Notes: a model not told the origin generated them from the letters alone. A stretch of DNA of 33,641 nucleotides from Candidatus Woesebacteria bacterium (GCA_018062605.1 JAGORW010000003.1:2348-35988); one strand, 5' to 3'; positions 1 to 33,641 are shown, numbered from the stretch's first letter. Made by a program: numbers and translations.

Positions 1-107
1 TTGGGTTTCTTTTTTTCTATCTTGTTAACTCTTTCAATCTTTTTCCCCACCATGTTTGGTACAACAATCTCATCCTTTTCTACCTCTTCCTCACCATATC
101 ATCAACA

Positions 108-329
108 ATGTTTCCGTCTAAACAAGATCTAAAAGAGTCATATGTATTGATTTTTTTCCTTGTAGGGGCCATTGCGCTCATTTATATGCTTGATGTTCCC
201 ATTGTTAACTATTTGTTATCAGAAGGAGCAGTCAAGATTGTTAGAAACTTGAATATCTATCTTGCACTTGGAACAGGTGCAAATCTTCTTGTTCGTATAT
301 TCTTAAAGCTTATCACCAGTTCAAAATAG
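108..329 (+). CDS. small two-helix membrane protein, function unknown
   Basis: This 73-residue protein has two hydrophobic segments, about residues 12-29 and 46-67, with a basic C-terminus. The opening PSKQDLKES followed by a helix is loosely reminiscent of SecE, but the second helix and the lack of secG/nusG/rplK neighbours argue against that name. There is no Shine-Dalgarno sequence. A weak -10-like CATATC ends 7 nt before the ATG, in keeping with the spacing of better promoters in this window. The frame is open upstream to the window edge, so the start is not certain. The DNA upstream is T/C-rich and resembles the intergenic array DNA, which favours the ATG used here. Confidence 0.45.
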   Translation: MFPSKQDLKESYVLIFFLVGAIALIYMLDVPIVNYLLSEGAVKIVRNLNIYLALGTGANLLVRIFLKLITSSK

Positions 330-391
330 TACCTTTTTAGAACAGAAAGCATCATATCCTCAAAACTCGAAAAAATATCTTTGGAAAGGTG

Positions 392-1180
392 TTACTGACC
401 TGCATTGAAGTCCGGCACTGCAGGAGGAGTTGAAGCTGCCGGCTGACCCATTGCTGGGGCTGTTGGCATTGTTGGAATAGCTGGCATTACAGGTGCACTT
501 GGCATAGCTGGTGCAGATGGAATGTTTTGAGGTGTTTGCGATCCAGCTGGACTGGCTGGGGCAACGTCTACTTTCGCTTGAAGGTCCTCAAGTAAGCTAT
601 TAAGTTCATCTTGTGGATCATCTAAATCCACATCTGCTGATGAAACTGGATTAAGAGGTTGGACTGGCTGTAACATACTTGGAGAAGCTGTCTGAGTGAG
701 TGATGGAATAGTGGAAACTGGTGGCTGATCCATCGCTGGTGAAACTGGTGGCTGATCCATCGCTGGTGCTGCAGACATGTCCAAGCTTGGCATCGCTGGT
801 TTTGGCATATCAACAGGAGCTGGTGTTACGGGCATATCAAGGCTTGTAGATGCATCCTCAGGCAGCTTATTTGCATGCATATCCATTGGCTTTTCATTTT
901 GAGCTGCTTGCATTGGAGCTCCAGACATCTGAGCAATAGCATCATCAAATTCTGACAGTGTGAAACCCTTTAACATAACATTCTGTGTTCCCTCTTCCAA
1001 TGATGTAAAAGGAACACCTGCAAAATTCTGAGATTTCTGAAGCATTTCTGCAAGAAAATCCTTGTTTGCCATGACATCTTTCTCATCAAATGGCAAACCT
1101 TTAGAGGTTAAATAATCCTTCTCTTGCTTACAGAATTGGCAATCTGGAATCGTGTATAGTGTGATTTTCATACTCTTCAT
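392..1180 (-). CDS. glutaredoxin-like protein with long Pro/Ala/Met-rich repetitive tail
   Basis: Residues 1-85 form a glutaredoxin/NrdH-type thioredoxin fold: a beta strand, then the redox motif CQFC (Cys14, Cys17), then GVPFT carrying the cis-proline typical of the family, then a C-terminal helix. Such proteins normally end near residue 85. Here about 175 extra residues follow: low-complexity Pro/Ala/Met/Asp sequence with a perfect duplication of PAMDQPPVS, an acidic stretch (DDPQDELNSLLEDL, about 187-200), and a tail of PAMPSAP-like units. No signal peptide or membrane segment is visible, so a cytoplasmic location is inferred. The start could be Met1 or Met4. A perfect 12-bp palindrome (TCACTATAGTGA) containing a possible -10 lies directly upstream. 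Confidence 0.7.
   Translation of the reverse strand: MKSMKITLYTIPDCQFCKQEKDYLTSKGLPFDEKDVMANKDFLAEMLQKSQNFAGVPFTSLEEGTQNVMLKGFTLSEFDDAIAQMSGAPMQAAQNEKPMDMHANKLPEDASTSLDMPVTPAPVDMPKPAMPSLDMSAAPAMDQPPVSPAMDQPPVSTIPSLTQTASPSMLQPVQPLNPVSSADVDLDDPQDELNSLLEDLQAKVDVAPASPAGSQTPQNIPSAPAMPSAPVMPAIPTMPTAPAMGQPAASTPPAVPDFNAGQ
714..767. repeat. perfect tandem duplication of 27 bp inside the glutaredoxin-like gene
   Basis: Two identical 27-bp units (714-740 and 741-767) sit head to tail and encode the nine-residue unit PAMDQPPVS twice. The identity at the DNA level suggests a recent slippage or unequal-exchange event in the tail. Confidence 0.9.
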
Positions 1181-1210
1181 TCACTATAGTGATCGGCAGA
1201 AAGTTTGTCA

Positions 1211-1305
1211 AGTGGTGAAGTGGTGAAGTGGTGAAGAAGTCAAGAAGAAGCCTCAAGATGGGTGTGCTTCTACTCTAGGTAACTCATTCACCAGTGACCG
1301 GTTAA
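1211..1305. repeat. intergenic degenerate array (GTGGTGAA units, then CACCAGTGACCGGTTAA-type words)
   Basis: Three near-perfect 9-bp AGTGGTGAA units (1211-1236) are followed by purine-rich DNA and, from about 1279, by words of the TTCACCAGT/GGTTAATTAGT family seen throughout the window. The array ends at the stop codon of the half-dockerin gene and its TTAATTAG word contributes that stop. Confidence 0.7.
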
Positions 1306-1863
1306 TTAGTTGGCGTCTTTATAGAACTCCAGCTTATCCAACAACGTTATCGCCCCATCTTGATTAATGTCCAAAGCTGGATCGAACACCTCATCCTCTC
1401 GAGTCGAGCCCATCGATTGCTCATTAAAGGACTCATTATTCAGGCCATATGTAGGGCTACTTGTACTTGCTGGTATAAATCCCAAAGCACGTTTAGGGGC
1501 TCCAGTATCAATAAAAACATAATAGCCAACATTGCTGCTGAGAGTTACATCATCAGTTGTAATAATATGATTGACCGTCTCAACTGTATCCTCACCGCAT
1601 AAGAATTGAACACCAGTGCGCCCTGCTGCACAATAGACCTCTGCCTTAACAGCACAACTTGTACTAAATGAGATAGAACCTGCTCTCTCAGAAACACGTG
1701 TCACATGAATATCACTCGCCGAACATGAGGCTTGGGCTTCTGGCCGTACATTATTTATGGCATACATTCCGCCAAAAATAACGAACACCAAAACCACCAT
1801 TGCTATCAAAGACATGATGCTTTTTTCCTTTCCCCTATACTTTTCTGACAAATGTAGTTCCAT
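1306..1863 (-). CDS. anchored Cys-containing surface protein with a half dockerin at its C-terminus
   Basis: From the ATG at 1863 the protein has 185 residues. It has a basic N-terminus (KYRGKEKS), one hydrophobic helix (about residues 16-35) and an extracytoplasmic Cys-rich domain. The last 25 residues include DINQDGAITLLDKLEFY, a single calcium-binding repeat of a type I dockerin. Dockerins need two such repeats, so the domain is cut in half, exactly where the intergenic array begins. A TTG at 1875 and an ATG at 1815 are alternative starts. I prefer 1863 because it keeps the positive residues ahead of the helix. It is convergent with nothing and follows the cohesin gene on the same strand. 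Its job may be to dock onto a cohesin, but half a dockerin may be non-functional. Confidence 0.65.
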   Translation of the reverse strand: MELHLSEKYRGKEKSIMSLIAMVVLVFVIFGGMYAINNVRPEAQASCSASDIHVTRVSERAGSISFSTSCAVKAEVYCAAGRTGVQFLCGEDTVETVNHIITTDDVTLSSNVGYYVFIDTGAPKRALGFIPASTSSPTYGLNNESFNEQSMGSTREDEVFDPALDINQDGAITLLDKLEFYKDAN

Positions 1864-1924
1864 TTTTTGTATCAATTAATAATATTCTCCCTATCCTCAC
1901 AGCATTTCATCCTCATGTTTCCGT

Positions 1925-1957
1925 CCGTTGACCAGTTCACCAGTTAACTAGTTCACA
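1925..1957. repeat. intergenic GTTAACTAGT/GTTCACCAG array
   Basis: A short run of about 9-10 bp units (GTTGACCAG, TTCACCAG, TTAACTAG) lies between the two minus-strand genes. The cohesin gene's TGA stop sits at its edge, followed by the ACTAGTTAACTGG words on the coding strand. Confidence 0.75.
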
Positions 1958-2816
1958 ACACAAACACTTTAACAAAAATACTTATCGCTGTCAGTAACAA
2001 TCCAATTCCTACCACTATCCCAATGGAACCCACTTCCCCACTCTTTGGAAGGGCCGATGGGCTGGCTAATGGACCTTGGGTAATAGCAGCTCCACCTGTT
2101 GCTACTATCGTTGGTTTCAACGTTGGAACTCTTGTTGGCGATGGTGTTGGCGTTAATGTTGGTGTGTTTGTGGGCGCCCCAGGCTTCAATGTTGGCGTTG
2201 GAGTGTTTGTTGATTGAGTTTGAGTCACCACAGGCGTTGCTCTACCTGGCAATGTTGGCTCAGGGGATGTTCCAGGCGTAGTTCCTGTTGATGCGCCTCC
2301 AACCGAGTAGCTCCCGTTTTTCACTTTTGCACATTGAATCACATCCGTTGTCTTCTTGTTTTTCCGAACAGCAATGGCTGAGTCTTTCGTCTCTCCATCC
2401 TTACATCTCAGGGTCAGAGCATGAGTTCCGGCTTTCAACGCTTTAAATCTCATCACAGCAATGGCATCTTTTGGAGGGGTGCTTGAAATAGCTTCACCGT
2501 CCAAATTTATCCAATTCACTATATATATAAGTTTCGGGGAATTTTTAGTAACAATATCATTGCTAAAAAACTTTTGTGAAGCCTCAGGATCTTTCACATC
2601 AATCAATTCAAGCTGCGTTGCATCAAAGTCAATCCAAGCTTCTGCGCCTTGCACTTTTTCTTCCTCAGTATTGATACGAACGTTGACCGTCACAATATCG
2701 GAGACAGCAACACTTTTGGTTTGCGGGTCTAGGAACAGATATGCCGCTTGAGCAGATTGAACAGTTCCCAGGAATCCAAGACATACAATGAGCGTAACCA
2801 ACAGGTGTTTGATCAT
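1953..2816 (-). CDS. cohesin-like domain protein with LPKSG cell-wall sorting signal
   Basis: This 287-residue exported protein begins with a signal peptide (about 1-24, ending in AQA). Residues 25-170 form a cohesin-like beta-sandwich (opening VSDIVTVNVRINTEE; AWIDFDATQLELIDV matches the family's xxxYDPxxLxV strand). A Thr/Pro-rich linker (about 175-250) follows, then LPKSG at about 256-260, a hydrophobic helix and the end of the protein. LPKSG plus helix is a sortase signal, although the usual Arg/Lys tail is almost absent. A sortase gene lies at 28288-29073. By analogy with cellulosome scaffoldins, this would be a surface anchor that captures dockerin proteins. A TACTAT -10 ends 7 nt before the ATG, with TTTACT 17 bp further upstream. 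Confidence 0.75.
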   Translation of the reverse strand: MIKHLLVTLIVCLGFLGTVQSAQAAYLFLDPQTKSVAVSDIVTVNVRINTEEEKVQGAEAWIDFDATQLELIDVKDPEASQKFFSNDIVTKNSPKLIYIVNWINLDGEAISSTPPKDAIAVMRFKALKAGTHALTLRCKDGETKDSAIAVRKNKKTTDVIQCAKVKNGSYSVGGASTGTTPGTSPEPTLPGRATPVVTQTQSTNTPTPTLKPGAPTNTPTLTPTPSPTRVPTLKPTIVATGGAAITQGPLASPSALPKSGEVGSIGIVVGIGLLLTAISIFVKVFVL

Positions 2817-2823
2817 ACAATAG

Positions 2824-2852
2824 ATAGTATCATGAACGAGTTAACTAGTAAA
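2824..2852 (-). promoter_or_regulatory. leaderless promoter for the LPKSG cohesin gene
   Basis: On the minus strand TTTACT and TACTAT are separated by 17 bp, and TACTAT ends 7 nt before the ATG at 2816. The -35-like hexamer is part of the intergenic array. Predicted only. Confidence 0.5.
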
Positions 2853-2990
2853 CTGGTGAACTGCTTAACTGGTACTAGTTAACTCTAGTTAACTAGAGTC
2901 CCTCCCCCTCTTTACCTCTTTACCTCTTCACCTCTTCACCTCTTCACCTCTTCACCTCTTCACCTCTTAACCTCTTCACTTCTTTACCAC
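2836..2990. repeat. two-part intergenic array: GTTAACTAGT words, then CACCTCTT 9-mers
   Basis: Positions 2836-2899 are made of TTAACTAGT/AACTGGTGA words, including GTTAACTCTAGTTAACTAG. Positions 2910-2990 are about nine head-to-tail copies of a 9-bp unit, CCTCTTCAC, with drift at the ends. The array separates the divergent cohesin genes and stops directly at the TTGACA of the downstream promoter. Confidence 0.85.
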
Positions 2991-3019
2991 TTGACAGCCA
3001 TTCTGGAATATGGTTTTAT
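2991..3019 (+). promoter_or_regulatory. promoter of the cohesin / VWA-dockerin operon
   Basis: A perfect TTGACA (2991-2996), a 17-bp spacer and TTTTAT (3014-3019) end 7 nt before the ATG at 3027. The TTG of this -35 box can be misread as a start codon 36 nt too early. Confidence 0.65.
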
Positions 3020-3026
3020 TATAGAT

Positions 3027-3632
3027 ATGGAAAACGTACAAAAAGATATGCAAGACTTTAATAACCTTCATCCAAATAGAAAACTCGCAGTTTTTGGAAT
3101 CATTCTTTTCATCTTTGTTCTCAGCATTTTGGTCGGTGTGTACTTTACCCAATCAAAAGGCACCATGAAGACTGATAGAACAAATCCAACTGGTACCGTA
3201 GCTAGCTCAAAAACCACAACTCTTTCACTCGTACCAAGCACCGCAGAAGTAAAAGTCGGTAGCCAAGTGAAAGTTTCAGTTATGTTATCTGGTGAAGCAG
3301 TTCCAGCAGCAGACGTTGTTGTTAACTACGATCCAGCTTTCTTTGCTCTTTCAGATACAGACATCTTGGTTGGATCAGCTTTCAAAAGCATTCCATTCAA
3401 AAAGGTTGAAAACGGAAAAATAATTGTTTCCACACTTGTTGATTTAAGCAAGCCTACAGAAGTTAATACAGGTGAAGTTATATCATTTACACTTGAAGCT
3501 CTCAAGCCAGGATCTTCAGAACTTTCATTCGATATTGAGGATGAGAAAGATGTTCACAAAACAATAACATCAAAGGTCGGCGGAATTGACACATTAAAAA
3601 CTGCCCAGGGTACTACAATAACTATCAAATAA
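3027..3632 (+). CDS. membrane-anchored cohesin-like protein
   Basis: The protein has 201 residues from the ATG at 3027. A TTG at 2991 is in frame but belongs to the -35 box, so I reject it. One helix (about residues 20-40) preceded by NRK anchors it, and the rest should be outside. After a short Thr/Ser linker, residues about 60-200 read as a cohesin: EVKVGSQVKVSVML, then VVVNYDPAFFALSD (the conserved YDP strand), then GEVISFTLEAL and a final strand TTITIK. It is the first gene of a tight operon: the dockerin-VWA gene starts 7 nt after its stop. It is a paralogue of the 12170-12787 protein, which shares QDF..L.P before its helix. Its partner is probably a dockerin protein in this locus. Confidence 0.75.
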   Translation: MENVQKDMQDFNNLHPNRKLAVFGIILFIFVLSILVGVYFTQSKGTMKTDRTNPTGTVASSKTTTLSLVPSTAEVKVGSQVKVSVMLSGEAVPAADVVVNYDPAFFALSDTDILVGSAFKSIPFKKVENGKIIVSTLVDLSKPTEVNTGEVISFTLEALKPGSSELSFDIEDEKDVHKTITSKVGGIDTLKTAQGTTITIK

Positions 3633-3639
3633 TCAATCC

Positions 3640-6600
3640 ATGTTTCATAGATTATCAAATACCAACAATCAACGAGGAGAAGTCGCTTGGCTTCTTACAG
3701 TTGTATCTATGGTTGTCATCGGTGTTGGTTTAGTGATCGGTTTCAATATAAGCACACAAGAGCAAGCAGCTATTCGAACTGCCCCACAAGCTCAGGAAGT
3801 TACTCCAGCTCCAAGTAAACAACTTTTGACTGAACCTGTGGATAATCTTCCACGAGTCTGTTTCCCATTTAAGAAAGATGAAAATGGAAAGCCAGTGCGT
3901 GTTTCAGATCCATTTTGTTTAGCGAGACTCGTTCCAGTCCAATTCACCAAAAGAACCCTAACGACAAGTGCAATAGATTTCTTAAGTAAGCTCAAAAAGA
4001 CAGATTTTGTAAATAAGGTTCAAGTAAGCACACTTGACAATCCATTCACAAATCTCACAACACCAAAATCCGATCTCACTGACATTGTAAACATACCGCC
4101 TGCATCCTTCTCATTTAATGGTGGTCTCTGTTTGCGGGAAGATGAAATTCAAAATTTTGATATTTCTGGTTGGAACATATATCTGAGTCCTTTTTATGTA
4201 AGAAAGTATGAGAGCACCACGAACGCAGGCGCTGCTGAATTTGACACCTTCGATGCAACAATAGTAGATGCGAATAAATTAGTTGCACAAGCTGTAGATG
4301 GAAACATTCGTTACACCTCTGATACCGCACCAACCGCTGCCCAGAAAGGAAACCAGATCTGTAACTATAAGAAAGGTAATCCAACAACCGTTAAGTCTTC
4401 AGCGAATTATCCCGTACTCTTCAAAGTTCCTTTTACATATAGCCAACTTCTTCAAAAGATCAATAAACCTGATCTCAAAGGAATCACGGACGCTCAAGGA
4501 TTTGACACTCAAGAGTGCAGTCTCTATTTACATGCTCGAAGAGGTGGACAGTCAGAAGGTGACATTTGGAATATCGCCAAAATTAAGCTTTCTGAGATTA
4601 TTGGTGAAGAGGCCGCAGCAGTTGTCTGCCCACCACCAGTAATTATTACGCCCCCAAATCCTTCAATAACTATTACTACTACTCCAACACCATCAGATTC
4701 TCCAACACCTTCTCCAGAGCCACTCTCATGTACTGCTCAATGTACATCTTCTGATACATGCGGAACCTATATAGATCCAATTACAGGAACGACTGAGCAG
4801 CTTGGATGCCTTGATACATCTGATGCAACCGTCACTGCCATTTGTGATATCAATAGTGGTAACAATTGTCAATGTGCGCCTACCAAGTGTATCGGTCCTA
4901 AAGGAGTCTGTAGTCCAGAAGAGCTTGCATGTGGAAAAAGCCCAGCAACTGTCACACTTCCACCACCAACAGTAACCGTCACACCTCCACCACCTACAGT
5001 AACAATTGGACTTCAAGAACAGGTTTGTGCATACAATGCATTGGCCTTCGTCGAAGAATGTCTACAAGTTGACCCAAACTCTGGTGAATGTGTAGCAGTT
5101 GGTGAGAGAAAAGTGGCAAATGCTTTCACTGATGCAATTCTTGATCCAACACCAAATGAATTAAATCGAACAAACAAATGGGGTGCGAGCAATAATTTGC
5201 AGCTTGCCAATGTTCGCCCAGATGGAACACCTGGTTTCCGACCAGCAAGCCTTGTTCCAGCTTCATTGTTTACAGTGTACGATACAAATATGGTTGGCAC
5301 TTTAGCCACCCAATATAAGCAATTTCAAATCAACAAAAATGCACCTCTCTCAGCAATCAACTTATCAAGCACTCGTAAACTTCCAACAAAAAAGTTGACT
5401 TTGAGAGAGCAACTTTCAGAACTGCTGACTCGTAAGGATGTTATGTTTCAGGATTTGGCAGTTTTACCTAAAGACGATGCAAAGCGGTTTGATGCAGAAC
5501 AGTATGTAAACTTTGAGTCACCAGCTTCAGTGAGACTTGACTATGATCGCGAAAATTACAGAATTCTAAAGGGCGGAAAGAAAGTGTATACCTGTTCAAA
5601 CTCCATTCAGGATCAGATCGATGCTATTGATGGCAAACCAGCAAGATTTAATGGAGTTAAACCAGATGTAAGCGCATGTGTCCCTGAAACCCCTGAGCAA
5701 AAAGAAACACTTGATACCATTTACGGTCTCAACGTTGGCTGCGGTCAGAACATCGTCTATGGGTGGACACTCAAAAAGTGTACCTTTGACTTTGATATCG
5801 TATTAGTTGTCGATACTTCATCTTCAATGAACTATGTTGTCGAAGGTACCCCAAAAATTGAAGTTGCCAAGAAGCAGCTAATTGAATTTGTTAACTATGC
5901 AAAGGTTCATTATGGCCCAAACACACGAATCTCACTGGTGACATTCAACAAAGCTGACAGCTATGTCAATGGAGTAACATCACACAATGATGGTGCTCAT
6001 ACCCTTGCTACCAAAGTTCTTTTATCTGATTCAGCTGCCACACTTAAGCTCCTATCAACTATTGAGTCTAAAATTCAACTCTCACAAACTGTAGAAGGTA
6101 CATGTATTCAATGTGGTCTCAGAACCGCTAAAAGCATTCTCGGTACCCGTGCAGAGTCGGATTCAACAGCTCCTGTAGTATTAGTGCTCTCAGATGGAAA
6201 TCCAAACTCATTCCCAGGAGGCAAGGGTTCTCCAATAGTTGGCCAACCAAACCCTGGTAATCCTTTTAAAGAGATTTATGACCTTGCTGACTCAATCAGA
6301 AATGACGGAGTTACAACAGATCAAAATGGAGGACGTGTAATTGATCCTAAGAATTCAATAAAAGACGATGTCCTCTTAGTAGCTTTTGGATACGGAGATA
6401 ACCAAAAGCCAGAACAAGGTGAATTACAAGGTCTCTTTATCGAAACCCTCCGAGCAATGGTCTCATACAGAAGGAATAGCGCTGGAGACTTCGACAAGAC
6501 CATCAAGCCATGGTTATACGACACTGATAAGGGCGCTGATGTGCCTCCAGTAGATGTTGCCGCCATGATGGACACGATCAAAGACGACCTTAGCAGCTGC

Positions 6601-6852
6601 GCACAACTTCAAAACATCGCTTCAGCTGTCGAAAAAGCTAAGGACGTTGACCAAAATGGTATCGTCAATATTCTCGACCTCACAGCCGTCTTTGATAACT
6701 ACTTTGCAAAAGGTGTGAGCTTGAAGGAAGACATCAACTCTGATGGAATCGTCAACATTAATGACGCCGTTCTCGTCATTGGAAGCTTGGGAACAGTTGT
6801 AACACCTGCAGATAAGCCAGTTACAGAGGCGCCAACTCAACCAGCTCAGTAA
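3640..6852 (+). CDS. large surface protein with VWA domain and C-terminal type I dockerin
   Basis: This protein has 1,070 residues. A helix at about 14-35, just after NNQRGEVAWLLTVV, anchors or exports it. A large unassigned region follows, then a Pro/Thr linker (about 335-360), a Cys-rich patch (about 363-430) and a second TVTPPPPTVT linker. Just before the VWA domain comes the shared GLNVGCGQNIVYGWTLKK motif (about 704-721). The VWA domain (about 721-960) has an intact MIDAS: DTSSS, the Thr of VTFNK and Asp in VLSDG. The end is a complete dockerin with both calcium loops, DVDQNGIVNILD and DINSDGIVNIND. VWA domains bind protein ligands through a metal ion, and the dockerin should bind a cohesin, most simply the product of the gene just upstream. 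The next gene starts 3 nt after its stop. Confidence 0.85.
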   Translation: MFHRLSNTNNQRGEVAWLLTVVSMVVIGVGLVIGFNISTQEQAAIRTAPQAQEVTPAPSKQLLTEPVDNLPRVCFPFKKDENGKPVRVSDPFCLARLVPVQFTKRTLTTSAIDFLSKLKKTDFVNKVQVSTLDNPFTNLTTPKSDLTDIVNIPPASFSFNGGLCLREDEIQNFDISGWNIYLSPFYVRKYESTTNAGAAEFDTFDATIVDANKLVAQAVDGNIRYTSDTAPTAAQKGNQICNYKKGNPTTVKSSANYPVLFKVPFTYSQLLQKINKPDLKGITDAQGFDTQECSLYLHARRGGQSEGDIWNIAKIKLSEIIGEEAAAVVCPPPVIITPPNPSITITTTPTPSDSPTPSPEPLSCTAQCTSSDTCGTYIDPITGTTEQLGCLDTSDATVTAICDINSGNNCQCAPTKCIGPKGVCSPEELACGKSPATVTLPPPTVTVTPPPPTVTIGLQEQVCAYNALAFVEECLQVDPNSGECVAVGERKVANAFTDAILDPTPNELNRTNKWGASNNLQLANVRPDGTPGFRPASLVPASLFTVYDTNMVGTLATQYKQFQINKNAPLSAINLSSTRKLPTKKLTLREQLSELLTRKDVMFQDLAVLPKDDAKRFDAEQYVNFESPASVRLDYDRENYRILKGGKKVYTCSNSIQDQIDAIDGKPARFNGVKPDVSACVPETPEQKETLDTIYGLNVGCGQNIVYGWTLKKCTFDFDIVLVVDTSSSMNYVVEGTPKIEVAKKQLIEFVNYAKVHYGPNTRISLVTFNKADSYVNGVTSHNDGAHTLATKVLLSDSAATLKLLSTIESKIQLSQTVEGTCIQCGLRTAKSILGTRAESDSTAPVVLVLSDGNPNSFPGGKGSPIVGQPNPGNPFKEIYDLADSIRNDGVTTDQNGGRVIDPKNSIKDDVLLVAFGYGDNQKPEQGELQGLFIETLRAMVSYRRNSAGDFDKTIKPWLYDTDKGADVPPVDVAAMMDTIKDDLSSCAQLQNIASAVEKAKDVDQNGIVNILDLTAVFDNYFAKGVSLKEDINSDGIVNINDAVLVIGSLGTVVTPADKPVTEAPTQPAQ

Positions 6853-6855
6853 GCT

Positions 6856-7695
6856 GTGAAAAAACCATATTTTACTTCTATCACCACTTTCTCACTTGTT
6901 ATTACTTTGGTTTTTTCTGTGATTATTTTGAATTCAACACGCATTACTCTACAATCTGAGGCACAAGAATCTGCATCCAACACACCCACTCAGGCTGAGG
7001 AACCTGCGTGCAGCATGCAAGTCGAGGTGTTTATAAAAGAGCAACTGGTAGATGGCAGCCGCGTTTTGTTAGACTTCAAAAAGCATCCAGAGCTTGACCC
7101 CCTCAAATGGGGTTTCTCAGACACAATCAATCAACTTCCCTACTCTAACCCTCCATACGTCATCTCTTTTACCCATCCAACCCAAGCGAAATACACTAAT
7201 TTTGTTAATGAGCTGAGTTTTGTGGCATTTCCAAAGCAGAGTCAAATCTATGGCTCAGAAGAAGACACTGACATTTCAATCACCTATCAAGATGCATATT
7301 TTGATGTTGTACAGCAAGAAATAGAGATGTGCTCGCTGGAAGGAACTACCGATTGGCTCTGCTCATCAGACAATGTGGGTGATGTTGAAACAATTTCTGG
7401 GATTCCAGTAAAGTGCGGTATGAATCTCTCTATTGGTTGGATCGTTGCGAAAACCCAATCTAACACAGCAGGTGCAAAAATTTCTCAGCAGTTTTCTCAG
7501 ACAAAAAAAGTCAACACCGTTATTTCAACCGATATTAACAAAGACGGCATTACCTCCCTGCTTGACCTTACAACTCTCATAAGCGCGTATGGATCCAATG
7601 ACCCTCAATCTGATATCAACGAGGATGGCACTGTAAATGGTCAAGACTATGTGCTGATGCTAGAAGTGCTGACTGGTGAGCTAGTTAACTGGTAA
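6856..7695 (+). CDS. exported protein with complete type I dockerin
   Basis: This 279-residue protein starts with GTG 3 nt after the previous stop, as third gene of the 3027-7695 operon. An N-terminal helix (about 8-27) exports or anchors it. The middle is unassigned and ends with VKCGMNLSIGWIVAK, a version of the CG....YGW module found in three neighbours. Residues about 226-279 are a dockerin with two calcium loops (DINKDGITSLLD and DINEDGTVNGQD). The C-terminal LTGELVNW is encoded by the first words of the following GTTAACTAGT array, so the array has entered the coding region. No catalytic domain is visible. Confidence 0.8.
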   Translation: MKKPYFTSITTFSLVITLVFSVIILNSTRITLQSEAQESASNTPTQAEEPACSMQVEVFIKEQLVDGSRVLLDFKKHPELDPLKWGFSDTINQLPYSNPPYVISFTHPTQAKYTNFVNELSFVAFPKQSQIYGSEEDTDISITYQDAYFDVVQQEIEMCSLEGTTDWLCSSDNVGDVETISGIPVKCGMNLSIGWIVAKTQSNTAGAKISQQFSQTKKVNTVISTDINKDGITSLLDLTTLISAYGSNDPQSDINEDGTVNGQDYVLMLEVLTGELVNW

Positions 7696-7778
7696 ACTAG
7701 TTAACTAGTCAACTGGTTAACTGGTGACTAGTGAACTGGTGAACTAGTGAACTAGTGAACTAGTTAACTGGTCAATTG
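7671..7778. repeat. intergenic GTTAACTAGT array between convergent genes
   Basis: About ten degenerate 9-10 bp units (CTAGTTAACTGG, CTAGTGAACTGGTGAA and similar) fill the whole gap between the dockerin gene and the four-helix-bundle gene, overlapping the coding 3' end of both. Because GTTAAC and ACTAGT are each palindromes, the array can pair with itself and has stop codons in most frames on both strands. Confidence 0.9.
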
Positions 7779-8116
7779 GAAAGTTTTTTTCTCAAAGACT
7801 GGAGTTGCCTTACAAGTATCATATATTCTTCTCGCAATTCTTTGGTATCTATGTCTAGAAGATCTTCAACTATTTGTAAAAGTAGCACTGTTTCGTTTGC
7901 AGAGCCAATAGCGATAACTAGAAAATTCGCAAAACGCTTCTTCGAGGTTGCAAAGCCCTCCATTATATTAAGTGGCACTGACAAACTAGCTCTCTTTAAT
8001 TGATCACGAATAGCAAATTCCCGGGACAATTCAGGATATGAAAATATCAGTTTATAACACATATAATACAGGTCAATACCTTTCCTATAGATTTTTAAAT
8101 CATTTATTGTATTCAT
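7772..8116 (-). CDS. four-helix-bundle protein (23S rRNA IVP / S23 family)
   Basis: The 114-residue protein matches the 23S rRNA intervening-sequence protein family: a start with DLKIYRKGIDLYY, then RDQLKRASLSVPLNIMEGFA, then the FLVIAIGSANETVLLLQI helix and a final helix. The family includes Avd of diversity-generating retroelements, but no reverse transcriptase or template repeat is present here. The gene lies opposite to its neighbours and is flanked on both sides by intergenic arrays. A paralogue at 32056-32391 has the same setting. Its cellular role is not known. No SD or strong leaderless promoter is seen. Confidence 0.85.
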   Translation of the reverse strand: MNTINDLKIYRKGIDLYYMCYKLIFSYPELSREFAIRDQLKRASLSVPLNIMEGFATSKKRFANFLVIAIGSANETVLLLQIVEDLLDIDTKELREEYMILVRQLQSLRKKLSN

Positions 8117-8176
8117 GTAGAAAGGTTATCCAACAAATATGAAAAATGTATTAACACCCACGCTCCAATTACTAAA

Positions 8177-8266
8177 GTGGTTAACATATAAACTAGTTAA
8201 ATAGATCTATAAGGAGAATATAATTGCCCAGTTCACCAGTTAACCAGTTGACTAGTTAACTAGTTC
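8177..8266. repeat. intergenic GTTAACTAGT array
   Basis: Words such as GTGGTTAACATA, AACTAGTTAAATAG and GTTCACCAGTTAACCAG fill the gap. TTGACT (8248-8253) within the array is placed 18 bp upstream of the TATAGT of the next gene and may serve as its -35 box. Confidence 0.8.
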
Positions 8267-8277
8267 CGGTGTATAGT
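8248..8277 (+). promoter_or_regulatory. leaderless promoter, TTGACT-N18-TATAGT-N6-ATG
   Basis: TTGACT is at 8248-8253 and TATAGT at 8272-8277, ending exactly 6 nt before the ATG at 8284. An in-frame GTG at 8269 overlaps the -10 box and is unlikely to be the start. Confidence 0.65.
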
Positions 8278-8283
8278 GAGAGT

Positions 8284-10257
8284 ATGATCTCTGCATCTCA
8301 AAAAGGAACTATCTCAGGAGTAATTTTAGCTGGAGTGAGCCTCATTACAATCATTGGAGCTGTTGTTGGTTTGGCTGTTTCTAATCAAACAGTGACAACA
8401 GAATCGCAGGCTCGCATTGCAAACTCAGATGTCCATCTTGTGAAGGACTCCGTCAATGGATCCTTAGAAGATGAACGCACGGTAGAGCTCTCTGGCGAAT
8501 TTTGCTTCTCCCGCTATCTGCAGTCGGGTGGATCAGAGAAGTGGACGATCTATCCTTCAAATGAAACTGGTGGTCAGCAAAGCCCTCGAGGTGGGAGTGA
8601 TCATATTGATGGTGGCACTCTGAGCGTGGGTCGTGGTTTTCCAGCTCATTGTAAGCGCGTAGATACCAATACTGGTGAAGCTGAATGGCAGGTCGCAGAT
8701 ACAAAAACAATGCAACCTCATAGGTTCAGCGTTCTACTTCATTTTCCTCAAAAACTTGATGATAAATACTGCCCAAGCGTTCATTTGAACTATAAAGGCA
8801 CATGGATGAGCGGTATGCCATTTGCAAAAGTTGATCTCAAAAAGATTAAAGGCCTCTGTACGCCTGCAACGACTCCATCCCCTTCTACAAGCCCATCAGT
8901 GAGCCCATCTGTATCACCACCTCAGGCACCAGTATCACCTGTTCAACAGCCGCTTCCATCTCCGGCAATCCAAGCACAAGGGTATATCACGGTGTATGGA
9001 TGTAAAAAGCCTGAATCCATTAAACTCGAATATTGCAAGAATGATACGTGCACAGAAACGGCTACGCTGCCATATAATGCATCTGATGAAACTAAGCCTG
9101 TTACTCAAGGCATTTGGCTTGAGGATACCAACATTGATAATACATGGATTTACCGGTACAACATGACCATGATTGATGGAAGGCCAATTGATCCTGCCAA
9201 AACATATAGACTCCTTGGAGCAACTGCCATTTTTGATGCTGGAAAGCTCATAGCCACAAGTAAAGCCGAAGATCCTAAGCTCCTTGAAGTCAAGCTGGGT
9301 ACTCGCCGTGATTTCCAAATATATGCTGAACAAACCTGTGCATGCGCAATAAAAGCCACAGCTTCAATTAAGGATAAAAATGGTGCTCTGATCACGGAGC
9401 TGGACAATCAAGTAAACCTATATGGAACTGCTAATAACATTCAGTTCTTCCAGGACTCAACTCGACCTAACACACCATTCAGAAATGGTCAGATCATTGT
9501 GGGTCCTGGTAACTATCCAGATCTCTATATCCCAACAAAGTATGGTTTTGATAGCATGGCAAGCATTAAGCTGTTCGCTCCAGGTTGGAAAATTTTGAAG
9601 CAAGAATGTGTCAGCAAGGGCCTCAAGCCAGCATGTCCAACCCTTGCACCAGGCTCGTCAGTGACGGCAGATAAGCTCCCACGACCAGATCTTTTTGAGC
9701 ATATTCGAGTAACCTGTGGTGTAGAAGTTGAGTACGGTTGGACTATTGAGAAGTTGCCGGTTACTCCTCCTCCATCTGTGCCACTCTCCCCTGTCGCCGC
9801 AAGCCCAGCTCCTAAACCACCAGTTGTGCCTGGAGATATTATTACGGGCCTTACATGTGAACTTCGAGATGATGCTCAACCAGCGGCAATAGTAAATTCT
9901 GACTGCAAACTACAACATCTTGAGCTTCGAGGAGTATATGATGACACCATTGAACTTGATTGGGATAGGCCAAATGGAGAGTGTCAAGGCTATAAACCTG
10001 AGTCTGACCAAGTATACATGGCTATTATCAGACGCTCAACTGATGGCGCTGTTGTCGCAGTGGATAAATTCCTGAGAGATCAAACACCAGAGCTTGGCGT
10101 AAACAACCGAGAGTGGGATGGTATTCCAGGAACCAAAGTTACTCTAGATGAATGGGGTTCAAATGTTCCATACAACCTGTATGCATATGCCCAAAAAGCA
10201 TCTAACCCAAGCTGTGTGAGTCAACCTGTTACGTTTGGATTTAGAGGACCGAAATAG
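8284..10257 (+). CDS. anchored multi-domain Cys-rich surface protein (dockerin-less paralogue)
   Basis: The protein has 657 residues from ATG 8284. Its parts are: an N-terminal helix (about 8-30); an N-terminal Cys-containing module (about 40-190); a Pro/Ser linker with SPSVSPSVSP; a second module (about 232-480) opening with YITVYGCKKPE and closing with IRVTCGVEVEYGWTIEK; a second Pro linker; and a unique C-terminal beta-rich domain of about 135 residues ending FGFRGPK. The first two modules are paralogous to those of the next gene (ISVYSCKQPKD ... LRITCGVDIEYGWVID). That gene ends in a dockerin and this one does not, so it may be retained by its own helix only. No enzyme signature was recognised. 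Confidence 0.75.
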   Translation: MISASQKGTISGVILAGVSLITIIGAVVGLAVSNQTVTTESQARIANSDVHLVKDSVNGSLEDERTVELSGEFCFSRYLQSGGSEKWTIYPSNETGGQQSPRGGSDHIDGGTLSVGRGFPAHCKRVDTNTGEAEWQVADTKTMQPHRFSVLLHFPQKLDDKYCPSVHLNYKGTWMSGMPFAKVDLKKIKGLCTPATTPSPSTSPSVSPSVSPPQAPVSPVQQPLPSPAIQAQGYITVYGCKKPESIKLEYCKNDTCTETATLPYNASDETKPVTQGIWLEDTNIDNTWIYRYNMTMIDGRPIDPAKTYRLLGATAIFDAGKLIATSKAEDPKLLEVKLGTRRDFQIYAEQTCACAIKATASIKDKNGALITELDNQVNLYGTANNIQFFQDSTRPNTPFRNGQIIVGPGNYPDLYIPTKYGFDSMASIKLFAPGWKILKQECVSKGLKPACPTLAPGSSVTADKLPRPDLFEHIRVTCGVEVEYGWTIEKLPVTPPPSVPLSPVAASPAPKPPVVPGDIITGLTCELRDDAQPAAIVNSDCKLQHLELRGVYDDTIELDWDRPNGECQGYKPESDQVYMAIIRRSTDGAVVAVDKFLRDQTPELGVNNREWDGIPGTKVTLDEWGSNVPYNLYAYAQKASNPSCVSQPVTFGFRGPK

Positions 10258-10273
10258 GACTAAAATTAGGTAG

Positions 10274-10279
10274 AATACT
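10274..10279 (+). promoter_or_regulatory. putative -10 box AATACT, 6 nt before ATG 10286
   Basis: The 28-nt gap before the next gene contains TAGAATACT. AATACT ends 6 nt before the second ATG (10286), matching the window-wide spacing; the ATG at 10280 would lie inside the spacer. Confidence 0.45.
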
Positions 10280-10285
10280 ATGAAA

Positions 10286-11977
10286 ATGAAAAAATTATTA
10301 TCAGCAGGATACATCGCAACACCCATTGTTTTGGGGATATTTGTGATTTCTGCCGCAGCAATTGCAAGCTTCCTGTTGCGCCAGCCAAACTCATCCCAAG
10401 CTCAATCAAGCACAAGATTTATTTTACCTCCAACTACCTATAACAGAGATATTCAATCTATTGTCACAGACCCCGTCGGCTCTTCAATCAGAGATGGGAA
10501 TATTGCAGGCTCATTATGTTTCGATGTCAATCCCCCAACCTTTGGCGGCAGATTTAGGACGGTGTTAGTAATGGACCTGAAAGATGAACCAAACGCTGTG
10601 ATTGGGGCTTCAGTATCTCGAGCGCTGACTAATCCAGCAACATCAAAATGTGGCAGCAGAACGCAATCAGGCGGACGATACAATGATGTCTTCAACCTTT
10701 CATTTAACCTACCAGACAAAGCTGACTGGGCAGAAGCATGCCCAGAACTCCGAATTTTAGTCGAAACTCAAGGTAATTGGAGGCAAAAGCCACAAGAAGA
10801 GATTGCGCGCATTAGCCGTGAATTTGTATGCCCAGGCGGAGTGCCAAGTGTAACGCCTGTCACCAGCCCTTCGGTTAGTCCATCGGTTTCCCCATCAGTA
10901 AGCCCTTCAGTCTCACCATCGCCATCTGTAAGCCCAGCTCCAGCTGTAACTGTTGCACCAGCACAAGTATCCTCGCCATCTGTGTCAGGTACTATCAGCG
11001 TCTACTCATGCAAGCAGCCAAAAGATCTTACGATCAGCGTATGTGATAATCCAAATCAAACAGGGTGCCAAACGTTGAGCCTGAAAGGCGCTGAAGCAAA
11101 TGAAAGCATATGGCTTAAAACAGATGAAGGAAACGACAGAACCTATGTTTATGGATATAAAGCACTCAAAAACTCACAAGGTGCGCCTCTCGTAGCAAAC
11201 GCACGAATGTCTGTGAGCTCAGCAGTTGCCACCATTCCAACTCTCAAAGGCACTGATAATCGATTCCTCGCAGCAAACGATGATAAAAACATCGTTACTG
11301 TCACAGGAACTCATGATAAAACAATTGACGCTCAATATGCCACATGCGGCTGTCCATTCAAGGCAACCACATACATCAAAGATGCGCCTACTGGCCAAAT
11401 TCTCCAAACAAGCAGCCCAGCAATGGGAACAGCGAATGATATGCATATCATTAAATTCGGTAATAAAATCAGCCAAAACTTCACAAACGGAAAGTATACG
11501 TTGAATGCTGACCTCATGGATTTCGCAAAAAGATTTAATCCAGACCCATCATTCCCATTCTCAGACTATGGCATTGATGGACTTGCAATGGTTCGACTCT
11601 ATGCCCCTGCGTACAATGTTGTTAAGCAAGAATGCACCTCAAAGGGTGAAGTTCCCGCCTGTCCAGGGTATACACATACACTCAATAAGGAGACCTCGTC
11701 AAAGGACTTCCAGAACCTTCGTATCACATGCGGCGTCGATATAGAATACGGTTGGGTGATTGATAGAGATCCAACCCAAACTCTTTCCGCAGCACAGCTC
11801 TTCACGGCTGAACAAGCTGATGTAGACAATAACGGTGTTGTCAATATCTTCGACCTCTCTGCCTGCGAAGATAACTGGGGTGCAGCAAACAATGTCTGCG
11901 ATCTTGATTCAAATGGCCTCACAAACTCCACAGATGTGGCAGGTGTGATAGCGTTTATTGGGGAATTAGTTAACTAG
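10286..11977 (+). CDS. anchored Cys-rich surface protein with C-terminal type I dockerin
   Basis: The protein has 563 residues from ATG 10286; ATG 10280 is two codons earlier. An N-terminal helix (about 8-30) is followed by an N-terminal module, a repetitive linker rich in SPSV units (about 185-220, encoded at 10865-10935), a second module ending LRITCGVDIEYGWVID and a dockerin (about 507-563). The dockerin has loops DVDNNGVVNIFD and DLDSNGLTNSTD. The last residues, GELVN, are encoded by the downstream array, as in the 6856-7695 gene. It is a tandem paralogue of the preceding gene. A surface role bound to a cohesin is inferred; no catalytic motif is seen. Confidence 0.8.
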   Translation: MKKLLSAGYIATPIVLGIFVISAAAIASFLLRQPNSSQAQSSTRFILPPTTYNRDIQSIVTDPVGSSIRDGNIAGSLCFDVNPPTFGGRFRTVLVMDLKDEPNAVIGASVSRALTNPATSKCGSRTQSGGRYNDVFNLSFNLPDKADWAEACPELRILVETQGNWRQKPQEEIARISREFVCPGGVPSVTPVTSPSVSPSVSPSVSPSVSPSPSVSPAPAVTVAPAQVSSPSVSGTISVYSCKQPKDLTISVCDNPNQTGCQTLSLKGAEANESIWLKTDEGNDRTYVYGYKALKNSQGAPLVANARMSVSSAVATIPTLKGTDNRFLAANDDKNIVTVTGTHDKTIDAQYATCGCPFKATTYIKDAPTGQILQTSSPAMGTANDMHIIKFGNKISQNFTNGKYTLNADLMDFAKRFNPDPSFPFSDYGIDGLAMVRLYAPAYNVVKQECTSKGEVPACPGYTHTLNKETSSKDFQNLRITCGVDIEYGWVIDRDPTQTLSAAQLFTAEQADVDNNGVVNIFDLSACEDNWGAANNVCDLDSNGLTNSTDVAGVIAFIGELVN

Positions 11978-12153
11978 TGAACTGGTGAACTGGTGAACTG
12001 GTGAACTGGACTAATTTTAACCACCCTGCTCCTCCCCCTTCTTCTTCACTTCTTCACTTCTTCACATCTTCACTTCTTCACCTCTTCACATCTTGACCAA
12101 TTCACCAATTCGCCTCTAGTTACTAGTTAACCAGTTGTAACTAGTTAACTGGT
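11965..12153. repeat. three-part intergenic array
   Basis: Positions 11965-12010 carry ATTAGTTAACTAGTGAACTGGTGAA words. Positions 12031-12095 carry TTCACTTCTTCAC-type 9-mers. Positions 12096-12153 carry TTGACCAATTCACCAATT and TAGTTACTAGTTAACCAG words. The array supplies the stop codon of the dockerin gene and a TTGTAA -35-like hexamer for the next gene. Confidence 0.85.
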
Positions 12154-12158
12154 ATGGC

Positions 12159-12164
12159 TATAAT
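12159..12164 (+). promoter_or_regulatory. -10 box TATAAT, 5 nt before ATG 12170
   Basis: A consensus TATAAT ends 5 nt before the start codon. TTGTAA at 12135-12140 lies 18 bp upstream, inside the array. Confidence 0.6.
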
Positions 12165-12169
12165 GAACT

Positions 12170-12787
12170 ATGCAGTCTATTGTGCGAGTGCTACGTATGG
12201 ATTTCCAGGATTTTGCCACCTTGAGCCCTCAGGTGAGGTTTCTTCTTATGTTTCAGATTATCGTTCTTTTTTTGTTGAGCATTTTGATCGGTCTTATTTT
12301 CTCTCCTAAGTTCAAAAATTCAGTTCAAATGAGATCTGGGGCTTCACTGGACACCGTGCCAACTTCCACTCCACAAGTCAAAAATATTCTTAAATTACAA
12401 GCTGAGAAACCATCAATGGTTCGAGGCACCTCACAAACAATCACCGTTTTTTACAATGGGGCTCAATCTGAAGCCGTAGACACAATTGTTCAATACGATC
12501 CAGCTGTAATTCGGGTCGATAAAATTAAAAATTTGGGCATGTTTGATACTGTTTTGCAATCAAAAGTTGCTCCACAACGTGTTGTTTTCTCTGCGGGCAT
12601 GTCACTTGATGCTCTTGAGAAAAATTCCTTTACCCCTGGCCAACTTTTTAGCTTTACAGTCACAGCTTTGCAACCGGTTGAGAGAACTCCTCTCTCCTTT
12701 GTTGAGCCTGAAAGCTATGTGTGGCACAGCACCCAAAATATTGTCACATCTTTCGAGAACGTAACGCTTGAAATTGTGGCACAATAA
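12170..12787 (+). CDS. membrane-anchored cohesin-like protein
   Basis: This 205-residue protein has one helix at about 23-45 and a short linker, then a cohesin-like domain (about 60-203): SMVRGTSQTITVFYNG, then TIVQYDPAVIRVDKI with the conserved YDP strand, then FTPGQLFSFTVTAL and a last strand VTLEIVA. It resembles the 3027-3632 protein in length, topology and the QDF..L.P sequence before the helix, so this is a duplicated cohesin. The following dockerin gene has its own promoter starting at this gene's stop. The cohesin-then-dockerin gene order is repeated in both places. Confidence 0.7.
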   Translation: MQSIVRVLRMDFQDFATLSPQVRFLLMFQIIVLFLLSILIGLIFSPKFKNSVQMRSGASLDTVPTSTPQVKNILKLQAEKPSMVRGTSQTITVFYNGAQSEAVDTIVQYDPAVIRVDKIKNLGMFDTVLQSKVAPQRVVFSAGMSLDALEKNSFTPGQLFSFTVTALQPVERTPLSFVEPESYVWHSTQNIVTSFENVTLEIVAQ

Positions 12788-12793
12788 TATAAT
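12788..12793 (+). promoter_or_regulatory. -10 box TATAAT directly after the cohesin stop, 7 nt before ATG 12801
   Basis: TATAAT begins right after the TAA stop of the cohesin gene and ends 7 nt before the ATG at 12801. An upstream ATG at 12768 lies inside the cohesin gene and would add 11 residues. Confidence 0.6.
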
Positions 12794-12800
12794 ACAACCT

Positions 12801-15089
12801 ATGAAAAAACAGCTCGGAGAAATCGGAACATTGCTCACAATAGTTGCTGTAATGCTTATGACGGCAGGTGTTTTTTTGGGCTCAGCGCTGGTTTCTAAGT
12901 TCTCAGCTCCTTCGTCTCGCACACAGGCACAAGCAACAAGCCCAATAGTTCCAAATGCAGCAAATCAAGACATTGAGGCACGCTTTGGTACAATTTCAAA
13001 TCGTGGTGGGACTGATCAGAAAATGATTGAGACATTTATATGTTTTAAAGGTACAGGTAACCCGCCAAGCATAGGTCGTTACAAGATTGAGGCGCAAGTC
13101 GTTTTAAAAAACGGCGACGCCCCTATTAGTATTGGAGGATCTCTTGAGGAGCCTATCAGTAACCCACTGGACCGCTACCGCTGCAACAGTGAAATGAGGC
13201 ATGTCGTATATACCTACAAGTCCATTGAGGATATTCCGGGTGATATTACCTATGATCAGGTTGAAAAAATTGAGTTCGTTTTCACCTCAATAACAGGAAA
13301 TTGGGACCCATTACCAGCTGGAGTGATTGGAACCATGACCGATATGACAGAGATCTTTGGACCAAGGCCAAGTCCGCCAGCGGCACCAGATATGATTGTA
13401 TGTCCACAAACAAGTAGCCTTTCTCCCTTAGGTGTAATTAATGATGTACGACGCGATCCTTCACTCGCAACAGGATGGAATGTCCTAGAGAATCCTAATT
13501 TGCCTGAAAGTGCAACTAATCGACGTAAGAGATCTCTCGTACTTCAGGATATGTCAAAAACACATCATCCAGAAACAAACAAGCTTTTATTTGCAGCCGA
13601 GTGTCCTACCATACCCACAACTCCTCGACCCGGCAAGCTTACCTTTAACGTAAAAATGAATAATACTGCCTTCACGGGAGACTTCGATGGATTTGAATAC
13701 GTCTTACATTCATGCTCATTTAATGACAAGAATTCGGATGGTAGTCTCAACGAAGGCGAGGCAGAGAACTGCGACGTTGCTCCAAATTTTAAAGGTCAAA
13801 TCGTAACAATCAAAAAGGAAGGCCCTGCTGCAATCAATAAAGTCGATACAAAAACTTTCGATCTGCCAGCAGGTAAGCGCGTTATTTATATGGATTACGG
13901 ATTCTGGAAAAAATATGGCACTACACAAGCACGTAAAGACGTAACTGGAGTTGAGGTAACGTACTCTCCAACATGTTCGAGTCTTCTCGAAAAAACAAAT
14001 GAGACTGGTCCAGCAAAGTGCTTAATCACTATAGATGGAGACACCTCAGTTGAAGCAGCTGTGAAGCTTCCAGACGCTGCAAAAGCCGTCTATCGGCTCG
14101 CATATTCAACAAAAGTTGCTGATGGCACATCAGACTATAAGGGTGCGGAAATCGCAAACTGTTCAGTTGGTAGTAATGCCCAAAATACTTCAGTATCTGG
14201 ACTATGTTCAAAAGATAACCAAGTGCCTATCCCGGCCCTCATATATTCCAATTCCACACAAACCGCTACAAAAGTTGCCTATGTCATAACCCGCTGTACT
14301 GGAGATAGTGCAACTGTATGTAAACCAAATAAATTCTTTACAGATACCATAGATGTTAAGAATATATTTAGTGAAGCTGCTCTTTTTGAACTCACCCCTG
14401 GAAACAGACGAATATGTAAATTTGACCCTTCAAAATTTCCAACAACTGACATAACCGATGCTAAAGTTAGAGAAGCCGTCAGCTGCAACACCGTACCTGT
14501 TCCTACACCTCCCCCAACTGAAGTTGCAGAATACTACGCCAACCTATCGCTCTACAATAGCTCAACAAAAAATATCGTGCACGCTAAGACCCGAGCATGT
14601 GCAAATGGCATAACCTGTACTGATGATGAGCAAGACCTGGAAATCGCACCTGGGACTCGTGAGCTTGTCAGCATCAAAATCGGTAGTATAAAGCCAGAAA
14701 CCAACTTTTATACACTTCGGGTGTATGTTCGCCTTGATGGAAGCGAAACTGATCGGGGCTTAACTGAAGAATTTAACGTCCAAGATCCACAAAGCGTGTA
14801 TTATGATCTCAAAGTGAGTGATACCGCTGTTGATGGATCTGCAGAAACGGAGCTTGATGCTTCGGATGTATCCGGTAACAAGTGTGTAAACGCTGATGAT
14901 GCAGCGAAGGTTATTGCCAAACTTGCGGAGTTTACATCTCCTGATCAATGTATTCCTGAAGATATTAACTGCGATGGTGTTGTGAATATTCTCGATCTGG
15001 CTGTGATCATTCCAAACCTTAATGGTGGTACAGGATGCGCTGCAAATCAACCACTTATCGCTCCAAATCAATCCATCATTGCTCCATAA
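12801..15089 (+). CDS. large anchored Cys-rich surface protein with degenerate dockerin
   Basis: The protein has 762 residues from ATG 12801. The N-terminus MKKQLGEIGTLLTIVAV resembles the QRGEVAWLLTVV start of the 3640 protein and is followed by a helix. An N-terminal module, similar in outline to those of the 8284 and 10286 proteins, is followed by several Cys-containing beta-rich domains and a Pro linker (about 565-572). The end is a dockerin whose second calcium loop is good (DINCDGVVNILD). The first loop, DVSGNKCVNADD, has a Cys inserted and is degenerate. A short tail with a duplicated QPLIAPNQSIIAP-like sequence follows. No catalytic domain was recognised. The next small gene begins 4 nt after its stop. 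Confidence 0.8.
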   Translation: MKKQLGEIGTLLTIVAVMLMTAGVFLGSALVSKFSAPSSRTQAQATSPIVPNAANQDIEARFGTISNRGGTDQKMIETFICFKGTGNPPSIGRYKIEAQVVLKNGDAPISIGGSLEEPISNPLDRYRCNSEMRHVVYTYKSIEDIPGDITYDQVEKIEFVFTSITGNWDPLPAGVIGTMTDMTEIFGPRPSPPAAPDMIVCPQTSSLSPLGVINDVRRDPSLATGWNVLENPNLPESATNRRKRSLVLQDMSKTHHPETNKLLFAAECPTIPTTPRPGKLTFNVKMNNTAFTGDFDGFEYVLHSCSFNDKNSDGSLNEGEAENCDVAPNFKGQIVTIKKEGPAAINKVDTKTFDLPAGKRVIYMDYGFWKKYGTTQARKDVTGVEVTYSPTCSSLLEKTNETGPAKCLITIDGDTSVEAAVKLPDAAKAVYRLAYSTKVADGTSDYKGAEIANCSVGSNAQNTSVSGLCSKDNQVPIPALIYSNSTQTATKVAYVITRCTGDSATVCKPNKFFTDTIDVKNIFSEAALFELTPGNRRICKFDPSKFPTTDITDAKVREAVSCNTVPVPTPPPTEVAEYYANLSLYNSSTKNIVHAKTRACANGITCTDDEQDLEIAPGTRELVSIKIGSIKPETNFYTLRVYVRLDGSETDRGLTEEFNVQDPQSVYYDLKVSDTAVDGSAETELDASDVSGNKCVNADDAAKVIAKLAEFTSPDQCIPEDINCDGVVNILDLAVIIPNLNGGTGCAANQPLIAPNQSIIAP

Positions 15090-15093
15090 ACCG

Positions 15094-15378
15094 ATGAAAT
15101 CAATCAAATCAATACTTGAAAAGTTTAACCCAACTGAAGACAAGTATATTTCTCGTGAGTATCAATCATACGGCGTGCATTTGGCAGAAACCTTGGATGA
15201 TTATAAGCACAAAGCCCTCTATATTAAGATGTCTCGTGATGTCCCCCGCCCGGTTTTGGAACAGGCGTATCGGTTTGTTATAGACTCAAATGCAAAGAAC
15301 AAAGGTGCCCTTTTTATGTGGAAATTAAAGGAGCTTGGTATGTTTAAGAAGAGTGAAAAAAAGGTTACAGCAAAATGA
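15094..15378 (+). CDS. small basic protein of unknown function
   Basis: The 94-residue protein starts with ATG 4 nt after the dockerin gene's stop; an in-frame ATG at 15022 lies inside that gene. It is soluble, predicted mostly helical, and ends with a Lys-rich tail (KKSEKKVTAK). I do not recognise the family. Spacing suggests co-transcription with the dockerin gene. The next gene downstream has its own promoter. Confidence 0.65.
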   Translation: MKSIKSILEKFNPTEDKYISREYQSYGVHLAETLDDYKHKALYIKMSRDVPRPVLEQAYRFVIDSNAKNKGALFMWKLKELGMFKKSEKKVTAK

Positions 15379-15405
15379 CAATAAGAGTGGAAAATCATTG
15401 TGCTG

Positions 15406-15414
15406 TGATATAAT
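15406..15414 (+). promoter_or_regulatory. extended -10 promoter TGATATAAT, 6 nt before ATG 15421
   Basis: TGA plus TATAAT (15409-15414) forms an extended -10 element. It ends 6 nt before the second ATG at 15421; the ATG at 15415 lies in the gap. Confidence 0.7.
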
Positions 15415-15420
15415 ATGACC

Positions 15421-16131
15421 ATGTTAGAACCCCTCATCCAAACATTAATTGTGCGAGGTTTTCCGGAGTTCACGCTCCTGATGATTTTGCTCGTTCCCGT
15501 GGTTACTACGCTCATTACCTTTTTCAGATATGTTGTCGGTTGGAGAAGCTTAGGTATCTATACAACCGTTCTCTTAACGTTCGCGCTTTTTCAGCTTGCA
15601 CAAACGCCAACTGGAACAGATGTGATGAGCGGAATCATTCAAAGTCTCTTCTTTATGGGGGCGGTCTTTGGTATTGGATTTCCCCTTCATATTCTTTCAA
15701 AAGACGTTCGATTGCACTACATTTCACGGATTAGCATCATTGTGACACTCACAACATTGGCTGTTTTGGCTGCTGGAGTGCTTCTTATTCAATCTGGATT
15801 CACCTTGTTTAATCCAAATGCTCCCCTCTCTTTAGTCATTATGATTATGACACTGGACATCTTTATAAAGAATTACATTCGAAAATCTACCCCAAAAACC
15901 ATTCGATATATGGTTAACACACTGGGAATCGCCTGTGTGATCTTCCTCTTTATTTCAATGAGATCTGTTCAAACATTTGTAATGACCTACCCTGAAATTA
16001 GCCTTTTGACCCTTCTTGTGAACTTCATACTTGGCCGATGGACAAGTTTAAGACTCACAGAATTTATTAGATTTAAAGAAATTCATATTTCTGAGCCTCA
16101 TGATACCGAACACCATCAAACACAGGAATAG
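15421..16131 (+). CDS. seven-helix membrane protein of the 7TM-transglutaminase (UUP1-like) type, without the transglutaminase domain
   Basis: The protein has 236 residues and seven hydrophobic segments (about 15-40, 43-62, 70-90, 103-127, 135-153, 163-184 and 190-212). It matches the 7TM half of proteins known as an inactive transglutaminase fused to seven helices. I assign it mainly by its partner: the next gene, overlapping by 32 nt, is the TIGR02291-type ATP-grasp ligase that usually neighbours this family. The extracytoplasmic transglutaminase-like domain found in larger members is missing. The likely role is in building or exporting a peptide-like cell-envelope component together with the ligase; this is inference. 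Confidence 0.65.
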   Translation: MLEPLIQTLIVRGFPEFTLLMILLVPVVTTLITFFRYVVGWRSLGIYTTVLLTFALFQLAQTPTGTDVMSGIIQSLFFMGAVFGIGFPLHILSKDVRLHYISRISIIVTLTTLAVLAAGVLLIQSGFTLFNPNAPLSLVIMIMTLDIFIKNYIRKSTPKTIRYMVNTLGIACVIFLFISMRSVQTFVMTYPEISLLTLLVNFILGRWTSLRLTEFIRFKEIHISEPHDTEHHQTQE

Positions 16132-17530
16132 GATTCTTGGGATTAACGAGCGCAATCTCGTCTACATCACTCCCTACAACTCTCCAGAAGCTCAGCATAT
16201 TGCTGACGATAAAGTGCTGACAAAAGAAGTCTTAGAGAAGGCTGAAGTGCCAACAACGAAGATTCTTTCATTGATTAAAAGTGCAAAACAGCTTGAACGG
16301 TTTGATTTTGATTCTCTTCCGAAAAGTTTTGTTGTAAAGCCAGTAAGCGGAGTTGAAGGTGGAGGCATTGAAATTATCTTTAACAAAGACAAAACCGGAA
16401 CCTATATTTGTACGAACGGGAAGAAAATGGATGAAGAGGCATTGAGAAATCATCTTTTGAACATTCTCGAAGGTCGTTTTTCTCATAATTACTTACCAGA
16501 TCATGTTCTGATTGAAGAGCGCGTTCAACCTCATCATAAATTTCGACAATATACCTTCAAAGGAGCTCCTGACGTGCGTATTTTGACATTCAGGAATATA
16601 CCAACAATGGCAATGATTCGCTGGCCAACCAAGGAATCGGAAGGTAAAGCGAACGCCTCAAAGGGCGCTGTAGCAAGCGGAATCGATATCGCAACAGGTA
16701 TTACAACCCACTCTTTGCAAGAAGACAAGTCGGGTACAATGCACTTAATTGAGTATGTTGCTGGAACTCATCTTCGTTATTCAGGTTTCAAAATCCCCTA
16801 CTGGGAGCGCATGCTACAACATGCAGTGAAGGCAGCCAAAGCTTCAGGATTGGGTTTTTGTGCCGCAGACTTCTTAGTAGACAGAAACTTAGGCCCTCTC
16901 CTTGTGGAGATGAATGCACGCCCCGGTTTGCGGATTCAAGTGGCAAATCAGGATGGTTTAAAATGGCGATTAGAACAGATCAAAAGAATCCCAGTTAAGT
17001 CTGATTTACATGCTATTCGACTTGGGAAGGACCTCTTTGGAGGTGAAATTGAGGAAGAAATTCAGGCTATTGCAGGTAAAAAATTGATTTCGCTTATTCA
17101 GCCGATTAAGGTGTACCACAAGGACAGCAAAGAACGAGTTATTCTGAAGGCCAAAATTGACACAGGCGCTGGATACTCATCAATTGATTCAACGATTGCT
17201 CGAGAGCTTGGCTTTAAAAATGCCCTGAATTTTTATAAAAAGTTAGAATTGCCAAGTGTTTTTGAAAATAAGAAGGAAGCAATTGAAGCCGCGCGCAAGC
17301 TCGAAGCACTTTTGTTAGAACATGATCAAGACACCGGGATAGTGAACGCGCATGTTATTACCAGCAGCACCGGCATTACCGTTCGAATTGCTGTAAATTT
17401 GCAATGTAAAATTGATGACAAATTGTTTGAAATTGAAGCGAACATTCGTGATCGTAGTCAATTAGAGTTTCCTATGATTTTAGGGAGCCGTGCATTAGGA
17501 GGGTTTTTGATTGATCCAACGAGAAAATAG
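16100..17530 (+). CDS. fused RimK-like ATP-grasp ligase and retropepsin-like protease
   Basis: This 476-residue protein overlaps the 7TM gene by 32 nt, so translation is probably coupled. Residues about 1-300 are an ATP-grasp domain of the alpha-L-glutamate-ligase-related type: FVVKPVSGVEGGGIEIIF (ATP-binding strand and glycine loop), VLIEERVQPH, and the metal-binding LLVEMNARPGL near the end. Residues about 330-476 form a retropepsin-like domain, with KIDTGAGYSS (catalytic Asp at about 354) and a closing LGSRALGG, as in the PF05618 family called ATP-dependent zinc proteases. In many bacteria the ligase and protease are separate neighbouring genes; here they are one chain. The ligase should form an amide bond using ATP; the substrate is unknown. 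Confidence 0.8.
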   Translation: MIPNTIKHRNRILGINERNLVYITPYNSPEAQHIADDKVLTKEVLEKAEVPTTKILSLIKSAKQLERFDFDSLPKSFVVKPVSGVEGGGIEIIFNKDKTGTYICTNGKKMDEEALRNHLLNILEGRFSHNYLPDHVLIEERVQPHHKFRQYTFKGAPDVRILTFRNIPTMAMIRWPTKESEGKANASKGAVASGIDIATGITTHSLQEDKSGTMHLIEYVAGTHLRYSGFKIPYWERMLQHAVKAAKASGLGFCAADFLVDRNLGPLLVEMNARPGLRIQVANQDGLKWRLEQIKRIPVKSDLHAIRLGKDLFGGEIEEEIQAIAGKKLISLIQPIKVYHKDSKERVILKAKIDTGAGYSSIDSTIARELGFKNALNFYKKLELPSVFENKKEAIEAARKLEALLLEHDQDTGIVNAHVITSSTGITVRIAVNLQCKIDDKLFEIEANIRDRSQLEFPMILGSRALGGFLIDPTRK

Positions 17531-17566
17531 ACTAGTTAAAACTAGTTGAAACTGGTTGAAACTAGA
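17531..17566. repeat. intergenic ACTAGTTGAAACTGG array
   Basis: Four 10-12 bp units (ACTAGTTAAA, ACTAGTTGAA, ACTGGTTGAA, ACTAG) fill the gap between the convergent ligase and pth genes and run into the pth 3' end. Confidence 0.75.
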
Positions 17567-18095
17567 AAAGGGCTGCAAAAATATCCGAAAAGATCCCCTC
17601 AAGATGCATCGATTCTTCCTTCGTAAAATCCTGTAACACATACTCACTTCCTGAAATTGGTTCCGCTCTATTCTCCACCCCAATTCTTATGCGTAAAAAC
17701 TCAGGAGATTGAATTGAACTTTCTACGGACGTGATACCATTGTGAACTTTTGGCCCTTTCGCATGTTGAATCTTAAATTGCCCGAACGCAATATCGAGAT
17801 CATCATGAATAATGATGACATCCTCCAGAGCAATTTTGTAGAAATCCATGCATTTTTTGACTGCACGTCCCGAATCATTCATAAAGGTATGCGGTTTAAG
17901 CAGAAGAATTTTCTGAGTGCCCTGTGAGTTATCCACATGAACATCGCACAATTCCCCATCGCACTTTTTGTTAACTGTGAAGGCATCTTTTTTTCCAGCT
18001 TTCTTTGCCACGAAATCAAGAAAGAGAAAGCCAACATTATGGCGTGTATTGAGATATTTTTCACCCGGATTGCCGAGGCCAACGAGGAGTTTCAT
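17562..18095 (-). CDS. pth: peptidyl-tRNA hydrolase
   Basis: The protein has 177 residues from ATG 18095. It releases stalled peptidyl-tRNA by cutting the ester bond, an essential recycling step in the cytoplasm. Family motifs are present: MKLLVGLGNPGEKY at the start, NTRHNVGF with the catalytic His at about 20, PHTFMNDSGRAV, HDDLDIAFG with the catalytic-site Asp, and HNGITSVESSI. The ORF is open 69 nt further upstream, but TATACT ends exactly 6 nt before ATG 18095 and Met-Lys-Leu-Leu-Val-Gly-Leu-Gly is the normal family start. The C-terminus is short, ending soon after the family helix. Confidence 0.93.
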   Translation of the reverse strand: MKLLVGLGNPGEKYLNTRHNVGFLFLDFVAKKAGKKDAFTVNKKCDGELCDVHVDNSQGTQKILLLKPHTFMNDSGRAVKKCMDFYKIALEDVIIIHDDLDIAFGQFKIQHAKGPKVHNGITSVESSIQSPEFLRIRIGVENRAEPISGSEYVLQDFTKEESMHLEGIFSDIFAALF

Positions 18096-18101
18096 AGGAT
18101 T

Positions 18102-18107
18102 AGTATA
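18102..18107 (-). promoter_or_regulatory. -10 box TATACT, 6 nt before the pth ATG
   Basis: TATACT ends 6 nt before ATG 18095 on the minus strand and settles the pth start. Confidence 0.65.
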
Positions 18108-18153
18108 CACGCCTGTGGCTTGACGAAGAAGTGAAGAATTCAGTGGCAGCCAT

Positions 18154-18301
18154 TCAATCGACATCTATAACTAAATCAGCAACCTCTTCTGGCTTATACT
18201 GATCTATGTATCTTTTCTGTGCAATAATTATCCTAATTACCATCTTTCGACCATTCAGCAATCAAGTCATTTGCTTTTTTTGCTAAGTCTTGTGAGTTCA
18301 T
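18154..18301 (-). pseudogene. two overlapping short ORFs, possibly one frameshifted gene remnant
   Basis: Directly downstream of tRNA-Leu, a 22-codon ORF (18301 to 18233; MNSQDLAKKANDLIAEWSKD...) is followed in the +1 frame by 18261 to 18154, ending RIIIAQKRYIDQYKPEEV then ADLVIDVD. That ending looks like a genuine protein C-terminus and loosely resembles the tail of uridine/nucleoside kinases. No single full-length frame joins the two. This may be a decayed gene end, or a short gene broken by one indel. The match is a recollection of family style and was not searched. Confidence 0.3.
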
Positions 18302-18308
18302 ACTTATG

Positions 18309-18391
18309 TGCCGGAGAGAGGACTTGAACCTCCACCCCATTGCTAGGACACGACCCTGAATCGTGCGCGTCTACCATTCCGCCACTCCGGC
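18309..18391 (-). tRNA. tRNA-Leu (CAG)
   Basis: The minus strand folds as a class II tRNA. The acceptor stem pairs GCCGGAG with CTCCGGC and the discriminator is A. The anticodon arm is CACGA-TTCAGGG-TCGTG, anticodon CAG. A long variable arm is present, and the T arm is GGAGG-TTCAAGT-CCTCT. CCA is not encoded. It follows the repeat/hairpin leader at 18400-18623. Confidence 0.95.
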
Positions 18392-18399
18392 AAGTCACA

Positions 18400-18449
18400 A
18401 TATAAAATGATAAATGACTAGCCACGCTTTGGCATTTATCATTTTATAT
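18400..18449 (-). promoter_or_regulatory. 17-bp perfect inverted repeat (hairpin) just upstream of tRNA-Leu
   Basis: Arms 18400-18416 and 18433-18449 are perfect complements with a 16-nt loop. The stem is AT-rich and has no T-tract, so it is not a typical terminator. The loop contains a 14-base sequence exactly complementary to the conserved part of the 51-bp tandem repeat unit at 18571-18621 and, over 12 bases, to that at 18520-18570. The stop codon of the 16-codon ORF lies inside the arm transcribed first. Confidence 0.75.
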
Positions 18450-18489
18450 CGTCCCTTTCAAATGTAAGCGGTGGCTGATCTGCTAACAT
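18439..18489 (-). CDS. 16-residue ORF with strong Shine-Dalgarno (leader-peptide-like)
   Basis: The ORF encodes MLADQPPLTFERDDIK. AGGAG (18501-18497) lies 7 nt before the ATG, a textbook SD spacing that is rare in this window. The ORF ends inside the first-transcribed arm of the hairpin, so a ribosome on it would open the hairpin. That arrangement resembles attenuator leader peptides, but expression is unproven. Confidence 0.35.
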   Translation of the reverse strand: MLADQPPLTFERDDIK

Positions 18490-18621
18490 TTCTTTACTCC
18501 TATTTAACTAAGTACAATATATCGAAGCGTGGCTAGCTATATACAATTTACATTTACTCCTTTCCTATTAGATCGAAGCGTGGCTAGTCGTATGATAATT
18601 CAATTCGCTTCTTTCTTATTA
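18466..18621. repeat. tandem 51-bp module, two full copies plus one diverged partial copy
   Basis: Units 18571-18621 and 18520-18570 are contiguous and each 51 bp. They share TAATA.GAAAG.AG at one end and 16 identical bases, CTAGCCACGCTTCGAT, at the other (minus strand). A third, diverged copy at 18466-18510 keeps the SD-like AGGAG and a related GCCACCGCTT. Each copy has a purine-rich SD-like core on the minus strand. Confidence 0.75.
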
Positions 18622-18644
18622 TACTTGAGATTTGTGTGCTCAAG
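18618..18644 (-). promoter_or_regulatory. promoter TATAAT with adjoining 6-bp inverted repeat (operator-like)
   Basis: On the minus strand a consensus TATAAT (18623-18618) is directly preceded by CTTGAG-N9-CTCAAG (18644-18624). The inverted repeat covers the -35 region, where an operator would act. It would drive the tandem module, hairpin and tRNA-Leu. Confidence 0.45.
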
Positions 18645-18679
18645 TTAGCATAGATCCTGATTCACAATCATACAAAGCC

Positions 18680-18709
18680 AAAAAAAAGGCGACCTAACTG
18701 TAGGTCGCC
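18680..18709 (-). terminator. intrinsic terminator of the 18716-19054 gene
   Basis: A perfect 9-bp stem (GGCGACCTA with TAGGTCGCC, 4-nt loop) is followed on the minus strand by eight T residues. It lies 7 nt after the gene's stop codon. Confidence 0.9.
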
Positions 18710-18715
18710 CAAATG

Positions 18716-19054
18716 TCACTCCTCGGGGTAGCGCTCGTTTAGAGCGTGAAGTTCAGCCTGAATTCGATGAACTCTCTCCCTGATCCTTTCAAGCCCGATT
18801 CGAATACGCAGGTAGTCTCGCCATGCATTTCTCCGATAAAGTCGAAAGATTACGAGATTTCCAGACTCCCGAATAGGCACATGGAACTTCCTGCGGCGAT
18901 CCCGCAGATCATATGCAGCAATATCACATTCTACCTCAGCGTCATCTAGAAGAGCTTGCCAGTCTCGCAGACCCTTCTTGAGCGCTCTTCGGAAATACGG
19001 CGCATGACTCGGATTATCTAAATCCAAGCCAAAGGTATCAATGTCCGTAGCCAT
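18716..19054 (-). CDS. hypothetical Arg-rich protein with canonical transcription and translation signals
   Basis: This 112-residue protein is rich in Arg, Asp and Glu, with helical stretches such as RRNAWRDYLRIRIGLERIRERV and no membrane segment or signal peptide. I do not recognise the family. Unlike nearly all other genes here it has a consensus promoter (TTGACA-N17-TATAAT), an untranslated leader of roughly 30 nt, a strong SD (AAGGGGGAAG) and an intrinsic terminator. The coding DNA is also visibly richer in G and C. Together this suggests it was acquired from another source or belongs to a separately expressed gene class. Confidence 0.75.
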   Translation of the reverse strand: MATDIDTFGLDLDNPSHAPYFRRALKKGLRDWQALLDDAEVECDIAAYDLRDRRRKFHVPIRESGNLVIFRLYRRNAWRDYLRIRIGLERIRERVHRIQAELHALNERYPEE

Positions 19055-19093
19055 GTTCTTCCCCCTTTGTTTAAAGTGCCATTTCTAGCTAGT

Positions 19094-19122
19094 ATTATAT
19101 ACTATAGGCCCTAATTTGTCAA
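19094..19122 (-). promoter_or_regulatory. consensus promoter TTGACA-N17-TATAAT
   Basis: Both hexamers match the bacterial housekeeping consensus perfectly with a 17-bp spacer (TTGACA at 19122-19117, TATAAT at 19099-19094). The start codon is about 40 nt downstream of the -10 box, so this mRNA has a leader. Confidence 0.9.
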
Positions 19123-19145
19123 ATAGAGTTGAGTTCAAAATCCCC

Positions 19146-19186
19146 ACATCTCCTGTTAACTAGTTTACCAGTTCACCAGTTTACTA
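19146..19186. repeat. intergenic GTTAACTAGTTTACCAG array
   Basis: Four to five words of the GTTAACTAG / TTCACCAG family precede the SGNH-hydrolase promoter. TTCACC (19172-19177) is 17 bp upstream of its TATACT. Confidence 0.75.
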
Positions 19187-19194
19187 CTTTTGTG

Positions 19195-19200
19195 TATACT
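19195..19200 (+). promoter_or_regulatory. -10 box TATACT, 6 nt before ATG 19207
   Basis: TATACT ends exactly 6 nt before ATG 19207. The frame is open upstream to 19129, but those codons are array and promoter DNA. Confidence 0.65.
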
Positions 19201-19206
19201 GATTAT

Positions 19207-20247
19207 ATGCATACCTATTCATACTCCGGCAAGCCGGTAGCAAGCTCACCTTCTAGCCAGTCACTTGGCTCACGATTTCATTCCTATATTTCAGAAAAGC
19301 GAGTTCAAAATCATCTTGGTCTTCTTGTTGGCCAGGCTATTCTTTTAGTGATGCTGGCATTGATTCATATTAGCTTCCAGTATCAAGCTGTGCGCCTTGA
19401 GTCTGATGCTCAGAAAGTGATTATGGCTCAACGTATTCGTTACAATCAGCAAAAAATGTATGCTCAGAATAATAAGCCGAAGTCTGTTGTACTTGGAACA
19501 ACGAGCAAGCTGGAAGAAAACCCAGTGATCAACACTCAACCTCAACAGGCTCCTCAATTTCCTCATGTAGAAGTTACCCCTGCGCCCGGCCTGAACAAAG
19601 ACCACTACTCTATCGCCCTGATCGGTGACTCAATGGTAGACACCATGGGAGAAAGTGGCGATTACCTTCGTCTTGAACTTGCGAAGAAATATCCGAACGT
19701 TCAGTTTGTTATCTATAATTATGGAAAGGGTGCTCGAAACGTTGAGCAAGGCCTTGCGGATTTCCATGAACCATTTAGCTACAAAGAGCGAAAATACAGC
19801 TCAATTGATACAATAAAACCCGATATCATCATTGTTGGATCATTTGCATATAATCCATTTAATCCTCACGACCGTAATAATCACTGGTTAAAATATACGC
19901 AACTCGTTCAAGAAGCTCAAAAAATCACGCCACATACCTACATGCTTGCCGAAATAGCTCCCGTCCGTACTGGTTTTGGACTTACTCCAAACGGTGTGGC
20001 ATGGGATCCACAGTCTGCATGGTCACATACGGGTAAAATACTTGAACAGTTGCAGAATGTACTCAGCCTCTCTCAAACACTGCATATTCCAGCCATAGAT
20101 GCATACACTCCATCTCTGAAAGAAGGAACGGTAGAAGGAAAACGTGAGCTTATAAATCCAGCTGACAATATTCATCCATCAGTTGTGGGTCATGAATTTA
20201 TAGCCCAAAAGATTGTAGAAAAATTGAATTTTGAAGAGATAAAGTAA
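19207..20247 (+). CDS. membrane-anchored SGNH/GDSL-family hydrolase
   Basis: The protein has 346 residues from ATG 19207. One helix at about 42-62 anchors it, and a linker of about 60 residues leads to the SGNH domain (about 128-346). The blocks are visible: SIALIGDSMVDTMG (nucleophile Ser), YNYGKGARN (Gly and Asn), VGSFAYNPFN (Asn) and PADNIHPSVVGH (Asp and His of the catalytic pair). Family members are esterases or acetyltransferase partners acting on carbohydrates or lipids outside the membrane; the substrate cannot be told here. The gene stands alone, with a tRNA after it. Confidence 0.8.
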   Translation: MHTYSYSGKPVASSPSSQSLGSRFHSYISEKRVQNHLGLLVGQAILLVMLALIHISFQYQAVRLESDAQKVIMAQRIRYNQQKMYAQNNKPKSVVLGTTSKLEENPVINTQPQQAPQFPHVEVTPAPGLNKDHYSIALIGDSMVDTMGESGDYLRLELAKKYPNVQFVIYNYGKGARNVEQGLADFHEPFSYKERKYSSIDTIKPDIIIVGSFAYNPFNPHDRNNHWLKYTQLVQEAQKITPHTYMLAEIAPVRTGFGLTPNGVAWDPQSAWSHTGKILEQLQNVLSLSQTLHIPAIDAYTPSLKEGTVEGKRELINPADNIHPSVVGHEFIAQKIVEKLNFEEIK

Positions 20248-20298
20248 CCCCGGCCATCTCCTCTGTATGTTACAATATCGTACCTAGTTATCATCAAA

Positions 20299-20384
20299 GG
20301 AGGTGTCGCATAGCGGTCCATTGCTCAGGTTTGCTAAACCTGCGAGTTGAAAAACTCACGTGGGTTCAAATCCCACCACCTCCG
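20299..20384 (+). tRNA. tRNA-Ser (GCT)
   Basis: This is a class II tRNA with acceptor GGAGGTG/CACCTCC and discriminator G. The anticodon arm is CAGGT-TTGCTAA-ACCTG, anticodon GCT. A variable arm (CGAGTTGAAAAACTCACG) is present and the T loop is TTCAAAT. CCA is not encoded. Confidence 0.95.
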
Positions 20385-20410
20385 CATATTTTTAGAGATA
20401 CACCAAGAGC

Positions 20411-21310
20411 ATGAATCCAGATAATCCAATCTCACATACCTCTACAGAACATGCTTCGGCAGCTGCCGAATATCATTTTAAAGAAATAAAGGAGATCGAA
20501 GAAGCAATGGTGTCTCTTGTTGCTCAACTCAAAGAGGCAATCGATAATGACGAATACGATACACTTCTAAGCGATGATGCAGGTGGAAGAATCCCAACTC
20601 TTGTACTCAGAAAAATTATTCGTAGTCGTAGACCAGATCACCAGATAGATACCTGCTTTATATCAGCAGGAAGATCACTTTCCGCATATGACGATTCAGC
20701 AGTTCAAGAGTATCTTGCAAGATTAACATCACAAACCAAAAAAGCTCTCGTCGTTTCTCAGCTTCTTTACTCTGGAAAAACCATGTTCGTACTTGCCAAT
20801 AAATTGTATGAGGCACGTATCCCCCATTTTGACGTTGCAATTGTAGATTCTGAATCGCAAACACCCACCTATTTGGAACCTCTTATAGAAATCCTGGGGA
20901 CAAATAAACTCTTCATTGGTCGAAAAGGAGCGCCAAAATCAAACATGCATAATGAACATGAACAAATGGGCGGCATCGCAAAATCAAATGAGCCTGATAG
21001 TCCAATTCCTATGAGGAGAATAGATTATATTACAACATATGGTCGTGAGATCTCTGCTGAAGAAGAAAATGAGATTTTTGGAGTAAAAAAATCTGATTCT
21101 CAAAAAGAAGCATATCGCAAAAAGGAAGATCCAGATGCTATTCGAGAATATGAAGAAAGGAAATTTGCGCCAGTTACCGAAGAGGAGCGGAAAGAGATGC
21201 AAAAATCAATTGATCTTGCACGAGCAGATGTGAGAATGCTTGCAGAAAGAGTCTGCATAGCAGTATGGGGAAATGATAAGGTTAAAAAGAAAGTATCCTC
21301 ATATGCATAA
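20411..21310 (+). CDS. phosphoribosyltransferase-like protein
   Basis: The protein has 299 residues and no membrane segment. Residues about 50-160 resemble a PRTase fold: DTLLSDDAGGRIPTLVLRKI at the start of the core, then KALVVSQLLYSGKTM in place of the PRPP-binding loop (usually two acidic residues and TG.T). Here the acidic pair is missing (VSQ), so PRPP chemistry is doubtful. The last 100 residues are charged and helical. It follows tRNA-Ser by 26 nt and may share its transcript; a GATACA 8 nt upstream of the ATG is a weak promoter. It is convergent with the next gene. Confidence 0.5.
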   Translation: MNPDNPISHTSTEHASAAAEYHFKEIKEIEEAMVSLVAQLKEAIDNDEYDTLLSDDAGGRIPTLVLRKIIRSRRPDHQIDTCFISAGRSLSAYDDSAVQEYLARLTSQTKKALVVSQLLYSGKTMFVLANKLYEARIPHFDVAIVDSESQTPTYLEPLIEILGTNKLFIGRKGAPKSNMHNEHEQMGGIAKSNEPDSPIPMRRIDYITTYGREISAEEENEIFGVKKSDSQKEAYRKKEDPDAIREYEERKFAPVTEEERKEMQKSIDLARADVRMLAERVCIAVWGNDKVKKKVSSYA

Positions 21311-21335
21311 CTGCTGCCCAGATTGAAGATCATCA

Positions 21336-21908
21336 TTATCGTTGAAATTCCGACGCTTGTGCCCCAATCATCATCATCTGTGTAAAATATGTTGCTGCCA
21401 TAATCTTGTTCGTTGCTTTTTCAATGTGAGTTAGAGTGTCGGACATCGCACATGCTGCGAGTCTATCAACGGACGTATCAATTATCTCTCCAAACATTCC
21501 ACATTGCTCGACAGATCCTGCTTCAAATCCGACGAGATAGCACACATATCCAAGCTTTATAAGTTCCGAACGTAATCTTTCTGGATTTTCACCAAGATAC
21601 CCAAAAGGGAAATGATCCTCAGCAAGTATTTGATGACACACATTAAGAACATGATCTTTAGCTACATCTTCAGATAGGCCAAATGTATCAGCAATAACCA
21701 TCAGAACATCAACAGCTAGGGAGAACTCTACTTTATCATCAATATCAAATGGCAATTGAGCTAGAATTGGCTGAGTATCGGGATGACGCAATGTTGCAGC
21801 TGGAGAAGGATACAATGATGCCACAAATGGAGAACGATCTCGAACTTCCTTAAAAATTATTCTCTCAAGGGCTAAATTCATATCGGCACTGATCTGATCA
21901 GGCTTCAT
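21336..21908 (-). CDS. hypothetical helical protein
   Basis: This 190-residue soluble protein is predicted mostly alpha-helical, with an N-terminal MNLALERIIF segment and several Cys residues (VCYLVGFEAGSVEQCG). I do not recognise a family. TATAAT preceded by TGA ends 9 nt before the ATG, a slightly longer gap than is usual here. It is convergent with the PRTase-like gene (25-nt gap) and lies downstream of the metallopeptidase on the same strand. Confidence 0.65.
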   Translation of the reverse strand: MKPDQISADMNLALERIIFKEVRDRSPFVASLYPSPAATLRHPDTQPILAQLPFDIDDKVEFSLAVDVLMVIADTFGLSEDVAKDHVLNVCHQILAEDHFPFGYLGENPERLRSELIKLGYVCYLVGFEAGSVEQCGMFGEIIDTSVDRLAACAMSDTLTHIEKATNKIMAATYFTQMMMIGAQASEFQR

Positions 21909-21917
21909 AATGTATTT

Positions 21918-21926
21918 ATTATATCA
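21918..21926 (-). promoter_or_regulatory. extended -10 TGATATAAT upstream of the 21908 start
   Basis: TGA plus TATAAT (21923-21918) ends 9 nt before the ATG. Confidence 0.55.
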
Positions 21927-21956
21927 CGTCCGACACTTTTGTCTGATTAGCTAATT

Positions 21957-22361
21957 TTAATCGATTTCAACCGACTGCAACTGATCGAAGTGCTTTTCTA
22001 CTTCTTTATGATCCACTTTATAATGACGTGCACTGTGTGATTTTAAGGCTCCAGAAAAGGTTTTAGGTATATGCAGAAGTTCATGAATAATCACGCGCTG
22101 TTTTCGTTCCTCAGGTAATGAATCAAAATGTTCAGAAAGAACTTCAATCACGTAGGTTGCTGGAAAGCCAGCTGCGATCTGGAAAATACGAGATAGACCC
22201 CACACTCGCGCATACGCCCTCGCCTTGCTCCCCGAGCTTCTCACACAATATACACGATTCGTATCTATATAGCGCATATTGAGCCTGGTCACAATATCAA
22301 TCATCATTACACGCACATCTTCTGCAAGCTCAACATCCCAGGACTTTGGTGGGGACGACAT
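21957..22361 (-). CDS. putative zinc metallopeptidase (HELLH, phage-metallopeptidase-like)
   Basis: The protein has 134 residues from ATG 22361. It resembles the small putative metallopeptidases annotated in phages and CPR genomes. The zinc motif HELLH lies in VIIHELLHIPKTF, and a third ligand is probably in SARHYKVDHKEV. Extra upstream codons to 22406 are rejected: TATAAT with an upstream TG ends exactly 6 nt before ATG 22361. No signal peptide is seen. The real substrate is unknown. Confidence 0.75.
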   Translation of the reverse strand: MSSPPKSWDVELAEDVRVMMIDIVTRLNMRYIDTNRVYCVRSSGSKARAYARVWGLSRIFQIAAGFPATYVIEVLSEHFDSLPEERKQRVIIHELLHIPKTFSGALKSHSARHYKVDHKEVEKHFDQLQSVEID

Positions 22362-22367
22362 GCGATC

Positions 22368-22376
22368 ATTATACCA
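22368..22376 (-). promoter_or_regulatory. extended -10 TGGTATAAT, 6 nt before ATG 22361
   Basis: TGG plus TATAAT (22373-22368) ends 6 nt before the start and fixes it downstream of the longest possible ORF. Confidence 0.65.
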
Positions 22377-22417
22377 TTTCTCCTCTGTACTTCTTGATAA
22401 CTTCACCTCCTGAGCCC

Positions 22418-22450
22418 TCTAGTTAATCTGTTTACACGTTAACTCGTTCA
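22418..22450. repeat. short intergenic GTTAA-type array
   Basis: Words CTAGTTAATCTG, TTTACACG, TTAACTCG and TTCACG lie between the divergent metallopeptidase and zinc-ribbon genes. Confidence 0.55.
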
Positions 22451-22451
22451 C

Positions 22452-22479
22452 GCAAAGAAAATCAATTGATTTTCTTTGC
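22452..22479. promoter_or_regulatory. perfect 28-bp palindrome abutting the -10 box of the zinc-ribbon gene
   Basis: GCAAAGAAAATCAA and its exact reverse complement form an uninterrupted 28-bp palindrome. Its last base is immediately followed by TATACT (22480-22485), so the palindrome occupies the -35 region, where a dimeric regulator would bind. There is no loop, so an RNA hairpin would be strained. Confidence 0.8.
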
Positions 22480-22485
22480 TATACT
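22480..22485 (+). promoter_or_regulatory. -10 box TATACT, 6 nt before ATG 22492
   Basis: TATACT directly follows the palindrome and ends 6 nt before the start codon. Confidence 0.65.
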
Positions 22486-22491
22486 GAATAT

Positions 22492-23208
22492 ATGCATTGC
22501 CCTAATTGCAAACATATTCTCATTCAAGTCGCCCTCGAAAATATCACCGTGGAGCACTGTAATTATTGTGGCAGCTCACTCTTTGAAGAAAACGAAATCA
22601 ACCGCATAACAGTAAAGGACGCCGAAAGACTCTCTTTGATGAAGCAATCGGACTCAATTTCCGGCGGTGAAAAGATTTCACCTCGTGACGGATCGATCAT
22701 GGAACGAGTTCAAAATGACTCAATCCCCCAGCATATTACACTCCTAAGAGCAAAATCAACGGGCGAAATTTTTGCGTACCCTGAAGACTTACTCGAATTC
22801 AAAACTGCTCAAAATGCTAAAATCGACTACTACAAAACATGGAGAATTCCTATGCCCGCCCTACAACAAGTGTTAGTGTTAGGATTTGTGATGGTATTTA
22901 CAGGTACTGCAATTTATATGGCTTCACTATTACAAGGGCCTCAAAATCAAGCAATCCAAGCACAGGAGTTGTGCCAAGGTGGCATTGAGATGATGAACGT
23001 GAAAGATGATGTGCTGGTTTCATGTTTAACCGACATTCCCCTCACCTGTACACTTCAGGCAACTTGTGACGGACGTGTGATTGATGTTGAAACAAGCTCA
23101 GCTCAAACTACTCATTTTGGAACAGTCCCAAGCAACTGTAGCGAAGCCCGCTTCATGTGTTCAGATAATGGTACAGCAATTGAAACGGACTGGAAACCGC
23201 TACATTAA
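22492..23208 (+). CDS. zinc-ribbon membrane protein
   Basis: This 238-residue protein opens with a zinc ribbon of TFIIB type (CPNC at 3-6, CNYCG at 24-28) in the cytoplasm. A charged region follows, then a single helix (about 123-148), then a C-terminal extracytoplasmic domain of about 90 residues with seven Cys that could form disulfides (LCQGG, SCLTD, TCTLQATCDG, NCSEARFMC). The topology links a possible nucleic-acid or protein-binding ribbon inside to a sensor-like domain outside; that role is inference. The stop overlaps the tail of the convergent next gene by 4 nt. Confidence 0.7.
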   Translation: MHCPNCKHILIQVALENITVEHCNYCGSSLFEENEINRITVKDAERLSLMKQSDSISGGEKISPRDGSIMERVQNDSIPQHITLLRAKSTGEIFAYPEDLLEFKTAQNAKIDYYKTWRIPMPALQQVLVLGFVMVFTGTAIYMASLLQGPQNQAIQAQELCQGGIEMMNVKDDVLVSCLTDIPLTCTLQATCDGRVIDVETSSAQTTHFGTVPSNCSEARFMCSDNGTAIETDWKPLH

Positions 23209-24095
23209 ATTTTTCTTGGAAATATATCTACTCGCTTTTCAATCTTCATTTGAAAGTCATCAGGGAAAAACCATAACTGCTGATCAGAAACGATTTCTGT
23301 AGTTCGACTATTGTTGATGCGAGATACCTGAATCTTCTTTGCACACGCATTTAAGAACCGCATAAGTAACGAAGGCTTCTTCTGTTCCATATGCCCATCT
23401 CGCGGTATAGATATATTTGGGAAATATAGTGATACCCACTTGTTAGCCTTCAAAAACTTTCTATATACCCCACCCCGTACGATAACAGGGACTATTTGAG
23501 CAACTTCATGAGCAGTATATAGATTTCTTTTATGATCTGGCACTGCTAAATGTCCTCCATCAAAGAACAGATTTAGACATACTTTGTTCGTAGGATTCCT
23601 CATGCCTCTTTTTCTGTGAATGCTCAGTACTTTAGCAAGAGCAATTCCCAAAAATCGAACTACCCATATACCCCCAGGGGCACTGATAATAAACACGTCA
23701 ATATCATCCTTTGTATCAGCATTGTGCATCGCACAGGAGCCAGTAATACCTACAAAATCTACATATGGCATATGTGACATACACCGAAAGAATAATGCGG
23801 CTCTCTTGAGCTTTTTTACAGTTTCTACGTATTTTTCTGACCTCTTTTGTATATGGCCTTTTACAGAAGGTAGAAGCCATATACGCTCTCGGGTATATTC
23901 AATTTGATTTACATGAAGATGCTCCTCGACAACCATCTCATTGAGCACTATTTCTAGATCTTTTCTTGACGTTTTTACACCGATGTATCTGTGAATTTGG
24001 AGCGTTGTAGGAGCATACTCAAACACTTCAAAGTAGTTAAGGACATTCAAAACAGCCTCATGGAGATCCAATTTCTTACGTAGAACCATCCGCAT
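23205..24095 (-). CDS. nucleotidyltransferase-superfamily protein with winged-helix-like N-terminus
   Basis: This 296-residue protein has an N-terminal region (about 1-75) that reads like a winged helix (LHEAVLNVLNYFEVFEYAPTT, then a wing around VNQIEYTRERIWLL). A nucleotidyltransferase core follows at about 105-200: FVGITGSCAMHNADTKDDIDVFII holds the GS motif and the D.D metal pair. The rest is basic. Such enzymes transfer a nucleotide to a protein, RNA or small molecule; the target is unknown. Met3 is an alternative start. It is divergent from the next gene, with promoters in the short gap. Confidence 0.65.
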   Translation of the reverse strand: MRMVLRKKLDLHEAVLNVLNYFEVFEYAPTTLQIHRYIGVKTSRKDLEIVLNEMVVEEHLHVNQIEYTRERIWLLPSVKGHIQKRSEKYVETVKKLKRAALFFRCMSHMPYVDFVGITGSCAMHNADTKDDIDVFIISAPGGIWVVRFLGIALAKVLSIHRKRGMRNPTNKVCLNLFFDGGHLAVPDHKRNLYTAHEVAQIVPVIVRGGVYRKFLKANKWVSLYFPNISIPRDGHMEQKKPSLLMRFLNACAKKIQVSRINNSRTTEIVSDQQLWFFPDDFQMKIEKRVDIFPRKI

Positions 24096-24117
24096 ATTGT
24101 GCCAGATAATATGATCG

Positions 24118-24146
24118 TTGACAAACGAAGCTATACGCAGTACTAT
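24118..24146 (+). promoter_or_regulatory. promoter TTGACA-N17-TACTAT-N6-ATG
   Basis: TTGACA (24118-24123), a 17-bp spacer and TACTAT (24141-24146) end 6 nt before ATG 24153. In-frame codons from 24099 are promoter DNA. Confidence 0.75.
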
Positions 24147-24152
24147 CTTAGT

Positions 24153-24632
24153 ATGTCAGATACAGGTGAAACAACTGCTCCAGTACAAGATATAAATAAA
24201 ATACCAGCTGACTCGGGCCCTATTGGACCTGCCGGGGAGAGTTTTTTTGCAGCTGAAGCTATTAAAGCAACCAATGTAGCAAATCCAAACACATTTCAGG
24301 CAAGAGAAGCAGATAGACAGGAATCTAGCTTTAATACTTTTATTGCTGATCAAAAAGATGCAGCTAGTATACTTCAAGCAAAAACAGCTCTTTCTGAAGC
24401 TGGTAGTGTTACTGCTCCAAAAGTTTCTGATACAATGCACCAAAATGCCGATGCTCTCAGACGTATGCAGTCAGAAAGTCCAGCACAGTGGCAAGCAGTT
24501 CAAGCTGAGATTGCAGCTGCTCAAGCGACTCATAAGCCAGAAGCTCCAGCCATTGTGATTAAACCTTCTTTGAGAGATCGTGTATTAAACTTCTTCGGTT
24601 TCGGCAAGAAGCAAGAAGCAGTGCGACAATAA
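24153..24632 (+). CDS. hypothetical Ala/Gln-rich protein
   Basis: The protein has 159 residues from ATG 24153. It is rich in Ala, Gln and Pro in the first two thirds, likely disordered to helical. It ends with a basic amphipathic helix (SLRDRVLNFFGFGKKQEAVRQ) that could contact a membrane. No family is recognised and there is no signal peptide. The promoter overlaps the space to the divergent nucleotidyltransferase. It is convergent with the glycosyltransferase gene, 4 nt away. Confidence 0.6.
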   Translation: MSDTGETTAPVQDINKIPADSGPIGPAGESFFAAEAIKATNVANPNTFQAREADRQESSFNTFIADQKDAASILQAKTALSEAGSVTAPKVSDTMHQNADALRRMQSESPAQWQAVQAEIAAAQATHKPEAPAIVIKPSLRDRVLNFFGFGKKQEAVRQ

Positions 24633-24636
24633 GCAT

Positions 24637-25410
24637 CTAAGCTAACCTTTCCTTCAGCACTCTTTTCACAAACGAAATCAATCTCACTTGTCTCTTCCAT
24701 CTCCAAGGCTGTAGAACAAGCCGATAGGCCCATTCAACCCCTAGTTTGCGAACCACAGCAGGTGCCCTTCGCACATCACCGGCTAAAAAGTCAAACGCCC
24801 CACCTACCCCAGCACATACTGAGTGTCCTAAATGAGCTCGATTTTTGTAAAGCCATAGCTCTTGGGTTGGAGAGCCAAAAGCAACAAAAACTAGATGTGG
24901 CTTTGCAGAAGCTACTATTGAAAATATAGCCTGCGTTTCTTTGTCGGTTGGCCTAGAAATATCCCTATAACCTTCGATTCCAATTACGTTCAAGTTCGAA
25001 TATTTCTCTCGATAGCAGTCAGCGAGTCGCTCTGCTACATTTCCTTTTCCGCCGATTAGCATAACTGTTAAGCGACGCACGTATGCGTCATGTATGGAGT
25101 CTGTAAGAAAATCAACTCCTGTGTAACGAGTCGGTTTTAGCATACTGAGGAGTTGGCTTGCTAGGACAATCCCTGCGCCATCTATCAAAATATATTTACT
25201 ACTCAGAATAATATTTTTGAACTCAGGATTTTGGTGAGCGATTTCGATAATTTCGGGGTTGATTGACATTACCATCTCCCAGCCTTCTCTTTTTTCTGCG
25301 TCTTTTAATATATTCTCTCGGATATCCTTCTTGGAGAGAGTTGGCAGACTCAATCCTAGAAGTGTTTTTTCATGAGTACTCATCGTCTTTCTTATAAGTC
25401 TTTTTAACAT
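24637..25410 (-). CDS. WecG/TagA/CpsF-family glycosyltransferase
   Basis: The protein has 257 residues from ATG 25410 (248 from ATG 25383, which has TATAAG 7 nt upstream). It matches the family that adds N-acetylmannosamine-type sugars to undecaprenyl-PP-GlcNAc on the cytoplasmic face, in teichoic-acid or polysaccharide linkage synthesis. Motifs are RYTGVDFLTDSI, VMLIGGKGN, VFVAFGSPTQELWLYKN and AGVGGAFDFLAGDVRRAP, then the C-terminal EWAYRLVLQPWRWKRQ membrane-contact region. It starts 13 nt after the small gene upstream, suggesting one operon. Confidence 0.85.
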   Translation of the reverse strand: MLKRLIRKTMSTHEKTLLGLSLPTLSKKDIRENILKDAEKREGWEMVMSINPEIIEIAHQNPEFKNIILSSKYILIDGAGIVLASQLLSMLKPTRYTGVDFLTDSIHDAYVRRLTVMLIGGKGNVAERLADCYREKYSNLNVIGIEGYRDISRPTDKETQAIFSIVASAKPHLVFVAFGSPTQELWLYKNRAHLGHSVCAGVGGAFDFLAGDVRRAPAVVRKLGVEWAYRLVLQPWRWKRQVRLISFVKRVLKERLA

Positions 25411-25423
25411 ACTTCTAATGTTC

Positions 25424-25606
25424 CTAATTCAGTGCCTTTTTGTTCACATTGTATGAACAGCTATATTCTTGTCCCTGCAGTCTAAATGTATATAAATGTA
25501 GGTTTTTTGGGTTCCAGTTGTATGACCCATACACTTCTTCTCTATACGCTTGTACAACTAAAAATCTATTACTATGAACAGGTGCCATGTGCATAACCCC
25601 AATCAC
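25424..25606 (-). CDS. small hypothetical protein with GTG start
   Basis: This 60-residue protein is rich in aromatic residues (YGSYNWNPKNLHLYTF). No family is recognised. TATAGT ends 7 nt before the GTG, the leaderless spacing used elsewhere, which supports it as a real gene. It begins 27 nt after tRNA-Arg on the same strand and precedes the glycosyltransferase by 13 nt. Confidence 0.5.
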   Translation of the reverse strand: MIGVMHMAPVHSNRFLVVQAYREEVYGSYNWNPKNLHLYTFRLQGQEYSCSYNVNKKALN

Positions 25607-25613
25607 CCTATTT

Positions 25614-25619
25614 ACTATA
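25614..25619 (-). promoter_or_regulatory. -10 box TATAGT, 7 nt before GTG 25606
   Basis: TATAGT lies between tRNA-Arg and the small gene and ends 7 nt before its GTG start. Confidence 0.5.
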
Positions 25620-25633
25620 GCTATTTAACTACG

Positions 25634-25705
25634 TGTTCTCGGCGGGAATCGAACCTGCATCTGACCCTTAGGAGGGGTCTGTTCTATCCATTGAACTACA
25701 AGAAC
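25634..25705 (-). tRNA. tRNA-Arg (CCT)
   Basis: This is a class I tRNA of 72 nt. The acceptor GTTCTTG pairs with CGAGAAC and the discriminator is A. The anticodon arm is GACCC-CTCCTAA-GGGTC, anticodon CCT, and the T loop is TTCGATT. CCA is not encoded. Confidence 0.95.
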
Positions 25706-25707
25706 TA

Positions 25708-25866
25708 TCTAGTCAACTGGTAACTAGTTAACTGGCGAACCTTCCAATTCTAACAGATCCACCCCGATTTATACTGATTTCAACTGATTTATACTGATTT
25801 CAACCGATTTAAACTGATTTAAACTTATTTCAACCTATTTCAACTTATTTAAACCAATTTCAACCT
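25708..25866. repeat. intergenic array: GTTAACTGG words, then about ten 10-bp ATTTCAACTG/ATTTAAACTG units
   Basis: Positions 25708-25737 carry CTAGTCAACTGGTAACTAGTTAACTGG-type words. Positions 25763-25866 carry about ten head-to-tail 10-bp units alternating GATTTATACT, GATTTCAACT, GATTTAAACT and TATTTCAACC. The array runs to within a few bases of the mreB stop. Confidence 0.9.
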
Positions 25867-26869
25867 ACCGTATCGCTTCCTTGTAGCTATCCAAATTCTC
25901 AATCGCCATGCCTGCGCCTCGAATCACACAAAATAATGGCTCTTCAGCTGTAAATGAGGCAACACCTGTTGAGTGGCTCAGGTAAGCGTCAAGGTTCTTC
26001 AGTTGACCTGTTCCGCCTGAAATTACAATGCCACGATCAACAATATCTGAGGCTAATTCAGGTGGCGTTTCAGATAGCACTTCTTTCACTCCCTCTAAAA
26101 TTGTCTTCAGGGGCTTCTGCAGTGCCTCAGACACCGCTTTCTCGCTCACTTGCACAACTTTTGGCAAACCAGTTTGGAAATCCCTACCCTTCACCTCTAC
26201 AAAGACATCCTCCTTCGCTGAGTCCAAAAATGCGTTTCCTATCTTAATTTTCACATCTTCAGCGGTTCGTTCTCCAATAATAATGTTATATTTCTTCCGC
26301 AAATAGAGCATAATAGCCTCATCCAACTTGGTACCTGCGCCTCGAACGCTTTTGTACACAACCAGCTGACCCATTGAAATCACGGCTATTTCGGCCGTGC
26401 CTCCCCCAATATTCACAATCATATGCCCAGAGGCTTGAGAAATCGGGATGCGCGCACCAATAGCAGCAGCAAGGGGTTCTTCTATAAGATACACATCATG
26501 GGCTCCGGAATTCTTGCATGCAGAGACCACCGCACGCTTTTCAACCTGGGTCGACCCTCCTGGAACTGAAATCATGAGGTCAATCCTCCATGTAAAGCCT
26601 TTAATGGCCTTTTTGAGGAAGTAAGCTACCATTGCCTCAGTGATTGAATAATCTGCGATAACACCGTCTTTTAGGGGTCGGGATGCAATAATACTGCCTG
26701 GGGTTCGGCCAAGCATTTGACGGGCATCATCACCCACTGCCAAGATTTGGCGATTCTCAATTGAATAAGCAACAACGGTTGGCTCATTCAAAACGATGCC
26801 TTCACCGGCAATGTAGACGAGAGTGTTTGCAGTACCAAGGTCGATAGCAACTTTTCTTCGAAATGCCAT
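25865..26869 (-). CDS. mreB: rod-shape protein MreB with altered phosphate-2 motif
   Basis: The 334-residue protein is the bacterial actin that directs cell-wall synthesis along the inner membrane. The actin-fold motifs are AIDLGTANT (phosphate 1, about 8-16), LIEEPLAAAIG with the catalytic Glu (about 128-138), NIGGGTAEIAVIS (phosphate 2, 153-165) and ISGGTGQLKNLDAYL (adenosine). In phosphate 2 the first residue is Asn153, where MreB proteins normally have Asp; the codon is clearly AAT. Length is normal. No mreC/mreD follow. TATATC ends 5 nt before the ATG, and two 11-bp direct repeats overlie the promoter. Confidence 0.93.
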   Translation of the reverse strand: MAFRRKVAIDLGTANTLVYIAGEGIVLNEPTVVAYSIENRQILAVGDDARQMLGRTPGSIIASRPLKDGVIADYSITEAMVAYFLKKAIKGFTWRIDLMISVPGGSTQVEKRAVVSACKNSGAHDVYLIEEPLAAAIGARIPISQASGHMIVNIGGGTAEIAVISMGQLVVYKSVRGAGTKLDEAIMLYLRKKYNIIIGERTAEDVKIKIGNAFLDSAKEDVFVEVKGRDFQTGLPKVVQVSEKAVSEALQKPLKTILEGVKEVLSETPPELASDIVDRGIVISGGTGQLKNLDAYLSHSTGVASFTAEEPLFCVIRGAGMAIENLDSYKEAIR

Positions 26870-26899
26870 AGTGTGATATATTTAGGATATAGTGTGATA
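26868..26899. repeat. two 11-bp direct repeats (ATAGTGTGATA) spaced two helical turns apart over the mreB promoter
   Basis: Identical copies at 26868-26878 and 26889-26899 start 21 bp apart. The first covers the mreB start codon and -10 box (TATATC, 26880-26875). The layout fits a regulator binding the same face of DNA. Confidence 0.6.
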
Positions 26900-26955
26900 C
26901 ATCTTTTTAATGCATGTATCTATTGATTTAGTGATTATGATACCACAATATCGTG

Positions 26956-26961
26956 TATAAT
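26956..26961 (+). promoter_or_regulatory. -10 box TATAAT, 6 nt before ATG 26968
   Basis: TATAAT ends 6 nt before ATG 26968. An in-frame GTG at 26953 overlaps the -10 and is rejected. Confidence 0.65.
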
Positions 26962-26967
26962 ATGTGT

Positions 26968-28215
26968 ATGCTTTTCGTCCTTAGGAAGATCATATTAGGC
27001 ATAATCTTTGTAGCAGTTTTAATAACCGTCATTGCAATTGCACGCGGTTACAGATTTAGCGCCAAAGAAAAAACTCTCAGCCCAACCGGCATTTTGGTGG
27101 CTTCATCTTTTCCAGATGGCTCCATGATATTTGTTAATGGAGAGTTAAAAGGGGCAACCAACTCCAATATCATCGTCGCGCCAGGAGAATATGACGTCGA
27201 GATTAAAAAAGATGGCTATTCTTCATGGAAAAAGCATCTCAATATTAAGGGAGAATTGGTCATTAAGGCTGATGCACTGCTCTTTCCTCAAAATCCAACC
27301 CTCTCCCCCGTTACAACACTCGGAGTAAGTAGGGCTGTCAGTTCAGCTTCCGGAGACAAAATCGTTATATTTTCTGAAACAGAAAATGCAGAAAAGGACG
27401 GTATATACCTCTTTGAGAATGTAAGAAACCCAATCACTCGTATAAATCCTCTCAAACCCTTAATTCTGAAAACGGCATTCCTCCAAGAATCAGCCAATCT
27501 TAAACTTGCAAGTGGTTCTGTGGAATTTTCACCAAATGAAGATCAAATGCTTTTGACAACATATGTTGACGGCGGCACACTTACCCCAACCAAAAACCCA
27601 GCAATCTCTCATATATACCTATTAGATACCGATTCCCTCACCACATCGCCATTTGATGTAACCAATTCAGTTGAAAGCGTCCGAACCGCCTGGGTAACCG
27701 AACAAGCCTCTTTGTCTAAGAAAGCACTCGCCAGCCTTAAAAAGCCATTGCCAACAATTGCAGGCCAAGCGTTCAACGTCATCGCATTCTCTCCAGATGA
27801 GCGTAAAATCCTGTATACAGCTTCACAAAGTGCAACACTTCCAACAATCATTAACCCACCTATCATTGCTTCAAATCAAACACCTGAGGAGCGAAACTTA
27901 CAACCAGGATCAATCTATGTGTACGATACGGAAGAAGACAAAAACTTTAAGCTCTTTGATGTTTCTGAGTTTGGATCTCTTGAAAACGCCACCTCATCAC
28001 TCTTGTGGTTCCCAGATTCCGCGCACATAGTCATTAAAGAAGCAAAGAAGTTCATCGTGGCAGACTATGACGGCACCAACCGCACACCCGTTTACGCTGG
28101 CCCCTTTGATCCCCGATTCTTTACCATGTCTAAAGATGGCAAGCTGTTTATTCTCACCAACTTCAATTCCGAGGAGGGTGTACTCTTTGACCTTTATAGC
28201 GTGAGCTTAAAGTAG
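26968..28215 (+). CDS. membrane-anchored PEGA-domain protein with beta-propeller-like C-terminus
   Basis: The protein has 415 residues from ATG 26968. An N-terminal helix (about 7-25) precedes a PEGA domain (about 38-105: SFPDGSMIFVNGELKGATN, then VAPGEYDVEIKKDGYSSW). The rest contains repeats like those of TolB/WD40 propellers, for example VEFSPNEDQMLL, IAFSPDERKILYT, LLWFPDSAHIVI and FTMSKDGKLFIL. PEGA domains occur in extracytoplasmic proteins, often near S-layer or cell-wall proteins. The location outside the membrane next to the sortase fits an envelope role. The ligand is unknown. Confidence 0.8.
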   Translation: MLFVLRKIILGIIFVAVLITVIAIARGYRFSAKEKTLSPTGILVASSFPDGSMIFVNGELKGATNSNIIVAPGEYDVEIKKDGYSSWKKHLNIKGELVIKADALLFPQNPTLSPVTTLGVSRAVSSASGDKIVIFSETENAEKDGIYLFENVRNPITRINPLKPLILKTAFLQESANLKLASGSVEFSPNEDQMLLTTYVDGGTLTPTKNPAISHIYLLDTDSLTTSPFDVTNSVESVRTAWVTEQASLSKKALASLKKPLPTIAGQAFNVIAFSPDERKILYTASQSATLPTIINPPIIASNQTPEERNLQPGSIYVYDTEEDKNFKLFDVSEFGSLENATSSLLWFPDSAHIVIKEAKKFIVADYDGTNRTPVYAGPFDPRFFTMSKDGKLFILTNFNSEEGVLFDLYSVSLK

Positions 28216-28250
28216 AATTTTGTTCACTCCCGCACCAACCTCAACCCCAC

Positions 28251-28279
28251 TTGATACTATAGGCTAAATATGATATACT
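28251..28279 (+). promoter_or_regulatory. promoter TTGATA-N17-TATACT upstream of the sortase
   Basis: TTGATA (28251-28256), a 17-bp spacer and TATACT (28274-28279, with TGA ahead) end 8 nt before ATG 28288. The ATG at 28270 precedes the -10 and is rejected. Confidence 0.7.
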
Positions 28280-28287
28280 ATCTGCTT

Positions 28288-29073
28288 ATGGGTTTTAACG
28301 AATTTGCAACCAAAAAGCCGCTTCTGCATAAAGATCACTTTCAAGGGATTTCTCCGAAAGGATTGTTCCGCAAAGTTGCTGTCAAAACCATTGCAAACTT
28401 TCTTATTCTGTATTCAATCTACATGATTGGATGGGTTTTCTTTGAACCTGCTCTCGCTGAAGTTACGTATCAATATAATAACCTTATTGGAAAAAGATTC
28501 GTCGTTTCTCACGACCAAACAGCCTCAGAAAGTGCTTCATTTTCTGCAGGGCAAGAAACCACTGAAAAAGGGAAATTAGCTGAAGTTTTAGGAGCACAAA
28601 CCACTCAAAAGCTTGTGCCTGTTGATCCTGAATTCTCGATTTTAATTCCAAAACTTGGCGCAAATGCCCGAATTATTAAGAATGTGAATTCAGCCTATTC
28701 AGAAGATTACATGTCTGCCCTCAAAAGCGGTGTTGCACATGCTGCAGGAACCTCATTTCCAGGCCAAGGTAACCACATATATCTCTTTGCCCATTCAACA
28801 AACACATTCACCAATGTGAGCCGTTACAACGCCATATTTTACCTCTTATACAAGCTTGAAGCTGGCGACGAAGTTGACCTTTTCTATCAAGGGGTGCGAC
28901 ACACATATACCGTAACCGGCAAGTCTATTGTCAGTCCAAAAGATGTGCACTACTTAACACGCACAACCGAGACTGAAATGCTGACCATGCAAACATGCTG
29001 GCCACCAGGCACGACAGCACAAAGAATGTTGATTTTTGCGGAGCCCAGCGCGAAAATTTTGGGAAATCGGTAA
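28288..29073 (+). CDS. sortase
   Basis: The protein has 261 residues from ATG 28288. One N-terminal helix (about 35-56) anchors it, followed by a linker and the sortase barrel (about 115-261). The catalytic residues are visible: His in YLFAHSTNT, Cys in MQTCWPPGTTAQR and the Arg ten residues after the start of that motif. Sortases cut LPxTG-like signals and join the protein to the cell envelope. In this window only the cohesin protein 1953-2816 has such a signal (LPKSG), making it a candidate substrate. The class (D/E-like) is not resolved by eye. Confidence 0.9.
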   Translation: MGFNEFATKKPLLHKDHFQGISPKGLFRKVAVKTIANFLILYSIYMIGWVFFEPALAEVTYQYNNLIGKRFVVSHDQTASESASFSAGQETTEKGKLAEVLGAQTTQKLVPVDPEFSILIPKLGANARIIKNVNSAYSEDYMSALKSGVAHAAGTSFPGQGNHIYLFAHSTNTFTNVSRYNAIFYLLYKLEAGDEVDLFYQGVRHTYTVTGKSIVSPKDVHYLTRTTETEMLTMQTCWPPGTTAQRMLIFAEPSAKILGNR

Positions 29074-29083
29074 GCACTCAATG

Positions 29084-30298
29084 CTAAACTATCTGCATTT
29101 CTTTTCCTACTTGGATTATGGCCTCAATCCCCTTTTCTAGATCTTCCTGAGTATGAATTGCGCTTGGCTGAAGTCTCAATCGAGCTGCTCCTTTGGCAAC
29201 CATTGGGAACTTAATTGCTGAAACAATGATCCCCTTTTCGTACAGTTTTTTTGCATATTCTGCAGCGCGAAGTTCGTCCCCAATCATCACAGGAATAATA
29301 GGAGTTTGAGTGTTACCTGTATTGAATCCAGCCTCTTGCAGTGCCTTTTTGAGGAATTCTGCATTCTCCCAAAGCTTTTTTACGTCCTCGTCGGATTCCT
29401 CAAGAATTGTCACTGCTTCAATAAGGGCTGCTGTATCTGGAATTGATAGTGCATTACTAAACAAGAACTGACGTGCCTTTTGATGATACCAATCTATAAG
29501 AGTTTGTGTACCCGTGATGAATCCGCCAAGCACACCAAACGCTTTAGAAAGAGTGCCAACCTCGATATCTACACGGCCGTGAAGGTTAAAGTGGTCAACA
29601 ATTCCCCTTCCATGGCTCCCAAGCATTCCCTCTCCATGTGCATCATCAACCATCGTGATAGCTCCAAATTCTTCGGCAAGATCAACAATTTCAGGCAATT
29701 TTGCCATGTCTCCATCCATAGAAAAAACGCCGTCTGTAACAATAAGAACTCGTTTATTTCTTCCAGTTGGATGCTTTTCTGAGGTGATTTTTTGAGCTTC
29801 TTCAAGCTGAGTTCGTAGGCCATCTATATCTGAATGCCTGTAAATGAACTTGTGTGTTATTCCAGCGAGCTTCACAGCATCAATGATTGAGGCATGATTA
29901 AGTTCATCTGAAATCACAACGTCATCTTTATCTAAGAGTGTTTGAATTGCAGCCATGTTCGCTAAGTATCCGCTTGTCACAACAATGGCATCATCTGCTT
30001 TTTTGAACTCAGCGAGCTTTTTTTCTAACGTAATATGAAGATCATTTGTACCGATAAGTGCACGAACGGACGCTGTCCCTACTCCGTGCGATTCAATGGC
30101 CTGTTGGGCGGCTTGTTTGAGTCGTGGATGTGAAGCAAAACCAAGGTAATTGTTTGAGCTTAAATTCAGGTATTCTTTCTCTTGCAGAGTTAAATATGCA
30201 CCTTGTTGTGATTGGACAGTCCGAATATTGTTATATGTGCCATTTTGACGGGCATTTTCGAGTTCGGATGTTAATTCTTGAAGGTATGTTTTGTTCAT
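29084..30298 (-). CDS. kbl: glycine C-acetyltransferase (2-amino-3-ketobutyrate CoA ligase)
   Basis: This 404-residue PLP enzyme of the alpha-oxoamine synthase family converts 2-amino-3-ketobutyrate and CoA to glycine and acetyl-CoA. Motifs are NLSSNNYLGFASHPRL, HGVGTASVRALIGT, SDELNHASIIDAV, MVDDAHGEGMLG, and the PLP-lysine in GTLSKAFGVLGGF. The close homologue BioF is a possible alternative name, but tdh on the same strand (30955-31971) provides the preceding step and supports kbl. Its ATG overlaps the stop of the 36-residue membrane protein (ATGA), so translation is coupled. Confidence 0.85.
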   Translation of the reverse strand: MNKTYLQELTSELENARQNGTYNNIRTVQSQQGAYLTLQEKEYLNLSSNNYLGFASHPRLKQAAQQAIESHGVGTASVRALIGTNDLHITLEKKLAEFKKADDAIVVTSGYLANMAAIQTLLDKDDVVISDELNHASIIDAVKLAGITHKFIYRHSDIDGLRTQLEEAQKITSEKHPTGRNKRVLIVTDGVFSMDGDMAKLPEIVDLAEEFGAITMVDDAHGEGMLGSHGRGIVDHFNLHGRVDIEVGTLSKAFGVLGGFITGTQTLIDWYHQKARQFLFSNALSIPDTAALIEAVTILEESDEDVKKLWENAEFLKKALQEAGFNTGNTQTPIIPVMIGDELRAAEYAKKLYEKGIIVSAIKFPMVAKGAARLRLQPSAIHTQEDLEKGIEAIIQVGKEMQIV

Positions 30299-30405
30299 TT
30301 TGAGTAGAGATACATCGCAATAAATCCGAGGAATATAGCAATTGCAGATATTGCAAGTGTCTGAAGTATGTACGCATTGGCCTTTAAATAGTCACGACTT
30401 TTCAT
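30295..30405 (-). CDS. 36-residue single-helix membrane protein coupled to kbl
   Basis: The protein reads MKSRDYLKANAYILQTLAIS then AIAIFLGFIAMYLYSK: a basic N-terminus and one hydrophobic helix (about 12-33). Its TGA stop overlaps the kbl ATG in an ATGA junction, a strong sign that it is translated and coupled. It is too short for most gene finders. The function is unknown; tethering or a scaffold for kbl at the membrane is only a guess. Confidence 0.6.
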   Translation of the reverse strand: MKSRDYLKANAYILQTLAISAIAIFLGFIAMYLYSK

Positions 30406-30503
30406 AGATTACTCAGAAAAATTGATAAAAATAAGAATATACTAGCACCCACAATGTTAAATATCAAACTCCATCCTCTCTCTTTCACATCAAAGATTGT
30501 AGT

Positions 30504-30902
30504 TTGAGGTATAACTTACAGTGCAATAATCCACGTTGTACTGATATTTATACTTATGTCATAGAGAACTTTAACCATAGCACTAGTGTAAACGCCAATT
30601 ATGAAATCCTTATTAAGTACTTGAGGCTGAGCGGTTTTCAAAAAGACATTCTTAGGCATCAAGCTGAATATTGGCGCACTCATCCGGTCGTAGCACGTTA
30701 GACAGCCGCATACACGGAGAACGAAGATGGCACAGGCGAGCGCGTATTCAGATCTGGTGAGTTTCGCTCAGGTATGGAACAGATCATCCCTGAAACTGCA
30801 GAGGAAAGCTGCGGATTCGGGATGTCAATGGGATATCCAATGTTCATGTACAACACGTATTACCTAGATCCCTCAAGTGGTGTCATCATTGCTGTAGTGT
30901 AA
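30504..30902 (+). pseudogene. stop-interrupted ORF between kbl and tdh
   Basis: One frame runs from TTG 30504 to a TAG at 30699-30701 (65 codons, ending THPVVAR) and continues open to TAA 30900-30902, ending YNTYYLDPSSGVIIAVV. The second half has balanced codons and GC-richer DNA and leads straight into a strong terminator, so it looks like a real gene end. TAG is a normal stop elsewhere in the window, so readthrough is unlikely and decay or a false 5' half is more likely. A 46-codon ORF in another frame (30727-30867) has a good SD (GGAG, 9 nt before ATG) and is an alternative. I do not recognise either product. Confidence 0.35.
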
Positions 30903-30912
30903 CGTATTACAC

Positions 30913-30948
30913 GCGCGGCGCAGTTCATCTGTGACCGCGCTTTTTTTT
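30913..30948 (+). terminator. intrinsic terminator after the interrupted ORF
   Basis: The stem GCGCGG-CGCAG / CTGTG-A-CCGCGC closes on a TTCAT loop and is followed by eight T residues. It stops plus-strand transcription just before the convergent tdh 3' end. Confidence 0.9.
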
Positions 30949-30954
30949 GATATG

Positions 30955-31971
30955 TTAGGCTCCAATCACATTTAAAAGCACCTTTCCACACTCACCACTC
31001 TTCATTACCTTCATAGCTTCTTCAAAGTCTGCAAGGGCAAATTCATGGGTGATAATTTTTGTGAGATCAATCGCTCCTGACGTGAGTAATTCAGACGTTT
31101 GGTGCCACGTTTCCCAAATTCTCCTGCCGTACACAGACTGAATTGTTAATTCTTTATTAATCAAATAGGCACCCCAATCAAGCTCAATTTTCTGTTTTGG
31201 AATACCAAAGGCGACCACAGTACCACCAATGCGAACTGCATCAAACGCATTCTGGATGCCAACAGTTGAGCCGCTCATTTCGATCACTGAGTCATACGTT
31301 CCAAACCTATCTTCTGGCAGTCTTTCCAATGTTTCGGCACCAGAAAAATCTTCTGTGAGCTTACGACGATACGCAGTTGGATCAATTCCCGTAACATGTT
31401 TTGCACCATAGGCTTTCGCAACTGCGGCTGCGCAGAGCCCCGTAGGACCAAGACCGATAATCAGAACCCGTTTGTTTTTCACATCAGCTTTTGTGACCGC
31501 ATGAACAGAGTTGCCCAGCGGTTCTTGAACACTCATCGCCTTTGCAGGAATACGAATATCATTTTTCCAGGTTGTTCGAATAGGAATCGTGGCAAATTCT
31601 GCAAAACCACCATCTCGAGCCATACCAAAAAACATCATATTTTCGCAAATATGCCGATTGTCAATCTGACACTGATGACACGTTCCATCAAAAATATGTG
31701 TTTCTGAGGAGACCATGTCCCCTATTTTGAGGCTAGTCACTGTAGAATCAGCGTTAATCTCAACAATTTCCCCAACAACTTCGTGCCCAAGAATCACAGG
31801 CGGAGTAATATATGTTTGTACCCAAGGAATCCAATCATATATACCAATATCTGTGCCACAAATTGAAGCGTAATGGACCTTTATGAGAACCTCCCCACTC
31901 TTTGGAGATGGTTTTGGCACGTCTGTAACTTCAACACCCGGAGCAGGTTGAGATTTAACAACAGCAAGCAT
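30955..31971 (-). CDS. tdh: L-threonine 3-dehydrogenase (zinc MDR family)
   Basis: This 338-residue medium-chain dehydrogenase should oxidise threonine with NAD+ to 2-amino-3-ketobutyrate, the substrate of kbl. Catalytic zinc ligands are Cys38 (ASICGTDIGIYDW, typical of threonine dehydrogenases) and His63-Glu64 (GHEVVGEI). The Rossmann loop is VLIIGLGPTG. The structural-zinc site keeps the family spacing D95-x2-C98-x2-C101-x7-C109, but its first ligand is Asp instead of Cys; an acidic ligand there is known from Sulfolobus alcohol dehydrogenase (Glu). TATGAT ends 5 nt before the ATG. Confidence 0.8.
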   Translation of the reverse strand: MLAVVKSQPAPGVEVTDVPKPSPKSGEVLIKVHYASICGTDIGIYDWIPWVQTYITPPVILGHEVVGEIVEINADSTVTSLKIGDMVSSETHIFDGTCHQCQIDNRHICENMMFFGMARDGGFAEFATIPIRTTWKNDIRIPAKAMSVQEPLGNSVHAVTKADVKNKRVLIIGLGPTGLCAAAVAKAYGAKHVTGIDPTAYRRKLTEDFSGAETLERLPEDRFGTYDSVIEMSGSTVGIQNAFDAVRIGGTVVAFGIPKQKIELDWGAYLINKELTIQSVYGRRIWETWHQTSELLTSGAIDLTKIITHEFALADFEEAMKVMKSGECGKVLLNVIGA

Positions 31972-31982
31972 ACCTAATCATA

Positions 31983-32046
31983 CAGTTGAAATCGGTTGAA
32001 ATCAACGAACTAGTTTAAACTTGTTGAAACTGGTTTAAACTAGCGA
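31983..32046. repeat. intergenic GTTGAAATC / GTTTAAACT array
   Basis: About six 9-11 bp units (CAGTTGAAATCG, GTTGAAATCA, CTAGTTTAAACTT, GTTGAAACTG, GTTTAAACTAG) lie between the four-helix-bundle gene and tdh. Confidence 0.85.
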
Positions 32047-32055
32047 TAGAAAAAT

Positions 32056-32391
32056 TTAGCTTAGGTTAATACGCTTTCGAAGTGTTGTAATTTGTTTACA
32101 GATAATTTCATACTTTGCAATAAGATCCGCTGTAGGTAATAGTTGCATCCTTTCTACAATTACCAACAAGGTCATAACTTCATTCGCTGAGCCCAAAGCA
32201 ATCGATAAGTGATTGTGAAACACCTTTCGGCTTCGTAAGTAGCCTTCAGAAATATTTGCTGAAACCGAAATAGCAGCTCGCTTAAGCTGATTCGCTATCT
32301 CATACTCCCTAAGCAATTCAGGGCGTTTCAATAAATGAAAGATTTCTATGCTCAGATCGAGCGATGAATGATAGATTTTTAACTCAACCAT
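32056..32391 (-). CDS. four-helix-bundle protein (23S rRNA IVP / S23 family), second copy
   Basis: The 111-residue protein is a paralogue of the 7772-8116 product. It has the family start (ELKIYHSSLDLSIEIF), the IANQLKRAAISVSANISEGY motif and LSIALGSANEVMTLLVI. Identity with the other copy is moderate, so the duplication is not recent. It too is flanked on both sides by intergenic arrays (31983-32046 and 32442-32476). TAATCT ends 5 nt before the ATG. Its role is unknown. Confidence 0.85.
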   Translation of the reverse strand: MVELKIYHSSLDLSIEIFHLLKRPELLREYEIANQLKRAAISVSANISEGYLRSRKVFHNHLSIALGSANEVMTLLVIVERMQLLPTADLIAKYEIICKQITTLRKRINLS

Positions 32392-32441
32392 CCACTAGAT
32401 TACCATTGAAAGATGAAACAAATATTAAATCCTCACCCTAT

Positions 32442-32476
32442 TACTAGTTTCAATTAGTTTCAACTAGTTTCAACTT
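32442..32476. repeat. intergenic CTAGTTTCAA array
   Basis: Four 10-bp units (CTAGTTTCAA, TTAGTTTCAA, CTAGTTTCAA, CTTGTTAC) lie between ndk and the four-helix-bundle gene. Confidence 0.85.
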
Positions 32477-32477
32477 G

Positions 32478-33056
32478 TTACAGCATCGCTGCTTCTTCTA
32501 CCCTCTTGTAGCTGACAATTTCATCAGCATTAAACCACAAATCGACCTCATACTTAGCCTCTTCCAGGTCTCCTGAAGCATGAATCAAGTTGCGGATTGG
32601 GCGCTTTGCAGTGTTTGCTAAAAATGATGAATCGAATGAATAGTCACCTCGAATTGTACCGGAAGCTGCCTTCAAAGGTAATGTATGACCAACAATTCTT
32701 CGAACAAGCTCAACTGCATGTGGACCTTCCATCACAAATGCGAAAACTGGACCTTCTGTGATGTATTTATGAAGCCAAACGCGAACCATGTTGCCAATTT
32801 CTTCTGCATCATCTGTGCCTAATTCTTTCTTTGCATCAACACCCATTTCCTTATAATTTTCGAGAGTTTTTCCACCAATCCCCTTCCATAGGGCTGATCG
32901 ATCTGCTGGATAATGTTTTTCAGCATGCTCTGCTGTGACTTGAAGCATCTTGGAAGCAACAATTTTGAGTCCAACTTGCTCAAATCTTTTAACAATTTCG
33001 CCGGTCAAGCCGCGCATCACACCATCTGGTTTAACGACTACAAGTGTTTGTTCCAT
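32478..33056 (-). CDS. ndk: nucleoside-diphosphate kinase with an internal insertion
   Basis: This 192-residue kinase transfers the gamma phosphate between NTPs and NDPs through a phospho-histidine. Motifs are TLVVVKPDGVMRGLTGEIV at the start, VFAFVMEGPHAVELVRRIVG, and the active-site His in NLIHASG. Typical bacterial enzymes are about 140-150 residues. The extra length is an insertion of about 40-45 residues (about 55-105, including KGIGGKTLENYKEMGVDAKK) between the first domain half and the VFAFVMEG strand. Such long forms occur in some bacteria and archaea. No SD is seen. Confidence 0.9.
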   Translation of the reverse strand: MEQTLVVVKPDGVMRGLTGEIVKRFEQVGLKIVASKMLQVTAEHAEKHYPADRSALWKGIGGKTLENYKEMGVDAKKELGTDDAEEIGNMVRVWLHKYITEGPVFAFVMEGPHAVELVRRIVGHTLPLKAASGTIRGDYSFDSSFLANTAKRPIRNLIHASGDLEEAKYEVDLWFNADEIVSYKRVEEAAML

Positions 33057-33106
33057 GTGAAAATCAGAGAATAAATAGTAATAAGTTGAATCTATTATAG
33101 CAAAAA

Positions 33107-33160
33107 TGGTGGAAGAGTGAAGAGGTCAAGACGCAAAGTGGTGGAGAAGTTAAGTGCGAA
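33107..33160. repeat. intergenic GTGGTGGAAGAGTGAAGAGG-type purine-rich array
   Basis: The plus strand carries GGTGGAAGAGTGAAGAGGTCAAG and AAGTGGTGGAGAAGTTAAG, degenerate 9-bp units like those at 1211-1236. Confidence 0.65.
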
Positions 33161-33181
33161 TGAAGCCACACTGGGGACTAC

Positions 33182-33210
33182 TTGAGATGTACTATAGGAT
33201 ATGATATACT
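33182..33210 (+). promoter_or_regulatory. promoter TTGAGA-N17-TATACT for the gene at 33265
   Basis: TTGAGA (33182-33187), a 17-bp spacer and TATACT (33205-33210, with TGA ahead) give an extended -10. The start codon is 54 nt further on, so this transcript has a leader. Confidence 0.75.
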
Positions 33211-33264
33211 ATAACAAGCTCAGATGAGCACAAAGCACATTGCAAAAAATATAGGAGAGGAACA

Positions 33265-33641
33265 ATGATTTCCTGGAACAGACTAACAAATGTCCTAGTC
33301 GTACTTCTTGGAGTCACTATCGTACTTGCATTTCCAAGGCGATTTTTTCCATCCAACTACAACTGCAGCACACGCTGCAACAGCGAAGTTACCTTTAAGA
33401 TCAGTGATGATGCTGTCATCGTCGATAGCGATGGGCCGATCGGAATTCAAGGCGAGGTCTTGGATTCACCATTCCTTAATCTGGGTAAGACGTACGCATT
33501 CAAGTCGTGGGATCTTGAAACCGCGACTCTGAAGAAAGGCCAAGTGGTTACGTTTATGTGCAGTCTTTACACTCAAAAGAGTGCTGAACAGCATATCCGT
33601 AACTGTAGTTTGAGAGATCAAACTGTATCAACCGCTTCTCC
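33265..33641 (+). CDS. exported Cys-containing protein, truncated by the window edge
   Basis: The frame is open for 125 codons to the end of the window with no stop. It opens with MISWNRLTNVLVVLLGVTIVLA, a signal peptide or anchor, then a Cys-containing beta-rich domain (Cys in NYNCSTRCNSE, TFMCSL and IRNCSL). AGGAGAGG lies 4 nt before the ATG, one of the few strong SD sites here, and the promoter leaves a leader of about 45 nt. In these signals it resembles the 18716-19054 gene. I do not recognise the family. Confidence 0.65.
   Translation, partial: MISWNRLTNVLVVLLGVTIVLAFPRRFFPSNYNCSTRCNSEVTFKISDDAVIVDSDGPIGIQGEVLDSPFLNLGKTYAFKSWDLETATLKKGQVVTFMCSLYTQKSAEQHIRNCSLRDQTVSTAS

Follow-up and report, generated by a model that had tools for sequence, protein, structure and literature searches.

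Cohesin-dockerin pairs are known chiefly from cellulosomes, where one scaffoldin bears many cohesins, and the locus analysed in this work raises the question of what such pairs do in a CPR genome when no carbohydrate enzyme is recognisable beside them. The window, that is, the whole stretch of 33,641 nucleotides under analysis (GCA_018062605.1 JAGORW010000003.1:2348-35988), belongs to a Candidatus Woesebacteria assembly of 0.93 Mb in 99 contigs with a completeness of 87%. It encodes three single-cohesin proteins, four two-loop dockerin proteins and one half-dockerin protein, and these include one VWA protein with an intact MIDAS. The clustering that an earlier, sequence-only reading had pointed out holds at the scale of the genome, 8 of whose 13 cohesin/dockerin genes lie within 1.5% of its length (binomial 3e-12). 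That reading had also proposed that a CPR genome encodes a cohesin-dockerin system at the cell surface, which is well supported by the domains, the anchors and the order-wide gene order, but is not specific to this genome. Rather, the window carries, in rearranged form, a second copy (paralogue) of an operon found across the order. We consider that the locus is probably a single-slot, calcium-dependent surface display platform and not a cellulosome.

All three proteins first read as cohesin-like proved to be so. The cohesins of CohB (1953..2816, minus strand; Pfam Cohesin E 4e-7) and of CohA-1 (2991..3632, plus strand; E 2.8e-5) exceed the curated Pfam cut-off against which the calls were judged. 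CohA-2 (12170..12787, plus strand) had no match in the Pfam cohesin search, and was recognised by a lineage cohesin profile of 35 sequences from the same order, with CohA-2 left out of the training (E 2e-8). Fold prediction for the window cohesins covered this product, and its AlphaFold model has a pLDDT of about 96 across the cohesin domain (residues ~70-205). Among the 50 best PDB matches listed by Foldseek, 49 were cohesins or cohesin-containing proteins (E ~1e-7 to 3e-5, TM-score by target up to 0.80), including the non-cellulosomal cohesin 2xdh of Archaeoglobus fulgidus, so the structure check of CohA-2 gave a cohesin fold that matches solved cohesins. The CohA-1 product alone found no match in the PDB by phmmer; the profile of its architectural type matched PDB cohesins. 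Two cohesin architectures recur in the 61 stretches surveyed (the window and 60 others from the same genome and other members of the order). Type A, to which both CohA proteins belong, has a short cytosolic N-terminus, a transmembrane (TM) helix that serves as anchor and a C-terminal cohesin. Type B, represented by CohB, consists of a signal peptide, the cohesin (residues ~30-150 in the window), a Pro/Thr linker, an LPxS/TG motif and a C-terminal TM helix. Within the window, as within the sister operon described below, each cohesin protein has a single cohesin, and no multi-cohesin scaffoldin was found in the genome.

The LPKSG ending noted earlier in one cohesin protein is present in CohB and is followed by a TM helix, and the LPxS/TG architecture recurs in CohB proteins throughout the order, 32 of 36 of which have R or K among their last 8 residues. 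A sortase, which may be the one sorting CohB, is encoded at 28270..29073 on the plus strand (Pfam Sortase 3e-23), and sortases occur in all 83 genomes of the order, including all 48 of good quality. With its motif, C-terminal TM helix, basic tail and a sortase in the genome, CohB is a predicted substrate of the LPXTG type, which a sortase would presumably cleave and attach.

Four dockerin proteins lie on the plus strand: the VWA-dockerin protein (3640..6852; N-terminal TM, Cys-rich regions, VWA at residues ~719-857, dockerin ~1000-1055; Pfam VWA_2 7e-9, Dockerin_1 3e-4), a 279-aa protein with an N-terminal hydrophobic segment and a dockerin at ~225-275 (6856..7695; Dockerin_1 4.8e-5), a Cys-rich, beta-rich surface protein with a dockerin at ~513-560 (10280..11977; Pfam 0.0025), and a protein with an N-terminal TM and a dockerin at ~695-757 (12768..15089; Dockerin_1 5.7e-5), which has orthologues in two other genomes, G001 and G076. 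Each of these dockerins is C-terminal and carries two calcium-type loops at calcium-binding spacing. Those of the 6856 and 12768 products exceed the Pfam cut-off and the other two fall just under it, while the lineage dockerin profile, in whose training set all four were included, recognises them at E 6e-16 to 4e-21; a dockerin profile also found dockerins of known structure in the PDB. Of 104 proteins, 96 have their dockerin no more than 40 residues from the C-terminus. Binding to a cohesin would presumably depend on calcium. The cohesin-then-dockerin gene order was correctly seen to occur twice (2991/3640 and 12170/12768).

The fifth dockerin-related protein of that reading stands as well, with a single calcium loop at its C-terminus. 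This product, FN (1306..1875, minus strand; DINQDGAITLLDK), is the fourth gene of the operon and combines an N-terminal TM and an FnIII-like domain with the half-dockerin. It has homologues in the FnIII-TM proteins encoded after CohB order-wide (E ~3e-5 to 2e-3) and an orthologue in G076 (E 5e-34), and its counterpart in two Shapirobacteria records has a complete C-terminal dockerin with two loops. The half-dockerin thus appears to be a conserved dockerin in reduced form and not a chance motif. In contig C7 of the same genome and in G001, the two most divergent members, FN was assigned by position together with weak similarity.

The standard operon consists of dockerin cargo, CohA, CohB and the FnIII-like membrane protein FN. 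CohA and CohB were adjacent in this order in 32 different genomes, a count biased by the choice of stretches for carrying cohesin or dockerin; FN came next in 28, and at least one dockerin gene usually lies just upstream of CohA. A scan with the FN gene alone, using a profile built from nine closer FN sequences, is free of that bias because only the fourth gene was searched for, and it returned CohA-CohB-FN in 26 of 36 loci, many of them from the same species. Its hits among named genomes were mainly Candidatus Roizmanbacteria, which the order in question includes, plus Microgenomates and Shapirobacteria records. Since the operon is found in named Ca. Roizmanbacteria and, in variant form, in Shapirobacteria (Microgenomates), the genome was rightly called CPR-type. 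Three families of the order have retained the operon. A cohesin was found in 76 of 83 order genomes and in 48/48 of good quality, of which 43 also have a dockerin; the corresponding figures for cohesin are 204 of 299 good-quality genomes of the class and 72 of 254 in a phylum-wide sample.

The same genome retains the standard operon on contig C7. It opens with three dockerin genes and continues with a TM protein of 304 aa, which takes the position of an extended CohA, before the genes for an M4 peptidase, CohA, CohB and FN. In the window this arrangement has been altered: FN and CohB are on the minus strand, and the plus strand carries CohA, the VWA-dockerin gene, a dockerin gene, 8269, another dockerin gene, the second CohA and the last dockerin gene. 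The altered arrangement is shared by G076, and its right end alone by G001.

The proteins carried by the window dockerins are of several kinds. The MIDAS of the VWA-dockerin protein was correctly recognised as intact: besides DTSSS, the conserved Thr (GTCI) and the Asp of SDG are present, and these residues are kept in two G076 relatives. Cargo of this type is rare, with clear full-length relatives within the order only in G076 and none in the named genomes scanned. The 6856 product has an orthologue at locus L053 (11750-12610). The AlphaFold model of the 10280 product is of low confidence (pLDDT 55) with a beta-rich body; a likeness of this protein to the post-catalytic part of an M4 protein was set aside as a probable match between Pro/Ser-rich linkers. 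The 8269 product (8269..10257, plus strand), a Cys-rich surface protein, had no match in a Pfam search and no detected dockerin, and is related by phmmer to the 10280 product (2e-40) and to a dockerin-bearing G076 protein (1.6e-108). Its place in the middle of the cluster without a dockerin counts against the display-platform reading.

No carbohydrate-enzyme or CBM Pfam family was identified in any window protein, nor in the genome's dockerin proteins found (window, contigs C7 and C13; assembly 87% complete). The earlier statement that no recognisable carbohydrate enzyme is present therefore stands for the window, whose proteins in the cargo census below match no enzyme family, and for those dockerin proteins. 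The sister operon, however, encodes a thermolysin-like M4 metalloprotease (L047 5619-7466; HEMQH, PF02868 E 1.3e-34). This gene runs into N at both ends, where any terminal dockerin would fall, and an orthologue in the same genus does carry a dockerin. Judged from this protease and its congeneric orthologue, the cohesin-dockerin system of the genome is not enzyme-free. The cargo census covered 107 dockerin-bearing or neighbouring proteins in two sets, with 25 of 56 families listed for one set. In the order, M4 domains occur on at least six dockerin proteins and S8 domains on at least two, HExxH was intact in all four M4 proteins inspected, and proteases make up most of the recognisable enzymes on dockerin proteins among the families listed. 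An FAD oxidoreductase, DUF4832/4874 and a Hint-type protein are further domains among the families listed, and a few dockerin proteins have beta-helix, pectate-lyase-like, GH141-like or GH42-like matches.

We propose the following mechanism. CohA would be held in the membrane by its N-terminal anchor with one cohesin exposed, and CohB would present one cohesin on top of a Pro/Thr stalk, and a sortase could use LPKSG to join this stalk to the envelope. These anchors would then capture, with calcium, secreted proteins that end in a dockerin. As each anchor carries a single cohesin, it would hold one cargo, and this cargo would be exchangeable because the dockerin is terminal on many kinds of protein. 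Since most cargo proteins begin with a TM helix, they may be fixed in the membrane without any help from a cohesin. An N-terminal TM is followed by a [KRQS]A motif more often in cargo (78 of 101 proteins) than in CohA (15 of 41; Fisher 1e-5), which gives a hint, not a proof, that cargo may be released before capture. The cargo would be an adhesin-type VWA protein and Cys-rich, beta-rich modules in the window, and would include the thermolysin-like protease at the sister operon. The likely use would be to grip or process the surface of a neighbour or host cell, or a secreted protein; with an intact-MIDAS VWA and a protease among the cargo, contact with protein surfaces and their digestion appear the likeliest purpose, and adhesion or host attachment would be in keeping with it. 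The wider proposal, that Roizmanbacteria-type CPR bacteria share a lineage-defining, non-cellulosomal machine on which exchangeable adhesins and metalloproteases are displayed, so that host or neighbour proteins can be gripped and digested, is a tentative one and is rather doubtful at present.

A membrane-anchored system could also act as glue, both anchored partners cross-linking the envelope or adjoining cells. The N-terminal TM helices of CohA and of most dockerin proteins would allow this, as would an FN protein that has a TM plus a half or full dockerin, and the Coh-Doc proteins that occur in relatives could build chains. However, what lies between anchor and dockerin (large globular parts, proteases, VWA) resembles functional cargo and not spacers, and the conserved Ala motif past the cargo TM may signal release, so we regard glue as unlikely. 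It is still less probable, indeed very improbable, that the locus is a reduced cellulosome for the breakdown of plant or other polysaccharides, as proposed for Shapirobacterales. The domain pair is the same, glycoside hydrolases were reported in the Shapirobacterales genome (PMC9123182), and the few GH42-like, GH141-like, pectate-lyase-like, beta-helix or DUF4832/4874 dockerin proteins of the order would fit; but such enzymes and CBMs are absent from the window proteins and the genome's other dockerin proteins found, each anchor has a single cohesin in a genome without a multi-cohesin scaffoldin, and the commonest enzymes on the order's dockerin proteins are proteases (at least six M4 and at least two S8 among the families listed). 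The half-dockerin of FN, the poorer first loop of the 12768 dockerin and the divergence of the cohesins might even suggest that the modules are vestigial or repurposed and have lost their affinity for each other. Against this, the calcium loops are complete in most window dockerins, the operon is retained in three families with a cohesin in every good-quality genome, and idle conservation would be hard to reconcile with CPR genome reduction; loss of binding is therefore extremely unlikely.

The display platform that we favour shares with the cellulosomes of Clostridia and Ruminococcus (types I-III) the cohesin fold, the C-terminal dockerin with a duplicated calcium loop and surface anchoring, and adaptor-like Coh-Doc proteins are found in the window's relatives too. 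It differs from them in that each anchor protein has a single cohesin, that neither a multi-cohesin scaffoldin nor a CBM or cellulase was found in this genome's set, and that the cargo consists of VWA/Cys-rich modules and proteases in the lineage. In archaeal ANME, cohesins and dockerins occur without cellulose use and were proposed to serve surface attachment, perhaps contact with bacteria; their cargo comprises S-layer domains besides ABC binding proteins, and in some cases one protein has up to five cohesins (PMC9012536). Compared with these archaeal sets (A. fulgidus, ANME), the window lineage has a fixed CohA-CohB-FN operon and a sortase-type anchor. Shapirobacterales belong to the same bacterial class as the window genome, and at two named Shapirobacteria loci a dockerin-bearing FN protein comes after CohB, which at one of them is accompanied by CohA. 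Cohesin and dockerin proteins of a Shapirobacterales population were expressed according to its metaproteome and interpreted as a cellulosome, and the accessible part of that report does not describe the operon architecture or the protease/VWA cargo (PMC9123182). In a CPR epibiont of the Saccharibacteria, the essential envelope protein SEML1_0315 has a dockerin domain and was suggested to target host glycans; that paper mentions neither a cohesin nor an operon like CohA-CohB-FN (PMC10633639). No description of this operon was found in the open-access literature, a scope outside which most subscription journals lie.

Cohesin and dockerin proteins were already known in Shapirobacterales, and the larger result is the recognition of the window as a second copy of an order-wide operon. 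The joint presence of cohesin and dockerin in CPR genomes should not be taken as a sign of cellulose degradation. How Microgenomates CPR bacteria deal with the outside world is largely obscure, and this question becomes testable in vitro through an operon that a whole order has kept in spite of genome reduction, whose assembly logic is clear and whose binding domains are soluble.

A cohesin and a dockerin occur together in one protein encoded on stretch L103 (3327-5045, minus strand), one of those compared with the window, and 12 more proteins are similar. Their genes frequently lie directly upstream of that of CohA, the membrane-anchored protein with a C-terminal cohesin, and these proteins resemble adaptor scaffoldins. 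Dockerins on other stretches are joined to an S8 subtilase domain (L099 7033-9330, minus strand; L122 112-2241, plus strand) or follow a Hint/intein-type self-processing domain at the start of the protein (L106 8849-10408, minus strand; Hom_end_hint 9.5e-10, Hint 1.8e-8).

In the window, a 7TM_transglut protein and then an ATP-grasp and Zn_protease-like protein are encoded adjacent to the right end of the cluster (15415-17530, plus strand), and this pair is conserved there in two related genomes, G001 and G076. Within the cluster, a small-protein gene lies antisense (7772-8116, minus strand); its product is related to that of 32056-32391 (minus strand), and by eye both resemble the four-helix 23S rRNA-associated family. 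The matching site in G076 holds a gene of transposase-like appearance (L053 12638-13345).

A glutaredoxin-domain protein with a long Pro-rich tail (392-1180, minus strand; Pfam 1.7e-9) is encoded beside the cluster, and G076 has a similar gene at the equivalent position (L053 3366-4061). This protein is possibly linked to the Cys-rich cargo of the cluster.
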